Shown in pieces: positions 1 through 64,000 of a stretch of DNA of 64,000 nucleotides. Location of the stretch: positions 265,834 to 329,833 of the forward strand of contig JAUWHO010000023.1 in the NCBI GenBank assembly GCA_030605835.1. The letters run 5' to 3'. The notes beneath the pieces were generated by a model that saw only the letters and a list, made by a program, of their open reading frames with translations, had not been told where the DNA came from and made no database searches. Every line of letters begins with the position of its first letter. Position 1 is the first letter of the stretch. The stretch comes from Candidatus Zixiibacteriota bacterium. GTDB lineage: Bacteria > Zixibacteria > MSB-5A5 > DG-27. A program made the position numbers and the translations under genes.

Positions 1-693
<693 letters not shown>

Positions 694-737
694 CACGAGG
701 CTTCAGCTTTCCGGCTAAACAACCAAGAGGCACAATT

Positions 738-944
738 ATGCTTAAGCTCAAAGAGAAATTTATCGTTGACGAGAAAGGTGAGAAAAGAGAGGTAATCCTC
801 TCCATTTCCGATTACAAAATGCTTTTGCAGCGCCTCGAGGACATAGAGGATGCATTAGAGCTCAAAAAGGCTGTTGAGGAAGATCGGGAATTTGAGGATT
901 TCGACACCTTCACCAAGAAGCTGAAAGCCGAGGGCAAGCTTTGA
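738..944 (+). CDS. Antitoxin of a type II toxin-antitoxin pair (Phd/RelB-like)
   Basis: Small acidic 68-residue protein. The N-terminus (KEKFIVDEKGEKREVILSISDYKML) resembles the DNA-binding part of Phd/YefM-type antitoxins, with the characteristic 'setDYekLl' helix, and the charged C-terminal tail (EEDREFEDFDTFTKKLKAE) is typical of the toxin-wrapping region. It is expected to neutralise the downstream toxin and autorepress the operon. The stop codon (942-944) overlaps the toxin start, which is the standard antitoxin-first arrangement. Assigned from pattern and context; the precise antitoxin subfamily is uncertain. Confidence 0.8.
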   Translation: MLKLKEKFIVDEKGEKREVILSISDYKMLLQRLEDIEDALELKKAVEEDREFEDFDTFTKKLKAEGKL

Positions 945-1198
945 ATTACCGGATCACTCTCAGTAAAAAGGTGCGTAAGCAAGTCTCAAAATACCCAACC
1001 GTCGACCTTCACAAAATTCACGATGCAATGCTTACTCTCTCCCAAGAGCCTCGTCCCAGAGGGGTCCGAAAGCTCTCGGACCGTGAATATTATCGAATCA
1101 CGGTGGGAAAATACAGAATTCTGTATACTATCAATGATGACGATAAAGTGGTGACTATTTATAGGGTTGGCCCGAGAAAAGACGTATACAAGTCATAA
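941..1198 (+). CDS. RelE/ParE-superfamily toxin
   Basis: 85-residue basic protein with the RelE-fold signature: KKVRKQVSKYP at the N-terminus, an RGVRKL segment before YYRITVGKYRILYTI, and the terminal VYRVGPRKDVYKS-like ending (here TIYRVGPRKDVY). RelE members cleave ribosome-bound mRNA, ParE members inhibit gyrase; the G-x-YRIxY and GxRxDVY pattern favours RelE. It starts at TTG (941-943), overlapping the antitoxin stop TGA, so translation is coupled. No Shine-Dalgarno other than the antitoxin coding sequence is evident. Position directly downstream of gyrB is noteworthy but may be chance. Confidence 0.85.
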   Translation: MNYRITLSKKVRKQVSKYPTVDLHKIHDAMLTLSQEPRPRGVRKLSDREYYRITVGKYRILYTINDDDKVVTIYRVGPRKDVYKS

Positions 1199-1616
1199 TC
1201 CCCGATGTGAAGACTACTCCTAACAGGGAAATAGCCGTCTTAACAGCGAGAAGTGCGAGAGCAACTTTGAGTTGTTGTGGCGTTTTGGTGGATGGAGGAA
1301 AGCTTTAGCTTTCCATCTTACTGGCTTTGGAGACTCCTGTGAGTTACTTTAAAATTTGAGAGATAACGTAGCTCTTGACATAATCTGAATGCAGTAATAT
1401 CTTTGAGCCTCGAGGTGGGACAGATAGGGAAATAAAAAAAATCTAGGGAGACCTGAAGTTTATTCAAATTCAGACGTTAAAATACTAGGTGGCTCGTATC
1501 TGGAGGCAGTCTCTGAATCAGTGACTCCGGATTCGGTCGCCCAGTTGATTATGAGAAGATGATCAAGCCAAATCCCGGCTCTAGGGCGGAATAATAGTCT
1601 CTGAAAAGGAGGATCA
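1199..1616. other. Intergenic region with promoter and long leader
   Basis: 418 bases without a convincing gene. It holds a strong sigma-70 promoter (1375-1403) facing the gene at 1617, which implies a leader of roughly 205 bases. I see no recognisable riboswitch or tRNA in it. A small open frame on the minus strand (1460-1720) overlaps the next gene and has no ribosome binding site. Confidence 0.6.
1375..1403 (+). promoter_or_regulatory. Sigma-70-type promoter
   Basis: TTGACA (1375-1380), 17-base spacer, TATCTT (1398-1403): a perfect -35 box, optimal spacing and a 4/6 -10 box. Transcription would start near 1410 and lead into the small gene at 1617. Confidence 0.55.
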
Positions 1617-1832
1617 GTGAAGCTAACGAAAGTTAAAGAGGTTGTCGATACAATTGACAACGAACAGGCCAATAAGTACCTGAACCTGGGATGGACGATA
1701 ATCAACACCTTTGTGACCATTGACAGCGAATCCGACGAAGCAAACCAGACCCTCCACTACGTCCTCGCCTGGGCCCAAGACGAGGAGGAGCCCAAGTATC
1801 CTACCTCCAAATATGAGATGGAGAGTGAGTAA
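1617..1832 (+). CDS. Small acidic hypothetical protein
   Basis: 71 residues starting at GTG, chosen because AAAAGGAGG lies a few bases upstream (a strong Shine-Dalgarno). The protein (KLTKVKEVVDTIDNEQAN..YLNLGWTIINTF) looks like the small family of uncharacterised proteins in which a short helical segment is followed by an 'LNLGW.li' strand and a polar tail; the tail here is very acidic. No catalytic motif is visible. Monocistronic with its own promoter. I do not recognise a function. Confidence 0.65.
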   Translation: MKLTKVKEVVDTIDNEQANKYLNLGWTIINTFVTIDSESDEANQTLHYVLAWAQDEEEPKYPTSKYEMESE

Positions 1833-2008
1833 GCCCCGGGAGGAGAGCTCGTAATTCGGTCGGCGTCAGCCGGGCAGAGATGCAGCTCCGACTGGCCATC
1901 GGAGTTCAGATCCCACCCCTCTAGAGCAGCCCTCTATCGGAAAAGCTGCTCTTTGTCTTCAGAACCCAGAATCCATTCCCCCAGGACCCTCACGCTCCGC
2001 CCATCCCA

Positions 2009-4681
2009 CTACTTGAGCAACACCATCCTCTTGATATCAGCATAACTCTCACCGCAGGTGAGACGGCAAAAGTAAATACCGCTTGAGACCGGGCGGTCGG
2101 AATTATCCGTCCCCTGCCAGATCATACGGTGATTTCCGGGAAGCATCTCCACCTCCAGCAGGGTTTTCACCTCTTGGCCCTTCAAGTTGTAGATCTTGAG
2201 AGTAGTATAAGCTGCCTCCTTCAAAGCAAACCTGATCTCAGTCCTGGCGTTGAAGGGATTGGGGTAATTCTGAGCCAGCTTGAATTCGAAGGGAGCCGAT
2301 GCTAGCCCCTGCTCGGAGAAGAGCTCACCAAGCCCATCCCAGCTTGTGAGAACGCCTCCAACCTCTCCGCTCTTGGTGAAACTGAAATAGGAGGAGTCGA
2401 TCTTCTCCTGCAACTCGTAGTCGCCAACGTAGGCGATGTAGGTATATTCACCAGAGGGAGCAGCTCCCGGAACTCCCTGGCTTATGCCCTCTCGCGTTCC
2501 CGATTGATAAGGTCGAAGGTGGAGATGGTCATTCAACTTCAAAGGACCGTAATAACCCATTCCGGGAACTTCGGCCATGGTCCAGACGTCCACCACCTGA
2601 TGCTGGCCAGTATTGTTAGTCAGAGTGACGTTGAAGGTGAACTCACCTCCCTGCGGTGGAATCACTATCGGGGGGTTATTGGGAACCATCACAATCTCCA
2701 GCTCACTCGCGGAGGGATTGATTGGCAGAGCAAAACGCTGATCGTCGGTGCGGCCGTTCTGATCAGTAACCTGAATGGTGAAGTATGCAATCTCCTCCTG
2801 AGTAGGATTGCCAGAAATCTCTCCGGTGGAAGGGTTCAGGCTCAATCCCGCGGGGAGTTCTCCGGTGGTGACCTCCCAGCTATAGTGTGGATTTCCACCC
2901 CTGGCTTCCACTGTCTGGCTGTAATACTCTCCAACGGTTCCCTCCGGCAGAGAGGTGGTGACGATGTTGAGGGAATAGCTCGTCGTGCTGGTGTACTTGA
3001 GAATCCAATTGTAGGGGTCAAGCTCTATACCGGTGGGTTGATCGTGCAAGACCACTCGCCAGTCCGCGACCAAGGTGTCGTTCCAAACGCTGACCAGGGT
3101 GTCTCCAGAGTAACCGTTAATCCTGAAATCTATCGGCATGGTGAAAAACGGGGTGGGCTGACTCTGGATCTGGTTTACGTGTATGAAAACTTCGTATTCA
3201 CCGCCTCCGAGGTCCTCGTACATGTATGAGTATTGGTAACGCGGACGATTCACCCCGTAAAGCCAGGGGTCGAAGAACCAGAAGAGATCCCCGGTGGGGT
3301 AATGGTCCTCCATCGCTGCAATGAATTCTGTTGTGATGGCGCTTTCATACATATACCGGGTGCCGTAGTCGATCATCCCTTCGAAGAAGGCCTCATCGCC
3401 CATAACGCGCCGGAGCATGTGCAAGACCCAGGCCCCCTTGTGATAGACGGTGTTGCCGCCGAAGAGGGGGTCGGGGTTGTAAATCGGTCCCGAGGGGTCG
3501 CCGACGGTCAAACGATAGACCATGTAATAGTGGTATGCGTTCCAACCTCCTATATGCTCCTGCCACAGGGCCTCACAGTAAGAAGCGAAACCCTCGTTCA
3601 GCCAGATGTCGGGCCAGGTGGCGCAGGTGACCATATCCCCCCACCACTGATGAGCCAACTCGTGTACCAGAATCCAGTCGTACCAGTGGTTTCCCCAGAT
3701 TAGACCGGAGCCGTAGCTGGTGCAGGTCTGGTGCTCCATCGCCCCTCCCCACTCGTAGATGGCATGACCGTATTTCTCCTCGGTGAAGGGGTATTCCATG
3801 AACAGGTCGGCATAGCAAGCAATGGCGTCAGGAGTGATGCTCAAATCCTCCAGGGCGTTGTTGTAGTGTTCGGGGTAGACGTAGTGAGTAATCGGCATGC
3901 TGTCCGCATCCAGAGTGTAATACCAATCGTCAATGATCTCATAGTTCGTAGCTGCCAGAGAGATCAAGTAAGTCGTGATCGGATACCTCTCCTGCCATTT
4001 GTAGGTTTTTGTACCGTTTCCGTTGTCAATCACCTCCACCAGAACTCCGTTGGAGGCCGCAATCATATCGTCCCGGACGGTGTAGTTGATATCCGCGGAG
4101 TCGGCTTTGTCGGAGGGCACATCTTTACAGGGCCACCACTCCCTTGCCCCCCAGGGCTCCGAGAGAGTCTGAATTATGGGGAAACCGTTGTGGGTGTCCC
4201 ACCAGAAGACGTAGCCGAAGTAACTCAGTCCCGGGTGTCCGTGATAGCTGACGCTGACCTCGAATTGCTCCCCGGCGTTGTAAGTTTGGTTGAGATGGAT
4301 TTCCAGCGAATCGTTATGGTGATTGTAACCCAGAGGTTCCCCTCCGGAAGTAACCCCATCGACCTCCATCTCCTCGGAGAAGTCCAATAGCACGGTGTTA
4401 AGGCCTTCCACCAAGCTGACCGCATAAGTCGAGGCCGTCCCCCAGATGATCTCGCCCGATAAGTCAGTGACATCCAGGTCAAGCCGGTAGAAAAAAACGT
4501 CGAACTCCTCCTGCTGCTGGATTTTCCCTTCATCCAATTCCTGCAAAAGCTGGAAATGGCGGACTCTTGTCTGCCACTCCAGATCGTGAAACTCCGCCGG
4601 AGTCATCGGTTGATCCTGTGCATAAGCGGAGACGAAGAGAAAGAGCAAACTGAAAACCATTACTGCTTTCTTGAAAGACAT
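2009..4681 (-). CDS. Secreted M1-family metallopeptidase with C-terminal sorting domain
   Basis: Zinc aminopeptidase-type enzyme exported from the cell. The ATG at 4681 is preferred over an upstream in-frame start (4711) because GAGGT precedes it and it is followed directly by a signal peptide (MSFKKAVMVFSLLFLFVSAYA). The zinc site HELAHQWW lies at residues 340-347 with the third ligand Glu at 363 (WLNEGFASY), and a GAMEN-like GGAMEH precedes it. After the catalytic region come a putative Ig-like module (about residues 560-655, LPAGLSLNPSTGEISG), a PPQGG module (about 657-770) shared with the beta-helix protein at 50-52 kb, and a C-terminal sorting domain starting at NYPNPFNARTEIRF and ending VLLK. 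Probably delivered across the outer membrane by a type IX-like system. Monocistronic. Peptidase specificity cannot be read from the sequence. Confidence 0.93.
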   Translation of the reverse strand: MSFKKAVMVFSLLFLFVSAYAQDQPMTPAEFHDLEWQTRVRHFQLLQELDEGKIQQQEEFDVFFYRLDLDVTDLSGEIIWGTASTYAVSLVEGLNTVLLDFSEEMEVDGVTSGGEPLGYNHHNDSLEIHLNQTYNAGEQFEVSVSYHGHPGLSYFGYVFWWDTHNGFPIIQTLSEPWGAREWWPCKDVPSDKADSADINYTVRDDMIAASNGVLVEVIDNGNGTKTYKWQERYPITTYLISLAATNYEIIDDWYYTLDADSMPITHYVYPEHYNNALEDLSITPDAIACYADLFMEYPFTEEKYGHAIYEWGGAMEHQTCTSYGSGLIWGNHWYDWILVHELAHQWWGDMVTCATWPDIWLNEGFASYCEALWQEHIGGWNAYHYYMVYRLTVGDPSGPIYNPDPLFGGNTVYHKGAWVLHMLRRVMGDEAFFEGMIDYGTRYMYESAITTEFIAAMEDHYPTGDLFWFFDPWLYGVNRPRYQYSYMYEDLGGGEYEVFIHVNQIQSQPTPFFTMPIDFRINGYSGDTLVSVWNDTLVADWRVVLHDQPTGIELDPYNWILKYTSTTSYSLNIVTTSLPEGTVGEYYSQTVEARGGNPHYSWEVTTGELPAGLSLNPSTGEISGNPTQEEIAYFTIQVTDQNGRTDDQRFALPINPSASELEIVMVPNNPPIVIPPQGGEFTFNVTLTNNTGQHQVVDVWTMAEVPGMGYYGPLKLNDHLHLRPYQSGTREGISQGVPGAAPSGEYTYIAYVGDYELQEKIDSSYFSFTKSGEVGGVLTSWDGLGELFSEQGLASAPFEFKLAQNYPNPFNARTEIRFALKEAAYTTLKIYNLKGQEVKTLLEVEMLPGNHRMIWQGTDNSDRPVSSGIYFCRLTCGESYADIKRMVLLK

Positions 4682-5068
4682 GATGACCTCGCTTAGATTA
4701 AAAGTGGGCACTCACCTTACTCAACAAGAATATACAAGAAACCGCTCCGCAGTCAACCTGAATCCCCGTGGGTGGCGCCTGTCGGGCTCGGTTGGATCGT
4801 TCAGTCTCCCGCTCCCCAATGCGGAATCCGATCCTGAAGGCTCTTTCCCGGGGCATCTTCCACCAGCCGATCCGGGATTCTCCTCGTGAAGACTCTCTTT
4901 TTCCCTTGGAATAGAGCCTTTCACTTTGTAAATTGGAAAGCGTTTGCGACCGCTTACAATTCTCAGTGAGCGGTGCAGCGGGTTTTTGTATCAAGGGAAG
5001 CCGATGGGACCATCTCCTTTCGGTCCCCAGAGATCTGAATGATTGTCAAGGTCAAAGGAGATAGATAG
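4682..5068. other. Divergent intergenic region
   Basis: 387 bases between the minus-strand M1 peptidase and the plus-strand lyase, so both promoters should lie here. I do not see a convincing -35/-10 pair. Overlapping frames in this stretch (4671-4889 plus; 4698-4994 minus) have no ribosome binding site and no protein-like composition. Confidence 0.4.
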
Positions 5069-6601
5069 ATGACAGTCTACGTTGACGGCGAAAACATAAA
5101 GATAGAGCAAGTCGAAGAGGTCACGAGGGGTGGGGCCAAAGTCGAATTCTCCGAGAGGGGCAAGAACAATATCGAGAATTGCTGGGCGTCCGTGCTGGAT
5201 CTGGTCAATACCGGAGAAGCCATCTACGGGGTTACTACCGGGATTGGAGAGTTCGCCCGAATCCGCATCAGCCCGGAGCAAAGCTCCCAGCTGCAGAAAA
5301 ACATAATCTACAGCCACGCTGCCGGCACCGGAGATCTTCAACCGGACGAGGTCGTTAGAGGAGCGATGCTTCTCAGAGCCAACGTCTTGGCCAAGGGTTA
5401 CTCCGGAGTGCGGCTCTCCACCGCCCAGATGTTACTGGACATGTTGAACAAGGGCGTCCATCCGGTAGTCTTTGAGAAAGGGTCTGTCGGCACCTCCGGA
5501 GATCTATCGCCGTTGAGCCAACTGGCGGAGGTCTGTCTGGGTGAAGGGGAGGCCTTTTACCAGGGAGAGCGACTCCCCGGTGCAGAAGTCATGAAGCGCG
5601 CGGGCTTAAAGCCCCTGGAGCCAACCTATAAGGAGGGTTTAGGCCTCATCAACGGAAGCCAGATGGTCACCTCCGGGGCATCGTTACTGTTAGTTGACGC
5701 CAGGAGGTTATTGAAGAACGCCTTTATAGCTTCCGCAATGACCATCGACGCCCTGAAGGGAGTTCCCAAGGCATACGATGCCAGGCTTCACGCCGCCCGC
5801 CCCTTCAAGGGACAGAACGTGGTGGCCCACAACCTTCGGCTTCTGATGGCGGACTCGGAGGTCATCGCCGAGAAATCCGGAAAGGTGCAGGACGGCTATT
5901 CGATGAGGTGCACCCCCCAGGTGTTGGGACCGAGCGTCGACTGCTGGCATTACGCCCGCGAGCAAGTGGAAATAGAGATCAACTCCGCCGCCGACAACCC
6001 CGTTTTCATCCCTCAGGATAACGCCCACCTGGCCGGCGGGAACTTCCACGGTCAGCCGATCGGGATGGTTATGGATTTCCTCTGTATCGCCATGAGCGAG
6101 GTCGCCAACCTAAGCGAGCGTCATACCAACCGTCTTCTCAATCCCACTCTGAGTGGTCTTCCCGATTTTCTGGTTAAGGAGAGAGGCCTAAACAGCGGTT
6201 TGATGGTGGCGCAATATACCGCCGCCGCCTTAGTGAGTGAAAACAAGGTCTTATCCCATCCGGCCACGGTGGACTCCATCAGCGTCTCCGCAGACCAGGA
6301 AGATCACGTTTCCATGGCCCCGATTGCGGTGCGGAAATGCACCGAGATCCTAAAGAACGTGGGGGTGGTCTTAGCGATTGAGATGATGTCAGCGGCTCAG
6401 GCCTTCGATTTCCGAAAGCCCTTGAAACCGGGTAAGGGAACCAGGGTCGCCTATGAGCTGATAAGAGAACATGTCACCCATTTGAAGCAAGACCGGGTGC
6501 TCTATCCCGACCTCAATAAGATTGCGGAACTCATCAGGAACAACGCCATTCTGAATGCGGTCGAGGCCGAGCTCGGAGAGTTGCCTCTGCGCCTGGAATG
6601 A
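5069..6601 (+). CDS. hutH: MIO-dependent aromatic amino acid ammonia-lyase (histidine ammonia-lyase family)
   Basis: 510 residues, the usual length for bacterial histidine ammonia-lyase, which converts histidine to urocanate and ammonia. Family signatures: YGVTTGIGEFA near residue 50, NIIYSHAAGTGD near 80, the prosthetic-group motif at GSVGTSGDLSPL, FHGQPIGM near 330 and QEDHVSM near 410. The MIO cofactor in this family is formed autocatalytically from Ala-Ser-Gly; here the tripeptide is Thr-Ser-Gly (residues 142-144). No hutU, hutI or hutG neighbour is present, so a histidine catabolic role is not supported by context; another lyase or an aminomutase is possible. The start follows AAAGGAG about 12 bases upstream. 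Confidence 0.88.
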   Translation: MTVYVDGENIKIEQVEEVTRGGAKVEFSERGKNNIENCWASVLDLVNTGEAIYGVTTGIGEFARIRISPEQSSQLQKNIIYSHAAGTGDLQPDEVVRGAMLLRANVLAKGYSGVRLSTAQMLLDMLNKGVHPVVFEKGSVGTSGDLSPLSQLAEVCLGEGEAFYQGERLPGAEVMKRAGLKPLEPTYKEGLGLINGSQMVTSGASLLLVDARRLLKNAFIASAMTIDALKGVPKAYDARLHAARPFKGQNVVAHNLRLLMADSEVIAEKSGKVQDGYSMRCTPQVLGPSVDCWHYAREQVEIEINSAADNPVFIPQDNAHLAGGNFHGQPIGMVMDFLCIAMSEVANLSERHTNRLLNPTLSGLPDFLVKERGLNSGLMVAQYTAAALVSENKVLSHPATVDSISVSADQEDHVSMAPIAVRKCTEILKNVGVVLAIEMMSAAQAFDFRKPLKPGKGTRVAYELIREHVTHLKQDRVLYPDLNKIAELIRNNAILNAVEAELGELPLRLE

Positions 6602-6956
6602 AAGCAGGGTTTGCAAAATCAGGCAGGATGTTTAAGTTAGCCTGATCCCGTTCTCGGAATTCAAACAGGGGATCAGATAGCAAGCTGTTTCTATTCCTAT
6701 TCGAGAAGTTGCCCCCATACTAGAAAGATTATTGAAAAAACTCAGTGGGGCAAAGCTGATCTAATAGATTTTACCTTTTCCACCTGTGCAATCGGTTCCA
6801 AGAGACGTAACCAAACGGAGAATGGCACAGAGAGGGGCCGGACTCGAGGAGTTTTCGATTGACTTCACCACTGGAGGCAATAAATTAAAGGTAATCTTGA
6901 TTATCATACAGATGCTTTTCTAGGTCTTAAGATACTCTTCGGTAGCGGGTTCTGTT
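6602..6956. other. Intergenic region
   Basis: 355 bases, rather AT-rich. A 7-base inverted repeat (ATCAGGC / GCCTGAT, about 6618-6646) lies shortly after the lyase stop but has no U tract, so I do not call a terminator. Nothing else recognised. Confidence 0.4.
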
Positions 6957-8495
6957 ATGCTAGCTAAAATCTTATCCTCCGCCGTTCTGGGAATCGATGC
7001 TTATATAGTTGAGGTCGAGACTGACATATCCTCCACCACCCCCTACTTTGCCACCGTTGGCTTGCCGGAGGCGGCGGTCAAGGAATCCCGGGAACGGGTG
7101 CAGGCCGCTATCAAAAACTCCGGCTATCTTTTTCCCTTGAAACGGGTCATCATAAACCTCGCTCCCGCGGATATCCGCAAGGAGGGCACCGCTTTAGATC
7201 TCCCCATAGCCGTTGGCATTCTAGCGGCATCGGGGCAGATAATGCGAGAGGATTTCTCAGACTATGTGATATTGGGGGAACTCTCTTTGGATGGCACCCT
7301 AAAACCGGTTCACGGTGTCCTCTCGATGGTGATGAATCTCAAAAGGATTCATAAAAAGGGAATCATCCTCCCGATGGAGAACGCCAAAGAGGCCGCCATC
7401 GCTCAGGGGGTTGAGGTATATCCGGTCACTAACCTGCAGGAGACCGTCACTTTCTTAGAGGGGGCAGACACCGTAGAACCTTACCAGCTTGACATCGATG
7501 AGCTTTTCCATAGAAGTAGGACTTACCCCGTTGACTTCACCGATGCCAGAGGGCAGGAGCACACCAAACGGGCCTTGGAGGTGGCCGCCGCCGGGGGCCA
7601 CAACATCATTATGATAGGACCTCCCGGCTCCGGCAAGACCATGTTAGCTCGCCGCCTGCCGACCATCTTGCCGGATATGACCTTGGAGGAGGCTCTGGAA
7701 ACCACCAAGGTCCACTCTGTATCTGGCATTCTGCCCTCGGAGCAGGCTTTGGTGGCCACCCGACCCTTCCGTTCTCCCCATCACACCATTTCGGACGCTG
7801 GCTTGATCGGCGGAGGCCATCATCCCAAGCCGGGTGAGGTCAGTCTGGCGCATCACGGGGTTTTGTTTTTGGACGAGCTGCCGGAGTTCAAGAGGAATGT
7901 CTTAGAGGTGATGAGGCAACCGTTAGAAGACGGTCAGGTCACCATCTCGCGAGCGGCGATATCACTCACCTATCCTGCCAATTTTATGTTGGCGGCGGCG
8001 ATGAATCCCTGTCCCTGCGGCTATTTCGGCGACAGCGGTCACGAGTGCAACTGCACCCCGATGGTGATTCAGAAATACCTCTCCCGCATCTCCGGGCCGC
8101 TGTTTGACCGCATCGATATTCACATCGAAGTCCCCACCGTCAAATTCAAGGAGCTTGCGGGCAAGCCGACCGGTGAGCCTTCGGAAGTTATCAGGCAGAG
8201 GGTCAACAAAGCCCGGCAGACTCAGCTTGAGCGTTTCCGGGGCGAGAGCGGGATGTTCTGTAATGCTCATATGGAGTCCAAGGAGATTCGCAAGTATTGC
8301 CAGATCGACTCCGCCTCCCAGGATTTGCTGAAGGTGGCAATAACCAAGCTGGGCCTCTCCGCCCGCGCCTATGATAGAATCCTGAAAGTCTCCCGCACGA
8401 TTGCGGACCTGGAGGCTTCACCGGAGATACTACCGCAGTATATTTCGGAGGCAATTCAGTATCGCAGTCTGGATAGAAATCTGTGGCTGGGATGA
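6957..8495 (+). CDS. comM: ComM/YifB-family AAA+ ATPase (Mg-chelatase-like)
   Basis: 512-residue AAA+ protein of the YifB/ComM family, a hexameric helicase that promotes branch migration during natural transformation. The N-terminal Lon-protease-like domain ([20 protein letters not shown], then [15 protein letters not shown]) is followed by the ATPase: Walker A GPPGSGKT at residues 221-228, Walker [12 protein letters not shown], and the family's Cys-rich insertion [19 protein letters not shown]. The C-terminal [17 protein letters not shown] segment is also characteristic. Full length. No strong Shine-Dalgarno is seen upstream of the ATG. A tiny basic protein gene follows 38 bases downstream. 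Confidence 0.95.
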
Positions 8496-8533
8496 TAGGC
8501 GCGCCGCGCCAGATTAACAAAGGAGTCATACTT

Positions 8534-8659
8534 ATGGCGAGAAAGGCATCCGGCCGTAGAGCTGGAACGTACAGCGGAGGTCCAAGGAAGTTCGTGAAGA
8601 AGAAAACTGCAAAGAGGAAAGCTGCTAAAAAGAAAACCGCTAAAAAGAAGAAAGGTTGA
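8534..8659 (+). CDS. Very small lysine-rich (histone H1-like) basic protein
   Basis: A 41-residue reading frame with a strong ribosome binding site (AAAGGAG, 8519-8525, nine bases before the ATG). The sequence begins MARKASGRRAGTYSGGPRKF and continues with a Lys/Ala tail (TAKRKAAKKKTAKKKKG). More than half the residues are Lys, Arg or Ala, and the KKTAKK/KKKTAKKK repeats look like the C-terminal tails of bacterial histone H1-like or HU-extension proteins. Probable nucleic-acid-binding polypeptide. It may be cotranscribed with comM. Identity is inferred from composition only. Confidence 0.6.
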   Translation: MARKASGRRAGTYSGGPRKFVKKKTAKRKAAKKKTAKKKKG

Positions 8660-8718
8660 TAAACGGCTACAGGGCAACTGCTAAAACATAGACTAGATAG
8701 TCTTTTCGGTGAGTTCCT

Positions 8719-9111
8719 ATGAGACTAGAAGACTGTCGGGAGTACTACTATTACCACTCTGGGAAGGCCAGTGACGTGGCGAGACAACTGGGTTTTGCTG
8801 GCCTAGCCTTGATCTGGATATTCAAACTTCAGACTCAACCTGGGCTTGCCGTTCCGAGTAGCCTGATCTTACCCGCAGGCCTTATAGTAGTCACCCTTGC
8901 GTGTGATCTGCTGCAATACATAAGTGGCACACTCGCCTGGGGCATCTATAACAGACTCAAGGAGGTCGCGGGCTTCAGTCAGGACAAAGAGTTTAAGGCA
9001 CCGCCACAGCTGAACTGGCCAGCGCTCGTCTTCTTCTGGGCGAAGTTGACAGCAATAATTGCTGCCTACGTGCTGCTGATTCGATTCTTGGCTATTCAGT
9101 TCGTAGGATGA
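8719..9111 (+). CDS. Hypothetical membrane protein
   Basis: 130 residues with three hydrophobic segments: about 25-37 plus 45-65 (LALIWIF..., SLILPAGLIVVTLACDLL) and 103-126 (ALVFFWAKLTAIIAAYVLLIRF). The N-terminus MRLEDCREYYYYHSGKASDVARQL is soluble-looking. The overall layout (short cytoplasmic helix, two or three membrane spans) resembles uncharacterised small membrane proteins seen near mobile or stress genes. Weak ribosome binding site. Function unknown. Confidence 0.55.
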   Translation: MRLEDCREYYYYHSGKASDVARQLGFAGLALIWIFKLQTQPGLAVPSSLILPAGLIVVTLACDLLQYISGTLAWGIYNRLKEVAGFSQDKEFKAPPQLNWPALVFFWAKLTAIIAAYVLLIRFLAIQFVG

Positions 9112-9158
9112 AGACTCAGCACCGAGCGCACGACGTCCTTAGTGTTTCCATCTGTTTA

Positions 9159-9174
9159 GTTGCGTCAGGACCGA
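9159..9174 (+). repeat. Partial copy of dispersed palindromic repeat (copy 1)
   Basis: GTTGCGTCAGGACCGA matches the left end of the larger copies at 18678 and 21869; only the first 16 bases are retained. It lies in the gap before carA. Confidence 0.5.
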
Positions 9175-9272
9175 GAGAAAAACCATCCAGTTGAAAGGCT
9201 GAATTCCCGGAAATAGTTGATTCTTGTAATGACCATTCTCCGACGTGCGTGCAGATAGGATGATTTCTCAAT

Positions 9273-10346
9273 ATGGGGTCTAACAAGCAACCGGCCAAAC
9301 TCATTCTTGAAGACGGCTCTATTTTCCAGGGATATTCCTTTGGTTCTAGAAAAGCCGTAGCGGGGGAGGTTGTCTTTAATACCGGAATGGTCGGCTATCC
9401 GGAAGCTTTGACGGATCCCTCCTACCGAGGGCAAATCCTGGTCTTAACATATCCTTTAATAGGCAATTATGGCGTCCCTGGGGACGAAGTAGAAGACAGC
9501 CTGTTAAAGCATTTCGAATCAGATAAAATACAGGTTCAGGGTTTAATAGTGGCTGACTACCCGGAGGCCTATTCCCACTGGAATGCCAAGAAATCTCTCT
9601 CAGAGTGGCTGCAGGAGCAAAATATCCCCGGAATTGCTGAGATAGATACAAGGCAATTAACCAAGAAATTAAGGGAAAAGGGGACACTTCTGGGAAAGAT
9701 TCTTTATGATGACGAGAATATTGAGCTTGAGGACCCAAACAAAAGAAATCTGGTAGCAGAGGTTAGTGTCGAAGGCCCAATAGAATATCAGAGGGGGAAA
9801 AAGAGAGTTATAATTGTCGATTGCGGGGTGAAGAATAATATTATACGAGCCTTTCTAAGAAGGAATCTATCTGTCATCAGGTGTCCCTGGAATTATGATT
9901 TTCTGAACGAAAAGGTAGATGGCATTGTGATATCGAATGGCCCCGGAGACCCTAAAAAGTGCAAGGAAACGATAGAGAACCTTAGAAGAGCCCTCTCTGA
10001 AAGTATACCGATCCTCGGCATCTGCCTCGGCTCTCAAATTTTAGCTCTGGCGGCAGGTGCGGACACCTACAAGCTGAAGTACGGTCACCGGAGTCAAAAT
10101 CAACCGTGCGTGGAGGTGGGAACGAAACGATGTTATATCACCCCACAAAATCATGGTTATGCCGTTGATTCGGATACATTGCCCCAGGACTGGCGGGAGT
10201 GGTTCTACAACAATAACGACAAAACAAACGAAGGCATAATTCATATATCGAAGCCGTTTTTTGGAACCCAATTTCATCCCGAAGCATCTCCGGGTCCGGA
10301 CGATACCGAATTTCTGTTGGACATGTTTTCCAGGGCGATGAGATGA
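9273..10346 (+). CDS. carA: Carbamoyl-phosphate synthase small (glutaminase) subunit
   Basis: Hydrolyses glutamine and passes ammonia to CarB for carbamoyl phosphate synthesis (pyrimidine and arginine pathways). 357 residues. The N-terminal CPSase small-chain domain (ILEDGSIFQGYSFG, then FNTGMVGYPEALTDPSYRGQ) precedes a class I glutamine amidotransferase domain: nucleophile Cys251 in GICLGSQ, NHGYAVD, and the His/Glu pair in FGTQFHPEASPGP. The elbow reads GICLGSQ, with Ser where His is common. The stop overlaps the carB start in an ATGA junction. Confidence 0.97.
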   Translation: MGSNKQPAKLILEDGSIFQGYSFGSRKAVAGEVVFNTGMVGYPEALTDPSYRGQILVLTYPLIGNYGVPGDEVEDSLLKHFESDKIQVQGLIVADYPEAYSHWNAKKSLSEWLQEQNIPGIAEIDTRQLTKKLREKGTLLGKILYDDENIELEDPNKRNLVAEVSVEGPIEYQRGKKRVIIVDCGVKNNIIRAFLRRNLSVIRCPWNYDFLNEKVDGIVISNGPGDPKKCKETIENLRRALSESIPILGICLGSQILALAAGADTYKLKYGHRSQNQPCVEVGTKRCYITPQNHGYAVDSDTLPQDWREWFYNNNDKTNEGIIHISKPFFGTQFHPEASPGPDDTEFLLDMFSRAMR

Positions 10347-13300
10347 TAAATGAAAAACGATTGAAATTGAGGAAGGTTCTGATCCTGGGATCGGGGGCAA
10401 TACGGATAGGACAGGCGGGCGAGTTTGACTATTCCGGCAGTCAAGCGATTAAGGCCATGAAGGAGGAGGGGATTGAAACCGTCCTGGTCAATCCCAATAT
10501 CGCAACTATCCAAACCTCCGATTATCTCGCAGACAAAGTCTATTTTCTGCCGATTGACGCGCCTTTCGTAGAGAAAGTTATTAAGAAAGAAAGGCCGGAT
10601 GGGATATTACTTGGTTTCGGTGGGCAGACCGCCCTCAATGTGGGTGTCGAATTAGCTGAAAAGAACGTTTTCAAAAACCATGATGTAGAAGTTCTGGGAA
10701 CCCCTATAGAGGCCATCCTGAATACTGAGGACCGGGATCTATTCGTAAAGAAAATAAAAGAGATCAATCTCCTCGTTCCGAAAAGCGAAGCGGTGTCGAG
10801 TGTGGAGGAGGCAGCCAAGGCCGCCGAGAGAATCGGTTACCCGGTAATGTGCAGAATAGCATATGCCTTAGGTGGTTTAGGTTCGGGCGTAGTCTATGAC
10901 AAAGAGCAACTAGTCGCGCTGACGAAAAAGGCCTTTTCCTTCACAAAGCAAATCTTGATAGAGGAATACTTCGGTGGTTGGAAGGAGATTGAATATGAGG
11001 TCGTAAGGGACAGTTGCGACAACTGCATCGTGGTTTGCTCCATGGAGAATGTTGACCCCATGGGGATTCACACCGGTGAAAGTATAGTCGTTGCCCCGGT
11101 GCAGACTTTAACCGCTCCCGAAAATTTTAAATTGAGGGCTCTGTCAATAAAGGTGATAAGACACCTCGGTATCGTTGGTGAGTGTAACATCCAGTTTGCC
11201 TTAGATCCTCAATCAGAAGATTACAGAATAATAGAGGTTAATGGCAGATTGAGCAGAAGCTCTGCTTTGGCTTCTAAAGCCACCGGCTACCCGTTGGCTT
11301 TCATAGCTACGAAGTTGGCTTTAGGTTACAGTCTGACTGAGCTGAGAAATATTATAACTGAGGAGACCTCGGCCTGTTTTGAGCCAGCCTTAGACTACGT
11401 TGTTCTCAAATATCCTCGATGGGACCTGCAGAAGTTCAGGGGAGTCAGTCTCAGTCTCGGTTCTGAGATGAAGTCGGTGGGGGAGGTGATGGCCATTGCC
11501 AGGGGTTATGAGGAGGCGCTTCAAAAGGCGATTCGGATGTTGGATGTTGGCATGAATGGCCTTGTTTGTAACGACATCCAGTTCAATGATCTCGAAAGCG
11601 AGCTCAAAGAGCCCACCGACAAAAGGATGTTTGCGATCGCGGAGGCCATCAGAAGGGGATACTCTATTGATAGAATATACGAGCTATCTAAGGTTGATCC
11701 CTGGTTTTTGCACAAGATGAAGAACATTGTCGAGGTGGAAGACAAGCTCAGGTCCTATAAACTTGAAGATCTGCCCGTGACTGAGTTGAAGCAGGCAAAG
11801 CAAAAAGGGTTTTCCGATTTGCAGATAGCTATGTTGACAGGGTCAAGCGAGAAGGAGGTTCGAGAGGCGAGGAAAAAAGAGGGCATACTCCCCCGTGTGA
11901 AGCAGATAGATACTCTGGCGGCAGAGTATCCCGCAAGGACCAACTATCTATATCTGACATACAATGGTTCGGAAGATGACCTCGATTTCGAAGAGGAGAA
12001 CAAAGTCGTGGTCTTGGGCGGTGGTGCCTATAGGATTGGTTCCTCCGTGGAGTTTGATTGGTGCTGTGTTAATGCTGTGATAGCGCTCAAGGACCTGAGT
12101 TATCCCACTATAATGATAAACTGCAATCCGGAAACGGTCAGTACCGACTACGACATTTGCGATAAACTCTATTTCGAGGAGCTTTCTTTTGAAAGGATCT
12201 TAGACATCTGCGAAAAAGAAAACCCTCTGGGGGTCATGATCTCGATGGGAGGGCAGATACCGAATAGTCTCGCTTTGCCGCTGCACCATGCCGGAGTCCC
12301 AATACTTGGAACCTCACCTGTTAGTATCGATGGAGCTGAAGATCGGCATAAATTTTCGCAACTACTGGATAGACTGGGAGTGGATCAGCCGCAGTGGAAA
12401 GAACTGACCAGTATAAAGGAAGCCGAGGAGTTTGCCAGCAGGGTTGGCTACCCGGTCTTGGTTAGACCCAGCTACGTTCTCAGCGGCGTAGCTATGAGTA
12501 TCGCCCTGGGTAAAGAGGAATTACGCCAATATCTCAAAAAGGCCTCCCAGGTCAGCAAAGAGCACCCGGTTGTCATCTCCAAATTCATAACCGGGGCCAA
12601 AGAGATAGAAATCGATGCGGTTGCCAAGCGGGGAGACCTTTACTGTTATGCTATCTCTGAGCACGTCGAGAACGCCGGCGTTCATTCCGGGGATGCTACC
12701 ATGGTGTTGCCACCGCAGAGGACTTACCTGGAGACGATGCGAAGAATCAAAGCAATCGCGGGGAAAATTGCGGAAGCATTGAACATAACTGGTCCTTTCA
12801 ATATTCAGTTCATAGCCAAGGACAATGAGGTCAAAGTTATTGAGTGTAACTTGCGGGCCTCCCGGAGCTTCCCCTTTGTGTCCAAGGTTTTCAGGATAAA
12901 CTTCGTGGATTTAGCCACCAGGATTAGCATGGGCAAGCCCGTTCCGCGAATTGATAGGTCTTCTTTCGATTTGGACTATGTCGGAGTGAAGGCCCCCCAG
13001 TTTTCCTTCACAAGATTGAAAGGCTCCGACCCCGTCTTAGGTGTGGAAATGGCCTCTACCGGCGAGGTTGCCTGCCTAGGAGATGATTTTAACGAGGCCT
13101 TTCTGAAGAGCCTTGTCTCCGTGGGCTTTAAACTGCCAAGAAAAACGATTTTGCTATCCACGGGACCGATAGATAGCAAGGCAGAGTTTCTGGAGGCCAG
13201 TAGAACACTGGCTGAGATGGGGTTTAAATTCTACGCTACCAGGGGGACCGCCGATTTTATGGAGACAAATGGCATTAAGGCGGAGGTTCTGCACTGGCCG

Positions 13301-13543
13301 TTGGAGAAAAGAGAACCAAATGTCCTGAGTTATATTGCTGAGGGGAGGGTTGACCTGATCATAAATATACCCAAGAATATTGAAAAAGAAGAGCTTGATA
13401 ATGATTATCTCATCAGGCGAAAGGCAGTTGACTTTGATGTCCCTTTGATCACAAATTTGCAGTTTGCGAAGAGGTTCGTCGAGGCGATGTCTAAGGCCTC
13501 GCTTGAAAACCTGAAAGTCAAAAGTTGGGATGAATATAATTAG
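10343..13543 (+). CDS. carB: Carbamoyl-phosphate synthase large subunit
   Basis: 1066 residues, the expected length. Two tandem ATP-grasp halves are visible: the first with LILGSGAIRIGQAGEFDYSG at the N-terminus and a NVDPMGIHTGESIVVAP stretch about residue 240, the second beginning near residue 555 with VVVLGGGAYRIGSSVEFDW and containing GVHSGDATMVLPP. The C-terminal MGS-like allosteric domain (ILLSTGPIDSKAEFLEASRTL, ATRGTADF) is present and ends in a normal tail. Translation is coupled to carA by a 4-base overlap. Confidence 0.97.
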   Translation: MINEKRLKLRKVLILGSGAIRIGQAGEFDYSGSQAIKAMKEEGIETVLVNPNIATIQTSDYLADKVYFLPIDAPFVEKVIKKERPDGILLGFGGQTALNVGVELAEKNVFKNHDVEVLGTPIEAILNTEDRDLFVKKIKEINLLVPKSEAVSSVEEAAKAAERIGYPVMCRIAYALGGLGSGVVYDKEQLVALTKKAFSFTKQILIEEYFGGWKEIEYEVVRDSCDNCIVVCSMENVDPMGIHTGESIVVAPVQTLTAPENFKLRALSIKVIRHLGIVGECNIQFALDPQSEDYRIIEVNGRLSRSSALASKATGYPLAFIATKLALGYSLTELRNIITEETSACFEPALDYVVLKYPRWDLQKFRGVSLSLGSEMKSVGEVMAIARGYEEALQKAIRMLDVGMNGLVCNDIQFNDLESELKEPTDKRMFAIAEAIRRGYSIDRIYELSKVDPWFLHKMKNIVEVEDKLRSYKLEDLPVTELKQAKQKGFSDLQIAMLTGSSEKEVREARKKEGILPRVKQIDTLAAEYPARTNYLYLTYNGSEDDLDFEEENKVVVLGGGAYRIGSSVEFDWCCVNAVIALKDLSYPTIMINCNPETVSTDYDICDKLYFEELSFERILDICEKENPLGVMISMGGQIPNSLALPLHHAGVPILGTSPVSIDGAEDRHKFSQLLDRLGVDQPQWKELTSIKEAEEFASRVGYPVLVRPSYVLSGVAMSIALGKEELRQYLKKASQVSKEHPVVISKFITGAKEIEIDAVAKRGDLYCYAISEHVENAGVHSGDATMVLPPQRTYLETMRRIKAIAGKIAEALNITGPFNIQFIAKDNEVKVIECNLRASRSFPFVSKVFRINFVDLATRISMGKPVPRIDRSSFDLDYVGVKAPQFSFTRLKGSDPVLGVEMASTGEVACLGDDFNEAFLKSLVSVGFKLPRKTILLSTGPIDSKAEFLEASRTLAEMGFKFYATRGTADFMETNGIKAEVLHWPLEKREPNVLSYIAEGRVDLIINIPKNIEKEELDNDYLIRRKAVDFDVPLITNLQFAKRFVEAMSKASLENLKVKSWDEYN

Positions 13544-13661
13544 CTCTCGACCGATATCCGCATCCCGGGAGTAATTCGCACGGCACCACCTAGTAGGCCA
13601 CCTTCGCGATGGATCGCCATCAGCCGGTATGCGCTAGCCTGCTTTGATGGACGGAGATAAG

Positions 13662-14132
13662 ATGACAGACGGCTTGAAGTTCATCAGCTATTGTGGCCTC
13701 CACTGCAATCTCTGCGCTCAACGTGGACGTATCCCTTCTCAGGCTGTTTCTCTCAGGGGATCAATGGTCAAAGAGGATTACGAGTTCTGGGGCAAAGAAA
13801 TCCCTGGCTTCAACGACTTCTGGAAGCTCTTGACCAATCTCTGCGATCCCGACAAAACCTGCCCCGGCTGTCGGCAGGATGGCGGTCCCCCATTCTGTTC
13901 CATCCGGAAGTGCGCCCGTGAACGTAAAATCGACCTTTGCGTCTTTTGTGAGGAATATCGCTGCAAACGGGTGTTTGAGATTGCGAGAGGTTATCCCACT
14001 CTTCTTGCAGATGGAAAGAGAATAAAAGAGATTGGAATTGAGGCCTGGGTTCAGGAACAGGAGGAGCGGGCTCAGACCGGTTTCGCCTACGTTGATATCC
14101 GCTGCTATCCCTATGAGGTTCCTAAAGACTGA
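13662..14132 (+). CDS. DUF3795-family cysteine-rich protein
   Basis: About 156 residues, starting at the ATG at 13662, chosen because GGAG lies six to seven bases upstream (an in-frame TTG/ATG pair at 13644/13647 has none). The N-terminal CGLHCNLC pair and the later CPGCR, CSIRKCA and CVFCEEYRC clusters are the hallmark of DUF3795 proteins, which are believed to bind zinc or another metal. Function unknown. Monocistronic or loosely grouped with the following AHSA1 gene (27-base gap). Confidence 0.8.
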   Translation: MTDGLKFISYCGLHCNLCAQRGRIPSQAVSLRGSMVKEDYEFWGKEIPGFNDFWKLLTNLCDPDKTCPGCRQDGGPPFCSIRKCARERKIDLCVFCEEYRCKRVFEIARGYPTLLADGKRIKEIGIEAWVQEQEERAQTGFAYVDIRCYPYEVPKD

Positions 14133-14159
14133 GGAGCGCGCTAATCGAGAAGGAAAAAC

Positions 14160-14618
14160 ATGGACAAGGTTATCTACCATCTGACTACCCTAAAGTGCTC
14201 CCCGGAGAAAGCCTTCGAAATGTTCACTGTGAATGAACATCTGGAGAGATGGCTAACAGAGGCGGCTTATGTGGAACCTGATGTGGGCGGAAAATACGAA
14301 CTCTTTTGGAACCCCGAAGACAGGGAGAACGACAGCACTATTGGATGCAAGATATTGGCTCTTCGACCAAACAGACTTCTCTCCTTTGAGTGGAAAGGAC
14401 CGAAACAATTCAAGCACTTCATGAACGAGATCAGGCCTCTCACAAATGTGGTCGTATCCTTTATCCCCTCTCCAGAAGGAACTGAAGTGCACCTACTACA
14501 TACCGGCTGGAGAGATACACCGGAGTGGGAAGAGGCAAGAGAGTGGTTTGACAAGTCCTGGAGAATGGCTCTCACCGAGCTTGACAAATACGTGACCGGA
14601 CGGGAAGGCGCAAGATGA
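14160..14618 (+). CDS. SRPBCC/AHSA1-domain protein
   Basis: 152 residues of the activator-of-Hsp90-homolog (AHSA1) type START-like fold: a beta-rich N-terminus with PEKAFEMFTVNEHLERWLTEAAYVEP, the GGKYELFWNP strand, an RLLSFEWKGP segment and the C-terminal long helix preceded by HTGWRDTPEWEEAREWFD and ending MALTELDKYV. Proteins of this fold bind hydrophobic ligands; the specific ligand is not evident. AAGGA lies upstream of the ATG. Confidence 0.85.
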   Translation: MDKVIYHLTTLKCSPEKAFEMFTVNEHLERWLTEAAYVEPDVGGKYELFWNPEDRENDSTIGCKILALRPNRLLSFEWKGPKQFKHFMNEIRPLTNVVVSFIPSPEGTEVHLLHTGWRDTPEWEEAREWFDKSWRMALTELDKYVTGREGAR

Positions 14619-14699
14619 TGCCAGGACTCACTTCCTCCCGGTCGCCGCGGAACCCAGAATTTCAACCGAAACGCCCATTGGATCAGCTGTGGAGCAAAG

Positions 14700-15785
14700 A
14701 TGAAGATTGGAATGATCTGCCTTTGGAATGCCGCCAACGGGCCTTCCATTCACGCCGAATTGGTGGGGAGGGCTTGGGTGAGGTTGGGTCACCAGCTCAG
14801 GGTATTTTCCCCTCAAAAGCACCCTGATGCCAGGCCCACCTTTCAAAAAGACGAAGATTTCGTAATCCGGCACTTCACCGTCGATGAGGTCATACCGGTC
14901 ACCCGTGCCACTCACTTCGATCCCTCTCCACTGTTGGATGAAGAATACGATGTCTTCGTTGCTCAAAATGTGGAGAGACTACCAGCCGAAAAATTACTTG
15001 AGGTCTTTCCCAAGATTAAGGAAAGAGCCGTTACCGTTCAAGTGGTCCACGAGGGCAGAGCCCCGGAAGACCCCCTTTACCACAAGTTCGACTGGGATGC
15101 GACCGTCTGTTTCGATCAGAGATACAAAGACTACCTGGTCAAATCCTTCCCCGCTGAGAGAATCCATATGATTCCCTATCCATACCATGATCTCCAGCTC
15201 GGTCATAAGGAGAAAGCGCGAAGGAAGCTGGGGCTTCCATTGGATGAGAAGATCGTATTCTCCTTTGGCTTCAGGCCCAAAGATGTCGTCAGTGTCTTGC
15301 CCGCTCTGAAAGAGGTGGCCAAAAAATATCCTTTGAGGTATCTGATCATCGCCAATCCCGAAAGCGATGTTGATGAGTTGCACGAGGCGAAAAAGAAGTA
15401 TGACTTTATAGACCTTCAGGTGAGGCCGCTCCCTTTGGAGGAGCTGTATACCTACCTGCACGCCTCCGAGGCCTTGCTCATTCACCGGGAGTCCTCGCAG
15501 AAATACAAGGCGGTCGTGTCCAGCTCGGTGTGCCAGCTCTTAGGTTCCGGTTGTCCGATTCTTTTTCACGAGTCGAATTTCGTGGAGCTACATGGAGATG
15601 AGATTGTGAAATATCGAGATTTTGAGGACCTGAAAGCCAAGCTCGCTGGCCTGTTCGAAGGCAAATTCGACCTCAAAAGTGTAAAGGCTTTTCTAGAAGA
15701 GCACAATGCTGAAAAGATCGCCGGAAGGTTCCTGCGGTTATTCGAAGAGTTGATGAATACTCGAAAAGAGGCAAGAAGGTTATGA
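14700..15785 (+). CDS. Glycosyltransferase (GT4-like)
   Basis: 361 residues, GT-B-like. The N-terminus MKIGMICLWNAANGPSIHAELV is a Rossmann start with a donor loop. The middle contains PYPYHDLQLGHKEKARRKLGL and VFSFGFRPKDVVSVLPALKEVAKKYP, and the second half has an LIIANPES strand and an EALLIHRESS segment in place of the usual GT4 E-x7-E region. Cytoplasmic, transferring a nucleotide-sugar-derived residue. It shares a 4-base ATGA overlap with the GH130 gene, so the two are expected to act on related glycans. Acceptor and donor unknown. Confidence 0.75.
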   Translation: MKIGMICLWNAANGPSIHAELVGRAWVRLGHQLRVFSPQKHPDARPTFQKDEDFVIRHFTVDEVIPVTRATHFDPSPLLDEEYDVFVAQNVERLPAEKLLEVFPKIKERAVTVQVVHEGRAPEDPLYHKFDWDATVCFDQRYKDYLVKSFPAERIHMIPYPYHDLQLGHKEKARRKLGLPLDEKIVFSFGFRPKDVVSVLPALKEVAKKYPLRYLIIANPESDVDELHEAKKKYDFIDLQVRPLPLEELYTYLHASEALLIHRESSQKYKAVVSSSVCQLLGSGCPILFHESNFVELHGDEIVKYRDFEDLKAKLAGLFEGKFDLKSVKAFLEEHNAEKIAGRFLRLFEELMNTRKEARRL

Positions 15786-16966
15786 CCTCTATATTGGATC
15801 GCAGCGTTCAAAAGCTGGGTGACGGGGAAGTCCTCTCGCTTGACTCCGGAGAGACAATCTTCAGGCTGGATTCCTTTGAAGATAATCCAGTCGTGAAGCC
15901 TCAAGAACTCGGGCTCACCTGGCAGGAGAACGGCGAGCTCAAGACTGGGGCGGTATTCAACGGCGGGGCGGAACTGCTTGGGGATAAGGTCATCCTGATG
16001 CCAAGATGCCACCAGCGCTATCGAAAGGGTAAGTTCTTCGATGAAAAACTCGGAGTCGAGCGCACCTGCCTGGAGAACTATATCTCCGAGGTCTGGCCCC
16101 TGGTGAGCGAGGATGCTATCCACTTCACCAGATTCCGGAACGTGGTTATCCGGGGTGATGGCATCGATCATCGGGACTTCACCTACGGGATAGAGGACAT
16201 CCGCATTGTCAAGTGTGGGACCAGATACCTGCTGGTTGGGTGTGGCAAGGTCAGTCCTCCCTTCAGAGGCGTCGACGCCGACCGCATTGCCGTTTACTCC
16301 ACCGAGGATTTCATAAACATCAGCTATCACGGTATGGTCGAACCTTTCGACTCCCGCAACGCTGTCCCCTTCTCCGAGTCGGTTAAGGGGGAGCACCATA
16401 TCCTTCTGCGTTTCAATCCTAACATCCACCTGGCCAGTCTTGAAGCCGGCATAGAGCAACTGCTGAATCCACGCCCGCATACGGAGCTCTGGAATAAGCT
16501 CTATGCCCAACGGAGCCAAACTCTGCTCTTAGAGGTTGGGCACTACCCACATGAGAAGGAGAAAATCGGCCCCAGCACCCAGGTGATCAAAACCAAGGAG
16601 GGCTGGCTGCTCATCTATCATGCCGTCGGTGAGATAAGGGCTGATATCTGTGACGCCTACGGGTTGGCGGAGAAGATCGAGAGAGGATACTCCGTGTGCG
16701 CCGCCCTTTTGGATCTGGAGGAACCAAGAAGGGTTCTTTGTCGCACCAGAAATCCCATATACATTCCTTCACATCCTTACGAACTACAGGGTAATGATGA
16801 GTATCCGCTGGACGTGCCCAACGTCGTCTTTCCAGTAGGTGCTATCGTTCGAGGAGACAAGCTGATCATATACGCCGGAGCGGGTGATAAATACGTTAGC
16901 CTTCTAAGTTGCAACCTTGATAGCCTGGTTGGCTATCTCCGGGAGTATTGCAGCACCAATGGATAG
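15782..16966 (+). CDS. GH130-family glycoside phosphorylase/hydrolase
   Basis: 394 residues with a five-bladed propeller-like layout of family GH130, most of whose characterised members are beta-mannoside phosphorylases. Indicators: NPVVKPQ near residue 36, FNGGAELLGDKVILMPR, the GIEDIRI segment corresponding to the catalytic E-D-P-R-I region (Pro replaced by Ile here), GPSTQVIKTKEGWLLIYHAVG, and the closing VVFPVGAIVRGDKLIIYAGAGDKYVSL. Translation is coupled to the upstream glycosyltransferase. Likely releases or transfers a sugar 1-phosphate from a mannose-containing oligosaccharide; exact linkage unknown. Confidence 0.85.
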   Translation: MTSILDRSVQKLGDGEVLSLDSGETIFRLDSFEDNPVVKPQELGLTWQENGELKTGAVFNGGAELLGDKVILMPRCHQRYRKGKFFDEKLGVERTCLENYISEVWPLVSEDAIHFTRFRNVVIRGDGIDHRDFTYGIEDIRIVKCGTRYLLVGCGKVSPPFRGVDADRIAVYSTEDFINISYHGMVEPFDSRNAVPFSESVKGEHHILLRFNPNIHLASLEAGIEQLLNPRPHTELWNKLYAQRSQTLLLEVGHYPHEKEKIGPSTQVIKTKEGWLLIYHAVGEIRADICDAYGLAEKIERGYSVCAALLDLEEPRRVLCRTRNPIYIPSHPYELQGNDEYPLDVPNVVFPVGAIVRGDKLIIYAGAGDKYVSLLSCNLDSLVGYLREYCSTNG

Positions 16967-17011
16967 AAACCGTCATGGATTAGGCTCATTGTTCTCGGAT
17001 CCGAGGCTACC

Positions 17012-17368
17012 ATGTTACTTTTAGCCGTGATTATCGGCGCCGTAGTGATGGCAATCCTGTCCTCCATCCCTGTATTGGGACCTCTTCTCGCCGGCTTTGT
17101 GGCCGGCCTGATTGCAGGTGGAATAGGGAGGGGCTTATTAGCTGGTTTCCTCAGCGGAACCATTGGTGGTATAATCGCTGTGATTGTTTTTGCAGGGGTT
17201 GGTGGAATATTCGGAGGCCTTCTGGCGGGGGCACCGGGTGCGGCCGTGGGTGGAATTTCGGGGGCAGTGCTTGGAGGAGGCATTCTTCTTTCAACGCTCT
17301 ATTTTGGCTTTCTCGGACTGGTGGGCGGCGCCTTCGGCGGGCTTCTCAGGCCCAGGAGAAGACGATAG
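17012..17368 (+). CDS. Glycine/alanine-rich hydrophobic membrane protein (DUF5518-like)
   Basis: 118 residues made almost entirely of Gly, Ala, Leu, Ile and Val, with four hydrophobic stretches separated by Gly-rich turns and ending in LLRPRRRR. Such small multi-pass proteins (DUF5518 and relatives) have no assigned function. GAGG precedes the ATG by about seven bases. The Arg-rich C-terminus fits the positive-inside rule for a cytoplasmic tail. Confidence 0.65.
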   Translation: MLLLAVIIGAVVMAILSSIPVLGPLLAGFVAGLIAGGIGRGLLAGFLSGTIGGIIAVIVFAGVGGIFGGLLAGAPGAAVGGISGAVLGGGILLSTLYFGFLGLVGGAFGGLLRPRRRR

Positions 17369-17435
17369 AGGAAGGGCACCCGACGAAGCCAGAAACGTTA
17401 GGTGGAATTTGAGCCCTGAGAAAGGAGAGTAGACG

Positions 17436-17906
17436 GTGGCTGAACTAACATTCGACAAGCTCCAAGGGGACAACTTCACGGTGGCTCATATCGGCAAATG
17501 GGCCGATCTAGACAGGTATGCTTTCCAGCATCCGAAGCTGCCGACGCCACATCCTGGGAAGTTGTTCCTGAAAAAAGAACTGAAACTCACGGGGATGGAA
17601 GTTTCGCTTAATAAGTTGCCACCGGGAACTCAAATGCCCTTCTATCATAAGCATCAAGAGAATGAAGAACTCTACCTTTTCATTAAGGGGACAGGCCAGT
17701 TCCAAATAGATAGCCAGATCGTAGATGTTCGAGAGGGGTCAGTAATTCGGGTTGGCTGTAACGGTGTGAGGATATGGCGCAACAACTCTTCGGAAGATCT
17801 CTATTTCGTTGTCATCCAGGCCAAGGCACAAAGCTTCGCCGGAGAAGACATCTCAGATGGGATAGGAGTTGAGGGCCCCGTTGAGTGGCCCGACCCGGAG
17901 AAGTGA
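17436..17906 (+). CDS. Cupin-domain protein
   Basis: 156 residues starting at GTG with AAAGGAG upstream. The cupin motif 1 is seen at PFYHKHQENEELYLFIKGTGQF (His/His/Glu metal ligands near residues 68-76) and motif 2 at EGSVIRVGCNGVRIWRNNS, in which the usual motif-2 His is replaced (Gly-Val-Arg), so metal binding may be altered. Ends in a Pro/Asp-rich tail. Function unknown; cupins of this size often serve as small-molecule binding or isomerase domains. Confidence 0.8.
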   Translation: MAELTFDKLQGDNFTVAHIGKWADLDRYAFQHPKLPTPHPGKLFLKKELKLTGMEVSLNKLPPGTQMPFYHKHQENEELYLFIKGTGQFQIDSQIVDVREGSVIRVGCNGVRIWRNNSSEDLYFVVIQAKAQSFAGEDISDGIGVEGPVEWPDPEK

Positions 17907-17988
17907 GAAAAAAGTCAATGGGGTCGCTCTGATGTCTTTGGTGCTTCGCAAAGCTCGGAAACATCGAGGCAGACGGTAGGCAATTGAG

Positions 17989-18627
17989 ATGAAAGAAGAA
18001 AACCAGCAGTTAATTAAGAGGTTGGATGAAAACAACATCTCCGCCTTCTACGTAAAAAACAGCAGGGAGGCCTTCGAGAAGGTCATGTCAATGATACCTG
18101 AAGGCAGTGTCGTCGGATTCGGCGACTCCCTTACTTTAAAGCAGATAGGTGTGCTCGATGCGTTAGAGAAGGGTAACTACACTTTCCTGAATCCATGGAA
18201 ACCCGGAATCACTGTTGAAGAGAATATCAAGCTTAAGAAGCGGGCTTTAACCTCAGACGTATTCCTGACGGGCACCAACGCGTTGACCTTAGACGGCAAA
18301 ATCGTTAACGTCGACGGACACGGGAACCGCGTGGCCGCCATGCTCTTCGGCCCCAACAAGGTTATCATAGTAGCGGGAGTTAACAAGATTGTCGCAAACC
18401 TCGAGGAAGCGTTAAAGAAGATCAGGGACAACACCGCTCCACTGAACGTTAAACAGCACCCGGAGTTTGAGCCGATGCCGCCGTGCGGCATAACAGGCGT
18501 ATGCAGTGACTGCTCTTCACCATGGAGGATCTGTAATAAAACGGTCATAATAGAGAGGGAATACAACAACAGCAAATACAAACCAATCATAACAGTGATA
18601 ATAGTCGGCGAAGAGCTCGGGATCTAA
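17989..18627 (+). CDS. LUD-domain protein (LutC/DUF162 family)
   Basis: 212 residues, LUD fold (lactate utilisation domain). Characteristic stretches: EGSVVGFGDSLTLKQIGVLDAL near residue 38, FLTGTNALTLDGKIVNVDGHGNRVAAMLFGP in the middle, and VIIVAGVNKIV. A Cys-rich segment near the C-terminus (PPCGITGVCSDCSSPWRICN) is found in the subset lacking lutAB partners and suggests metal or thiol chemistry. No LutA/LutB genes are adjacent, so a lactate role is not supported. RBS upstream is weak. Confidence 0.85.
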   Translation: MKEENQQLIKRLDENNISAFYVKNSREAFEKVMSMIPEGSVVGFGDSLTLKQIGVLDALEKGNYTFLNPWKPGITVEENIKLKKRALTSDVFLTGTNALTLDGKIVNVDGHGNRVAAMLFGPNKVIIVAGVNKIVANLEEALKKIRDNTAPLNVKQHPEFEPMPPCGITGVCSDCSSPWRICNKTVIIEREYNNSKYKPIITVIIVGEELGI

Positions 18628-18677
18628 TATATTGCTACTACCCATCACTGGGAGTGGGGCTAGAGTCTTCTTTCAAT

Positions 18678-18762
18678 GTTGCGTCAGGGCCGAAGTCCCG
18701 CTTATGGCGGGACGTGTCTCGGCGCTAAGCCTGTCGTCACTCACTTTGCTCCGGTGCCGACA
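18678..18762 (+). repeat. Dispersed palindromic repeat (copy 2)
   Basis: Begins GTTGCGTCAGGGCCGAAG and contains the inverted pair TCCCGC / GCGGGA, then an AGCCTGTCG / GTGCCGACA pair. Similar in order and content to the copy at 21869-21986. Falls in the gap between the LUD and methyltransferase genes. Confidence 0.65.
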
Positions 18763-18892
18763 CTGGCAAAGGGAAAAAAGCCTGTCTGGAACTTTGAGTT
18801 TGGGAAAATGGTTAACTTTTTGCAGATTATAAGTACTCAGCATTTAGATACTAAGATGTTAGCTGAATTACCATTAGAATTGAAGGCAGATC

Positions 18893-19651
18893 ATGAAAGG
18901 TGAAAAAGAGATCAAGAAATTCGTAAAGGATCGATATGGGGAAATTGCGTCCAAAGGGGATTCTTGTTGTCCGAGTCCTTGCTGCGCTGCCGATCTCGCC
19001 CAACAGGCAAAGTCAATGGGCTACTCCGAGAAAGAGATCAGAAGTCTTCCGGAGGCGGCCGTGATGGGTTTGGGGTGCGGCAATCCCACCGCCCTGGCAG
19101 AGTTGAAAGAGGGCGAAACTGTATTAGACCTCGGCTCAGGTGGAGGTTTAGACGTTTTCCTGGCGGCCCAAAAAGTCGGGGAAAAGGGTAAGGTTATTGG
19201 CGTGGACATGACCACTGAGATGATTGAAAAGGCAGAAGAAAACGCCAGGAAGGGCAACTACAAGAATGTAGAGTTCCGCCTCGGCGAGATAGAGAATCTG
19301 CCCCTCGATGCTAACTCTATCGACGTCATCATAAGCAATTGCGTCATCAATCTTTCGCCGGATAAGCTGGCAACCTACAAGGAAGCATCCAGGGTTTTAA
19401 AGCCCGGTGGCAGAATCCTTATATCCGATCTGGTAACTGAGGGTGAGCTCCCGGAGGATGTCCGCCGCAGCTTCGATGCCTGGGCGGAATGCATCGCCGG
19501 TGCTTTAGAGAAAGAAGAATACCTGAACACCATCAAAAAGGCAGGTTTCAGAGAAGTTGCTATCGTTGCGGAACACGCTTATGGCGAACCAGGGATGGAT
19601 GCTCAGCTTCAGGGTAAAATCATCAGTATTCAAGTGAAAGCACACAAATAG
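18893..19651 (+). CDS. arsM: ArsM-like arsenite S-adenosylmethionine methyltransferase
   Basis: 252 residues. SAM-binding motif [16 protein letters not shown] at residues 77-92 and the D105 acidic loop (VDMTTEMI). The arsenic-binding cysteines typical of ArsM are in place: C62 in GLGCGNP, C150 in SNCVINL, C200 in WAECIAGAL, plus an N-terminal pair of CC dipeptides (C25-C26, C30-C31) that often accompanies the enzyme. It would methylate trivalent arsenicals. No arsR, arsB or arsC neighbours are present. The start is the ATG at 18893; no clear Shine-Dalgarno precedes it. Confidence 0.9.
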
Positions 19652-19670
19652 TTTCAAAAGGAGGGAGAAA

Positions 19671-20576
19671 ATGGCGAAGGGCAATATGCAGAAGGTTTTA
19701 GTTGCAGGCTCAACTGGCTATCTTGGGAGATTCGTTACCGAGGAATTCAAGAGACAGGGCTATTGGGTCCGGGCGCTGGCACGAAATCCGAAGAAACTTG
19801 AAAAAGTCGGTCCCTTCTTGGAACCGACGGTGAAAGACCAGATAGATGAGATTTTCCTCGGGGAGGTCACAAAACCGGAAACATTGCGCGGGCTTTGTGA
19901 TGGCATTGATATTGTGTTCTCCTCCATCGGTATTACCCGTCAGAGGGACAAAGTTGGCTTTATGGAGGTTGATTATCAGGGGAATAAGAACATCCTAGAC
20001 CTTGCTTTAAGAGCCTCTGTTAAACAGTTTATCTTTGTCTCTGCTTTTCAGGCCGATTTATTGAAACATATTGCTATGGTCAAAGCACGCGAAAAATTAG
20101 TTGAGGGCCTCTCGAGATCAGGCCTTAACTACACCGTCATTCGCCCAACTGGCTATTTCTCAGACATGACTGAGTTCCTAAAAATGGCAATCTCAGGGAG
20201 AGTTTACTTAGTTGGAGACGGGGAAAAGAAGATAAACCCAATTCATGGTGCGGATCTCGCCAAGGTTTGTGTGACCGCGGTTGCAAAACAGCAACACCAA
20301 ATACCGACCGGTGGACCGGTGACATACACTCATGCAGAAGTTGCTGAACTTGCTTTCTCGGTGCTGGGTAAGACCCCAAAGATCACAAGATTGCCAACGT
20401 GGTTGGTCAATCCTGCTGTCGAAATGATTCGTCCGTTCAGTAAACACTACTACACCCTTGCGAAATTTTTTACAGTCGCGATGCAGCTTAATTTTGATGC
20501 CCCTAAAACTGGCACCCACACCCTCAAGGAGTTTTACGAAGAAATCGCACCACAATTCGTAAAGAAACCGCATTGA
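19671..20576 (+). CDS. NAD(P)-binding NmrA-like atypical short-chain dehydrogenase
   Basis: 301 residues, N-terminal Rossmann motif VLVAGSTGYLGRFVTEEF (GxxGxxG type), followed by the ARNPKKL segment that binds the NADP phosphate, the IDIVFSSIGITR strand and NYTVIRPTGYFSDM. This matches atypical SDRs of the NmrA/CC3/TIP30 group, which act as redox sensors or reductases. AAAGGAGGG is well placed before the ATG. No substrate can be assigned. Monocistronic, 19 bases after arsM. Confidence 0.85.
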   Translation: MAKGNMQKVLVAGSTGYLGRFVTEEFKRQGYWVRALARNPKKLEKVGPFLEPTVKDQIDEIFLGEVTKPETLRGLCDGIDIVFSSIGITRQRDKVGFMEVDYQGNKNILDLALRASVKQFIFVSAFQADLLKHIAMVKAREKLVEGLSRSGLNYTVIRPTGYFSDMTEFLKMAISGRVYLVGDGEKKINPIHGADLAKVCVTAVAKQQHQIPTGGPVTYTHAEVAELAFSVLGKTPKITRLPTWLVNPAVEMIRPFSKHYYTLAKFFTVAMQLNFDAPKTGTHTLKEFYEEIAPQFVKKPH

Positions 20577-20707
20577 AACCGCAGAGAACAGCGTGTTCGC
20601 GGTTTGGGGAGTTTACCCGTCTCTGGGGCTCGACCAAATCCCTGCAGCACTCCGCAAAAACGCGATAGCTTAGGCGAGATCGCCCATCAAAAAACAGGAG
20701 GAAGAAG

Positions 20708-21064
20708 ATGGCTAAACACACGATTTGTCATGTAGAGTGGGGGTCTACAGACCTGGAGAAGACTAAGAACTTCCTTGCCGGGCTTTTCGAATGGAAGTTT
20801 GAGCCATTCGGAGAAGAATATCTCATGTTCAGCACCCCGGAGGGGCCCGGGGGAGGTCTCATGAAGACCAAAGAGGTCAAGCCCGGAGAGTCACCTTCTG
20901 TGTATATCGAAGTCGATGAAATCGACCCGTACCTTCAGCGGGCTAAGGACCTCGGTGGTGATGTCGCCGTTCCCAAGACCGAGATTCCAACCGTCGGCTG
21001 GTACGCACACCTCAAAGACCCGGACGGTAACCTGGTCGGACTCTTCCAGGGAGGGAAGCAATAA
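20708..21064 (+). CDS. VOC-family (glyoxalase-like) protein
   Basis: 118 residues, one VOC repeat pair: HVEWGSTDLEKTKNFLAGLFEWKFEPFG at the N-terminus and YIEVDEIDPYLQRAKDLGGDVAVPKTEIP followed by WYAHLKDPDGNLVGLFQ at the C-terminus. Matches the small single-subunit VOC proteins that bind a metal at the start His and the final Glu; here the final position is Gln/Phe. Strong AGGAGGA site. Substrate unknown. Confidence 0.88.
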   Translation: MAKHTICHVEWGSTDLEKTKNFLAGLFEWKFEPFGEEYLMFSTPEGPGGGLMKTKEVKPGESPSVYIEVDEIDPYLQRAKDLGGDVAVPKTEIPTVGWYAHLKDPDGNLVGLFQGGKQ

Positions 21065-21121
21065 CAGTTCGACTAAGGAGTCGTCTGCCGCACAGCAAGG
21101 GGCCTCTGCTCAAAATTCAGT

Positions 21122-21162
21122 GTTGCGTCAGGACTGTCCCTCTCTCCACACCCACTGAGCCA
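21122..21162 (+). repeat. Shortened copy of dispersed repeat (copy 3)
   Basis: GTTGCGTCAGGACTGTCC followed by CACCCACTGAGCC; the central palindrome of copies 2 and 4 is missing. Located in the gap before the isochorismatase gene, which itself ends in copy 4. Confidence 0.5.
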
Positions 21163-21217
21163 TAACGATGCCTTTCTCCAAAGCTAGGCCAAAACAGCCA
21201 TAAGAAGGATGATTGCT

Positions 21218-21916
21218 ATGGAACCATATGTGACCACAGAATCGCTCGGAGAGAAGACCCAACTCTGGCTTGAAAAGATTGCTCCCGTGAATCAACATGA
21301 GATGCGACTCAGGCGGGACAAGGCTGCTCTTCTCGTCATTGACATGCAGCAGTTTTTCCTGGATCCAGACTCTCCCACCTTCACCTGCGGTGGGCTTGCT
21401 ATTCTGCCGACCGTGAAACGACTCCTCACCGCGTTTCGAGAAGAGGGTCGTCCGGTGATTTACACCCGGCATGTTCATCACCCCGGTCGCATTGACGCCG
21501 GTATTATGGAGTGGTGGTGGGAAGGGATGTGTCTTGAGGGAAGTCCAGAGAGCGAGCTGAATCCAGAAATCGCTCCCCTTCCTAACGAGAAGGTCATCCT
21601 CAAGCATCGCTACTCCGCATTTTACAACACCGATTTGGAGACCATCCTGCGATGTCTGAAAATAGAAGACCTGGTCGTCTCGGGCATCATGACCAATCTC
21701 TGTTGTGAGTCCACTGTCCGCGACGCCTATTACCGGGATTACAGGGTGTTCTTTCTTGCTGACGGCACCGGCACCATCAATGAGGAGATGCATCTGGCGA
21801 GTTTGCTCAATCTCTCCTTTGGATTCGCCCACGTCACAACCGCTCATGACATCATAAACCAGTTTATAGTTGCGTCAGGACCGAAGTCCCCGCCTCGGGC
21901 GGGGAACGCGTCCTGA
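21218..21916 (+). CDS. Isochorismatase-family cysteine hydrolase with repeat-encoded tail
   Basis: About 232 residues. The second ATG (21218) is preferred because AAGAAGG sits nine bases upstream, whereas the first ATG (21209) abuts it. Catalytic triad of the family: Asp in LLVIDMQQFFLD, Lys in VILKHRYSAF, and Cys162 in GIMTNLCCES. Such enzymes hydrolyse amides or isochorismate; the substrate is unknown. The domain seems to end at HDIINQF, but the open frame continues for 15 codons (VASGPKSPPRAGNAS) that are read from the dispersed repeat starting at 21869, so the normal stop has been replaced. Confidence 0.88.
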   Translation: MEPYVTTESLGEKTQLWLEKIAPVNQHEMRLRRDKAALLVIDMQQFFLDPDSPTFTCGGLAILPTVKRLLTAFREEGRPVIYTRHVHHPGRIDAGIMEWWWEGMCLEGSPESELNPEIAPLPNEKVILKHRYSAFYNTDLETILRCLKIEDLVVSGIMTNLCCESTVRDAYYRDYRVFFLADGTGTINEEMHLASLLNLSFGFAHVTTAHDIINQFIVASGPKSPPRAGNAS

Positions 21917-21986
21917 CACTGAGGCCTGTCGGGACTCAGTTCCTGCCAGAGGTAGGTCGCCCCTAGCGACGCTCCGGTTCCGACAG
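21869..21986 (+). repeat. Dispersed palindromic repeat (copy 4, most complete)
   Basis: Starts GTTGCGTCAGGACCGAAG and forms nested inverted repeats: GCGTCAGGAC with GTCCTGACAC and CCCCGCC with GGCGGGG, then a second pair CTGTCGGGA with TTCCGACAG. Its first 48 bases are coding at the end of the isochorismatase gene. Confidence 0.7.
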
Positions 21987-22029
21987 AACCAGAATATCGC
22001 TGATATCATTCAAGATGGAGGAGAAAACA

Positions 22030-22377
22030 GTGAAACAGGACAACAATCAAACAGAAGATAAGAACCTCACGGGACGAGTTGTAAAACCTATCGATTTGTT
22101 GGACTACCAGGAAGCCTCGGTTGTCAGCAGGATGATAGTCAACAAAAAAGTTGGGACCGTAACCCTGTTCGCTTTCGATGAGGGCCAGGGATTGAGTGAG
22201 CATACCGCCCCATTTGACGCCTTAGTTCACATTCTCGACGGTGAAGCCGAAGTCGTTATCTCCGGCAAAACCTCTCTCCTAAAGGCGGGCGAAATGATTA
22301 TAATGCCCGCAAACGAACCCCACGCCCTGAAGGCGGTGAAGAGGTTCAAAATGCTTTTGATAATGATACGCTCTTGA
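22030..22377 (+). CDS. Small cupin-domain protein
   Basis: 115 residues from the GTG at 22030, preferred because GGAGGAG (22017-22023) is six bases upstream; an in-frame ATG at 22015 has none. Single cupin barrel with motif 1 GLSEHTAPFDALVHILDGEAEV and motif 2 KAGEMIIMPANEPHALKAV (His present near residue 97). Typical of the small RmlC-like cupins that bind a divalent metal. Function unknown. Confidence 0.8.
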   Translation: MKQDNNQTEDKNLTGRVVKPIDLLDYQEASVVSRMIVNKKVGTVTLFAFDEGQGLSEHTAPFDALVHILDGEAEVVISGKTSLLKAGEMIIMPANEPHALKAVKRFKMLLIMIRS

Positions 22378-22388
22378 AAGCAATCTAG

Positions 22389-22496
22389 GAAACATGGGAA
22401 CAGGAGTGGTTCAAGTCAGACGGAGTGCTGAACTGGAGAGCTCTCGGTTACACCGAGGATGAAATAGAGAGTCTAACGCTGAATCCATTGGAATAA
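22389..22496 (+). pseudogene. Gene-tail fragment without a start
   Basis: A 36-codon open stretch directly after a TAG, with protein-like sequence (EWFKSDGVLNWRALGYTEDEI, then ESLTLNPLE and stop) but no in-frame ATG and no ribosome binding site. It looks like the C-terminal remnant of a deleted gene. Identity unknown. Confidence 0.35.
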
Positions 22497-22510
22497 CAGC
22501 AATACATAGC

Positions 22511-22900
22511 ATGACCGAAAGCAAGATGCTAATAAAAATTCCCCGAATTGTTCTTGAGTGGAGCAATTGGTTCCCGTGGGATGATCTGAAGGAGGATGCA
22601 AGAAGGGGCGGTATCAGGGTTCCCAATGAGAAGCCTGGTGTTTACGAGGTAAAGCAGACGGGTGTTGATGGACGATTAACGATAGGAAAGACAAGCGACT
22701 TGAGAAGGCGAATCAAAGGAGGATTAGTTAAGGGGACAGGCCGGCATTCTGCCGGTAGCAGAATACGGGCAAATGAGGACACTTCCAAGTTGGCTGTGAG
22801 ATGGGCCATTACGGATAGACCTGCCGCCGTGGAGGAAGAACTCCATAAGAGACATTTAAGCAGATTCCGCAGACTTCCAAAATATGTTGAACACACCTGA
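22511..22900 (+). CDS. GIY-YIG-like domain protein
   Basis: 129 residues. The middle contains a GIY-YIG-like pair: PGVYEVKQ followed by LTIGKTSDLRRRIKGGL (the second motif reads T-I-G), then a basic segment GTGRHSAGSRIRANED and a Glu in AAVEEELHKRHLSRF at the position of the catalytic metal-binding Glu. The N-terminal 40 residues (LEWSNWFPWDDLKEDARRGG) are outside the fold. Could be a nuclease or an inactive nucleic-acid-binding relative. Fold assignment is by motif spacing only. Confidence 0.55.
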   Translation: MTESKMLIKIPRIVLEWSNWFPWDDLKEDARRGGIRVPNEKPGVYEVKQTGVDGRLTIGKTSDLRRRIKGGLVKGTGRHSAGSRIRANEDTSKLAVRWAITDRPAAVEEELHKRHLSRFRRLPKYVEHT

Positions 22901-23031
22901 AGAGATAAAGACCACCATTTCGCACAGCTGGTCTCCTAGATTCCTCTGGGTTCAGTAGGTCTCCATTGCACTTTGCAAACACCTAAGACTGAAATCGGGT
23001 CAGCTGTTAATACCGAAAAGGAGAACTTACC

Positions 23032-23418
23032 ATGAGTTACCATTTCAGCAAAACTTTGAATCTCTCCTTTGAGGAGGCAATTTCAAAGGTGACCGAGGAA
23101 CTGAAAAAAGAGGGTTTCGGCATCCTCACCGAAATCGATGTTAAGACCACGCTGAAAAAGAAACTCGACGTCGATTTCAGAAACTACAGAATCCTCGGGG
23201 CCTGCAATCCCCACTTTGCCCACCAGGCTCTGCAAGCCGAAGACAAAATCGGCACCATGTTGCCCTGCAATGTCATTGTGCAGGAGAAAGCCGAGGGGAA
23301 GGTGGAGGTATCGGCCGTGGATCCTGTCGCCTCTATGAAAGCTATCGAAAACCCAAAGTTGGGAGAGATAGCCCAGCAGGTGCAGGCTAAACTAAAGAAG
23401 GTAATTGACAGCCTGTAA
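23032..23418 (+). CDS. DUF302-family protein
   Basis: 128 residues matching DUF302: the KTLNLSFEEAISKVTEELKKEGFGILTEIDV start, the KKKLDVDFRNYRILGACNPHFAHQAL centre and the AVDPVASM segment with KLKKVIDSL tail. Crystal structures of the family show a small alpha/beta fold but no function is known. AAAAGGAG precedes the ATG. A perfect intrinsic terminator follows at 23497. Confidence 0.88.
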   Translation: MSYHFSKTLNLSFEEAISKVTEELKKEGFGILTEIDVKTTLKKKLDVDFRNYRILGACNPHFAHQALQAEDKIGTMLPCNVIVQEKAEGKVEVSAVDPVASMKAIENPKLGEIAQQVQAKLKKVIDSL

Positions 23419-23496
23419 ATAGCCGCATGACATAATAGCATTGTAGCGGAAACCTTCAGGTTTCATCCTAGAGCTATGCGCAGGTGAAATCTGGAT

Positions 23497-23525
23497 CGGA
23501 GGAGAAATCCTCCGCTTTTTTTGCC
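23497..23525 (+). terminator. Rho-independent terminator
   Basis: CGGAGGA (23497-23503), GAAA tetraloop, TCCTCCG (23508-23514), followed by CTTTTTTTT. Perfect 7-base-pair stem with U tract, 80 bases after the DUF302 stop. Confidence 0.85.
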
Positions 23526-23657
23526 ACCCCGCGAACTCCAAAGTCGCGAACTTGATATTTTAGATATCCTTCATTATCATCAATTGCAGTAGTATCGTTA
23601 ATGCATATTCAGACTCACTTTGTTTCAGTCCGATCGAACTGGGAAGGAGAGAAACCT

Positions 23658-24431
23658 ATGAGACTCCTTGCGAAAGCACTTCTCACCTTCGTGCTGTTAG
23701 GAGGATTTGTCGCCGTGCAGGATACAGACGCTGGAAAACCTGAGGTGCGCACCATGCTTGACCAGATGGCAGAAACCTTCCGCAACAAGATCGATGACGA
23801 TTTTGAGATGGTGACACAGATTGATATTGATGAGGAAAGGGAAACCTGGCACATCATCGTCGAGAAAGGGCGACAGATCAGCATCGGGCACGGAGCTCAC
23901 AAAGAAGCAGAGTTTACGTTTCTGACAACGCAGGAGACTCTGAAGCGAATTTACGATGGAAAGCTGACCGCCCAGACTGCTGCCGGCAAAGCCAGCGGAG
24001 AAGAACCAGCACCATTGGACCTCCGTTTGGCCGAAGGTTTAGAGTTCACTCCAGAGATAAGGACTCGGTTATACACTTTTCTTTACCACTTCTTTAACTG
24101 GACTGATCCGGAGAAGATTTTGCTGGGTGAAGAGTATTCGCGAATGCTTCATGGAGCCCACGTCGTGGCCTTGTACTATCATCCCGGTTTTCGCTCCGCC
24201 TGGTACATGCTCAAGAAGGGAGAAAAACTCAACGAAGCCGGGGACACCAATCCTTATCCTCAGGCATTCATCTTTATCGAGGGAGAAGGTTACGCAAAGA
24301 TCGGTGAGCACACTGTAAAAGTTAAGGCAGGCGAATCATACTATATTCCACCAAACTCCGACCACGTCGCCTGGACTGAAAGCAAAAAGCCTCTAATTCT
24401 CATCTGGCTTGCCTGGGGAGAAGGCTCGTGA
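23658..24431 (+). CDS. Exported SCP2-like/cupin fusion protein
   Basis: 258 residues from the ATG at 23658 (GGAAGGAGAG is upstream; an earlier in-frame ATG at 23601 is not followed by a signal peptide). The signal peptide (MRLLAKALLTFVLLGGFVAV) predicts export, though no clear cleavage or lipobox is seen. Residues about 30-130 look like an SCP2 sterol-transfer domain (EMVTQIDIDEERETWHIIVEKGRQISI, then TFLTTQETLKRIYDGKLTAQTAA), and residues about 160-258 form a cupin (HGAHVVALYYHPGF, FIFIEGEGYAKIGEHTVKVKAGESYYIPPNSDHV). An SCP2-cupin combination is unusual. Confidence 0.72.
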   Translation: MRLLAKALLTFVLLGGFVAVQDTDAGKPEVRTMLDQMAETFRNKIDDDFEMVTQIDIDEERETWHIIVEKGRQISIGHGAHKEAEFTFLTTQETLKRIYDGKLTAQTAAGKASGEEPAPLDLRLAEGLEFTPEIRTRLYTFLYHFFNWTDPEKILLGEEYSRMLHGAHVVALYYHPGFRSAWYMLKKGEKLNEAGDTNPYPQAFIFIEGEGYAKIGEHTVKVKAGESYYIPPNSDHVAWTESKKPLILIWLAWGEGS

Positions 24432-24465
24432 ACCCTGACGACACCGAAGCGCAACCTACCAAGTG

Positions 24466-25271
24466 ATGCAGTATACTCTGAACATTGACCTCGCACTTTA
24501 CGGAGAGCTAGACCAGTTCGCGCTGCTTGCACGCCAGGATTACAATCTGGGCAACCGAGGAGGTTGGTTTCTCAACTTCAGACAGAGTCTCGGTGGACTC
24601 TATGCTAGGCTATTCGGTCTCAAACGCCACCATGCAGAAGTCCACAACTGGCTACCCTTCGAGAGAACTCACCGGGAGCGGGAGTATCACGCTTCCTCAA
24701 TACTGTTCAACATGGATTCAGCAATCGAGTGCCTCACCTTCGCACTGAACGCCCTGGGTTATGCGGCATCGCCCGACGAATTCCGGAGCGTGACTGACGA
24801 GAAACAGCTCCGGCAGATAAAGCCTAAGAACATCTATGGAACCGGCAGTCAAGCCGTGGAAGGGTACAAGACGTATTTCCCGCAGCTTAAAGCATATTGG
24901 GAAGCCAGCCAAAACCTGATGGAGGCGATCGCTGACCAACACGATGTTTCAAAGCATCGCTCAACAATAGATCGAGGCGGAAAGCACCGACTTAGACCCA
25001 CCCCCAGGATTCTTTGAAAAGCTCGGCATTGAAAACGACCCAGGCGAGAGGCTCCGGTTTTCCACCAATGGAGGAGATAATACTGCCAACGGAGCCCAAG
25101 AAGCCGCTATCTCAACAGCACCTTAGTCAGAGCAAGGATTTCGTCAAGCTTGAGGAACTAGTGCAGCGATTCTGTCCGTTCGTGACTCAGTCAGGTGAAA
25201 AGGCTCTGCTCGACGCTGAGACCAATATCAAGCTGATCCATACAGACTTCTCAGGTAGTAGTGGCAAGTAA
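24466..25271 (+). pseudogene. Broken hypothetical gene (two +1 frame changes)
   Basis: Three consecutive frames read as one protein. Frame 1 (24466-24990) encodes a 175-residue part ending HDVSKHRSTIDRGGKHR; continuing one base further gives LDPPPGFFEKLGIENDPGERLR (24992-about 25058); one more base further gives PMEEIILPTEPKKPLS and on to DFSGSSGK and a stop at 25271. Each switch adds +1. The joined protein would be about 265 residues. No known domain recognised. A small frame starting at 25014 is only the last piece. Sequencing error at two sites would be an alternative to genuine decay. Confidence 0.55.
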
Positions 25272-25352
25272 TACCGGATTGCACGCAACGTTTCGTGGAA
25301 TATCTCACGCCAAGACTATAAGCGACAAACAACAAAGGCAGGAGGAAATATC

Positions 25353-25787
25353 ATGAGCACATCGGACAAAGAAAAAATAGTAGCCATCATGAAAGCCAAC
25401 GCCTCTTTTGCTTTCCTGGCCACTTCTGACGGTGATCAGCCCAGGGTCCGCCCGGTTTCACCGATTGTGGAGGATGACCTCTCGGTCTGGGTGACGACCT
25501 TCTGCTCCTCCAGGAAAGTCAAACAGATCAAGGAGAATCCCAAGGCCTGTCTGAGCTTCGTGGAGCATCCTCAGGGAAACAAGGCTGTTACCGTCATCGG
25601 GAAATGTGAAATGGTCCCGGACATGGAGGAGAAAAAGAGGATCTGGGAACTCGCCGACTTTGACCTGAGTAAGCATTTCCCTGAAGGACCCGAGGCGAAA
25701 GAGTATTGCCTCCTCAAGGTCTTAATCGACAAAATCGAATGGTGGGAGAACGGGGAGACCGGGACACAGGTTTACGAGCCAGCTTAA
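25353..25787 (+). CDS. Pyridoxamine 5'-phosphate oxidase-family (FMN split-barrel) protein
   Basis: 144 residues with the split-barrel flavin fold: FAFLATSDGDQPRVRPVSPIVE (residues 21-41), VWVTTFCSSRKVKQIKENPKACLSF, and a C-terminal EYCLLKVLIDKIEWWENG. Residues expected around the FMN phosphate (RVRPV, SSRK-VKQI) are present. Members include general stress proteins and pyridoxamine oxidases. Strong AGGAGGA site. Substrate unknown. Confidence 0.85.
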   Translation: MSTSDKEKIVAIMKANASFAFLATSDGDQPRVRPVSPIVEDDLSVWVTTFCSSRKVKQIKENPKACLSFVEHPQGNKAVTVIGKCEMVPDMEEKKRIWELADFDLSKHFPEGPEAKEYCLLKVLIDKIEWWENGETGTQVYEPA

Positions 25788-25892
25788 ACCTGGCGCAACG
25801 TTTGAACTCCGAAACGGAGCCTCCAGGTCAATAGGCTCAAGGCATCTCTCCTTTGATCTCTCCGAGGTCTGAAGAGACATCCATTTTATTCA

Positions 25893-25920
25893 TTGACTTT
25901 TGGGGGATGTATGCTATTTT
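25893..25920 (+). promoter_or_regulatory. Possible sigma-70 promoter
   Basis: TTGACT (25893-25898), 16-base spacer, TATTTT (25915-25920), followed by the C25 peptidase gene at 25983. Moderate match. Confidence 0.4.
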
Positions 25921-25982
25921 TAAGATGTCAGAAACCAATTCGCTTCCGCTTTGAGAACCCGTTTTCTTGTCAGGAGGTAAAA

Positions 25983-27908
25983 GTGAAACCCTTCATCAAA
26001 ATCAGCATCCTGTTGCTGGTGCTCGTTTGCTGGGGGCAAGTATCTTTCGCAGGGTATACAGACCCAGCAACCGTCACGGTGACCAGATGGGCCGACCCCA
26101 ACACCGAGCCGATCACCTATGAGGAGTATATAGCCAGTCGCCATTTCGCGGAGTCCTTCAATTCCACGATGGTCTACGCCTCGTCGGCTCTGGGAGAGAT
26201 GGATATCTGCATCGTGGTGAACGAGTACCTCTATCCCCTGATCGAGACCTCCCTCAACACCTTCTTTGACGATTTGGAGGGAGATGGCTACCTGCTGCAC
26301 GTCTACACTGCCGCAAACAACGGCGACGAGGAGGCCCTGCGTAACCTTCTGATCTCGGAGTGGAATACACACAGTATCACCGGAGTCTTTTTCATCGGGG
26401 ATCTGGCTGTCGCCTGGTATGAGATGGACAACCCTCACCCATGGTACCACGAGGAGTTTCCCATCGACCTTTATTTCATGGACTTAGACGGCACCTGGGG
26501 AGACAGCGACAACGATGGGCTGTATGATTCCCACGGGGGAGAACTTCTGGCGGACATCTACGTCGCCAGGCTCATCGCCTCCAACCTGCAGTACCACGGC
26601 GGCGAGGAAGTCGCTCTAATGACCAACTACTTCGACAAGAACCATCGCTATCGCGCCCGCAGTCTCAGATTGGACGACCGCGGTTTGGCCTTCATCGATG
26701 ATGACTGGTGCTCCTATGGGTGGGAAAACGATCTAGCCCTGGTCTATCCCGACGTTGTGGCAATAACCGAGCCCAACCAGACCAGCCGGAATGAATATGT
26801 CAACCAGATTCAGGGCTCAAGCAACAACCGCTTCGAATATGTCTTCGTCTGTGCTCACTCCTCCCCCAGCCTGAACTCCTTCAGGACCTCCAGTGGTACA
26901 ACTTATTTCTACAATTACGAAATCGAGCCGCTTCCGGTGCAGGCGTTCTTTTACAATCTCTTTGCCTGTTCCAACAGCCGTTACGTCACAAACGACAACA
27001 TGGGGAGCTGGTATGTCCTCGAGAGCCAATATGGCTTGCTTTCGATAGGTAGCACCAAAACCGGCGCCATGCTCAACTTCGAGGACTACTTCGGACCGGT
27101 CAGCGAGGGAGAAACTTTCGGCACCGCTTTCATGTTGTGGGCTCAGGAGAACATGGAGGAGGGAGCCGGGTATGAGAGTCGTCCCTGGTTCTACGGCATG
27201 ACCACTCTGGGAGACCCCACCCTCAAGCCTGCAAGTCACATGGTTTACGACCTGGCTCTGATCTGCAACAACCTTAGCCCGGTTTTCTGTCGAGGTTCGA
27301 ACTTCTACTTCCAGATTACAACCATCAACCAGACCGGCAATCCCATAAACCTGACCATGACTTTCCGCGGCTATGCCGGCTTTAACTGTGACCCTGCTAA
27401 CGTGCTGGTCACTATTCCCAGGAATAAGAATATCCCCGTCGGCACTAACACTAGCAATTACTTCTTCAAGGTGCCGAATGCAGTTGCCCCTGGAGAGTAC
27501 AGCGCCTCAGTGAGCTTTGAATACAACGAGGAGACTTACTTCTGCTGCATGGACGCCACCATCGTTCAGTGTGAGCCCTGGAAATCTGGTGGGAACACCG
27601 CCTGGGAGCTTGTCGAAGTTGAGCGTCCGGAACTTGGACTTCCTGCAGTAAGCGAGCTTCATCAGAACTATCCCAATCCCTTCAACGCTGAGACCAATAT
27701 CAGCTACAGTTTGGCCGAGGCTGGGAACGTCAGCCTCAAGGTCTATGACATTTCTGGTCGTCTGGTGGTTACCGTGTTTGAGGGATATCAGGAGGCCGGC
27801 GAGCATGTTGTGACTTGGGATGCTTCTGGTATCCCCAGCGGCGTCTACTTCTACAAGCTCGCCACTGCAGTTTACACCGCCACCAAGAAGATGAATTTGC
27901 TGAGGTAA
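25983..27908 (+). CDS. Secreted C25-family (gingipain-like) cysteine peptidase with C-terminal sorting domain
   Basis: 641 residues from the GTG at 25983, chosen because AGGAGG lies six bases upstream and a signal peptide follows (MKPFIKISILLLVLVCWGQVSFAG). The peptidase C25 dyad is visible: His292 in FVCAHSSP and Cys329 in LFACSNSRYV, with the preceding FFIGDLAVAWYEM segment resembling the conserved strand before the catalytic region. A beta-sandwich follows, then a sorting domain beginning NYPNPFNAETNISY near residue 562 and ending KKMNLLR. The catalytic spacing and length are within the family range. An arginine or lysine preference cannot be read off. Confidence 0.88.
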   Translation: MKPFIKISILLLVLVCWGQVSFAGYTDPATVTVTRWADPNTEPITYEEYIASRHFAESFNSTMVYASSALGEMDICIVVNEYLYPLIETSLNTFFDDLEGDGYLLHVYTAANNGDEEALRNLLISEWNTHSITGVFFIGDLAVAWYEMDNPHPWYHEEFPIDLYFMDLDGTWGDSDNDGLYDSHGGELLADIYVARLIASNLQYHGGEEVALMTNYFDKNHRYRARSLRLDDRGLAFIDDDWCSYGWENDLALVYPDVVAITEPNQTSRNEYVNQIQGSSNNRFEYVFVCAHSSPSLNSFRTSSGTTYFYNYEIEPLPVQAFFYNLFACSNSRYVTNDNMGSWYVLESQYGLLSIGSTKTGAMLNFEDYFGPVSEGETFGTAFMLWAQENMEEGAGYESRPWFYGMTTLGDPTLKPASHMVYDLALICNNLSPVFCRGSNFYFQITTINQTGNPINLTMTFRGYAGFNCDPANVLVTIPRNKNIPVGTNTSNYFFKVPNAVAPGEYSASVSFEYNEETYFCCMDATIVQCEPWKSGGNTAWELVEVERPELGLPAVSELHQNYPNPFNAETNISYSLAEAGNVSLKVYDISGRLVVTVFEGYQEAGEHVVTWDASGIPSGVYFYKLATAVYTATKKMNLLR

Positions 27909-28350
27909 GCACAGCCTGCATCAGTGAGCACATCCCGGCTGGGGTAGGAGTTGGACTCCTGCCCCGGACTCAACCTGTTGGTCACGGATGCCCTCATCCG
28001 TGACCTTCTGGATATCGGACGAGGCGTCTCGTACCCACCTGTGGCGGGGCAACAACAGATGCATCCGAGTTAGGGCAGTCGTTCGACCCGTATGAGGAGT
28101 TGAACTCCTGCGCCATTTTCGAATCGACATCTACCGTTGGACTTCTTTGCACTGCCATTAGCAGATGATTAGCACTTGACAATCTAAGCGGTTATCATTA
28201 GTTTTTTGCAGGTCGATAAATTTGCAGGAGGTAGATGCCCTTTTGAACCGCGGTCTGATCGAGAATCTGTTTTTGCTATCTCGGTAGTCTTTTGACGCCG
28301 TATATTCTCCGAGTGGGAGATCTCTGAGGTTCAATACCTAGGGCAGTCAG
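27909..28350. other. Intergenic region with palindromes
   Basis: 442 bases without a gene, containing three inverted repeats: 27980-28005, 28019-28032 and a TAGGAGTTGGACTCCTG element near 27945. Isolated TTGACA at 28176 has no acceptable -10 box. The lipid A operon promoter should be here, but I cannot fix it. Confidence 0.5.
27980..28005. repeat. Perfect hairpin palindrome
   Basis: GGTCACGGATG - CCCT - CATCCGTGACC, 11-base-pair stem, no U tract. Core CGGATG/CATCCG is shared with the hairpin at 32788-32813. Confidence 0.7.
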
Positions 28351-29763
28351 ATGCGACGCTTACAGAGAACCTTGAAAGAGCCTGCCAGCTTCTCCGGCGT
28401 GGGAATACACACCGGTAACCAATGTACCGTCACCTTCAAGCCAGCGCCGATCGACCACGGAATTGTCTTTGTACGCACCGACCTCAAGGGGAATCCCGAA
28501 GTTCCTGCCGATATCGACAACGTGGTCGAGCTCGCCCGGGGCACGACTCTGAGTTGCAATGGCGTCAAAGTCTGCACTGTCGAGCACGTTCTGGCGTCGC
28601 TCGCCGGCTTGGAGATTGACAACGCCATCATTGAGCTGGACAACAACGAGCCTCCGGTCGGTGATGGTAGCTCCCTGCAATTTACCGAGGCGATTCTGAA
28701 AGCCGGGATTTCCGAGCAAGATGCCGTCAGAAATATCCTGGAAATCGACACCCCCATCTACTACTCCGAGCCGGAACGTGGGGTGGACTTAGTCGCTCTC
28801 CCCTCCGACGATTTCCGCATCACCTTCATGGTTGACTATCGCAATCCCGCCCTGGGAACCCAGTACACCTTTCTAGCCTCTTTAGAGGAGGAATTCGTCG
28901 AAGAGTTTGCCCCCGCGAGGACCTTCTGCTTTCTGCAGGAGGCCGAGCAGCTCAAAGACCAGGGAATCATCAAAGGTGGTAAGCTGGACAACGCCCTCAT
29001 CGTCTGCGACGGACAACCCTCGCCTCAACAGCTACGACAACTGGGGGAGAAATTCGGCATAGAGGAAGAATTATTCGTGGGCAAAAGCGGAATCCTGAAC
29101 GATAAACCACTGCGATTCCCCAACGAACTGGTGCGCCACAAGGCCTTAGATCTATTAGGGGATTTGGCTCTAATTGGCGTTCCCATCAGAGCCCACGTTC
29201 TGGCGGCACGTTCCGGACATGCTGCCAATGTGGCTCTGACTAAAAAGGTCAAGGACTTCTACCAGAAGAAAAAGATCGCCAAGAGATACCAGCAACGAGA
29301 AATCAAGGAGGGGGAGTATTTCCTGGACATCGAGGCCATCATGCGCTTCCTGCCCCATCGTTATCCCTTTCTTTTGGTCGACCGCGTCATTGACATGGTC
29401 GTCGGGAAAAAAGTCGTAGCCATCAAGAACGTGTCTGTCAACGAGATGTTCTTCCTGGGACACTTCCCGGCCCGACGGGTGATGCCGGCGGTGCTAGTCG
29501 TCGAAGCCATGGCTCAAACCGGAGGGATTCTCTTGATGCACAGTTACCCGGAACCCGGAAAGAAGCTGCCTTTCTTCACCGGGATAGACAAGGCAAAATT
29601 CAAAAAGCCGGTGGTGCCGGGAGACCAGCTCTGGCTGGAGGCGGAGGTGCAGAATCGGAGACAAGATTTCTGGAAGATGAAAACCCGCGCCCTTGTGGGG
29701 GGGGAGGTGGTCGCAGAGGCGCTGCTCTCCTGTATGGCGGTAGAAAAAGAGAGTTGGGACTAA
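28351..29763 (+). CDS. lpxC/fabZ: Bifunctional UDP-3-O-acyl-GlcNAc deacetylase / 3-hydroxyacyl-ACP dehydratase (LpxC-FabZ fusion)
   Basis: 470 residues carrying two enzymes. LpxC (about 1-300): the zinc site is H79 in TVEHVLASL, H263 and D267 in RHKALDLLGD, and the catalytic H290 in RSGHAANV. FabZ (about 325-470): catalytic H336 in LPHRYPFLLVDR and E385 in VVEAMAQTG. LpxC commits to lipid A and FabZ supplies the fatty acid elongation cycle that competes for the same acyl precursor, so the fusion ties the two. This fusion is characteristic of the Bacteroidetes/FCB side of the tree. First gene of the lipid A operon; lpxA starts inside its 3' end. Confidence 0.97.
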   Translation: MRRLQRTLKEPASFSGVGIHTGNQCTVTFKPAPIDHGIVFVRTDLKGNPEVPADIDNVVELARGTTLSCNGVKVCTVEHVLASLAGLEIDNAIIELDNNEPPVGDGSSLQFTEAILKAGISEQDAVRNILEIDTPIYYSEPERGVDLVALPSDDFRITFMVDYRNPALGTQYTFLASLEEEFVEEFAPARTFCFLQEAEQLKDQGIIKGGKLDNALIVCDGQPSPQQLRQLGEKFGIEEELFVGKSGILNDKPLRFPNELVRHKALDLLGDLALIGVPIRAHVLAARSGHAANVALTKKVKDFYQKKKIAKRYQQREIKEGEYFLDIEAIMRFLPHRYPFLLVDRVIDMVVGKKVVAIKNVSVNEMFFLGHFPARRVMPAVLVVEAMAQTGGILLMHSYPEPGKKLPFFTGIDKAKFKKPVVPGDQLWLEAEVQNRRQDFWKMKTRALVGGEVVAEALLSCMAVEKESWD

Positions 29764-30557
29764 TCGCAAAGAAAAAAACGACCGGGGTTAAAATCCACAG
29801 CACCGCCATCGTGGATGAGACCGCCGAGTTGGGCTCCGGAGTTGAAGTTGGCCCTTTCAGCATAATCGGCGAGGGGGTCAAAATCGGTGATGGTAGCAAA
29901 ATCGCCTCCCACGTTCTCATCGACAACGGCACCATTCTCGGCAAGAACTGTCACATCCATCACGGCGCGGTCCTGGGAACCATCCCTCAAGACCTGAAAT
30001 TCGAAGGAGAGAAGACCATCCTGAGGTTGGGGGACAACAACGTCGTCAGAGAATATGCCACCCTGAATCGCGGCACCGAAGAGCGGGGCGAGACCACCAT
30101 CGGTTCGGGATGTCTCCTTATGGCGTACTCTCACGTCGCCCACGACTGCGTAGTCGGTAACAACGTCATTCTGGCTAACTGTGTGAACTTCGCCGGCCAC
30201 GTGAGGATCGGAGATTTCGCCATAATCGGGGGATTGGTGCCGGTGCACCAGTTCGTCCACGTCGGGGAGCACGCCATAATCGGTGGTGGATACCGGGTCC
30301 CCAAGGATGTCTGCCCCTACTCCATGGTCGCCGGCAACCCCCTGAAAACCACCGGGCTCAATCTAGTGGGATTGAAACGTAGAGGTTTCTCAACTGAGGC
30401 AATCAGAATTCTGAAGCAGGCTTTCAAGCTCCTCTTCTTCTCGAATTTGAATACCACCCAGGCACTGGAGGCAATCGAGGCTAACATGGAGGCAAGCCCG
30501 GAGGTCTTGAAACTGATCGAATTTGTGCGAAAAAGCGAGAGAGGCATCACCAAGTGA
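29754..30557 (+). CDS. lpxA: UDP-N-acetylglucosamine acyltransferase
   Basis: 267 residues of left-handed parallel beta-helix hexapeptide repeats: VKIHSTAIVDETAELGSGVEVGPFSIIGEGVKIGD, GAVLGTIPQDLKF and the conserved catalytic region SHVAHDC (His near residue 124). The C-terminal helical domain (GLKRRGFSTEAIRILKQAFKLLF) is normal. It starts at TTG overlapping the end of the LpxC/FabZ frame by 10 bases, so translation is coupled. It acylates the 3-position of UDP-GlcNAc (or its amino analogue, see the following dehydrogenase). Confidence 0.97.
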   Translation: MGLIAKKKTTGVKIHSTAIVDETAELGSGVEVGPFSIIGEGVKIGDGSKIASHVLIDNGTILGKNCHIHHGAVLGTIPQDLKFEGEKTILRLGDNNVVREYATLNRGTEERGETTIGSGCLLMAYSHVAHDCVVGNNVILANCVNFAGHVRIGDFAIIGGLVPVHQFVHVGEHAIIGGGYRVPKDVCPYSMVAGNPLKTTGLNLVGLKRRGFSTEAIRILKQAFKLLFFSNLNTTQALEAIEANMEASPEVLKLIEFVRKSERGITK

Positions 30558-30579
30558 GCTGTGAGATTATCTGCATTGA

Positions 30580-30612
30580 CCCCTCGGACCTGCCCGGGGG
30601 CGTTTTTCTTTC
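30580..30612 (+). terminator. Possible weak terminator or attenuator
   Basis: A GC-rich arm CCCCTCGG / CCCGGGGGC followed by GTTTTTCTTTCT, between lpxA and the dehydrogenase gene. The stem is imperfect, so read-through is likely. Confidence 0.35.
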
Positions 30613-30630
30613 TGGCAGGGAGGGATCGAG

Positions 30631-31629
30631 TTGCTGAGAGCTGGGGTGATCGGCGTCGGGCGCCTGGGGTCAGCACACGCCGGCTGTTATGCGAAAATTC
30701 CTGAAGTCGAATTGGTCGGGATTTTCGATTCCGACAAAAAGCTTCGGGAGCAGGTTGCAGGACGTCATGGATGTGAGGCCTACCCCTCCCTGGATTCACT
30801 ATTGGGAGAGATCGACATCGCCAGTGTCGCCGTCCCCACCATCTCCCATTTCGAGGTGGCAGAACCGTGCCTGAACAAGGGGGTGCATGTTTTAATAGAA
30901 AAGCCCCTCACAACAACTCTGTCCGAAGCTGAACAACTGTTAAGGCTGTCCCAAAAGAGGGGCTTAAAGCTGCAGGTGGGGCACATCGAGAGGTTCAACC
31001 CCGCATTCTTGGCCGCTAAAGAGCATATCGAAAAGCCGATGTTCATCGAGACCCATCGTCTGGCGCAGTTCAACCCCCGGGGAACTGACGTCGATGTGGT
31101 TCTGGACTTGATGATTCACGATCTGGATCTGATTTCCCACGTGGTCGGGCAACCCATGACTGATCTCCAAGCCTCCGGTGTAGAGGTGATCACAGAGAGT
31201 GATGATATTGCCAACGTCCGCCTGAACTTCGAAGGCGGGTGTGTCGCCAACCTCACCGCCAGCAGAATCTCCGCCAAAAGTATGCGTAAGATGCGCCTCT
31301 TCCAGAGGGATGCCTATATCTCCATCGATTTCCTCAATCGGAAGAGTGAGCTTTACAAACTGATCTCCATCGGGGAGGGAGATTCGAAGGTGGCAGAGGA
31401 AACCATTGTGGGAAAAATTCCTGTTGCTGACTCGGGTAAAACTATCCTGTACAGTAAATTGCGAATTGAGGAGGCGGATATGCTTCTCACGGAGGTGAGC
31501 TCGTTTGTGCGGGCGGTGAAGGAGGACACCACTCCCGAGGTGCCCCCGGAGGAGGGCTTGGAGGCCTTAAGGTTAGCCTTAACTACGATCGAAGCGATAA
31601 GCTCCCACAAAAAAAGCCTCTCGGTTTAG
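30631..31629 (+). CDS. Gfo/Idh/MocA-family NAD(P)-dependent sugar dehydrogenase (GnnA-like position)
   Basis: 332 residues with the N-terminal Rossmann motif VIGVGRLGSAHAGCYAKI, the EKPLTTTLSEAEQL segment (residues about 91-104) that contains the conserved Glu-Lys-Pro, and the second-domain LMIHDLDLISH stretch. It begins at TTG. In organisms that make 2,3-diamino lipid A, GnnA is a dehydrogenase of this family encoded between lpxA and lpxB, exactly this position. The partner aminotransferase GnnB is not in the window, so the assignment to UDP-GlcNAc 3-dehydrogenase is an inference, and other lipid A-linked Gfo/Idh enzymes remain possible. Confidence 0.72.
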   Translation: MLRAGVIGVGRLGSAHAGCYAKIPEVELVGIFDSDKKLREQVAGRHGCEAYPSLDSLLGEIDIASVAVPTISHFEVAEPCLNKGVHVLIEKPLTTTLSEAEQLLRLSQKRGLKLQVGHIERFNPAFLAAKEHIEKPMFIETHRLAQFNPRGTDVDVVLDLMIHDLDLISHVVGQPMTDLQASGVEVITESDDIANVRLNFEGGCVANLTASRISAKSMRKMRLFQRDAYISIDFLNRKSELYKLISIGEGDSKVAEETIVGKIPVADSGKTILYSKLRIEEADMLLTEVSSFVRAVKEDTTPEVPPEEGLEALRLALTTIEAISSHKKSLSV

Positions 31630-31631
31630 TT

Positions 31632-32771
31632 ATGCCCCCGAGTAAAACCGTATTCATCGTCGCCGGTGAAGCCTCCGGAGACCTGCACGCCGGGAAGCTG
31701 GCTGAAAACCTCCGGCAACTGCAACCCTCGGTGACAATGCTCGGCCTCGGGGGAGAACAGATGAGAGCCGCCGGGGTGCAACTGCTCTTTCACGTTGAAC
31801 AGCTCTCCTTTATGGGGTTTTTCGAGGTCTTATCTCACCTGCCTTTTATGAGAAAGGTGATGAAGACCACCGTGGACGCGTTGAGAAGAGAGAAGCCGGA
31901 TGTCCTCATCTTGGTCGATTACCCCGGCTTCAACCTGCGGTTGGCAAAAAAGGCCAGGACGATGGGACTCAAGGTGATGTACTACATCAGCCCCCAGATC
32001 TGGGCCTGGGGGAAGAACCGTTTGGGAAAGATCAAAAGTACCGTAGATAAGATGGTCGTCATTCTCCCCTTTGAGGAGGAGCTATACCGAAAGGCCGGAG
32101 TCGATGTCGAGTTCGTGGGGCACCCCCTCTTAGAGGAGATAAATTTCAATCCCGACAGAGAGGCGTTCTGCGGGAGATTGAACATACCACCAGATAAGCT
32201 GATACTGGGGCTTTTGCCCGGCTCTCGCCCTCAGGAGCTGAGAAGAATTCTCCCGATTATGCTCAAATCCGCAGTGGCGGTGATGAAGGATTCTCCCCAG
32301 ATAGTCCCAGTCATCGGGCTTGCTCCCACTCTGAAGAAGGAACAAATAGAGCCGTATTTCAGAAGCTCTACAACAGAGTTCAGAGTAACACAGAGGGACA
32401 TCTACGAACTGATGAGGCACTCCCACCTGATGATGGTCGCCTCCGGAACTGCCACTCTGGAGAGCGCAATAGTCGCTACCCCGTTTGTCATTGTTTACAA
32501 AACCTCCTTTCTCACATATCTTTTGGCCAGAAGGATGATTACAATTCCTTACATAGGGTTGGTGAACGTAATAGCGGGCAGAAAAATCGTCCCGGAGTTC
32601 GTCCAGAATCAAGCCGGGCCGGAAGTAATCGCTGCCGAGCTCCTCTCCTTTCTAAAAGACGAAGACAAATACAATCATTTGAAGGGCGAGCTTGGGAAGA
32701 TCAAGGGGAGACTGGGCGAGCCGGGAGCCTCCCGGAGGGCGACACAGATTGCCTGTGATATGATGAATTGA
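31632..32771 (+). CDS. lpxB: Lipid A disaccharide synthase
   Basis: 379 residues, GT19. Motifs: FIVAGEASGDLHAG at the N-terminus, LVDYPGFNLRLAKKA, YYISPQIWAWGKNRLGKIK, and in the C-terminal half LLPGSRPQELRRILP and the ASGTATLESAI region, which binds the UDP moiety. Condenses UDP-diacylglucosamine with lipid X. Starts two bases after the dehydrogenase stop, so it is part of the same operon. Confidence 0.97.
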   Translation: MPPSKTVFIVAGEASGDLHAGKLAENLRQLQPSVTMLGLGGEQMRAAGVQLLFHVEQLSFMGFFEVLSHLPFMRKVMKTTVDALRREKPDVLILVDYPGFNLRLAKKARTMGLKVMYYISPQIWAWGKNRLGKIKSTVDKMVVILPFEEELYRKAGVDVEFVGHPLLEEINFNPDREAFCGRLNIPPDKLILGLLPGSRPQELRRILPIMLKSAVAVMKDSPQIVPVIGLAPTLKKEQIEPYFRSSTTEFRVTQRDIYELMRHSHLMMVASGTATLESAIVATPFVIVYKTSFLTYLLARRMITIPYIGLVNVIAGRKIVPEFVQNQAGPEVIAAELLSFLKDEDKYNHLKGELGKIKGRLGEPGASRRATQIACDMMN

Positions 32772-32787
32772 AAAACGTGGCTGGGGC

Positions 32788-32813
32788 GGTATCGGATGAG
32801 GCCATCCGATACC
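32788..32813. repeat. Perfect hairpin palindrome
   Basis: GGTATCGGATG - AGGC - CATCCGATACC in the lpxB-acyltransferase gap; 11-base-pair stem. Shares the CGGATG/CATCCG core with 27980-28005. No U tract. Confidence 0.7.
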
Positions 32814-32829
32814 AACGAAAGAAATCAAG

Positions 32830-33495
32830 GTGAGGAAACAGGATTTCGGACTCAAAGATAGATTGCTCCTATGGCTGGTCTCATCTCTGGGTCCAGTTTT
32901 GCTTTTGGCTTTCGGAAAGACCTGGCGAATCACCTGGGTCGGAAATGAGAGCCTCAGGGAGATAAGAGATCGGGGGGGCAAGGTTCTCTATGCCTCCTGG
33001 CACAAGAACATCCTGCCGCTGGCATATTTCTACCGTAAACAGGGCCTTCACATCATGATAAGCGAACATCGGGATGGGGAGTTCATCGCTCGCACCGTCA
33101 AGAGGCTCGGTTTTCATCCACTGAGAGGTTCAAGCACACGCGGAGGCTCCAAAGCCTTATTCGAGATGTCCCAGGTGGGCAGAAGGGGATTCGATGCTGC
33201 CATAACCCCGGACGGGCCTAAGGGACCAAAACATGAGGTCCAGCCGGGGACGGTCGTTATCGCCTCCCGAGCCAATCTGCCGGTAGTTCCGGTGGCGGTG
33301 TCTGCAACACCATGCTGGAAACTCAAGAGCTGGGATAATTTCATCATTCCGAAGCCGTTGTCCAGGGTTGTTATCTCGATCGGGAAGCCCCTACACCTAC
33401 CGGAGAAGTTCGAGGAGTTCGAAATCGAGTCCCTGTGTCAAAGAGTAAAAGAGCACCTCGATGAGAATGAGGCACAGGCCAAGAACTTCTTTTAG
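32830..33495 (+). CDS. DUF374-family lysophospholipid/lipid A-type acyltransferase
   Basis: 221 residues, GTG start. Hallmarks of the DUF374 acyltransferases: ASWHKNILPLAYFY with the catalytic His, SEHRDGEFIARTVKRLGFHPLRGSSTRGGSKAL, and the TPDGPKGPKHEVQPGTVVIAS block. This family often replaces LpxL/LpxM-type secondary acyltransferases of lipid A in the operons of Chlorobi-like bacteria. It lies between lpxB and waaA, which supports a role in Kdo-lipid A acylation; biochemical activity is inferred. Confidence 0.85.
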   Translation: MRKQDFGLKDRLLLWLVSSLGPVLLLAFGKTWRITWVGNESLREIRDRGGKVLYASWHKNILPLAYFYRKQGLHIMISEHRDGEFIARTVKRLGFHPLRGSSTRGGSKALFEMSQVGRRGFDAAITPDGPKGPKHEVQPGTVVIASRANLPVVPVAVSATPCWKLKSWDNFIIPKPLSRVVISIGKPLHLPEKFEEFEIESLCQRVKEHLDENEAQAKNFF

Positions 33496-33511
33496 AGGTT
33501 GAGAATAGACG

Positions 33512-34807
33512 ATGCTAGCGATATACAATCTCATTTTTCTCCTCGCCACTTTGATTTCCTCACCGGTATTATTGTATTTGGCAATCGTGCGAGGTCATTC
33601 TCTCAAGGAACGTTTGGGCTTTCACGATAAAGACGCTCTAACCTCTTTGGGTGATAGACCGAGAGTCTGGTTTCACGCCGCCTCCGTGGGGGAGGTCAAG
33701 GTTTTGGCCGCCTTTCTGCCTCACTTCAAATCTGAGTTCCCCGATTATGAGATCCTGATTTCGACTACCACCAAGACCGGTAAGGCTCAGGCGAAAAGGT
33801 TAATCCGAGAAGCCGATTTCTTCACCTACCTCCCCATCGACCTTTATTGGTGCGTGAAGAAGGCGTTGAGAAGCTTGAATCCACAGGCTTTGGTGATCGT
33901 GGAGACGGAACTCTGGCCGAATCTCTTAGTTGTGGCCAGAAAACTCAACATCAAGGTCTTTCTGATCAACGGACGGATTTCCGCTAAATCTTTTCCCAGG
34001 TATAGGAAGTTCAAGTTCTTTTTCGCCTCGGTTCTCTCCGGCGTGGATACCTTCTTCATGCAAACTGAAACTGACCAGGAGCGGATCGTGGGGATTGGGG
34101 GCCCCCCTGAAAAAGTGAAGATCCTCGGCAACACCAAGTTCGATTACCTTTCCCTGAAGGAGGGCTTGATCGACAAAGATAAACAACGCTACCTCAACAA
34201 GTTGCTTTCCCGATGGCAAATCGTCGTTGCCGGCTCCACCCGGCGCGGGGAAGAGCAGGTAGTTCTGGATGCTTTCCGCACTCTGAAATCCAATCGCAAG
34301 AACACTCTCTTGATTCTGGCCCCGAGACACCTCTCCAGATTGAAGGAGGTGGAGTCGTTGTTGAAGAAGGGAAAGTGGCGTTTCCTTCGTCGTCGTCAGC
34401 TGGAAAAGGTCAAAGGGGATAACTCCTTGGAGGTCATTCTCTTAGATACTATGGGGGAGCTTTTGACATTCTATTCTCTGGCAAAAGTGGCCTTTGTCGG
34501 TGGGAGCTTGGTGCCGGTTGGAGGACACGACCCCTTGGAGCCGGCGGCCTTTGCGGTGCCGGTGCTGTTCGGGCCCCATATGGAAAACGCCGCCGACTCC
34601 AGAGATCTGCTTTTGAAATCCGGAGGTGCTCTGGAGGTCAAAAACGGTGCTGAGCTGGCGGATAGTTTGGTGGAGCTTTTCAGCAACGAGGACAAGCGAC
34701 GAAGTATGGGGCTCTCCGCTCAGAGAGTGATTGAGGAGAACTCCGGCACCTGCTCGAAGATAGTCGAAATCTTGAAAGCCAAGCTGAGCGCTGGCCCGAA
34801 GCGTTAG
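33512..34807 (+). CDS. waaA: 3-deoxy-D-manno-octulosonic acid (Kdo) transferase
   Basis: 431 residues with an N-terminal membrane anchor (IYNLIFLLATLISSPVLLYLAI) and the GT30 domain: VWFHAASVGEVKVLAAFLPHF, LVIVETELWPNLL, FLINGRISAKSF and the C-terminal KVAFVGGSLVPVGGHDPLEPAAFAVPVLFGP. Adds one or more Kdo residues to tetraacyl lipid IVA. GAGG is placed upstream of the ATG. Follows the acyltransferase by 16 bases. Confidence 0.96.
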   Translation: MLAIYNLIFLLATLISSPVLLYLAIVRGHSLKERLGFHDKDALTSLGDRPRVWFHAASVGEVKVLAAFLPHFKSEFPDYEILISTTTKTGKAQAKRLIREADFFTYLPIDLYWCVKKALRSLNPQALVIVETELWPNLLVVARKLNIKVFLINGRISAKSFPRYRKFKFFFASVLSGVDTFFMQTETDQERIVGIGGPPEKVKILGNTKFDYLSLKEGLIDKDKQRYLNKLLSRWQIVVAGSTRRGEEQVVLDAFRTLKSNRKNTLLILAPRHLSRLKEVESLLKKGKWRFLRRRQLEKVKGDNSLEVILLDTMGELLTFYSLAKVAFVGGSLVPVGGHDPLEPAAFAVPVLFGPHMENAADSRDLLLKSGGALEVKNGAELADSLVELFSNEDKRRSMGLSAQRVIEENSGTCSKIVEILKAKLSAGPKR

Positions 34808-34814
34808 CCGTTGG

Positions 34815-35915
34815 GTGAAGCCCTTGCAGCTCACAAAAAGAATTCTGAAATACAGAAGCGGATACGGGGATCTCCTTTTCTATCCTCTCTCCTCAATTTT
34901 GGGAGGCTTAAACTTCCTTTACACCCTTTGGGGCGGAGTGAGACGTTCTTTCTATCAAAAAGATATTCTGAAGTCCAAAAGACTTGATGCCAAGGTGATC
35001 TCCGTGGGGAACATCGTCGCCGGAGGCACCGGAAAGACCCCCCTGGTGACATATCTGTCAGAGCGGTTAATCAGGAGAGGTTATACCGTCGCGGTCCTCA
35101 CCAGAGGCTACCGCAGGATTCTCAAGGATCAGACGATCTTCAAGGGAGAAGACTCCGATCTGAATTGGCAACAAGTCGGCGATGAGCCGTTTCTACTCTC
35201 GAGGAGATTTCCTCAATTGATTATTGGGGTGAGCAAGGATCGTTACCGTTGCGGAGAGGAGATAATCTCTAAATTCAACCCCGATGTTTTCATACTGGAC
35301 GACGGTTTCCAACACCACCAGCTAAACCGAGACCTAAACCTCGTCGTTTTGGACAGCGCTTCTCCCTTCGGAGGAAGACTGCAGTTGAAAAGGGAGTGTA
35401 AGACCTCTCTCAGATTTGCAGACATAGTAGCTTTGAATGATACTCTCGGTGTCGGCAGTCTGGACCCGACCATAAGCGCGCTGAAAAAGCTAAACCCCAA
35501 CGCGGTTGTCTCCGTCACCACCTATAGATTCTCGGGTATCAGAAACCTCGATGATAACAGCCCAATTCCGATGGAGAAGGTCAATGCCGCGGATCTTTTG
35601 GCCTTTTCGGGAATCGGCAATCCTCTCTCCTTTGGAACTACTCTCTCCCGGTTGGAGTTAAAGGTTAAAGAGCATGTTGTCTTTAGAGACCACCACCGCT
35701 TTGACTCAAAGGACTATCGAAGGTTAGTCAACAGGGCGAGACAACTGGGCGCCACCGCCTTAATCACTACCGAGAAGGATGCGGTAAAGTTCTCAGGCTT
35801 TGACAAATCGGAGATGCCGATCTATTATGTCACTGTGGAGGTGGAGTTCCTGCAGGGAGAGGCCCCTCTCTGGAAGGCCATCGAAAAGGTGATGAAAAAT
35901 GGAAATCGAGAGTGA
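34815..35915 (+). CDS. lpxK: Tetraacyldisaccharide 4'-kinase
   Basis: 366 residues starting at GTG. Membrane-associated N-terminus, followed by the P-loop SVGNIVAGGTGKTPLVTYL (residues about 62-80), the LTRGYRR segment and the DGFQHHQLNRDLNLVVLD motif characteristic of LpxK. Phosphorylates the 4' position of the tetraacyl disaccharide; it normally precedes WaaA, but here the gene follows it. Overlaps nadB by 17 bases. Confidence 0.95.
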   Translation: MKPLQLTKRILKYRSGYGDLLFYPLSSILGGLNFLYTLWGGVRRSFYQKDILKSKRLDAKVISVGNIVAGGTGKTPLVTYLSERLIRRGYTVAVLTRGYRRILKDQTIFKGEDSDLNWQQVGDEPFLLSRRFPQLIIGVSKDRYRCGEEIISKFNPDVFILDDGFQHHQLNRDLNLVVLDSASPFGGRLQLKRECKTSLRFADIVALNDTLGVGSLDPTISALKKLNPNAVVSVTTYRFSGIRNLDDNSPIPMEKVNAADLLAFSGIGNPLSFGTTLSRLELKVKEHVVFRDHHRFDSKDYRRLVNRARQLGATALITTEKDAVKFSGFDKSEMPIYYVTVEVEFLQGEAPLWKAIEKVMKNGNRE

Positions 35916-37524
35916 CTTCCTGATCATCGGCTCCGGGATAGCGGGGTTGAGCTACGCCCTGGAGGTGGCGGAGTATGGCAGTGTCAACATTATCACCAAG
36001 AAGGAGGACACCGAAGCCACCACCAACTATGCCCAGGGTGGGATTGCCGCCGTCAGCTCTAAGGAGGACTCCTTCGAGGCCCACATCGAGGACACTCTCA
36101 AAGGCGGGGCCGGACTCTGCAATCCGGAGGTGGTTAGAAAAGTCGTGGAGGCGGGACCCAGATGTATCCAGAGACTCAAAGATGTTGGAGTCCAATTCAG
36201 CACCAGACGTCAAGGTCTCAAATCCCGCTTCGATTTGGGGATAGAGGGTGGCCACTCCCACAAGCGGGTGGTTCACGCCGCCGACTTCACCGGTCGAGAG
36301 ATTGAGAAGGGATTGCTGGCGGCAATTGCAGCCCGGCCCAACATCAGAACCTATGAGAACCACCTCGCCATCGACCTTCTAACCCAGCATCAGATCAGCG
36401 GCAAGCGGAAAGCCGGGGAGAAGACCAGATGCTGGGGTGCTTATGTTCTCGACACCCGCACCGAGGAGGTGAAGACTTTCACCTCCAAGATTACCCTCCT
36501 GGCCACCGGAGGCGCCGGCAGGGTTTACTCCCACACCACCAATCCCGAGATTGCCACCGGAGATGGAATCGCCATGGCCTATCGGGCCGGAGCCGCCATC
36601 GCCAATATGGAGTTCGTGCAGTTCCACCCCACCATGCTCTATCACCCGCAGGCAAACTCCTTTCTGATTTCAGAGGCGGTGAGGGGCGAAGGAGGAAAAC
36701 TGCGTCTGGTGGACGGAAAGTTCTTTATGCAGCATTATGATCCCCGGAGGGAGCTGGCCTCCCGCGATGTGGTCGCACGAGCCATAGACGCCGAACTCAA
36801 GAAAAGCGGTGACGCTTGCGTTTTCCTGGACATCACCCATCTGCCTCCGGACTTCATAAAAGAGAGATTCCCCCGAATCTACGAGCGCTGTTCGGAGCTG
36901 AACCTCGACATAACCGGGGAGTGGATTCCGGTGGTGCCGGCGGCACATTATATCTGCGGCGGGGTTCAAACCGACCTTTACGGCCGAAGTTCCATAGAGA
37001 GTCTCTGGGCCATCGGGGAGGTGGCCTCCACCGGCATGCACGGCGCCAACCGCTTGGCTTCCAACTCCCTTCTGGAGGCGGTCGCCTTCGCCGAGTTCGC
37101 CTCACGGGATTCCACCCCCAAGTTCAAGGAGATCGAAAACCAGCCTCTGCCGAGAGTTCCGGAGTGGAGCTCCTCCGGAGTTTTCGACCAGAAGGAGTGG
37201 GTGATAGTCTCCCACGACCGCCAGGAGATCGCCCAACTCATGTGGGATTATGTCGGGATTGTACGTTCCAACTACCGGTTGGATAAGGCGAGGGAGCGAC
37301 TGGAAATTCTCTCCAGAGATATTGAAGACTTCTACCGCAAAAACCCGGTCAGAGGGGATGTCATCGAGTTGAGGAACATTGCCACGGTTGCAAGGCTGAT
37401 CGTCAAATCGGCCCAGATGAGAAAGGAGTCCAGGGGACTGCATTACAACCTAGACTATTCAGAAAGGGACGACAGCAAGTGGCTGAAAGAGACCCTACTG
37501 GTCTCCTCCGAGGGTGAGGAATGA
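35899..37524 (+). CDS. nadB: L-aspartate oxidase
   Basis: 541-residue FAD enzyme that oxidises aspartate to iminoaspartate for NAD biosynthesis. The FAD-binding start is [21 protein letters not shown]; then [10 protein letters not shown], the [16 protein letters not shown] segment, [16 protein letters not shown], and [19 protein letters not shown] close to the C-terminus. It lies downstream of lpxK with overlapping ends and before guaA. nadA and nadC are not in the window. Confidence 0.95.
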
Positions 37525-39059
37525 GAAAAACCACCCGCGAAAAGATCGTCATCTTAGACTTCGGCTCCCAGTACACCCAGCTCATCGCCCGGGGCGTCAG
37601 GGAGTTGAAGGTCTACTGCGAGATCGTGCCCTACGACAGATTTGAGCTCCACAGCGAGATCAAGGGTTTGATCTTCTCTGGGGGACCGGCCTCGGTCCAC
37701 GATTCGGATGCCCCCAGAGTTGACAAAGCCATTCTCGAATCCGGCTTGCCCATCTTGGGGATCTGCTACGGTCTACAGCTCGCCGGTCTCCTTCTGGGCG
37801 GAAGGGTAGCCAAGTCCGAAAAGAGGGAGTATGGTCCGGCAGAGATAACCCTGAAGAGCTCCTCCCGCCTCTTCGAGAGCTTACCCAAAAGAAGCCGGGT
37901 CTGGATGAGCCACGGAGATCATCTCACCAGACTGCCCCCGGGGTTTAGATCAATCGCCAGAAGCGGGAATATCGATTATGCCGCCGTGGAAAGCGAAGAC
38001 GGGCTTTTCTACGGTCTGCAGTTCCACCCCGAGGTCAAACATACCGAATATGGGAAAAAGATTCTCGGCAACTTCGTCCACAACATATGCGGTTGTCGTC
38101 CAACCTGGACTCCGGCTTCATTCGTACGCAGAACCGTATCAGATCTGAAAGAACAGATCGGCAACCAGAAAGTGATTTTGGCCCTCTCCGGCGGGGTCGA
38201 TTCTTCGGTCTGTGCCCTGCTCTTGCATCGCGCAGTGGGAGAAAAGCTAGTCGCCATCTTCATCGACAACGGTCTTCTGAGAAGCGGGGAAAAAGAGGAG
38301 GTGATCGAGACCTTCAGAGGGAAAACCGGCCTCAACCTCAGGGTAGTCGATGCCTCCAAAGACTTCCTGGAGAGATTGAAGGGGGTAGCAGAGCCGGAGG
38401 AAAAGAGGAGAATCATCGGTCACGCATTCATAGAAGTCTTCGAGCGGGAGGCAAAGAAACTGGGAAGGGTCAAGTTCCTGGCGCAGGGGACCCTCTATCC
38501 CGACCTGATTGAGAGCACCTCCTTTAAGGGACCTTCGGCGGTCATCAAATCGCACCACAACGTCGGCGGATTGCCGGAAAGCTTCTCTCTGAGGCTGGTT
38601 GAGCCTCTGAAGGAACTCTTCAAAGACGAGGTTCGTCTGGTGGGAAAAAGATTGGGCCTGCCGAAGGCCATCCTGGGTCGCCATCCCTTCCCCGGCCCCG
38701 GGCTTGCCGTCAGAGTTCTGGGAGAGGTGACAGAGCAGAAACTGAGGTTATTGCGACAGGTGGACTCAATATTCATCCAGGAACTCAAGAGGAATAGAGC
38801 CTATGACCAGGTCTGGCAGGCCTTCGCGGTTCTTTTGCCGGCAAAGAGCGTCGGCGTCATGGGAGACGAGAGGACCTATGAGAATGTGGTCGCCCTGCGT
38901 GCGGTCACCAGCAGCGACGGCATGACCGCCGACTGGGCCCGTCTCCCCCACGAGCTCTTATCCGGAATCTCCAGCCGGATAATAAATGAAGTCCAGGGGG
39001 TGAACCGGGTGGTCTTCGACATCAGCTCCAAGCCCCCCGCTACTATAGAGTGGGAATAA
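37521..39059 (+). CDS. guaA: GMP synthase (glutamine-hydrolysing)
   Basis: 512 residues with a class I amidotransferase domain (nucleophile C82 in [18 protein letters not shown] His) and an ATP pyrophosphatase domain (PP-loop LSGGVDSSV at residues 222-230), ending with the dimerisation domain ([13 protein letters not shown]). Converts XMP to GMP. Starts at an ATGA junction with nadB. Last gene of the operon-like run. Confidence 0.97.
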
Positions 39060-39075
39060 AATTCTCAAAAATCAT

Positions 39076-39104
39076 TTGATATTTTTCACTTTGGGCTTAT
39101 CTTA
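39076..39104 (+). promoter_or_regulatory. Sigma-70-like promoter
   Basis: TTGATA (39076-39081), 17-base spacer, TATCTT (39099-39104); start near 39111, 76 bases before the response regulator gene. Confidence 0.45.
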
Positions 39105-39186
39105 TGTCAGGCTATTGTTGTCTAGTTAGGGAAAAGGGGCTCACTATTTGAGCCTTCGACCCTTCATGCTTGCTGTGGAGTGACAG

Positions 39187-39840
39187 ATGTCCTCAGGGAA
39201 AATCTTAGTCGTGGACGATGAGCTTTTCGTTCGGGAGCTGCTCTCAGAATTTCTCAACAAACAGGGATACCAGGCAGAGGTGGCCGAAAGCGGTCCGGCC
39301 GCCTTAGAGATTGCCAAGCACAGATACGTCGAGGTCGCTCTTATAGATTTGAAGATGGAAGGGATGGACGGACTTGAAACCTTGAAGGAGCTGCGCAAAA
39401 TCGACGATAAGATTCTGGCCATAATCATGACCGGCTATCCCACCCTGGAGAGCTCCATCGAGGCCCTGCGCTCGGGGGCATACGATTATGTCGTCAAGCC
39501 GTTCAAATTGGGGGATCTTAAGACCACCATCGACAAAGCCGTAAAGGAATACCGCTTGAAGATGGAAATCGGGGAGCTGCAGCAGCGGATAAAGACTATT
39601 GAGTCCGAGCTGAAGCGCTACCAGGATATGGCGGAAACAGAGAAGCTCAAAACGACTCCCCCTGAGGTTAGAGAGGACAAGATCAAACCGGGAGTGCCGA
39701 CCGCGGTTACTCTCGCCACAAAGGAGATGGAACTTATCAAACGTCTGGAGAAGCTGGGGGAGCTGAAGGAGAGAGGGCTTCTGACCGAGAGGGAGTTCGA
39801 CAAATTGAAAGCACAACTCCTCTCGGAACCTAAGAAATAG
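39187..39840 (+). CDS. Response regulator with coiled coil and SHOCT-like C-terminus
   Basis: 217 residues. Receiver domain (residues 1-125): acidic pair in LVVDDE near the N-terminus, phospho-Asp in LIDLKME (about residue 55), Thr/Lys switch residues in IMTGYP and VVKPFK. It is followed by a coiled coil (KMEIGELQQRIKTIESELKRY), a Pro-rich linker, and a C-terminal stretch MELIKRLEKLGELKERGLLT with EREFDKLKAQLL, which matches the SHOCT oligomerisation motif. No DNA-binding domain is present. Has its own promoter and sits just upstream of a histidine kinase and sigma-54 activator. Confidence 0.85.
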   Translation: MSSGKILVVDDELFVRELLSEFLNKQGYQAEVAESGPAALEIAKHRYVEVALIDLKMEGMDGLETLKELRKIDDKILAIIMTGYPTLESSIEALRSGAYDYVVKPFKLGDLKTTIDKAVKEYRLKMEIGELQQRIKTIESELKRYQDMAETEKLKTTPPEVREDKIKPGVPTAVTLATKEMELIKRLEKLGELKERGLLTEREFDKLKAQLLSEPKK

Positions 39841-40141
39841 CCGGCAACTTGCGGCGGTTCGATTGAGTTTCTAAGGACGGCATATGTAACCTTAAGGGCT
39901 AAAAGTTTCTACTCTACATCTCTAAATAAGAGGCCGCTTTTCGCGGTCATGGTTCATCTTCTCTTTTCAGGGTAAGCTCTTCGATACGGAAAGACCACGG
40001 AGGGAGATGTCAGGGAATCGGAAAAGGGACAAAGCTCATCGGAAAACTTCCAACCCCCCTCGGGGGGAGCGGGGAGGTTTTTTCTTTTACTTGCACCGTT
40101 ATCCTCTTCGAGGCTTTCTGACGTCTTGGGGGTGGCATTAG
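39841..40141. other. Intergenic region with terminator
   Basis: 301 bases between the regulator and kinase genes. Contains the terminator at 40052-40088; no gene seen. A kinase promoter was not identified. Confidence 0.5.
40052..40088 (+). terminator. Intrinsic terminator
   Basis: AACCCCCC... / GGGGAGGTT stem followed by TTTTTTCTTTT. Ends the response regulator transcript before the histidine kinase gene. Confidence 0.6.
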
Positions 40142-41437
40142 ATGAGTAGAGAGAAAAAGGACCAGAACAAAGAAGTCCGAGAAGAGCAGTTTGCCGATTT
40201 CGCCAACTCCTTCGCCTCCTTCAGTACCGTGACGGCCAAGCTGCACCAGGCTTACAAGGACCTGCAGGAGAAATTCGAATATCTCAATCGCAGGCTGGAG
40301 GCCACCAACAAGGAATTGCGCCAGAGCCTGGCGGAAAAGGACCGGATCTCCAGCTACCTCAACAACATCTTGGAGAGCATCAACAGCGGGATGATCGTTA
40401 TAGATTTGACCGGCAAGATCACTCTGTTCAATCGTCCTGCCGAAGAGATAACCGGACACAAAGCAGAGGAAGTCGTAGGTAAACACTACAACGAGGTGAT
40501 GAAAAGCACCGAAGACAAACCTAACTGCTTATCTGCTCTGTCCTTAGAAACGATCTGCAGTAACGAAGAGAAGCTGATCTACACCGCCGCCGGAGACCCT
40601 CTGCCGACCTCTTTTTCGACCTCTCTTCTGAGGGATTCGGAGGGGAACATCATTGGGGCGGTGGAGGTCTTCGCCGACATATCCGAGATAAAGCGCTTGG
40701 AGGAGGAGGTGGAGCAGGTATCGGCTCTGGCGGCTGTGGGAGAGATGGCCGCCACCATCGCCCACGAGGTGCGCAATCCTCTCGGAGGCATTGCCGGCTT
40801 TGCCGCCCTTTTGGAGCGGGACCTCCCCGAGGCTGACCCTCGAAGAAGATTGGTTGAAAAGATCATTCAGGGGGTTGACCATCTGAACGACACCGTAGCG
40901 GAGCTTCTGGATTTCACCAAGCGCATAAGGGTCAATCCCCGCAGGACCGACTTCGTGAAGTTCGTGGAGGAGACCGTCGGAGCCTTCGAGGCCGGCCTGA
41001 AAACCAGAGAATTCGTGGTCACCATCCGCAGGGGATATGGCGACACCCCCTTGGTGACCGATTTCGACCCCGAGCTCTTTAAGCGCCTCCTGCTCAACTT
41101 GCTGACTAATGCCGCCCAAGCCATCCCGGAGGCAGGATCGATTGAGGTGAACGTCAGGACCGCCCCCGAGAGAGCGAGTGAGCTCACCGCCGATCAGAAA
41201 ACGGGGGAGAAGGAGTTCATCGAGCTGGAGGTGCGTGACTCAGGGGTGGGAATATCTCCTAATATAAGGGACAAGATCTTCACCCCCTTCTTCTCCACCA
41301 GGGAGAGCGGCACCGGCTTGGGGCTGGCCATGGTGAAAAAGATTATCGAGGTCCACGATGGGGATATAGAGGTAGAGAGCCAGCCTCAGCGCGGCTCCAA
41401 ATTCGTCGTCAGGTTCCCCAAACGTGAAACTCTGTAG
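40142..41437 (+). CDS. PAS-domain histidine kinase (FlgS/FlrB-like)
   Basis: 431 residues, no membrane segment, so a cytoplasmic sensor. Coiled-coil N-terminus (FEYLNRRLEATNKELRQSL), PAS domain (about residues 75-190, NILESINSGMIVIDLTGKITLFN), H-box AHEVRNPLGGIAGF, N-box LLNLLTNAAQAIPEAGS, and the DSGVGIS / FSTRESGTGLGLAMVKKI G-boxes. Adjacent to a sigma-54 activator, this resembles FlrB-FlrC or FlgS-FlgR pairs that drive middle flagellar genes. Signal unknown. Confidence 0.88.
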   Translation: MSREKKDQNKEVREEQFADFANSFASFSTVTAKLHQAYKDLQEKFEYLNRRLEATNKELRQSLAEKDRISSYLNNILESINSGMIVIDLTGKITLFNRPAEEITGHKAEEVVGKHYNEVMKSTEDKPNCLSALSLETICSNEEKLIYTAAGDPLPTSFSTSLLRDSEGNIIGAVEVFADISEIKRLEEEVEQVSALAAVGEMAATIAHEVRNPLGGIAGFAALLERDLPEADPRRRLVEKIIQGVDHLNDTVAELLDFTKRIRVNPRRTDFVKFVEETVGAFEAGLKTREFVVTIRRGYGDTPLVTDFDPELFKRLLLNLLTNAAQAIPEAGSIEVNVRTAPERASELTADQKTGEKEFIELEVRDSGVGISPNIRDKIFTPFFSTRESGTGLGLAMVKKIIEVHDGDIEVESQPQRGSKFVVRFPKRETL

Positions 41438-41477
41438 GTAAGGTTATCTCTCTCCAGCGGAATTCGAGGTCGAGGAG

Positions 41478-42872
41478 ATGTTGAAGGATTTCAGAATACT
41501 GGTTGTTGAGGACGACTCCCTGATGCGGGAATTCCTGGAGGAAACCCTGCGACGCGCCAAGTATGAGGTGGAGAGTGTCGGCTCCGGCCCGGAGGGGTTA
41601 AGTTGCATCCGGAATGGAAGTTACGATCTGATTCTGACCGACATTAAGATGGCAGAGGTTGGGGGGATGGAGATTCTGGTGGAGGCCAGCCGTCAGCTCC
41701 CCGACTGCAAGGTCATAATGATGACCGCCTACGGTACCATCGAAAATGCCGTGGAGGCCATGAAATTGGGGGCCTTCGACTACCTCACCAAGCCCTTCTC
41801 CGCCGACGCCATCGAGGTGGTGGTCAAGAGGGCCTGGGACTATCACTCTCTGTTGCTGGAAAACCGTCGGCTCAAATCTGAACTGGTGGACAGGTACAGC
41901 TTCCGCAACGTGATCGGCAAGACTCCAAAGATGCAGGAGATCTTCGATCTGGTCACGACCGTGGCCCCGACCAAATCCACAGTCCTCATCACCGGCGGCT
42001 CCGGCACCGGTAAGGAGTTGATTGCCAAGGCGATACACTACCACAGCGACCGCAAGGAGGCCCCCTTCGTCAAGGTAAACTGCCCCGCCTTGCCGGAGAC
42101 TCTGATAGAGAGCGAGCTTTTCGGGCACACCAAGGGAGCCTTCACCGGCGCCGTCTCAGACAAAACCGGGCGTTTCGAGGAGGCTAACTCCGGTACCGTG
42201 CTCTTAGACGAGATAAGCGAGATGTCCTCCGGGGTTCAGGCGAAGCTACTCCGGGTTCTGCAAGAGAAGGAGTTCCAGAGGCTCGGCTCCGGGGAGACCA
42301 TCCCGACTGACGTCAGGGTAGTTGCCACCACCAACAGGGATCTCCGGCGGGCGATTAAGAAGGGGACATTCCGGGAGGACCTGTACTATCGTCTGAATGT
42401 TGTCCGCATACATCTGCCCCCCTTAAGGGAGAGAAAAGCAGATATTCCCCTGCTGGTAAATCACTTTCTGGAGAAATACTCCTCGAAGAACGACAAGAAG
42501 ATCGCTGGCGTCTCAGAGACTGTCCTGGAGGCTTTTTACTCCTATCACTGGCCCGGGAATGTCAGGGAGCTTGAGAACTTCGTCGAGAGGGCGGTGGTTC
42601 TCTCCAAGGAGGAGAAGGAGCTTCTGGAGTTGGAGGATTTTCCGCCCGAGCTGGTCACTTTCAGAGCCGAGGGCGGTGAGGAGGTGGTTAAGCCGGGACA
42701 GTCTCTAATGGAGATAGAAAAGGTCTTGATTCTGAAAACCCTGGAGGCTTATCGGGGGAACCGGTCTAGAACTGCCAAGGTGTTGGGAATATCCACCCGC
42801 ACCCTTCGGAACAAGCTTGCAGAATACGGTCTGAAGAAGGACAGCTATTACCAGCCCAAGCTGTCTATTTAA
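41478..42872 (+). CDS. Sigma-54-dependent NtrC-family response regulator (FlgR/FlrC-like)
   Basis: 464 residues: receiver domain with LVVEDD and LILTDIKMAEVGGM, AAA+ domain with Walker A ITGGSGTGKELIAKAIH, the GAFTGA sigma-54 contact loop (GHTKGAFTGAV) and Walker B GTVLLDEISEM, and a C-terminal Fis-type helix-turn-helix (NRSRTAKVLGISTRTLRNKL). Activates sigma-54 promoters by ATP hydrolysis. It is the natural partner of the preceding kinase, and the flagellar regulators on the minus strand suggest its regulon. I did not find a sigma-54 promoter in the window. Confidence 0.93.
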   Translation: MLKDFRILVVEDDSLMREFLEETLRRAKYEVESVGSGPEGLSCIRNGSYDLILTDIKMAEVGGMEILVEASRQLPDCKVIMMTAYGTIENAVEAMKLGAFDYLTKPFSADAIEVVVKRAWDYHSLLLENRRLKSELVDRYSFRNVIGKTPKMQEIFDLVTTVAPTKSTVLITGGSGTGKELIAKAIHYHSDRKEAPFVKVNCPALPETLIESELFGHTKGAFTGAVSDKTGRFEEANSGTVLLDEISEMSSGVQAKLLRVLQEKEFQRLGSGETIPTDVRVVATTNRDLRRAIKKGTFREDLYYRLNVVRIHLPPLRERKADIPLLVNHFLEKYSSKNDKKIAGVSETVLEAFYSYHWPGNVRELENFVERAVVLSKEEKELLELEDFPPELVTFRAEGGEEVVKPGQSLMEIEKVLILKTLEAYRGNRSRTAKVLGISTRTLRNKLAEYGLKKDSYYQPKLSI

Positions 42873-43009
42873 TCTTCAATCCATTGTTTGTTAACGGGGG
42901 ACTCTCATCTGCGGCAGATGGTAAGTTTTGCGGCTGGAACCTCTGAGTAGCCCTCTCGAACTGGGGATAGCTTCACGCTAACCCACTGTTTCGGATGAAA
43001 TTACAGCGA

Positions 43010-43025
43010 TGTTTCACGTGAAACG
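43010..43025. promoter_or_regulatory. parS site (ParB binding)
   Basis: TGTTTCACGTGAAACG; 15 of 16 bases match the parS consensus TGTTTCACGTGAAACA with the perfect palindrome GTTTCACGTGAAAC. Organises the origin-proximal chromosome with ParB/SMC. parA and parB are not in the window. Confidence 0.9.
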
Positions 43026-43196
43026 TGCAACTCAACCCCGAAAACGAGTCTGCTGGTGTCACGAGATGATCCTGCGACCAGCTCTTGAATTGATAGACCG
43101 ACCACTGGTCGATGCCCGACAACAAAAGTGGATAAAGAGGGCTTTTAACTGTTTTTCGGGACAGACAAGCTATTACTTTGAACCAACTTATGGAGA

Positions 43197-43212
43197 TGTT
43201 TCACGTGAAACA
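43197..43212. promoter_or_regulatory. parS site (ParB binding)
   Basis: TGTTTCACGTGAAACA, identical to the consensus, 187 bases from the first copy. Confidence 0.92.
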
Positions 43213-43408
43213 TTTCAAATGGAGACGAATTTTCCTTCTTAACTCAGAACCATGAAATAAACTCACCCCGTAGTGCGGGGAATTCATCTCCGCAATAACT
43301 GGGGTCGGATAAATTCCGACCCCTACGGACTGTCGGCGAAAACTCGGAATGCCACCTGACAAACTCTAATTAAACTCCAACCACTCACCACTAACCACTC
43401 ACGACTCA

Positions 43409-43891
43409 CTATTCACCAGTATCTGTTTTGAGACCTTTTTCCAGAATTTCGAGTATTGAATGTCGGGTGTGATATTCGGGGGCGGTAAGCACCACCTGTT
43501 TCAGCTTGCGGCTCTCGAGGTTTATGACTATTGGAGCCAGGAGGTTAGCAGTCATCTTGTCAGGTTTCCCGGAAGGAATGGTAACAATCACCAGTTGCCT
43601 GACCTTCTCGAGGTTTTCTATCTGAAGTTCTTTGACCACCTCCGGCGGTATTTCAACTCTGTATTCCGGCAGGAAAACTCGGGGGTCAAGAAGGGTGAAG
43701 GCAACATCCGGCTTCTCTATTGATTGCAAGCATTCAAAAGGTCGCATCTCCGGGGAGGAGAGCAAGAGAAACTGTTTGAGGTCCTCAAAAGCGAAAAGGT
43801 CGACTGTGGCGGTGAGAATCTCTGCCTCCGTAAATTCGATTCTCCCGAAGCGAGGCGTGACGACCTGATGGACTTTGCCCCCTGTAGCCAT
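43409..43891 (-). CDS. fliW: FliW flagellar assembly factor
   Basis: 161 residues from the ATG at 43891 (an upstream in-frame TTG at 43906 has no ribosome binding site). FliW signatures: TPRFGRIEFTEAEILTATVDL near the start, FLLLSSPEMRPFECLQSIEKPDVAFTLLDP, and the C-terminal NLLAPIVINLESRKLKQVVL. FliW binds CsrA and releases it from flagellin mRNA when flagellin is exported. Encoded immediately downstream of csrA on the same strand. Confidence 0.93.
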   Translation of the reverse strand: MATGGKVHQVVTPRFGRIEFTEAEILTATVDLFAFEDLKQFLLLSSPEMRPFECLQSIEKPDVAFTLLDPRVFLPEYRVEIPPEVVKELQIENLEKVRQLVIVTIPSGKPDKMTANLLAPIVINLESRKLKQVVLTAPEYHTRHSILEILEKGLKTDTGE

Positions 43892-43968
43892 CGTAGATGC
43901 CCGCAATAGCCCCCTATTACGATTAAAACAGGCTTAGATATATGTGAATGTGCTTGGGGGAGTGTGCT

Positions 43969-44214
43969 CTATTCCCCCGACCTCTTCTTCCTATTCAGCA
44001 GTTTTTGAGCGGCCTCGAAATCGATCTGTTTGCCGTTGCCGGCCCTTTTGTTCTCCTCCTGTATCTTCTTGTAGATCTCTTCGCGGTGAACCGGAACATA
44101 AGTGGGGGCCACCACCCCTAAACGAACCTGTCTTCCCTGGATTCCTAATACTTTTATGGTGATCTCATCGCCGATGGCGATGCTCTCTCCCACCTTCCTT
44201 GTAAGTATTAGCAT
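43969..44214 (-). CDS. csrA: CsrA post-transcriptional regulator
   Basis: 81 residues, one CsrA domain: [34 protein letters not shown] and VPVHREEIY. It binds GGA motifs in mRNA leaders and controls flagellin or storage genes. GGGAGG is well placed upstream of the ATG. Paired with FliW downstream (77-base gap). Confidence 0.95.
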
Positions 44215-44300
44215 TCGTTCCCTCCCTGGTTGTTCGACTCGTTATAAGAACAGCGGCCCCGCACGCCGCAATTACTCTAAAGAAATCTGCACTTTCAGGA

Positions 44301-44786
44301 TTAATTCATCATGCCCGGAACCTCGTACACCGGCTTAGGTTGTTCGAACCTCTCCGGGTCTGCGGAGCCGGCATGCGGGGATGAAGACAAACTGCCCTGC
44401 ATCAGTCCCACAGACTCTTGAATGAGCAGCTCGTTGGCTGCACGCGCCTGTTCAATCTTTGAGCATAGGCCTAAGAGCGTCTCATACAGCTCTCTCAACT
44501 TCGTCGATTGGGAAACCTCCACCAGCAGAGAGACCTTTGGCAGCTCACCATCCTGATGGTCCAGTTTCAGCTTCTCCGCCAGAGAGGAGGTGACCTCTTG
44601 CCGTCTCTTCTCTAAAAGATCGAGCCTCAGCGAAACCTCTTCCTGCAGGGCGACCGACCTCTCGAAGGAGTCAAAGTCCCCGGCAGTTAAGACTTCTGCC
44701 TGGTGAGTGAGAAAACCCAGGAACTGCTGGAATTCCCTGACCTCCTCACTGACAATCTCGATGAGGGTTTTGATCTTTTCCTTCAC
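44301..44786 (-). CDS. flgN: FlgN-family flagellar chaperone
   Basis: 161 residues from the GTG at 44786, preferred because GGAGGA lies six to seven bases upstream; a longer TTG start (44819) lacks one. A helical protein with the FlgN pattern: LIEIVSEEVREFQQFLGFLTHQAEVLTAGDFDSF, then the helical hairpin DLLEKRRQEVTSSLAEKL, and a Pro-rich C-terminal tail (QPKPVYEVPGMMN). FlgN binds FlgK and FlgL for export. In this genome the usual flgK and flgL genes are not between it and csrA. Confidence 0.7.
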   Translation of the reverse strand: MKEKIKTLIEIVSEEVREFQQFLGFLTHQAEVLTAGDFDSFERSVALQEEVSLRLDLLEKRRQEVTSSLAEKLKLDHQDGELPKVSLLVEVSQSTKLRELYETLLGLCSKIEQARAANELLIQESVGLMQGSLSSSPHAGSADPERFEQPKPVYEVPGMMN

Positions 44787-44953
44787 CCGGTCTCCTCCAG
44801 AAAAATAATCGACATCCAATTTGAAACCTTTAGCCTCAGATAGGGAAGTCCCCAGCCCGCCAAGGTTAAGAGATCCTTCAAACCTGGGGCCTCGCGGAAC
44901 TGCAGGCGGTAACCCCGCAAACAGAAAACTGATGGTTACAGCAGAAGTTGAGA

Positions 44954-45385
44954 CTATATCACCGGATCTGTCTCTGCCTCAACCGACCTGTCATCCCTCT
45001 CTTGGAGGTGTGACAGAACCCGCCAGTAGGCCTTCTCCACCGCGGAGCTGAGCTCCCTGCTCTTGAACGGTTTGGTAATGTATTCTTCTGCGCCGGAGAG
45101 CAGGACTTCTCTCGCGCTGTAAGTATCTGCGTAACCGGTCATCATTACCACCCCGGTCCGGGGATAATCTTGCTTAACCCTTTGCAGAAGCTCAAGTCCG
45201 TTTCTCTCTGGCATCTTTATATCCGAGATGACCAGCTGGAACTCCTTTTGAGATAAAGCCTCTAATGCCTCCTCCACTGAGGCCGCAAGCTTCACCTTGT
45301 AGTCCTGCTGACCCAAAATCTTGTGGATGAGGTTGCGCATCAAGCTCTCGTCATCGACTACCAGTATGTTTATCTCCTCTGTCAT
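44954..45385 (-). CDS. CheY-like response regulator (single receiver domain)
   Basis: 143 residues from the ATG at 45385 (GGGAGG upstream). Receiver domain: LVVDDE, phospho-Asp in LVISDIKMPERNGLELL (about residue 53), MMTGYAD and ITKPFK with the Thr/Lys switch. A short C-terminal extension (SHLQERDDRSVEAE) follows. No output domain. Transcribed toward flgN-csrA-fliW and preceded by a sigma-28-type promoter, so it is likely part of the flagellar control run. Confidence 0.92.
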   Translation of the reverse strand: MTEEINILVVDDESLMRNLIHKILGQQDYKVKLAASVEEALEALSQKEFQLVISDIKMPERNGLELLQRVKQDYPRTGVVMMTGYADTYSAREVLLSGAEEYITKPFKSRELSSAVEKAYWRVLSHLQERDDRSVEAETDPVI

Positions 45386-45498
45386 TCGCACCTCCCTCAG
45401 CGCTGCTTCGAGGCCAGAAAGTTGAAGGCGTCCAAAAATGAGGTTACCCTCCCTGCTGCTTCTGACAGATTCTGACAGGGCAGGGTCCCCAGATAATG

Positions 45499-45526
45499 AT
45501 ATCGGCTGACAATCAAACAGATTTTA
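45499..45526 (-). promoter_or_regulatory. Sigma-28-type (FliA) promoter
   Basis: On the minus strand TAAA (45526-45523), a 16-base gap, then GCCGATAT (45506-45499), against TAAA-N15-GCCGATAA for E. coli FliA. It lies about 115 bases upstream of the response regulator gene start, at the head of the regulator-flgN-csrA-fliW run. Confidence 0.55.
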
Positions 45527-45571
45527 GACAAAAGAGCTTCGGTGAGCTTTCGGGCCTCAATCCAAGGTTCT

Positions 45572-45925
45572 TCACATTTTCAGCAGTTCACGAATGCGGC
45601 CCTTGAGCTCGTCAAGATTCGGAGATTTCACCACGTAAGCATCGGCAAGCCAGGAAGAGAAATCGCCCTTGTAGGTGGAATAGGCGGAGTTGAGAATCAC
45701 CGGGAGGTGGTTGTCCTCTCTTTTGAGACGATCCAAGACCTCCAGCCCGTCCTTCCCAGACAGCTTGATGTCCAGGATCACCAAGTTCACCTCCTGTTTC
45801 CCGGCCACCTCTAAGGCTTCCTCCCCACTTCTGGCCACCACCACCTGGTATCCCTCTTCGCTCAGCTCCTTCTCATACAGCCGAGCTAAGTCCTCCTCAT
45901 CGTCCACTACCAATATGTTCTTCAT
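45572..45925 (-). CDS. CheY-like response regulator (single receiver domain)
   Basis: 117 residues from the ATG at 45925, chosen because AAAGGAG precedes it; an earlier in-frame start (45964) has none. Receiver motifs: MKNILVVDDEEDLARL, phospho-Asp in LVILDIKLSGKDGL, VILNSAYSTY and VVKSPNLDEL. The Thr switch is replaced by Ser (NSAY) but Lys is retained. Single-domain response regulators with this arrangement often act as phosphate sinks or control flagellar motors. Follows the GAF gene by 41 bases. Confidence 0.88.
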   Translation of the reverse strand: MKNILVVDDEEDLARLYEKELSEEGYQVVVARSGEEALEVAGKQEVNLVILDIKLSGKDGLEVLDRLKREDNHLPVILNSAYSTYKGDFSSWLADAYVVKSPNLDELKGRIRELLKM

Positions 45926-45965
45926 CTCTGGCTCCTTTGAACTCCCGGAGAACAGGCGGTACAAC

Positions 45966-46820
45966 TCAAGTTCGCCGGGGGCTCGCCTCCATACGTAAGA
46001 ATAGAGCTCTTCGTCCCCGAACTGGCCCCTGGAGATTTCGGAGCCGGTAGTTGAGGTCTAGAAGCTCGGATATCCCCCGGTCGATCTCTTGGACCCTTCG
46101 CAGGAGCTTGGGGTCTCCACCATCCAGAGCCAAGAGAAGAAACTGAGTGTTTCCGGCCACGGAGGCTAAAGCCTCCGCAGTCCCGCTTTCTATCTCCGAA
46201 AACAGCCGCGAAGCCCCCTCTGAACCGCCGGCCTCCTCCAGTTTGGCCTCAAGCTCGCTTATCTTCTGATTCTGCAGTTCCCTCTCTTTCTCTCTCGCCT
46301 CTAACTTGGTCTGCAGATAAGACCTCTGGATGGCCGAGGCGAGCTGCGAACAGACAACCCGCAAAAGACAGAGATCCGCCTGATCGAAAGCGCCCGCCTC
46401 CTCGTGGCTCATGTTCACGACACCGACTAACTCCCTACCGCAAAAGATGGGGACCGACATGAAGGACTTTATACTCTTATCCGGAAGAGAACGGGAGCGA
46501 CCGGTGCCTCTTATCAAGATGGGGCGACGCTGCTTGGCAACCCAGGCGGAGAAGCCTTCTCCCCGGTTGAATCTGACGAAAGAGATCAAATCTATCTGAT
46601 TCCCCACCCTGGCGTAGTCGGTGAGTTTGCCGGTATCCCGGTCCACCAGAAAAAGGCAGGCGGAACGATAATCGATGAGGCGGTTGATGAGCTTGAGGAT
46701 CTCCTCGAAGCTCTTTCTGTCCCCCGGACATTCCCCGACCGCCACCGCGATCTCCAAAAGGGCTTTCATCAAGACTGATCTTTTTCTCTCTGCCTCTGAC
46801 TTCACTAACTCGGGTGACAT
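45966..46820 (-). CDS. GAF-domain sensor protein with degenerate kinase-like helices
   Basis: 284 residues from ATG, which overlaps the upstream PilZ stop by one base (TGATG). Residues about 25-170 form a GAF domain (SFEEILKLINRLIDYRSACLFLV, then KSFMSVPIFCGRELVGVVNMSHEE). A coiled coil follows (KLEAREKERELQNQKISELEAKLEEA), then a segment resembling a histidine-kinase dimerisation region (LASVAGNTQFLLLALDGGDPKL, then RVQEIDRGISELLDL) but without the phosphoacceptor His and without an ATPase domain. Probably a sensor or scaffold rather than a kinase. Part of the PilZ-GAF-regulator run. Confidence 0.8.
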   Translation of the reverse strand: MSPELVKSEAERKRSVLMKALLEIAVAVGECPGDRKSFEEILKLINRLIDYRSACLFLVDRDTGKLTDYARVGNQIDLISFVRFNRGEGFSAWVAKQRRPILIRGTGRSRSLPDKSIKSFMSVPIFCGRELVGVVNMSHEEAGAFDQADLCLLRVVCSQLASAIQRSYLQTKLEAREKERELQNQKISELEAKLEEAGGSEGASRLFSEIESGTAEALASVAGNTQFLLLALDGGDPKLLRRVQEIDRGISELLDLNYRLRNLQGPVRGRRALFLRMEASPRRT

Positions 46821-47578
46821 CAAAATGCCTCGACCTTTAGGGTTTGACGCTTTTGCGACCGCAGAAGCGCAGCTGTAAGGCGCTTCATTTCCTGACCGAA
46901 ATCGGATATCCCCGCGGGGCTCAAAATGGAAAGCTGTTCCGACAGCTTCGGATGCAAATCCGACTGCCTGCAGAATTGTATCCCCACCAGACGATCACCC
47001 TCGGGATCCTTCTCTACCCTTTTCACCTTCCCCAACAGATTCCGAAGTTGACCGCTGGAGTTCAGATTCAAATTCAGAAGCAGAAGCTCTCCAGCTTTGA
47101 ACCGTCGGGAGGTCTCAAGAAGCACCCCCCCTTCGGAGAGATTCAGAAGCTGCCCGGTACCTGACCTCCCCAAAGAAGCTTTCCCCTCTTTGCCTCTGGA
47201 GAAGAGAATCTTGCGAAAAGTTATCTCGGAGTCCACCTGAAGCCGAACGAACTTTCGACGGGAGAGTGTGTATCTTTGAGGGAAAGGGAGGGAGTACAAC
47301 TTCTCCCCCTCGGAGGAGAGCTCCTTTAAGACCGAGGTGAAGACGATCTCGTAATTCTCCCCCAGGAGGCTGACCTTGACCTTTTCCCCTTCTGTTGAGA
47401 CCATGTCCCCTCGGGGCGAGACTGGAGGTTCGATGATCAATCCCGAGGTTAAGACCCCCCGAACGCGACTCTGGAAGCCAGGGTTTTTCTCTTCGGAAGC
47501 GGGAACAATGAATAGGGGGTCTGACACTCTTATGCGCTGGGGCAGGTCATTTCCGTTTTGAGTGATGGCGGAATTCAT
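46820..47578 (-). CDS. PilZ-domain (YcgR-like) c-di-GMP effector
   Basis: 252 residues. An N-terminal YcgR-like region (FQSRVRGVLTSGLIIEPPVSP, with a typical 'vR.v...gl.i..P' pattern) is followed by a PilZ domain with the RRKFVRLQV segment (RxxxR c-di-GMP motif) and NLSEGGVLLE ((D/N)xSxxG). Such proteins slow flagellar motors or control motility in response to c-di-GMP. The stop overlaps the GAF gene. A weak sigma-28-like site lies upstream. Confidence 0.85.
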   Translation of the reverse strand: MNSAITQNGNDLPQRIRVSDPLFIVPASEEKNPGFQSRVRGVLTSGLIIEPPVSPRGDMVSTEGEKVKVSLLGENYEIVFTSVLKELSSEGEKLYSLPFPQRYTLSRRKFVRLQVDSEITFRKILFSRGKEGKASLGRSGTGQLLNLSEGGVLLETSRRFKAGELLLLNLNLNSSGQLRNLLGKVKRVEKDPEGDRLVGIQFCRQSDLHPKLSEQLSILSPAGISDFGQEMKRLTAALLRSQKRQTLKVEAF

Positions 47579-47671
47579 GATTTCAAGGACTTATCGCCGC
47601 AGGCGCTAATCCTTCTCCTTCACGGCTTGAGAGGTTTTGCTCGATTTCTCAATCTCTATGTCTCAATACGA

Positions 47672-47699
47672 TTTTCGGCAAAACTCAAGGATTTCTGTA
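47672..47699 (-). promoter_or_regulatory. Weak sigma-28-like site
   Basis: TACA (47699-47696), 16-base gap, GCCGAAAA (47679-47672) upstream of the PilZ gene. Two mismatches against TAAA/GCCGATAA; uncertain. Confidence 0.2.
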
Positions 47700-47717
47700 G
47701 TTGTTGATTCCGGGGGC

Positions 47718-48473
47718 TCAGTCCGCGAATCTGTCTTTTATCATGGCGCGCAGTCGCCAGACCGCCTTGGTGTGAATCTGTGACACTCGAGATTCCGAGA
47801 TCTGCATTATCTCGCCAATCTCTTTTAGCGTCAGCTCTTCGAAGTAATAGAGCGCCACAACCAACCTCTCCTGTTCGGAGAGAAAGCTGATGGCCTCCGA
47901 GAGGTAGCGTTTGAGTTCATTTTCCTCAATTTCAGCGAAGATATTATCGTTGGGGTTCTCTATCGTCTCGACTCTCGGCACCTGGCGGTTCTCGTCCTCC
48001 CCGCTTATCAGCTCATCCAACGACATAACCGCCCCGAAGGAGATATCCCCGATAGTCTGGAAGAGCTCTCCAGAGCTTAATGATAGCTCCTGGGCCAACT
48101 CTTGGTTGTTGGGGGGACGCCCGAACCTGTTTTCCAGCTTGACGGTGGCCTTTTCAACCTCCCGGGACTTCGCCCTGGTAGAGCGAGGCACCCAGTCCAG
48201 CGCTCTTAACTCGTCTAAGATCGCCCCCCGGATCCGGGGAACAGCATAGGTCTCGAACTTCACCCCGCGCCCAGGATCGAAGTTGCTCAAGGCCTCTATC
48301 AGTCCGATCACGCCGGTGCTGACCAGATCGGATAGCTCCACCGAGCGGGGGAAACCCAACGCCATTCTTCCGGCGACATTCTTAACCAGGGGCAGATAGC
48401 TCTCCAGAATTTGCTCTCTGATTTCCGGCTCATTTTTCTCCCGATACCTCTTCCAGACAAGCTCCGTTGCCAT
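47718..48473 (-). CDS. fliA: RNA polymerase sigma factor FliA (sigma-28)
   Basis: 251 residues with the FliA/WhiG layout: region 2 (SYLPLVKNVAGRMALGFPRSVELSDLVSTG, then FETYAVPRIRGAILDELRALDWVPRS), region 3 (RFGRPPNNQELAQEL) and region 4 (SEQERLVVALYYFEELTLKEIGEIMQISESRVSQIHTKAV). It transcribes late flagellar genes. The start ATG at 48473 follows a GAAGGAG motif. A near-consensus sigma-28 promoter lies 61 bases upstream, so the gene appears to be autoregulated. Confidence 0.96.
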   Translation of the reverse strand: MATELVWKRYREKNEPEIREQILESYLPLVKNVAGRMALGFPRSVELSDLVSTGVIGLIEALSNFDPGRGVKFETYAVPRIRGAILDELRALDWVPRSTRAKSREVEKATVKLENRFGRPPNNQELAQELSLSSGELFQTIGDISFGAVMSLDELISGEDENRQVPRVETIENPNDNIFAEIEENELKRYLSEAISFLSEQERLVVALYYFEELTLKEIGEIMQISESRVSQIHTKAVWRLRAMIKDRFAD

Positions 48474-48533
48474 AAAACTTCTCTCCTTCGAAGGTTTATG
48501 ATGAGGACAAAAATGGACTCACAGGTGTATCGA

Positions 48534-48560
48534 TTATCGACACCTCAACAATCAACTTTA
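48534..48560 (-). promoter_or_regulatory. Sigma-28 (FliA) promoter upstream of fliA
   Basis: On the minus strand TAAAGTTG (48560-48553), 11-base spacer, GTCGATAA (48541-48534): 7/8 and 7/8 matches to TAAAGTTT-N11-GCCGATAA with consensus spacing. It also overlaps an imperfect inverted repeat AGGTGT...ACACCT (48519-48541). Confidence 0.7.
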
Positions 48561-49154
48561 GCTATTCTGTGAGATTCGCAGGAGGTGTTGTTGGCCTCAG
48601 AATCCGGAGGACGAAATGCTGTTCTGAGGCCGTTTTGGGGACTGTGGAGGATTCTATCGGGCTTCGCGGGAGGCTTCCCTGCCTCCCGCTTCAACCAGAG
48701 TGAGGAGGTCGAAATGCCCAGATAGTTGGGAGAAGTCCCGATTCTCCCTACAGCTCCTTGAGTCAGCCCCCCTTGCGGAGGCCCCCCTTTTGTCAAACAG
48801 AACTGTGAGAAGGAAAAACTCTGGTAATGCCCCCCTGAAAAAGACGTCCCAGTTTTAGGTCTCAAAAAATCCATCTCAAAGTCCGCTCAACTAATGCGCA
48901 AAGTCCATACCGTTACGGATCTTAATTTGGGACCCTTCATGTGCCTTCTCCCTGCAGGTCAACTACAACATCTAGCGCCAATCCGATGTGAGTTATTCCC
49001 GCCCCATAGAAAAGAGGTAATTTTTTCCGGTTCAGAGGGGAAATTCTTTCGGCCTGACAGCCTCGGTCCCAGCTAATGGCCATCTCGGAGCTCAAAAGAG
49101 GTTGCGATTTTCTCGGCGGGGTGTATTTTAGTCAGACCGAAGAGCAAGAAGCGT
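48561..49154. other. Intergenic region
   Basis: About 590 bases upstream of fliA and before the phosphoesterase. Holds a hairpin (GCGGGAGGC / GCCTCCCGC, 48666-48689) with no U tract and a CCCCCCTGAAAAAGAC motif (48827-48842) repeated near 53594. No gene supported. Confidence 0.45.
48666..48689. repeat. Hairpin palindrome
   Basis: GCGGGAGGC, loop TTCCCT, GCCTCCCGC; 9-base-pair perfect stem without U tract. Confidence 0.6.
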
Positions 49155-49883
49155 ATGAGAATCGCCTTTTTTTCCGACGTTCACTCCAACTTAGAGGCCC
49201 TGCAGGCGGTCTTGGACGACGCCAAGGAGCACAAAGTGGAGAAGTTCCATTTCCTGGGTGATGCTGTCGGTTACGGACCTGATCCCAATGAGTGTGTGAA
49301 AATCGTCTGTGACCTCTCCGAGATCTGCCTGTATGGAAATCACGATTACGCCGCCTTAGGGCTTATGGACATCTCCTATTTCAACCCTTACGCCGCCGAG
49401 GCCATCCGCTGGACGCAGAGCAATCTCTCCACCGAAAGCAAAGAGCTTTTCAAAGATTTCAAGATGACGGCGAAGGTGGACGACATCTTCCTGGTTCACG
49501 GTACCCCCGGCAACCCGGAGGAGTGGGACTACCTCCTCGACTTAGCCGATGCCGAATACAACTTCCCGGCGTTCGAGGAGAAGGTTTGCTTAGTGGGGCA
49601 CAGCCACGTCCCGGTAGTTTTCAAAAAGAAGGGTGAGGAAAGAGCTCTTTTAAGCCGGGAGGTGGAAGTCTTCTTGGAGGACGATTGGCGCTATATTATA
49701 AATATCGGGAGCGTTGGGCAACCGCGAGACAACGACCCCAGAGCCTCCTACCTGATTTACGACCAGCCCGAAAAGCACCTCTTCCTGAAAAGAGTGGAAT
49801 ACGATTTTACGGTCACCCAGAAAAAAATGGCAGAGCTCGGACTGCCGAAATATCTGTACGACCGATTAGCAGTCGGGCGCTGA
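49155..49883 (+). CDS. YfcE/MPE-type metallophosphoesterase
   Basis: 242 residues, calcineurin-like fold with metal motifs FFSDVHSNLEALQ (Asp/His), HFLGDAVGYGPDPNECV (Asp), LYGNHDYAAL (Asn/His), VHGTPGNPEEWD and CLVGHSHVPV (His/His). Matches the small UPF0025/YfcE group with broad phosphodiesterase activity. C-terminal strand region ends normally. Monocistronic on the plus strand, opposite to fliA. Confidence 0.92.
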   Translation: MRIAFFSDVHSNLEALQAVLDDAKEHKVEKFHFLGDAVGYGPDPNECVKIVCDLSEICLYGNHDYAALGLMDISYFNPYAAEAIRWTQSNLSTESKELFKDFKMTAKVDDIFLVHGTPGNPEEWDYLLDLADAEYNFPAFEEKVCLVGHSHVPVVFKKKGEERALLSREVEVFLEDDWRYIINIGSVGQPRDNDPRASYLIYDQPEKHLFLKRVEYDFTVTQKKMAELGLPKYLYDRLAVGR

Positions 49884-49892
49884 GATTCTCTA

Positions 49893-49923
49893 TCAAAAAG
49901 GGCGGTGATGAATTCACCGCCCT
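49893..49923 (-). terminator. Intrinsic terminator of the beta-helix gene
   Basis: Read on the minus strand: AGGGCGGTGA / TCACCGCCCT perfect stem (49899-49908 with 49914-49923, loop TGAAT) followed by TTTTTGATAG. Located about 60 bases after the stop of the minus-strand gene at 49985. Confidence 0.7.
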
Positions 49924-49984
49924 ACGTTGCGTAACAATCAAGTATCTGCTTAATCTGCTTGCCCGCCTGAGGCGGCTGTGAATC

Positions 49985-51847
49985 CTACTTCACCAGCATC
50001 ATCCTCCGGGTATTGGTGTAATCTCCTGCGGTGAGCTTGTAGAAGTAGAGACCGGAGGAGACCTCCGAGGCATCCCAGCTGACAGATCTATATCCAGCCT
50101 CCTGTGTTTCATCAACCAGAGTCGCCACTGTTCGACCGAGCAGGTTGTAAATCTCCAATCTAACGTGACTTGTGACTGGCAACTGATAGTTAATGGCTGC
50201 GGTAGCGTTGAAGGGGTTGGGATAGTTCTGGCTCAAGGCGTAGTGTGTTGGCAGGCCACTTCCTGTTGAGACGAAATCGTCATCGAACCAGCCCTTGAGG
50301 GTGCGCCAGTTGTCTATCTGGCTAGAGGCCTGAGCAGGTTCCTCTTTTGAGAAATAGAAACAGCTGGAGTCGATGATTGAGGAACCAAAGTCCCCGATGT
50401 AAGTCACGAAGGAGTAATCTCCACCAGGCGCAAAATCTGGAACGTGTTCGCTGAGATCAGCTCTCACAATGCTATCTCCTGGAGGGATGGTGATGTCGTT
50501 GTAGCGCCAGAGGCGGTGAGGTTGGCTCAGGCCGGGCACAAAGGCGCAAGCCCAGATATCGACAGTAAGCTCCCCACGGGAGAGATTGAGAACACCACCG
50601 TCATAGGTCAGGTCACCTCCTTGTGGGGGAATGACGATAGGCTCATCATGAGGATAAACCTCAACGATTCCCAGAACCGCCTGGTTGAAGTAGAAGGCGC
50701 CCATGTCGGAGCGGGTACCGTCGGGGTCGAGAGGCGAGTTAGGATCTCCGGCATCGATGCAGGGGGAGTGCCACCTGAGATGGAAATCTTCGTTGTATGG
50801 CCCCGCAAAAATCGGGTCGGCGTCGATACATCCTACCCCTTCCCAGCCGCCCTGGACATCACAGTAGGTGACGGTCGGATTTGGGTAGTCGAAGTAAATC
50901 TCCGGACCGAACGGTGCCGAATCTCCCCACAGCACGGTATTCGTGATCGTGACGGCGGAGCTGTTGCAGGCAATGCCCCCACCGTACCAAAGGGCAGTGT
51001 TGCCGCTGATGGTATTATTGCTCATGTTTACGGTAGAATACCAGATGTCAACGCCACCTCCGTACATGCCAGCCTCATTCCCGCTGATGGTGCAGTTTGT
51101 GATGGTTGCGCTGGAGTACTCGATTTCGATGCCGCCGCCAAGCATGTCGGTCGTATTTCCGACAACGGTGCAATGCTCGATGGTTGCGCTAGCTTCCAAG
51201 AGTGCTATCCCTCCGCCGGCATAGAAGCCACCAGTGTTCTCGGATACAGTGCAGTAACTGATCTTTGCGTTGGCGCCGTATCCGACGCCAACTCCGCCGC
51301 TGGCGCTGTCTGCCGAATTCTGGGTGATAAGACAGTGTTCGAGGATTGGACTGGAGTCCCAGCCAAGTGAGAGTCCGCCGTTCCAGTATTCAGCCCAGTT
51401 CCATCTAATGGTACAGTGGCTGATGGTCGGACTCGAATTCTCGCAATGGATCCCTCCACCGAACCAGTCGGGGTCAGGTCCTCTCGCCCGGCCATACTGG
51501 ATGATGCAGTAGGACAAGTGGCTGTTATCTTGCGCATTGCTGAACCGGATGCCGTGCCAACCCTCGGTGATGTCGGCAGCGGTGAAGAGAACCGAATCGC
51601 TTTCCGTACCGATTGCTTCCAGATACCCGTTCACGATAAGCTTGTAGTGCCCCTGAAAGATCACTTCCACCCCTTCGTGGATGTTCAGGGTAGAATCAAC
51701 GGGCACGTTGATCTCGCCGTTGACGTTGTAAGGATTCCCGGAGGAGTACCAGTCTCCTGATACTGGACCGGGACCGATTTCGGTCGCATTGGTAGTCAGC
51801 GGAAACACTAAGACCGCCACTGCCAGGATTGTGATCAAGTAACGCAT
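49985..51847 (-). CDS. Secreted right-handed beta-helix protein with C-terminal sorting domain
   Basis: 620 residues. Signal peptide (MRYLITILAVAVLVFPLTTNATE). Residues about 70-360 are parallel beta-helix repeats (CIIQYGRARGPDPDWFGGGI, CTIRWNWAEYWNGGLSLGWDS, CTVSENTGGFYAGGGI, CTVVGNTTDMLGGGIEI and similar) of the right-handed type found in polysaccharide lyases and adhesins. Then a PPQGG module (about 395-510, PIVIPPQGGDLTY) shared with the M1 peptidase, and a sorting domain from SQNYPNPFNATAAINYQL to MLVK. No catalytic residue can be named, so a binding or structural role is as likely as a lyase. Confidence 0.88.
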   Translation of the reverse strand: MRYLITILAVAVLVFPLTTNATEIGPGPVSGDWYSSGNPYNVNGEINVPVDSTLNIHEGVEVIFQGHYKLIVNGYLEAIGTESDSVLFTAADITEGWHGIRFSNAQDNSHLSYCIIQYGRARGPDPDWFGGGIHCENSSPTISHCTIRWNWAEYWNGGLSLGWDSSPILEHCLITQNSADSASGGVGVGYGANAKISYCTVSENTGGFYAGGGIALLEASATIEHCTVVGNTTDMLGGGIEIEYSSATITNCTISGNEAGMYGGGVDIWYSTVNMSNNTISGNTALWYGGGIACNSSAVTITNTVLWGDSAPFGPEIYFDYPNPTVTYCDVQGGWEGVGCIDADPIFAGPYNEDFHLRWHSPCIDAGDPNSPLDPDGTRSDMGAFYFNQAVLGIVEVYPHDEPIVIPPQGGDLTYDGGVLNLSRGELTVDIWACAFVPGLSQPHRLWRYNDITIPPGDSIVRADLSEHVPDFAPGGDYSFVTYIGDFGSSIIDSSCFYFSKEEPAQASSQIDNWRTLKGWFDDDFVSTGSGLPTHYALSQNYPNPFNATAAINYQLPVTSHVRLEIYNLLGRTVATLVDETQEAGYRSVSWDASEVSSGLYFYKLTAGDYTNTRRMMLVK

Positions 51848-51951
51848 GATTTTTCTCCTTCAAGGTTGAAGGTTCAAAGCGAAGATTAGTGGCCAGATTA
51901 AGGAACCATACTCTCCCTCCTTACACCCCTCTGATGACCTATGCAATCTTC

Positions 51952-52046
51952 TCACTTCACCAGCATCATCCTCCTGGTGTCGCTGAAGTCTCCGGCGGTC
52001 AGTGGAAATGACAGTACGACCGCTGTCAGGATTGCAGGTAGAGTTC
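51952..52046 (-). pseudogene. Collapsed sorting-domain gene (signal peptide fused to tail)
   Basis: In the frame ending at 51952 the sequence reads AILTAVVLSFPLTAGDF followed by SDTRRMMLVK and a stop: the hydrophobic core of a signal peptide like that of the 620-residue protein, joined directly to the last 15 residues of a sorting domain. An AGGAGG site followed by GTG (about 52048) survives but is out of frame. Nearly all of the gene has been deleted. Confidence 0.6.
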
Positions 52047-52288
52047 ACGTGGGAACCTCCTGAGAGTTAAAGGTCTTCTGTCAAGAAGCGGGCGAAGTCA
52101 GTATCGAATCTTTTCGAATTACCTTAGCAATATACAATTCCTGGCAAGGTCTGTCAAGAAAGAAATCGTCTCTCTCAGTGATGATGCCGTTTATTGGTCA
52201 GTGATGGCACCTGAAACAGAATGGAAAAGGGAGGGGTCAACGGATACAGATCTTCAAGCCCCTCCCTCCGGTTTGTGCGTGTGAAATC
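52047..52288. other. Spacer between decayed genes
   Basis: About 240 bases, AT-rich in part, with an imperfect stem GGGAGGG / CCCTCCC (52230-52266) downstream of the fragment at 52289. No gene. Confidence 0.4.
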
Positions 52289-52400
52289 CTACTTCACCAG
52301 CAACATCCTCTTGGTCTCGGTGGAGTCTTAGGCTGTCAGTTTGTGGAAAGAGAAACCTGAGGGCGCCCTCCAAGCATCCCAAATGACAGGTGTATATAGG
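52289..52400 (-). pseudogene. Decayed sorting-domain fragment with internal stop
   Basis: In one frame the minus strand reads VIWDAWRAPSGFSFHKLTA, a stop, then DSTETKRMLLVK and a final stop, matching the VSWDASEVSSGLYFYKLTAG...TRRMMLVK end of the sorting domains but with a TAA in the middle. The rest of the gene is absent. Confidence 0.6.
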
Positions 52401-52451
52401 GCCAGCTGCCTATGGCAGCTTTGAAGATGCTCTTGAACGGCCATGATACTA

Positions 52452-53252
52452 CTACTGCCTCAAGATTGCTCTGCCGCTGGCGGTTCCAATCGTAACGTGA
52501 GGGTCCTCGATTTCCTTAATAGCGGTTTTTCTGACGTATAAGTCATGATGGTTATCGAATTCCTCTTCGGCATCGAAGTCGAAGGGCGAGACGATACGTC
52601 CCTGCCGGGCTTTGGCGGTGAACTCAAAGTGACCTTTGATCGGATTTCCGCAATAATCGAGAATTGCCTTTCCGGAAGCGGTGCCCAGATGTAAATCATG
52701 CTCCGCGCTCTGTGCAAGCTTGACGTTCACTACCCCGGACGCTGAACCAAATGTACTATTCCCCTCAATCACAACGCCGGAGGCGTTGACATCTCCAGAA
52801 GCCGTGCTCATGTGAAACCGGCCCCTGCAATCCTCGATCCGAATATTGCCGGAGGTCGTCTTGGCTACAAACACCCCCTCCAGGCCGTAGATAGACAAGC
52901 CACCTGAAGCCGATTCGAATTCCACCCGGGTGCCTTCCGGTACGCTCAACGCCCACATGGAGTTTCCGTTAGTTGAACCATTTGTCCTCTCGTCCAGCTT
53001 GAGCGTGTTGCCACTAACACGAAACTTCGGTTCAAAGGCATCGCGAGGCGAGTGGTTGTTGAGCACCATAACCTCTATTCCGTCGTCTACTGCTTTCCTG
53101 ACGATGCAATCGCCGCTGATTGTGTTGACCTTAATGACATCTTTTTTCCCGAATTTCTTGGTGATCGCGTAGTCTGGCCCTGGAGAGGCATTCACGGTAA
53201 GGACCATGACCGCAACGATAGCCAGCAAAACCATCTTTCCAAAGATTTTCAT
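52452..53252 (-). CDS. Exported DUF4097-family beta-strand protein
   Basis: 266 residues. Signal peptide (MKIFGKMVLLAIVAVMVLTVNA). The DUF4097 architecture is seen as repeated short strands around SG motifs: INTISGDCIVRK-like VNTISGDCIVRKA, ESASGGLSIYGLEG, KTTSGNIRIEDCRGRF, STASGDVNASGV, GSASGVVNVKL and GTASGKAILDY, GTASGRAILR. This forms a repetitive beta-sheet thought to act as an adhesin or envelope-stress element. AGGAGG precedes the ATG. A small reading frame immediately upstream is possibly coupled to it. Confidence 0.85.
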   Translation of the reverse strand: MKIFGKMVLLAIVAVMVLTVNASPGPDYAITKKFGKKDVIKVNTISGDCIVRKAVDDGIEVMVLNNHSPRDAFEPKFRVSGNTLKLDERTNGSTNGNSMWALSVPEGTRVEFESASGGLSIYGLEGVFVAKTTSGNIRIEDCRGRFHMSTASGDVNASGVVIEGNSTFGSASGVVNVKLAQSAEHDLHLGTASGKAILDYCGNPIKGHFEFTAKARQGRIVSPFDFDAEEEFDNHHDLYVRKTAIKEIEDPHVTIGTASGRAILRQ

Positions 53253-53263
53253 GACGACCTCCT

Positions 53264-53377
53264 CAAAAGTTTTTCAGGTCAAACTCTACCAGCCCGAAGA
53301 GCCGCAGCAATCCGAGCCGTTTCCTCATCCTGGTGTAGCCATCATCTAATACGGAATGCGGTGAATGAGGTTTCACG
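53264..53377 (-). CDS. Possible small leader ORF upstream of DUF4097 gene
   Basis: A 37-codon frame starting at GTG with a strong GGAGGAGGAT site, reading MKPHSPHSVLDDGYTRMRKR and continuing LGLLRLFGLVEFDLKNF before a stop at 53264. It ends next to the Shine-Dalgarno of the DUF4097 gene, so translational coupling is possible. No homolog recognised; it could be a chance frame. Confidence 0.4.
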
Positions 53378-53521
53378 ATATCCTCCTCCGTAGCCGACGG
53401 TACCATCAATAAAGGACATAGGTGCTCGGTTGACCCTGGGTGATGCCATATACCCTCACTGCGGACCTCTCAGAATAGCCCTCTTTTGATTACTTGAAAA
53501 CCAGATCGAAGCCCCCGGGAG

Positions 53522-53554
53522 ACAAAAAGAGGGAGGGGATTTTCCCCTCCCTCT
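53522..53554 (-). terminator. Intrinsic terminator
   Basis: AGAGGGAGGGGA (53528-53539), loop TTT, TCCCCTCCCTCT (53543-53554); on the minus strand the stem is followed by TTTTTGTC. 12-base-pair stem. It may terminate the RRM transcript's read-through. Confidence 0.65.
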
Positions 53555-53692
53555 GGTCTAAATCACTTTACTCCGGGGCAGGAATAGCCCCCCGATGAAA
53601 AAGACTTCCCACTTTATCCTGAGTGGGAAATCTCAAAGGCATTTATCAACATCCTGAATTGCACTATGCCGACCGGCATCCATGCAAGATAT

Positions 53693-53720
53693 AAAAAGGG
53701 ATTGGCTCATCACCAATCCC
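53693..53720 (-). terminator. Intrinsic terminator of the RRM gene
   Basis: On the minus strand GGGATTGG / CCAATCCC stem followed by TTTTTATATC, about 50 bases after the RRM stop. Confidence 0.7.
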
Positions 53721-53769
53721 CTCTTCGTTTCTAAGGTAAACCCGTTTACTGGCAGAAGACGAAAACCCT

Positions 53770-54063
53770 CTACCAGGAGCGGCGTCCGCCACCCCAACCG
53801 CCTCCACCGCCACGATCATCGCTGCGGGGACGCGCCTCATTTACCTTCAGCGTGCGACCGTCCAGTTCCGTTCCATTCAGGCTGGAAATTGCCGCTTGCG
53901 CTTCCGCTTTAGTGAACATTTCCACGAAGCCGAATCCTCTCGATTCTCCCGTGTACTTGTCCTTGACAATGTTCACGCTTGAAACCTCGCCATGGCTTGC
54001 AAATGCCTGGCGAAGAGCTTCTTCTGTCGTGCTGGACGACAGATTTCCGACGTAGAGCTTCAT
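53770..54063 (-). CDS. RNA-recognition-motif protein
   Basis: 97 residues. RNP2 (LYVGNL, residues 3-8) and RNP1 (RGFGFVEM, about 43-50) define a single RRM, with a glycine/arginine tail (GGGGGWGGGRRSW) after residue 83. Such proteins act as RNA chaperones and are often cold-regulated. AGGAGAG precedes the ATG. Transcribed alone, ended by the hairpin at 53693. Confidence 0.95.
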   Translation of the reverse strand: MKLYVGNLSSSTTEEALRQAFASHGEVSSVNIVKDKYTGESRGFGFVEMFTKAEAQAAISSLNGTELDGRTLKVNEARPRSDDRGGGGGWGGGRRSW

Positions 54064-54345
54064 CTCACTCTCCTGTTTGGCTTATCTCGGATGCAGATTA
54101 ACAAAAATATTAGCAACCCGAGATAAACAGATGGTTGCGCACCATTGCGCTCAAGTTTCCGTATTAAAATTTTCAAAGGGGTGGATTACAAATACAAACC
54201 TTAAAAAAATTAACAGGGGAAACCCACGATTTTATCCAAATATATCGGCATAGTTTCTAAATGCAACATTTATTTTGAGATATTTCCCACTTTGAGCAAA
54301 GTAGGAAATTATAAACTGGTACTGTAGTTGATAGAAAGGCTAACC

Positions 54346-54558
54346 TCACTTCACCAGCATCATTCTCCTGGTCTCGGTGAAATCCCCAGCCGTCAGCTTG
54401 TAGAAATAGAGACCGGATGAAACCTCCGAAGCATCCCAGACAACAGACCTGTATCCTGCCTGCTGTTTGCTGTCTACTAACGTGGCCACCTTCTGTCCTA
54501 GGGTATTGTGAACCTCCAGCTTGATGTGACCAGCAGCCGCCAGCTGGTAAGCGGCATT
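54346..54558 (-). pseudogene. Orphan C-terminal sorting domain (5' truncated gene)
   Basis: The frame ending at 54346 encodes NAAYQLAAAGHIKLEVHNTL, VATLVDSKQQAGYRSVVWDA, SEVSSGLYFYKLTAGDF and TETRRMMLVK, closely matching the end of the beta-helix protein's sorting domain and still in frame. The YPNPFN anchor and everything before it are lost, with an in-frame stop shortly upstream. Lies just after the stop of the minus-strand glycosyltransferase. Confidence 0.75.
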
Positions 54559-54604
54559 AGAGTAATAGGTATCTATTCGCTACTCACCACTCACCAATAA
54601 CCAC

Positions 54605-55840
54605 TCACTCCAACCTGCTGCGAAGCGAGGAGAAAATCAGAAGCAGCCCGTTGGCAGCATAGATCCATATATAGGGCTCGACCGGGAAGCGGAATCTGGT
54701 GGAGCCGAACGCCGCCAAAGGAACGGCGAGGGCAAAATAGGCGATTGTCAGAATCAAGAGTATAGAGCCGAAGTTGACCTGAAGACGAAATAGCCCAAGC
54801 AGGAACAAAAAGAGCATCACCAGTCCCACGCCGGAGGTGACAAATAGACGCCCGATTCGAGGGAGGCTGACAAATCCCTGCAGGTCATACCCCCTCCAGA
54901 ATTCCCACAGCTCCTGCGCCTGCCAGAGCAGAAACGAAAAGGGTCTTTTCTTGATAACGCGGAGAGCTCCCTGCAAGTAGATTTTGTCGACCTCCTCACG
55001 GGAGTATCCCGCGTCCATCAGTCTGTTGCTGGCCTCCCAAACGTTGCCGCGCCTCTCGATTACACTGTCAACCTCCACGGAGGCGGGCAAATCCAGGGTG
55101 ACAGAGGTGTGGTGAGCAACCTTCAAGGTCAGATTGCGTCCCAGAAGGGGGGTGAAGCCGACATTGCCGGTTTTCGCATAGTTATACCAGAACCACGGCA
55201 GGATCACCAAAGCCACGCCGAGGATTGAAAGCAAGAAAAATCGCAGAACTCTCTTGAACGACCGGTATTTCATCCACAACGGCACCAGGATCACGAAGGG
55301 TAGAAGCTGTTCCGGGGGCCTGCAAAGTATGTGATAACCCAGAAGTAACCCTGAGGCAAAAAAGTAAAAGGGCTGGTCTTTCTCCATAGCCAGCAATAAG
55401 AGCAGCACAAGTGCGCTCAAAGTGAGTATGGAAATAGGTTCGGAAAGGATGAAATTGGGGAAGATCAGCATATATGGGTTGAGCAGAAAGATGCTGGCGC
55501 CAATGACTGCCGGCAACTCTGCGACCACCTTTCTCCCGACCAGAAAGACAAAAATGCCCGCCAGCACCACCATGACTTGCTGCAAAAGAGCAACGGCGAA
55601 GTTGTTCTCGCCCGCAAGCGTATATACACCAGCTAAGAAGAGAGGGTAACCGGGGGTGCGCAGAACGTCCCTTTTCTCCAGCCCCGTGAAATAGTCCTCC
55701 CCGCTGGCGATGTTGATCGCCGGTATGGTATAGTCTTCGGTGTCCTGGCTTACGACGGGACCAAGCATCACCAGGCCGGCGACTCTGATAACCAGGCTTA
55801 TGACTGCAAGGATGAGAAATAGTCTTAAGTGTTGAGACAC
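54605..55840 (-). CDS. PMT/ArnT-like membrane glycosyltransferase (GT39 type)
   Basis: About 411 residues with nine or more membrane spans (for example LFLILAVISLVIRVAGLVML, VALLQQVMVVLAGIFVFLV, LTLSALVLLLLLAM). Typical of polyprenyl-phosphate-sugar glycosyltransferases: an acidic loop after the first span (PVVSQDTEDYTIPAINIASGED) and the RTPGYPLFLAG segment. The start is set at GTG 55840 because a near-consensus promoter (55886-55914) overlaps the first nine codons of the longer frame (55906); the longer start would put the promoter inside the gene. Substrate unknown. Confidence 0.75.
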   Translation of the reverse strand: MSQHLRLFLILAVISLVIRVAGLVMLGPVVSQDTEDYTIPAINIASGEDYFTGLEKRDVLRTPGYPLFLAGVYTLAGENNFAVALLQQVMVVLAGIFVFLVGRKVVAELPAVIGASIFLLNPYMLIFPNFILSEPISILTLSALVLLLLLAMEKDQPFYFFASGLLLGYHILCRPPEQLLPFVILVPLWMKYRSFKRVLRFFLLSILGVALVILPWFWYNYAKTGNVGFTPLLGRNLTLKVAHHTSVTLDLPASVEVDSVIERRGNVWEASNRLMDAGYSREEVDKIYLQGALRVIKKRPFSFLLWQAQELWEFWRGYDLQGFVSLPRIGRLFVTSGVGLVMLFLFLLGLFRLQVNFGSILLILTIAYFALAVPLAAFGSTRFRFPVEPYIWIYAANGLLLIFSSLRSRLE

Positions 55841-55885
55841 GGGGTTACGCTTGTCTTGTGAACACTTCAGCGATTTGCATCGGTC

Positions 55886-55914
55886 AGTATATTTGCTCAC
55901 TTGCATGATGTCAA
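55886..55914 (-). promoter_or_regulatory. Strong sigma-70 promoter that decides the start of the membrane glycosyltransferase
   Basis: Minus strand TTGACA (55914-55909), 17-base spacer, TATACT (55891-55886). It lies over the first codons of the longest frame, so the likely start is the downstream GTG at 55840. Confidence 0.65.
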
Positions 55915-56001
55915 GGAGATTTGCGGAAGGACATCATTAGCAGATTTTCAATCGCAATCTGGAAGCTTTAGCAGCTAACTTGTGAAATAAATCACGAGCG
56001 C

Positions 56002-56030
56002 TTGCTTTTTTCAACTCTTTGTGGTATCAT
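56002..56030 (+). promoter_or_regulatory. Sigma-70-like promoter of archaemetzincin gene
   Basis: TTGCTT (56002-56007), 17-base spacer, TATCAT (56025-56030); start near 56037, 26 bases before the ATG. Confidence 0.45.
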
Positions 56031-56062
56031 CTTCAACAAGAACCAGAGAGGACTGACAGTTA

Positions 56063-56620
56063 ATGGCTTTGACCAGCTCGATCGATATTCTGCCGCTGGG
56101 TTTCACAGACGAGGCTTTTCTCTCCAAGCTTTCGGAACGTCTGGGGACGATCTTGGGTCAACCCGTTAATGTCCTGCAATCTAAGACAGAACCCAGCCAC
56201 GCCTTTGATTCCCGCCGGAAACAGTATTCCTCAACCGATATCTTAAAAGAGATCTCGAGCAAACGGGCCCCTGGTTCCCGCAAGATCATCGGGGTAACTG
56301 ATGTGGATCTCTATGTTTCCAGCTTAAACTTCGTCTTCGGGCAGGCTCATCTCCGGGGACAGGCGGCGGTCATCTCGCTTGCTCGCCTGAGGCCCTCTTT
56401 TTACAGAGAAGACGAAGACAGCAAACTTCTCTTTTCCCGAACTGTTAAGGAAGCGGTTCACGAGCTGGGGCACACTTACGGCCTGACCCATTGCTCTGAC
56501 CGGGGATGTGTCATGTCCTTCTCCAACAGCATCAGAGATGTGGATTTGAAGAGGGAAAGCTTCTGCGAGTCTTGCAAGCGTCGCTATGGCGAGATACTCA
56601 GAAGACAAAGTTGTCCATAG
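56063..56620 (+). CDS. Archaemetzincin-type zinc metalloprotease
   Basis: 185 residues. The extended zinc motif HELGHTYGLTHC runs from H133 (Glu134, H137, third His H143) to C144, followed by CVM (C149, M151, the Met-turn) and FCESCKRR. This cysteine-rich variant of the metzincin site is the archaemetzincin signature. Cytoplasmic; no signal peptide. Peptidase activity is documented for a few family members, the substrate is unknown. Its 3' end overlaps an out-of-frame longer version of the next gene. Confidence 0.92.
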   Translation: MALTSSIDILPLGFTDEAFLSKLSERLGTILGQPVNVLQSKTEPSHAFDSRRKQYSSTDILKEISSKRAPGSRKIIGVTDVDLYVSSLNFVFGQAHLRGQAAVISLARLRPSFYREDEDSKLLFSRTVKEAVHELGHTYGLTHCSDRGCVMSFSNSIRDVDLKRESFCESCKRRYGEILRRQSCP

Positions 56621-56750
56621 CTCGGATGTAGCTCGCCACCCCCTGCCAGCGCTGACGGGGCTTCCCCATAAAACTATTGCCATCTGTAAAGGCTTTAATA
56701 TATTTGGTAACCTTGAACATCATGGTTTTTCTTGGTCCCTGGAGAGATTG

Positions 56751-57599
56751 ATGAGCATATTAACGTTTCTCGCCCGCAGGTTCATCGCCGGGGAGAAGAT
56801 AGAGGATGCCGTCAGAGTCATAAAAAACCTGAACCGAAATGGGATGACTGCCACCCTCGACATCCTCGGAGAGAACGTCAAAAGCGAACAAGAAGCCACC
56901 CGTAAAGCCGACAACTACATCCAGGCTCTGGAGACAATCGATAGAGAGAAGTTGAGCAGCCATGCCTCCCTCAAGCTCACTCAGATGGGGATGGACGTCT
57001 CCGATGGTTTCTGTTATGACAACGTCAGTCGCATCCTCGAGAGGGCTTCATCGCTGAAGAACTTCGTGCGGGTGGATATGGAGGGCTCCAATTATACCGG
57101 CAGGACCCTGGATTTGGTTTACCGGTGGCATGAAAGGTTTCCCAACATGGGAACGGTGATACAGTCGATGCTTTTCCGCAGCTTAGAGGACATAAAGGAG
57201 CTTAATCGCCGGAAAATCAGGGTGCGGCTCTGTAAGGGCGCATATAAGGAGCCGAAAGAGATCGCTTATCGGGACCGGAGGGATATAAATGAGAATTTCG
57301 TCACTCTGATGCAGCTTCTCCTCACGGAGGGCGACTATCCCGCCATCGCTACCCACGATGAGAAGCTGATTGAAGCCACCAAGGAGTTCGCCCAACAGGA
57401 GGGAATCGGCAAGGACCAGTTCGAGTTTCAGATGCTTTATGGAATTAGAAGGGGCCTGCAGCTGAGGCTCGCCCGGGAGGGGTATAATGTCCGGGTTTAC
57501 GTTCCCTACGGGACTCACTGGCTGCCCTATTATCTGAGGAGATTAAGAGAGAAGAGGGAGAACCTTCTCTTCTTCATTAGCAACTTTTTCAAGGACTGA
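56751..57599 (+). CDS. Proline dehydrogenase (FAD-dependent)
   Basis: About 282 residues from ATG 56751 (GGAGAG 4-5 bases upstream); a longer frame starts at 56586 inside the archaemetzincin gene, but its N-terminus is not protein-like. PRODH motifs: FIAGEKIEDAVRVIKNLN, TLDILGEN, LKLTQMG, VRVDMEGSNYT, VIQSMLFRSLEDI, VRLCKGAYKEP and the C-terminal MLYGIRRGLQLRLAREGYNVRVYVPYG. Catalyses proline to pyrroline-5-carboxylate. A partial copy of its 3' end occurs at 61777. Confidence 0.9.
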   Translation: MSILTFLARRFIAGEKIEDAVRVIKNLNRNGMTATLDILGENVKSEQEATRKADNYIQALETIDREKLSSHASLKLTQMGMDVSDGFCYDNVSRILERASSLKNFVRVDMEGSNYTGRTLDLVYRWHERFPNMGTVIQSMLFRSLEDIKELNRRKIRVRLCKGAYKEPKEIAYRDRRDINENFVTLMQLLLTEGDYPAIATHDEKLIEATKEFAQQEGIGKDQFEFQMLYGIRRGLQLRLAREGYNVRVYVPYGTHWLPYYLRRLREKRENLLFFISNFFKD

Positions 57600-57666
57600 T
57601 TTCCGAAACAAGTGTGAAATAGTGGACTTGGAAAAGATGGCTGAAGCAGACATTCATAGGTGAAAA

Positions 57667-58503
57667 ATGACCACGTGGTTAAGGATTCTCTTAATAGCAG
57701 GCCCTTTGCCTCTTGGAATATATTTGTCGACAGTAGAGGCAATACCAGCTGAAGGCAAGATAGTAGCTTGGATTGTCTGTGGGCTTATCTGCATATCTGG
57801 TGTGATTCTGACCCTGAAAGAAGAGGCAGACAAACGGAAGCAATCCAAGGAGACTACATACGGTCTATACTTGGCGCAGCGAGGGGAGTTGCGTGATAGC
57901 GGTCTTCCGACAGCGTACGTAAATGGTCTCGGAGAAAACCCCTTGCTAGAACATTCCTTCAATGAGGGCCGAAAGCATGAGAATGAGTCTAGATTCAAGG
58001 AAGCTATCAAGGAATATCAAAAATGCCTAGACCACCCAAAAGCAACGTGTGAAAACAGAGTCGCTGCAAATATCCTTATAGGTAACTGCTATTACTCGCT
58101 ATCCAGGTTGAAAGAGGCCGAGAAACACTATAGGGAAGGGTGGAGGCTATCTAAGCGAGTAAAGGACAAGAAGGAGAAGTTACAAGGGAGATCAGCGGCT
58201 GTTGGCAACATCGGTCTCATATACAGTGACCTGGGCAAGCCCGATGAAGCATTGAACTATCTCAAAGAGGCCTTAGAGATCCACAGAAAGATCGGCTATG
58301 AACAGGGAATAGCAAATCAACTTGGCAACATCGGTCTGATATACCATGACGTGGGCAAGCCCGATGAAGCATTGAACTATCTCAAAGAGGCCTTAGAGAT
58401 ATTCAAGCGGATACGCGCCCAGCCACAAATAGAAATGACGGTAAGGAACATCCGTACTGTCGAGGAAAAGAGCAAAAGGAGGGCGCAAGAGTCTAGCCAG
58501 TAG
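57667..58503 (+). CDS. Membrane-anchored TPR protein
   Basis: 278 residues. Two N-terminal hydrophobic segments (ILLIAGPLPLGIYLS; KIVAWIVCGLICISGVILTL), then a charged linker and four or more TPR motifs: EGRKHENESRFKEAIKEYQKCL, ANILIGNCYYSLSRLKEAEKHYREG, and two nearly identical 40-residue units NIGLIYSDLGKPDEALNYLK and NIGLIYHDVGKPDEALNYLK. TPR proteins mediate protein-protein contacts. The DNA of the last two units is a 120-base direct repeat. Partner unknown. Confidence 0.85.
   Translation: MTTWLRILLIAGPLPLGIYLSTVEAIPAEGKIVAWIVCGLICISGVILTLKEEADKRKQSKETTYGLYLAQRGELRDSGLPTAYVNGLGENPLLEHSFNEGRKHENESRFKEAIKEYQKCLDHPKATCENRVAANILIGNCYYSLSRLKEAEKHYREGWRLSKRVKDKKEKLQGRSAAVGNIGLIYSDLGKPDEALNYLKEALEIHRKIGYEQGIANQLGNIGLIYHDVGKPDEALNYLKEALEIFKRIRAQPQIEMTVRNIRTVEEKSKRRAQESSQ
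58202..58401 (+). repeat. 120-base tandem duplication inside the TPR gene
   Basis: 58202-58281 and 58322-58401 are almost identical over 80 bases at an offset of 120 bases (40 codons), a recent duplication of one TPR unit. Confidence 0.85.
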
Positions 58504-58680
58504 AAAGATCAAACGGCTCCGAGCCGGCCCCGGGAATGCCTTGCACAGGTTTATCCGCGCGGGGTCTCTCGGGCGCAGATTTCACCAAGTGTGAAGACGG
58601 CAAATGGGCTTATCGCCACCGATTTTGTGCCGATTAAATGGAGATGACACTTGGGTTAGCGTAAATTCCACGAGGGTGAT

Positions 58681-60768
58681 ATGAAGACCACGACTTTGGG
58701 ATTCCCAAACGTATATAAGTCCTTAATCAAGAAGGCGGTCGAGGGGTTCTGGAGAGGCAGGAGCACTTTAGACGATATCATCAGGGCTGAACAGGAGGTG
58801 CAGGCTTTCAATGCTCGGGCCCAAGTTAGCTTAGACCTCCAGCCGGTCTTCGATATAGACGTTTACGACAGGCTGCTGAGAACGGCGGTGATGTTTGGCA
58901 TCGTCCCCAAACGTTTTGGCACCCCCCTGGAGGCAAATCAGGATCTGGAGGTGTATCTGTGCATAGCTCGAGGTACCGCTCAAGCCCCCGCCTCTCCGAT
59001 GGTGAAATGGTTCAATACCAATTATCATGTGGTTCAGCCCGAGTTTGAGCAAGACCCTCTCCTCGTCGCCGACACAAGGTTACCAGACTTTACTGGTGCC
59101 AACAAGAAACTGGCCTTAATAGGCCCCTGGACGCTTCTATGCTATGCTATAGACAAGACTGGACAGGGAAAAGAAAAGCTCTTTGGAAAACTGACAGAAC
59201 AATATGTCACTTTCATTAATAGCCTCCCCGATATTGTCGTCCAGCTTGAGGAGCCCTCGTTCCTAACAGATGGCATTCCCGAAGATTATGGAGATTTCAC
59301 AGGAGAGCTGAAACGAGACATACATCTGCATGTCTATTTCGGCCCCGTGAATGAGTTTGCGGAGGGATTGTTTGCCCTGCCGGTAGAGGCAATTGGATTG
59401 GATTTCGTCGACGGCGCCTCCAATTTAGAGTTATTGGCACAATTCCCCGAAGATAAGGTATTGATTGCGGGAGTAATCAATGGAAGGAATGTCTGGCCAG
59501 CTTCTATAAGAACAAAGAGAACCTTAGAGGCCATCCTTGAGAAGATACCTGAGGAGAGACTGTATATTTCTCCCTCCTGTTCCTTGATGCACGTTCCTCT
59601 GACAGCGGAAGGTGAAGAGGGAGATTTCTCATTTGCAGTGGAGAAACTCCAGGAGCTGGAAGCCATAAGCAACAGAACCCTCAGCTACAGGGAGATTCAG
59701 GCTGAGGAGGTCACGCTGCCCGGGGAGAGATATGGTCGTTCAAGAAAGAGCTTCTGGATTAGCGATATTCCCTATCCGACAACCACCATCGGCAGTTTTC
59801 CCCAGACCCCGGAGCTGAGGAAAGCAAGAAGGGCCTGGAAAGAGGGAAAGACTTCTGATGCCGAATATGAGCAATTTGTGAAGGGATACATCCGGGATTG
59901 CGTCGAACGACAGGAAGAACTCGGATTGGACGTATTAGTTCACGGAGAGCCCGAAAGGGCGGACATGGTTCAGTTCTTCGCCGAGCACTTTGAAGGCTTC
60001 GCCGCCATCAGAGGGGCGGTGCAATCCTATGGAACCAGGCATGTCCGACCTCCGGTCATAACCGGGCCGATAAGACGGCCGGCGGCGATCACGGCTAAAT
60101 GGATTCAATATGCCCAATCATTGACTGCCAAGCCGGTCAAGGGGATACTGACCGGTCCGGTGACTATGGTGCAGTGGTCCTATCCCAGAGAAGACATATC
60201 GAGAGAAGCCCAATTCTATGAGGTTGCCGCAGCCTTGGCGGAAGAGGTCGACGATTTGGTGAGGGCAGGAATCAGACATATACAGATAGATGAACCCGCC
60301 CTCAGGGAAGCACTGCCCCTGGAACGTTCAAGGAGAGCTCTTTATCTGAAGCATGCCGTAAACGCCTTCAGATTGGTCTATGCCCGCGTTCCCGACGAGA
60401 TCGTGGTGCACTCGCATATGTGCTTCTCCGATTTCCCAGATATAATGTCGGCGATAAGGGAGATGGGAGTGGACGTTTTGAGCATAGAGGACAGCAAGGC
60501 CAAGGGAAAGACCGCAGCCAGCATAAGGGAGGGTGGATTCCCGGGGTCAATCGGTCTGGGGGTTTTCGACGTACATAGTCCCAGAATTCCCACCGTAGAG
60601 GAAATGATTGTCATCCCCTCTTCTCTGAACATGGATCCCAGAAGGATCTGGATTAATCCCGACTGCGGACTGAAGACCAGAACGAAGGAGGAAGCCTACA
60701 CCCAGCTTTACAGGATGGTGGAAGCTGTGAAGATCCTCCGGGAGAGACAGCCGCTTACCCCTAAATAG
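58681..60768 (+). CDS. metE: Cobalamin-independent methionine synthase
   Basis: 695 residues. The C-terminal zinc site is complete: H579 and C581 in VVHSHMCFSDF, E603 in SIEDSKAKG, and C662 in NPDCGLKTR, with the same 22-residue spacing between the second and third ligands as in E. coli. Substrate motifs TTIGSFPQT and VHGEPERADM are present. The N-terminal half is shorter than E. coli MetE (about 750 residues). Transfers a methyl group from methyltetrahydrofolate to homocysteine. Cotranscribed with metF. Confidence 0.95.
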   Translation: MKTTTLGFPNVYKSLIKKAVEGFWRGRSTLDDIIRAEQEVQAFNARAQVSLDLQPVFDIDVYDRLLRTAVMFGIVPKRFGTPLEANQDLEVYLCIARGTAQAPASPMVKWFNTNYHVVQPEFEQDPLLVADTRLPDFTGANKKLALIGPWTLLCYAIDKTGQGKEKLFGKLTEQYVTFINSLPDIVVQLEEPSFLTDGIPEDYGDFTGELKRDIHLHVYFGPVNEFAEGLFALPVEAIGLDFVDGASNLELLAQFPEDKVLIAGVINGRNVWPASIRTKRTLEAILEKIPEERLYISPSCSLMHVPLTAEGEEGDFSFAVEKLQELEAISNRTLSYREIQAEEVTLPGERYGRSRKSFWISDIPYPTTTIGSFPQTPELRKARRAWKEGKTSDAEYEQFVKGYIRDCVERQEELGLDVLVHGEPERADMVQFFAEHFEGFAAIRGAVQSYGTRHVRPPVITGPIRRPAAITAKWIQYAQSLTAKPVKGILTGPVTMVQWSYPREDISREAQFYEVAAALAEEVDDLVRAGIRHIQIDEPALREALPLERSRRALYLKHAVNAFRLVYARVPDEIVVHSHMCFSDFPDIMSAIREMGVDVLSIEDSKAKGKTAASIREGGFPGSIGLGVFDVHSPRIPTVEEMIVIPSSLNMDPRRIWINPDCGLKTRTKEEAYTQLYRMVEAVKILRERQPLTPK

Positions 60769-60778
60769 AAGCCCCGAT

Positions 60779-61756
60779 ATGCACTTAACCGAGTATCTGA
60801 AGCACAGAGGCGGGAAGACGCTAATCTCCATAGAGATTGTCCCGCCCCAAAAGGGGAAAAGCATAGATCAAATATTCAGAGCCGTGGAAGATTTAATACA
60901 GTTTGATCCCGCTTTCGTCAGCGTCACCTCTCATGCTCACGAGAGAGTCATCCAAAGGGTGGATGGTAAGAAGGTCCTGAGGGTCAAGAGAAAAAGACTG
61001 GACACCAACGCTATCTGTCTGGAACTGGCCGCCAGATACGGCATCGAACCGATACCCCACATAATCTGTGCTGGTTTTACCAGAGACGAGACCGAAGACG
61101 CCCTTTACACCCTGAATTTTCATGAGATAGACAACCTCTTGGCCTTGAGGGGGGACCCTCCCAATAATCAAAAATACAAACCCAGAAGTCACGGGCATGG
61201 ATATGCTTCTGATTTGGTTCAGCAGATAGCTGATCTGAATAAAGGCATTTATCTCGATCCTATAGACAACCCCCTTAAGACCAATTTCTGCATCGGGGTT
61301 GCCGGATATCCAGAAAAGCATCCAGAAGCTTCTGATTTCAAGACCGACCTAAGACATCTGAAGAAGAAGGTTGACGAGGGCGCTGACTACATTTTAACCC
61401 AGATGTTTTTTGATAACAGCATTTATTACAGATTTCTCGAAAAGGCTAAACGGATTGGCATCACGGCTCCAATTATCCCAGGCGTAAAACCGATATACTC
61501 GCTGAAACAGTTAACTTCTGTGCCCAACACCTTTCGGGTCAGCATTCCTGAGGAATTCAAGGAGGAGATGTTGAGATATGAAACTAGAGAGGATGTGAGG
61601 AAACTTGGCATTGAACATACCGTAAGACAATGCGAAGATCTGATTAGAAACGGTGTTCCCTGCATACACTTCTACACCATGAGCCGGGCTGACCCCACAA
61701 CAGAAATCTTGAAGCAGACCTTTGGGGCTAGGGCCGGGAGAAGGATTAGGTTCTGA
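60779..61756 (+). CDS. metF: Methylenetetrahydrofolate reductase
   Basis: 325 residues. TIM-barrel FAD enzyme with the N-terminal SIEIVPPQKGKS, FVSVTSHAHERV, PIPHIICAGFTRDE, NLLALRGDPPN, GVAGYPEKHPEA and ADYILTQMFFD motifs, and the C-terminal IPCIHFYTM-like VPCIHFYTMSRA segment. Generates the methyltetrahydrofolate used by MetE. Eleven bases after metE, so one operon. A remnant of the proline dehydrogenase 3' end follows directly. Confidence 0.95.
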   Translation: MHLTEYLKHRGGKTLISIEIVPPQKGKSIDQIFRAVEDLIQFDPAFVSVTSHAHERVIQRVDGKKVLRVKRKRLDTNAICLELAARYGIEPIPHIICAGFTRDETEDALYTLNFHEIDNLLALRGDPPNNQKYKPRSHGHGYASDLVQQIADLNKGIYLDPIDNPLKTNFCIGVAGYPEKHPEASDFKTDLRHLKKKVDEGADYILTQMFFDNSIYYRFLEKAKRIGITAPIIPGVKPIYSLKQLTSVPNTFRVSIPEEFKEEMLRYETREDVRKLGIEHTVRQCEDLIRNGVPCIHFYTMSRADPTTEILKQTFGARAGRRIRF

Positions 61757-61776
61757 CAGGTCAAGTCAAGGAAAAA

Positions 61777-61828
61777 AAGAGAACTCACTCTTCTTCACCA
61801 GCAACTTTTTCAAAGATTGATTTCCAAA
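61777..61828 (+). repeat. Partial duplicate of the proline dehydrogenase gene end
   Basis: In the PRODH frame this reads KENSLFFTSNFFKD plus stop, matching RENLLFFISNFFKD plus stop of the gene ending at 57599, and continues with the same TGATTTCC flank. Confidence 0.6.
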
Positions 61829-61844
61829 CTGACTACGATAGTTA

Positions 61845-61873
61845 TTGGCTCCTATCGAGCATTTATATATAAT
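61845..61873 (+). promoter_or_regulatory. Sigma-70 promoter of methyltransferase gene
   Basis: TTGGCT (61845-61850), 17-base spacer, TATAAT (61868-61873); perfect -10 box. Confidence 0.55.
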
Positions 61874-61993
61874 TTAGCGAATCGGCAATAGGGATGTGTA
61901 TCCGAATCTGGTTCGGATATGCTGCATGTAAATGAGTTATGGGAAATACTATATTTGTTTGAGAAAAGGAATGATAGGGGCCAACCCGGCAAT

Positions 61994-62641
61994 ATGAAAA
62001 AACTTCTGAAGCGAATTACCCCGGGGCCAATCTGGCAGTTAATGAAAACAGTCTATCACGAATTGAAGAAACTCCAGTATCTCACTGTAGGACGCCCTTT
62101 TAGGCCAGGCGAAACAACAGCCGCCAAACGCCGTCGAATAGAAGAGGGCTTCTTTGACAAGTATTGTCAGGGTAAAGGATTAGACATCGGATATGGCGGC
62201 GATCTTTTAGCACCAAATTGTAAAGGATGGGATAGGGAGCACGGTGATGCGCAGTATCTGCACGGTATGGAAGATGCAAGATTTGACTTTGTCTATTCTT
62301 CACATACACTTGAGCATATGGTTAATCCCGGTATTGCCCTCAGGAATTGGTGGCGGGTTTTGAAACCCGGGGGATATTTAATTTTATACATACCTCATCG
62401 GGATTTATATGAGAAGAAGGAAACTTTACCATCCCGTTGGAATAACGATCACAAACACTTCTTTTTAACAGACACAGATGAAGAGCCGGACACCATCGGC
62501 ATCATTCCACTAATTCAACGAACGCTTGCTAATCAGAAAGTAATTTATGCAAAGGAATGCAATGCGGGTCATACAATTACAGACCCTGAAATACACAGCG
62601 ACGGAGAGTATTCTATAGAGGTAGTTATAAGAAAGGAATGA
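61994..62641 (+). CDS. SAM-dependent methyltransferase (type 11)
   Basis: About 215 residues from the ATG at 61994; a longer in-frame start at 61919 is possible and I cannot decide. Rossmann SAM motif KGLDIGYGGDLLAPNCKGWD, then the DGHGDAQ-like EHGDAQYLHGM, FDFVYSSHTLEHM, and LKPGGYLILYIPH. The local DNA is richer in A and T than the metEF block, suggesting different ancestry. Substrate unknown; such proteins modify sugars or small metabolites. Confidence 0.85.
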   Translation: MKKLLKRITPGPIWQLMKTVYHELKKLQYLTVGRPFRPGETTAAKRRRIEEGFFDKYCQGKGLDIGYGGDLLAPNCKGWDREHGDAQYLHGMEDARFDFVYSSHTLEHMVNPGIALRNWWRVLKPGGYLILYIPHRDLYEKKETLPSRWNNDHKHFFLTDTDEEPDTIGIIPLIQRTLANQKVIYAKECNAGHTITDPEIHSDGEYSIEVVIRKE

Positions 62642-62755
62642 AACCATAGCTTCCCCAACAGCGTGTTTCTGGCTTGATTTCCTCACCCAGATGCCTCTGG
62701 GACTTCATAAGGAGGCGGAGCTTCTATGAAATCCTACCTAAAAGGGGAGAATAAA

Positions 62756-63133
62756 ATGAGAGCAAAGACCCTAATTCTCCTTGTAATTGCCTTCGCTCTA
62801 TTTCAGGGGTGTGAAAAACCCACACTTGTAGTCCCTCAAACGGAAGATTTAAGCGGCTATTGGGACGTTCATCACATCAGATATGACGGTGCTCTGGTGA
62901 GAACTACAAACATTTTCATTAGCCAGTCCGGTGATAGTGTACGGTTTCTGGAGGCGGCGGACACCATATCCACCGGGGTTATCGTTGCTGATACCATAAG
63001 ATGCAGTGATATGTATTACCTCGGCATATCAAGGATATTCATCGATGACAACTCTCATATGCACTCGGAGCCGCCTCTGGCTGAATATTACAAACGTCTT
63101 GACTTCGTCAGACACGGACATGAGAAAGCCTAG
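62756..63133 (+). CDS. Small lipoprotein
   Basis: About 125 residues from the ATG at 62756 (GGGGAG upstream). Lipobox LFQGC places the acylated Cys at residue 18, after a hydrophobic stretch (LILLVIAFALFQGC). The mature part begins EKPTLVVPQTEDLSGYWDVH and looks beta-rich (DSVRFLEAADTISTGVIVADTI). Function unknown; the SGYWDV start resembles lipocalin-like small domains. Confidence 0.75.
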   Translation: MRAKTLILLVIAFALFQGCEKPTLVVPQTEDLSGYWDVHHIRYDGALVRTTNIFISQSGDSVRFLEAADTISTGVIVADTIRCSDMYYLGISRIFIDDNSHMHSEPPLAEYYKRLDFVRHGHEKA

Positions 63134-63214
63134 CTTCTGTCGTTGACAAAGCGTCCACCGACCTCTGCGCACTCCCCCACATTCCGATTGCAGGTGGACA
63201 ATCCATCAAAGCCA

Positions 63215-63242
63215 TAAAGCTTTTTCCATTCTCTGCCGATTA
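63215..63242 (+). promoter_or_regulatory. Sigma-28-type (FliA) promoter
   Basis: TAAA (63215-63218), 16-base gap, GCCGATTA (63235-63242): one mismatch in the -10. Precedes the FlgN-like gene at 63268. Confidence 0.5.
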
Positions 63243-63267
63243 TCTACAGGTAAGGAGACCCTATGAT

Positions 63268-63663
63268 ATGGGCAGGAAGTTCCAGAAGAAGTTGATAGAG
63301 AGGCTGACGGAGATGGTCGATTGTTCCGACGCCATGAACCGCATCCTAAAGGAGCAACAGACCGCCTTGACAATAGACGACTCCGATAGCCTCCTTCAAG
63401 CCATCAATGATATGGACGAGTGTCGCTGCCAACTCCTGGACCTGGATAAGGCCCTCTCCGACCTGAAGGCTTCAACCGAATTCTCCCAACAGGCGACAGA
63501 AATGCCAGAAGTGGAGGGACTCCTCGCGAGGGTCAACTCACTTCAGGAGGAAAATACAAATCTGATGCTTTCGAATCGGGAACTAATCAATACCAAGATA
63601 CGAGTTGCTCCCGAAGAGATAAGGGAACCCCTCTCCGACATGGGCGGATCAGCTCTGAGCTGA
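63268..63663 (+). CDS. Coiled-coil protein, FlgN-like
   Basis: 131 residues with AAGGAGA nine bases before the ATG. Almost entirely helical (KKLIERLTEMVDCSDAMNRILKEQ, LLDLDKALSDLKASTEFSQQA) with a hairpin organisation like FlgN and related flagellar export chaperones, though no clear family motif. The sigma-28 promoter in front supports a flagellar role. Could also be an unrelated small coiled-coil protein. Confidence 0.5.
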   Translation: MGRKFQKKLIERLTEMVDCSDAMNRILKEQQTALTIDDSDSLLQAINDMDECRCQLLDLDKALSDLKASTEFSQQATEMPEVEGLLARVNSLQEENTNLMLSNRELINTKIRVAPEEIREPLSDMGGSALS

Positions 63664-63736
63664 CACCAGAGGCATCAAGCTTTTCTCCAACAGCCAAACC
63701 TCACCCTCTCAACCTACAGATTTCCCCCAGGGGCGC

Positions 63737-63764
63737 TAAAGTTTCTCACCATAATTGTCGATAA
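63737..63764 (+). promoter_or_regulatory. Sigma-28-type (FliA) promoter
   Basis: TAAAGTTT (63737-63744), 12-base gap, GTCGATAA (63757-63764): the -35 is a perfect match to the E. coli FliA consensus, one mismatch in the -10. Directs transcription toward the right edge. Confidence 0.6.
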
Positions 63765-63791
63765 ACTTGATGGTCAGTTTTTGAACAGCGT

Positions 63792-63827
63792 CGCCGGAGT
63801 TCTGCCTCTGGCGGGAGGTTTTTGTTT
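63792..63827 (+). promoter_or_regulatory. Possible mutually exclusive hairpins in the leader
   Basis: CGCCGGAG / CTCTGGCG (63792-63799 with 63806-63813) competes with CCTC / GAGG (63805-63808 with 63815-63818) followed by TTTTTGTTT. It contains a GGA motif of the kind CsrA binds. Speculative. Confidence 0.3.
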
Positions 63828-64000
63828 GAGTTGCAGCTGCTTTTCGCGTCAGAGTGGAATCCCGCAAGGCATTGCCAAAAAAGCTCATAGTTCAAGACTT
63901 GCATGCTTCGAGCCGACCGGCCCTCTGCTCGGCCAGAGAAGATTGAGCCTGATCAGAGCCAGAATAGCATCCGGCTTCTACGACCGGCCGGAGGTGATTT

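Follow-up and report, generated by a model that had tools for sequence, protein, structure and literature searches.

FliA and its regulatory island retained without a flagellum in Zixibacteria, with a sigma-28-type promoter ahead of an MSHA-like pilus operon

In a bacterium without any detectable flagellum from the uncultured phylum Zixibacteria, the sigma factor FliA (sigma-28) and its island of PilZ, GAF, response-regulator, FlgN, CsrA and FliW genes have probably outlived the flagellum and now drive a pilus, a reading for which we estimate a probability of about 0.77 and which suggests that an old swimming switch may have been rewired to control a surface appendage. The study is based on sequences only, all taken from MAGs. 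The window, meaning the whole stretch of DNA analysed (64 kb), covers C51:265834-329833 of the genome G000, a 2.68-Mb Zixibacteria MAG in 53 contigs that is 96.4% complete.

FliA island and absence of the flagellum

Judged by its sequence FliA is a true member of the sigma-28 family, with 261.6 bits to TIGR02479 (cut-off 189.6) and PF04542, PF04539 and PF04545 all above cut-off (Table 1), and its identity is 65–70% to FliA of other Zixibacteria and 95% between G000 and the same-genus genome G006. The adjacency of the PilZ gene to fliA is kept across the phylum. For flgN the listed start at 44819 is a mechanical ORF start, and comparison with G006 points to a GTG at ~44786, just 3' of the flgN promoter, as the likely start. 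A profile search for FlgM gave no match in G000, using a model that is insensitive in this phylum (17 of 133 genomes found), and the RsiG motif E(X)3S(X)2R(X)3Q(X)3D was not found in the window and the stretches of its own genome that were examined. Near the island, positions 40142-42872 encode a histidine kinase and an NtrC-like sigma-54 activator; since relatives of the pair (up to 59% identity) are found beside fliA in G100 (family f12) and G110 (f14), they may share the control system of FliA.

Table 1. Genes, putative promoters and a terminator-like element of the window (positions are those of the window).
Feature	Position	Strand	Basis and remarks
fliA, sigma-28 (FliA/WhiG family)	47718..48473	-	TIGR02479 E 6e-78; sigma-70 regions 2, 3, 4
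PilZ-domain protein (YcgR-like), candidate c-di-GMP receptor	46820..47578	-	PF07238 E 1e-10, PF12945 weak
GAF-domain protein of fliA island	45966..46823	-	PF13185/PF01590; synteny
response regulator RR1	45572..45964	-	PF00072; synteny
response regulator RR2	44954..45391	-	PF00072 E 7e-31
flgN	44301..44819	-	PF05130 50.4 bits (cut-off 30.5)
csrA	43969..44214	-	NF002469 101 bits (cut-off 73)
fliW	43409..43906	-	PF02623 E 5e-36
FlgN-like coiled-coil protein	63268..63663	+	PF05130 27.1 bits, under the 30.5 cut-off
putative sigma-28 promoter of fliA	48534..48560	-	TAAAGTTG-N11-GTCGATAA; pattern scan; autoregulatory; identical in G006
putative sigma-28 promoter of RR2-flgN-csrA-fliW	45499..45526	-	TAAAATCT-N12-GCCGATAT; pattern scan
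putative sigma-28 promoter of flgN	44806..44832	-	TAAAGGTT-N11-GTCGATTA; pattern scan; conserved in G006
putative sigma-28 promoter of FlgN-like gene	63215..63242	+	TAAAGCTT-N12-GCCGATTA; pattern scan
sigma-28 promoter-like site	63737..63764	+	TAAAGTTT-N12-GTCGATAA; no gene close downstream
terminator-like hairpin (63791-63814) and T run	63791..63822	+	fold z -1.6; weak

Profile searches for flagellin (PF00669) and FlhA (PF00771), both positive in control genomes, gave no match in G000. When the phylum was searched, FliA-family matches appeared in 133 of 133 genomes (124 above cut-off) and an FlhA match in only 106. FlhA is missing from every genome examined of the families f1, f3, f4, f13 and f14, where FliA is intact, and the only trace of flagellin in genomes of these families is one marginal match in G104 (E 6e-4). 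In flagellated relatives the gene order is flhA-flhF-flhG followed by fliA, while in the window and in f13 and f14 flhA-flhF-flhG is gone from the fliA locus, and most of the island (fliA and the genes for PilZ, GAF, response regulator, FlgN, CsrA and FliW) has been retained. Three f12 genomes (G101, G102 and G103) showed a weaker-scoring FlhA match and no detectable flagellin, perhaps representing intermediate flagellar loss or a divergent filament.

Sigma-28-type promoters

The FliA (sigma-28) consensus of E. coli and Salmonella, including the spacing, is TAAAGTTT-N11-GCCGATAA. Consensus and spacing are alike here, but there is no flagellum and many spacers are of 12 bases; in addition fliA appears to control itself through its own promoter, and no sign of FlhDC-type control was seen. 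A sequence-only reading of the window had picked out four sigma-28-type sites, ahead of fliA, RR2-flgN-csrA-fliW and the FlgN-like gene and at 63737, and each was located where claimed and with the matches claimed for it; a fifth match in the window, the flgN site, was absent from its list. The weaker fifth site that it placed upstream of the PilZ gene could not be upheld, the best candidate there having only 11 of 16 matches. Nor do all sites face flagellar genes: the 63737 site is without one, a terminator-like hairpin lies ~30 bases downstream, and the first gene 3' of it, encoding an M16 peptidase, starts ~0.5 kb off (L016:1615). The count of terminator-like sites (3 compared with 1.1 expected) points weakly to this hairpin ending a predicted ~50-nt RNA from 63737 and/or the mRNA of the FlgN-like gene; the RNA predicted at 63770-63830 could be a 3'-UTR-type small RNA, or there could be no product at all.

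A genome-wide scan with the pattern TAAA-N15/16-GYCGATWW, proposed in the same reading as a local consensus, revealed 15 matches in G000, compared with 6 for the same half-sites at a wrong spacing (N20/21), 3 in an order-3 Markov simulation and 1 for the pattern read backwards, showing that the motif occurs above random level. Five of the 15 lie inside the window, where ~0.14 would be expected from the rate of the wrong-spacing control. Judging from the control counts ~3–6 of the 15 matches (perhaps 20–40%) are due to chance. Allowing up to 2 mismatches to the E. coli-type consensus gave 11 sites compared with ~1 in simulation; allowing up to 3 mismatches to the full consensus gave no excess over the reversed control (20 vs 22 and 30 vs 30), and such a search is therefore useless for listing the regulon. 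In G009 (17 vs 14) and G110 (12 vs 13), both with FliA present, no excess of the pattern was found.

The matches of the C30 pair, C42, C49, C51:187929, C51:237148 and C17:4874 are probably mostly chance, the true regulon then consisting of a core set of fliA, RR2-flgN-csrA-fliW, the second flgN and the pilus operon, perhaps together with a polysaccharide-export gene (C41) and a HEAT-repeat gene beside the pilus operon (C14:17153). The yield of the wrong-spacing control and the position of several matches inside reading frames speak for this, and we see no strong counterpoint; it sets a limit on the best explanation and is not a substitute for it.

Comparison with G006 showed conservation of four sites (those of fliA, the response regulator, flgN and the pilin) alongside drift in most spacers; for the RR2 and flgN sites the spacer is changed and the boxes are mostly unchanged, the RR2-flgN-csrA-fliW promoter reading TAAAACCT-N12-GCCGATAT in G006 with a diverged spacer. 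Across the phylum, 24 of the 59 relatives have a correctly spaced site on the right strand within the 350 bp before fliA, compared with 0–6 at wrong spacings and none on the other strand; in f13 and f14 fliA has no clear sigma-28 site ahead of it. The last codons of flhG contain the fliA promoter in flagellated relatives, and among 31 of these genomes the A-D-I codons at the 3' end of flhG are GCC (31/31), GAT (31/31) and ATA (30/31), against a background of 41%, 59% and 16%, respectively, in the fliA genes of the same genomes. This fixation argues that GCCGATA, the sigma-28 -10 box, is under selection at the DNA level, and the possibility that the conserved -10 reflects mere coding conservation of flhG was rejected on the same ground. 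TAAAG-like/GCCGATTA-like sites, looked for as a positive control, are present ~180–265 bp upstream of most long flagellin genes in flagellated relatives; proteins of 260–300 aa with a Flagellin_N domain were dropped as controls, being probably FlgL and mostly lacking sigma-28 sites.

Because the promoter embedded in flhG is fixed and the flagellin promoters are of the same type, the proposed local consensus, also enriched over controls, is well supported, and the autoregulation of fliA suggested by the site at its own promoter is likely.

The pilus operon and its promoter

The only zero-mismatch consensus site of the genome (TAAAGTTT-N11-GCCGATAA) is located outside the window, on C35, with the prepilin gene pilin1 beginning ~225 nt after it. 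This gene is cut by the contig end, but within pilin1 the end of C35 and the start of C14 share an exact overlap of 141 nt, which joins the promoter to the operon in G000. The operon consists of ten genes for an MSHA-like type IV pilus: two prepilins, both with PF07963 (N-terminal methylation/cleavage signal) above cut-off, PilM/N/O/P-like proteins assigned by order and size with no Pfam match, a secretin that clearly meets PF00263 and has its best NCBIfam match to TIGR02519 MshL (219 bits, below the cut-off of 250), an ExeA/MshM-like ATPase, a TPR protein, a T2SSF/PilC-type protein and a pilus assembly ATPase (PF00437, E 4e-125) with a c-di-GMP-binding MshEN domain (PF05157, E 5e-19). With its best site at a pilus operon, and with neither flagellin nor FlhA in the genome or in f1, f3, f4, f13 and f14, the flagellar regulon of the sequence-only reading is not supported.

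Orthologous secretins (at least 58% identity) were found only in f1, f12, f13, f14 and one f16 genome; the pilus is absent from f3 and f4, and G110 (f14) is without an orthologous secretin. In every genome where the region is readable a site is present upstream of the first pilin, scoring 16/16 in G000 and G006, 15/16 in G104, G106 and G108 and, weakly, 13/16 in G109 (f14). Scores of 15–16 are thus seen in five genomes of two FlhA-less families with drifting spacers, and among 6102 background strand windows of 400 bp only one reaches 15. G000/G006 and G104/G106/G108 are related sets, so the five sites do not represent five independent events, but the spacers of one set differ from those of the other.

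A candidate CsrA site over the pilin start, GTGCAAGGATGA, is present in the own genus but is not kept in f13/f14 and is not claimed. An Rfam search of the leaders found no family. Just 3' of the sigma-28 site, the f13 leader of the pilus operon holds a conserved two-helix element, GGGAGUGU...GGGGACGGCCGCGG...CCCGCGGAAAGCACUUCCC, without Rfam match (L160 12000-12130(-), L161 10850-10920(-) and L163 13120-13210(-); three sequences, with no compensatory changes), which is perhaps a new regulatory RNA.

Proposed mechanism and alternatives

FliA would transcribe from promoters of the TAAAGTTT-N11/12-GCCGATAA type, its putative targets being its own gene, RR2-flgN-csrA-fliW, the FlgN-like gene at 63268 and the MSHA-like pilus operon; it is expected to occupy these promoters, and pilus synthesis would then depend on it. 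The FliA regulatory island would have stayed in the lineage when the flagellum was lost, and the ancestral late-flagellar switch, visible in the flagellin promoters of flagellated relatives, would have been redirected to a surface pilus. A PilZ protein is encoded next to FliA and the pilus ATPase has an MshEN domain, so c-di-GMP may link the two. In the FliA tree (moderate support) f1 is not united with f13/f14 and the flagellum-less families do not form one clade, so horizontal transfer or repeated origin of the link to the pilus may be involved.

The FlgN, CsrA and FliW homologues of the island would also be at home in an ordinary flagellar FliA regulon whose structural genes happen to lie on contigs missing from the MAG, which is after all in 53 pieces. 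At this level of completeness, however, both FlhA and flagellin would have to be missed, although they lie on separate contigs in most relatives; the double absence is common to f1, f3, f4, f13 and f14, including the single-contig genomes G009 (99%) and G107, and flhA-flhF-flhG is missing at the fliA locus itself, making this explanation very improbable. Slightly better placed, but still improbable, is a decaying relic, with FliA and its promoters surviving through inertia and the pilin site a coincidence. That FliW, CsrA and FlgN are without their usual partners in G000 and that the 63737 site has no close gene would be in line with decay, yet five flagellum-less families have an intact FliA, which is nearly identical in G000 and G006; boxes have been preserved around spacers that diverged, and no site in the genome is better than the pilin site, which recurs in two families.

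Redirection of FliA to the pilus, the preferred reading, could be taken further if the whole late-flagellar cassette (FliA, CsrA-FliW and the FlgN chaperones) had been transferred from flagellin to the pilus. We consider this unlikely; were it true, FliW/CsrA would receive feedback from the export or assembly of a pilus subunit, as they do from flagellin in Bacillus.

Comparison with known systems

The closest parallel is WhiG of Rubrobacter radiotolerans, a sigma factor of the flagellar clade that transcribes type IV pilus genes from promoters of the same consensus, their start sites having been mapped (PMC8325347). In both cases, and in no flagellar setting, a flagellar-clade sigma factor is associated with -35 TAAA/-10 GCCGATAA boxes before genes of a type IV pilus, and the promoters were predicted by a similar scan, which start-site mapping confirmed in Rubrobacter. 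Rubrobacter belongs to the Actinobacteria and its WhiG is RsiG-regulated, while here the stretches covered contain no RsiG motif; in addition the pilus here is MSHA-like and FliA is placed in a PilZ/GAF/RR/FlgN/CsrA/FliW island inherited from the flagellar locus. Legionella oakridgensis, according to the accessible part of a review (PMC5655016), has kept a functional FliA and FlgM while losing the entire flagellar regulon. FliA is thus retained without a flagellum in both, but FlgM is kept there and none was detected here (with the insensitive model), and that part of the review reports no link between FliA and a pilus in L. oakridgensis. The FliW-CsrA pair is shared with Geobacter sulfurreducens, where it acts on biofilm formation (PMC13407953), and with Bacillus subtilis (PMC6529632), as far as the accessible parts of these papers go, the difference being that no flagellin is present here.

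With the pilus-directing WhiG of Rubrobacter and the FliA of L. oakridgensis neither half is unprecedented. A literature search on Zixibacteria and flagella found no paper treating FliA kept without a flagellum, and the novelty lies in finding the two together in a candidate phylum of Gram-negative bacteria, where flagellated relatives represent the ancestral state and the whole regulatory island is retained. One phylum thereby offers an evolutionary series: members with a flagellum have FliA promoters at flagellin and within flhG, and flagellum-less ones keep FliA and have the promoter at a pilus operon. It illustrates how a switch for motility can survive the loss of its machine and pass to an organelle of attachment or twitching. 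Counting Rubrobacter WhiG, type IV pili would have been coupled to flagellar-type sigma factors twice, probably independently. It follows that fliA, flgN, fliW and csrA alone are poor ground for calling a bacterium flagellated.

Further sites in the genome

A sigma-28-like site with 14 of 16 matches (L005:1501-1527) precedes a Wza-like polysaccharide export gene (start 1967; PF02563, SLBB) by ~440 bp. Two similar sites (TATAATTT/TATAATCT ... GCCGATAA) are found ~1.9 kb apart at G000:C43:17894 and 19809 (L117 and L132), the former ahead of a FadL/TodX-like outer-membrane gene that belongs to a tandem pair. A second type IV pilus/type II-like operon (L167, G000:C17, 2180-12999), with an ATPase, PilC, several prepilins, a PilM-like protein and a secretin, all named from sequence, contains two sites with a perfect GCCGATAA -10 box and a weak -35 box.

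What the first reader, a model, noticed from the sequence alone, without database searches (positions are those of the whole stretch)
50315..50660. A PPQGG module shared by a peptidase and a beta-helix protein
Residues around PIVIPPQGGxF/L and the following YVGDY / YIGDF segments (IDSSYFSF, IDSSCFYF) recur, in the same order and just before the sorting domain, in the M1 peptidase (about 2350-2700) and in the beta-helix protein (about 50315-50660), two proteins with otherwise unrelated catalytic parts. The C25 peptidase has no equivalent. This looks like a mobile ~110-residue linker or sorting accessory domain that may not be catalogued.
Basis: partly seen in the sequence, partly recalled or inferred. 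Interest (0 to 1): 0.6.

Follow-up and report, generated by a model that had tools for sequence, protein, structure and literature searches.

The report
RbmA-like module before T9SS sorting domains
A ~107-residue beta-sandwich domain, distantly related to the biofilm-matrix protein RbmA and missing from Pfam and NCBIfam, sits just before the export signal of about 50 unrelated secreted proteins in this bacterium and has been copied between them as a ready-made tail.

Summary
The two modules (window 50336-50671 and 2363-2701, minus strand) are homologous: 36% identity over 107 residues, alignment score 190 against a shuffle maximum of 47. The genome, in the same genus as Zixibacteria DG_27, holds 50 copies. 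Every copy lies 24-51 residues upstream of a type IX secretion (T9SS) sorting domain, and 50 of 133 sorting-domain proteins carry one.

Neither Pfam nor NCBIfam catalogues it above cut-off. It is not featureless, though. An AlphaFold2 model (pLDDT 94) is a seven-strand sandwich whose best PDB matches are all RbmA FnIII domains. A profile of the family finds only RbmA in the whole PDB (E 3e-12).

It is mobile. Unrelated heads (C25 peptidase, FG-GAP propeller, DUF5122 propeller, beta-helix) share a ~670-bp tail (module + linker + sorting domain) at 74-81% DNA identity, breaking at the module's first codons and at the stop.

The window's C25 peptidase does have something in the slot: a Cys-rich module found in 19 proteins.

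Most likely role: an RbmA-like, surface-proximal spacer or anchor domain; glycan contact is inferred, not shown.

Side finding: two module-bearing cargoes may be exported selenoproteins.

The parts
50336..50671 (-). PPQGG (RbmA-like) module of the beta-helix protein, 112 residues
   Evidence: Alignment with the M1 copy and 45 further copies in the genome
50225..50335 (-). 37-residue linker between module and sorting domain, with the recurrent W...GWF motif; the sortase cut is expected here by analogy with RgpB
   Evidence: Linker extraction; RgpB precedent PMC4804311
50000..50224 (-). Type A T9SS C-terminal sorting domain (Por_Secre_tail) of the beta-helix protein
   Evidence: PF18962 1e-10 and TIGR04183 8.8e-12, residues 542-617
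50672..51847 (-). Signal peptide and right-handed beta-helix head of the beta-helix protein
   Evidence: TIGR03804 parallel beta-helix repeat over its cut-off; ORF 49985-51847
2363..2701 (-). PPQGG (RbmA-like) module of the M1 peptidase, 113 residues; modelled at pLDDT 94 as a seven-strand beta-sandwich
2045..2266 (-). Type A T9SS sorting domain of the M1 peptidase
   Evidence: PF18962 4.7e-6, TIGR04183 1.8e-7, residues 816-890
2726..2959 (-). He_PIG Ig-like domain of the M1 peptidase, directly upstream of the module
   Evidence: PF05345 5e-14
27252..27575 (+). Cys-rich pre-sorting-domain module of the C25 peptidase, the occupant of the same slot; relationship to the PPQGG module suggestive only
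   Evidence: Found in 19 proteins of the genome; hhalign with the PPQGG family P 2.2e-5, probability 76%
27669..27893 (+). Type A T9SS sorting domain of the C25 peptidase
   Evidence: TIGR04183 2.5e-14 at C51:293502-293726

Best explanation
The PPQGG module is an uncatalogued family of RbmA-like FnIII beta-sandwich domains used as an interchangeable, membrane-proximal tail piece of T9SS cargo. Shown here: homology and fold; obligatory company of a type A sorting domain in this genome; fixed position; presence of the T9SS translocon subunit and sortase; a module-linker-sorting domain cassette shared between unrelated heads. Inferred: the cargo crosses the outer membrane by its sorting domain, PorU cuts in the 21-46 residue linker, and the module then becomes the C-terminal end of the mature protein, next to the lipid or polysaccharide anchor. 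There it holds the catalytic or adhesive head off the surface (the spacer role proposed for the IgSF domain in RgpB). As a relative of the polysaccharide-binding FnIII-2 of RbmA, it may also touch the cell's own surface polysaccharide or matrix.
For: 50 of 50 module matches in the genome are followed by a sorting domain 73-154 bp downstream, one per protein; 50 of 133 sorting-domain proteins carry it. PorU and SprA are present. AlphaFold2 pLDDT 94.3. The eight best Foldseek PDB hits are all RbmA, E 2e-6, TM 0.78. The profile of 20 diverse copies matches only RbmA in the PDB, E 3e-12, on both FnIII domains. Reciprocally, Pfam PF22021 hits all 9 module-rich genomes and 0 of 14 controls; several of these hits coincide in position with modules found by our own profile. 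Cassette exchange: between unrelated heads, DNA identity of 74-81% starts -12 to 0 nt from the module start in the clearest pairs and ends within 14 nt of the stop in most. The RgpB catalytic-IgSF-linker-CTD layout is published (PMC4804311), as is RbmA FnIII-2 binding polysaccharide (PMC5605196).
Against: No binding or secretion data exist. The residue aligned with RbmA's switch residue R234 is Arg in only 7 of 20 copies (the numbering is my inference), so RbmA's dimer switch is not conserved. Members score mostly below Pfam's cut-off. In some genomes of other phyla the module lies before a beta-propeller rather than before the sorting domain, so surface-proximity is not universal.
Confidence: 0.55

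Rival explanations
1. Inert linker: an FnIII-like spacer with no specific ligand, spread merely because it hitch-hikes upstream of a useful sorting domain.
For: Ig and FnIII spacers are common in secreted proteins. The module is spread over heads as different as peptidases, propellers and beta-helices, which argues against head-specific function. Most sorting-domain proteins do without it.
Against: Strong conservation of specific residues (GG, N, W, P, GP, VP..AP.G.Y, G, D, F) across phyla, and amplification to 46-140 copies in several lineages while nearly absent from others, suggest more than a neutral linker.
Confidence: 0.25
2. Glycan or matrix anchor: the module's main role is RbmA-like binding of the producer's own exopolysaccharide, gathering the T9SS secretome in a matrix.
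For: Closest relative by sequence and fold is RbmA, whose FnIII-2 alone binds the Vibrio polysaccharide. About 50 copies per genome would give multivalent binding.
Against: RbmA's binding-patch residues could not be compared (they are in a figure only). The R234-equivalent is not conserved. The type A sorting domain already implies covalent anchoring.
Confidence: 0.15
3. Sorting accessory: the module is part of the export signal, recognised by the T9SS machinery or needed for correct sortase processing.
For: Strict 24-51 residue spacing to the sorting domain in 50 of 50 cases in this genome. Sorting domains cluster by module type more than chance: 22 changes against a shuffled mean of 53. [quoted passage not shown]
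Against: About 62% of sorting-domain proteins lack the module; module and sorting-domain distances are not significantly correlated; in other phyla it can be at the N-terminal end.
Confidence: 0.15

Closest known systems
RbmA FnIII domains (Vibrio cholerae biofilm scaffold; Pfam PF22021 RbmA-like_FnIII)
   Same: Fold (TM 0.78, top eight PDB hits) and detectable sequence homology of both FnIII domains (E 3e-12 with the 20-row profile), with shared GG, N, W, P-G and P.G.Y positions.
   Different: About 20% identity; single copy per protein instead of tandem; attached to a T9SS sorting domain and diverse heads; the R234-equivalent is not conserved; no window or Zixibacteria member reaches the Pfam cut-off.
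IgSF domain of gingipains (Peptidase_C25_C, PF03785) before the T9SS CTD
   Same: Position and architecture: head, beta-sandwich, flexible linker, CTD (PMC4804311).
   Different: No sequence match to PF03785. In C25 peptidase L057 both occur, the IgSF at residues 593-672 and the module at 688-793, so it is an addition to the IgSF domain and not the same thing.
NPCBM_assoc / NEW3, DUF11, CARDB and FxLYD beta-sandwich families
   Same: Same general sandwich class; sub-threshold profile hits or lower-ranked fold hits.
   Different: Sequence hits below every cut-off, and fold hits ranked below RbmA.

Membership tests
PF22021 RbmA-like FnIII | Score at or above the curated Pfam cut-off (27 bits) | tested here: not met
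   Best member in the window's genome (G000) 24.7 bits; only 2 loci in other genomes pass, 31.7 and 27.2 bits. So it is a distant relative, not an assigned member.
PF22021 RbmA-like FnIII | Seven-strand FnIII-type beta-sandwich superposing on RbmA | tested here: met
   AF2 pLDDT 94; Foldseek E 2e-6, TM 0.78, 109 columns
PF22021 RbmA-like FnIII | Significant sequence homology to RbmA | tested here: met
   Profile of 20 modules: RbmA is the only PDB match, E 3e-12; profile of 47: E 1e-4
RbmA (whole protein) | Tandem FnIII pair forming a dimer through the D97/R234 switch | tested here: not met
   One module per protein in the genome; R234-equivalent Arg in 7 of 20
RbmA (whole protein) | Binds exopolysaccharide | not testable with these tools
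   Known for RbmA FnIII-2 (PMC5605196)
T9SS type A cargo (host proteins) | C-terminal Por_Secre_tail domain over cut-off | tested here: met
   46 of 47 module proteins match PF18962 at E <= 0.001; both window proteins are over the cut-off
T9SS type A cargo (host proteins) | Genome encodes translocon subunit SprA and sortase PorU | tested here: met
   NF033707 732.7 bits; PF14349 104.9 bits, both over cut-off
Gingipain IgSF (PF03785) | Sequence match to PF03785 | tested here: not met
   No hit in any of 47 modules; separate PF03785 hits lie upstream in C25 cargo

The most novel reading that the evidence does not exclude
Interchangeable tails as address labels: the PPQGG and Cys-rich cassettes (module + linker + matched sorting-domain subtype) direct whatever head they are fused to towards different surface polysaccharides or shuttles, so the lineage builds its secretome by swapping tails. 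Two of the tagged cargoes would in addition be exported selenoproteins.
Probability: 0.15. Interest if true: 0.75.

Novelty: new variant of a known kind. Interest (0 to 1): 0.55.

Why it matters
It names a domain present in 46-140 copies per genome in several uncultured lineages and unlabelled in Pfam and NCBIfam, so a large part of their surface proteins gains an anatomical and functional handle. It extends RbmA-type domains, known from a Vibrio biofilm scaffold, to T9SS secretomes. It also shows domain-exact tail sharing between unrelated secreted proteins, which makes the role of the pre-sorting-domain slot testable.

Tried and rejected
Chance similarity was rejected. A known Pfam or NCBIfam family above cut-off was rejected for the module. 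Viral origin: the IMG/VR scan found no relative, and viral fold hits were weaker than RbmA. Strict co-evolution of module and sorting domain: not supported; the Mantel correlation was about 0 on all 48 proteins and 0.11 (181 of 2000 permutations as high) after dropping outliers. The fold of the Cys-rich module from a single sequence was inconclusive, pLDDT 52, and no fold search was run on it. Two related-loci runs with the full alignment failed for lack of a conserved stretch and were replaced by a smaller alignment. Searches of the open literature for this module, for RbmA-like domains in T9SS cargo, or for T9SS selenoproteins found nothing relevant.

Full report
OBSERVATION. In the beta-helix protein (ORF 49985-51847, minus strand, 620 aa) the module spans window 50336-50671; in the M1 peptidase (ORF 2009-4711, minus, 900 aa) it spans 2363-2701. 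The two are 36% identical over 107 residues. The local alignment scores 190; 1000 shuffles reached at most 47; searching all window ORFs with either copy finds only the other, E 8.5e-20 and 1.7e-19. In both proteins the next domain is Por_Secre_tail.

COPY NUMBER AND POSITION. A search of the window's own genome (2.68 Mb, 53 contigs, 96% complete) gave 47 copies with one sequence and 50 with the profile A2. All 50 are followed, on the same strand, by a T9SS sorting domain 73-154 bp downstream. On translated proteins, 50 carry both domains and 82 carry the sorting domain only; one further module-bearing ORF ends at the edge of its fetched stretch and is listed whole elsewhere. No protein has two PPQGG modules. 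The linker is 21-46 residues (median 33), with a Trp in its first 25 residues in 43 of 48. Heads include beta-helices, C25, M14, M28, M1 and C11 peptidases, FG-GAP and DUF5122 propellers, and LVIVD repeats.

HOST. One genome of the same genus (G001) gives the same match list as the genome holding L068, 'candidate division Zixibacteria bacterium DG_27', and the window's GyrB fragment is 96% identical to it. The genome encodes the T9SS sortase PorU (732.7 bits, cut-off 420) and the translocon subunit SprA (104.9 bits, cut-off 27).

DISTRIBUTION. Within the phylum set held, 8 of 133 genomes match; apart from single hits in two genomes, all are in two families, with dozens of copies in each near-complete genome (50-123). 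Elsewhere the module is very abundant: 87 copies in TA06 SM23_40, 140 in LCP-89 B3, 47 in Tariuqbacter arcticus, 46 in BS750m-G18, 122 and 126 in two unnamed sediment or marine MAGs, 18 in a Rhodothermales MAG. In 297 genomes drawn evenly from the phylum of that Rhodothermales MAG, only that MAG and one weak hit matched. No viral contig matched.

WHAT IT IS. No module reaches a Pfam or NCBIfam cut-off in the window or in its genome. Two different lines point to RbmA. Structure: AlphaFold2 with 20 aligned copies gave pLDDT 94.3 and seven strands; the eight best PDB matches are all RbmA, E 2e-6, TM 0.78, 20% identity, ahead of GH3 glucosidase, AlkC and CARDB sandwiches. Sequence: the profile of 47 copies found only RbmA in the PDB (E 1e-4), and the profile of 20 copies from several phyla found only RbmA at E 3e-12, on both of its FnIII domains. 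The reverse search with Pfam's RbmA-like_FnIII model matched all nine module-rich genomes tested and none of 14 control genomes, mostly below its cut-off; by coordinates several of those hits, for example G000:C51:25683-25901 and G134:C109:4325-4552, fall inside modules found with our own profile. So the module is an uncatalogued, distant branch of the RbmA-like FnIII group.

MOBILITY. Modules 80-88% identical in protein sit on different heads. L009 has FG-GAP repeats, L014 a DUF5122 propeller, L057 a C25 peptidase, L034:3355 a beta-helix. Between such genes DNA identity is 74-81% over ~670 bp, starting at nucleotide -12 to 0 relative to the module and ending at the stop codon in the clearest pairs. 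A second class of pairs starts at the sorting domain. Pairs with related heads instead keep similarity far upstream. BLAST borders always fall where homology stops, so the evidence is the combination of a shared, fairly similar tail with heads of different Pfam families. The direction (tail moved or head replaced) and the recombination mechanism are not known.

THE SAME SLOT HOLDS A SECOND MODULE. Nineteen sorting-domain proteins without the PPQGG module carry a Cys-rich module (CRGKNFYF...VPnaaGPG.YSAS...CCM...QC) about 110 residues from the end, among them the window's C25 peptidase (window 27252-27575). No protein has both types. Profile comparison with the PPQGG family is suggestive (P 2.2e-5, probability 76%), but a single-sequence fold was poor (pLDDT 52). 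Whether the two modules are related stays open. Sorting domains cluster by module type: 22 changes on the tree against 53 on shuffled labels, though few branches of that tree are well supported.

HOW IT MOST LIKELY WORKS. In the gingipain RgpB an Ig-like domain precedes the CTD, joined by an unstructured linker; PorU removes the CTD, and the authors suggest the Ig domain is a spacer or insulator (PMC4804311). By analogy, the PPQGG module would be the last domain of the mature protein, next to the surface anchor. RbmA's FnIII-2 domain alone binds Vibrio polysaccharide (PMC5605196), so contact with surface polysaccharide is plausible here, but RbmA's switch residue is not conserved and no binding was tested. 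A pure sorting function is unlikely, because most cargo lacks the module and in other phyla it can lie N-terminal to a propeller, far from the sorting domain.

SIDE FINDING. Two adjacent module-bearing beta-helix genes (contig C31, L046:2186-3646 and 3800-5308) and their relative in DG_27 (L068) have an in-frame TGA at the same place: YYCPG-TGA-GGG, MYCG-TGA-GGD, MYCG-TGA-SGG. Reading it through gives a continuous beta-helix protein. The hairpin CTCCCGGTACGGGAG follows about 25-28 nt after the TGA, identical in all three, and folds in all three. The genome has tRNA-Sec (ARAGORN; RF01852, 69.8 bits, cut-off 47) and SelB (TIGR00475, 368.8 bits, cut-off 242). Rfam has no hit at the hairpin. These are candidate exported selenoproteins; the step from UGA to Sec is inferred.

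Noticed in passing
L046:2795-2797 and L046:4460-4462 (own genome, contig C31); L068:34-36 (DG_27): Conserved in-frame TGA in module-bearing T9SS beta-helix genes, followed by an identical hairpin (CTCCCGGTACGGGAG); the genome has tRNA-Sec (L212:11362-11456) and SelB (L221:9096-10964). Candidate exported selenoproteins.
   Followed up: partly
window 27252-27575 and 18 other proteins of the genome (e.g. L102, L105, L112, L127): A second uncatalogued, Cys-rich ~108-residue module occupies the same slot before the sorting domain, including in the window's C25 peptidase.
   Followed up: partly
window 54358-54543, minus strand: An orphan sorting-domain fragment in a 77-aa ORF, just downstream of the 433-aa ORF 54605-55906: a possible frameshift or decayed cargo gene.
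   Followed up: no
L069:4292-4609, L077:5001-5315, L076:5622-5948: In some genomes of other phyla the module lies N-terminal to a long beta-propeller instead of directly before the sorting domain.
   Followed up: partly
L131 (own genome, contig C3:11323-14110): One cargo protein carries two Cys-rich modules in tandem, residues 547-652 and 672-779, a layout reminiscent of RbmA's tandem.
   Followed up: no
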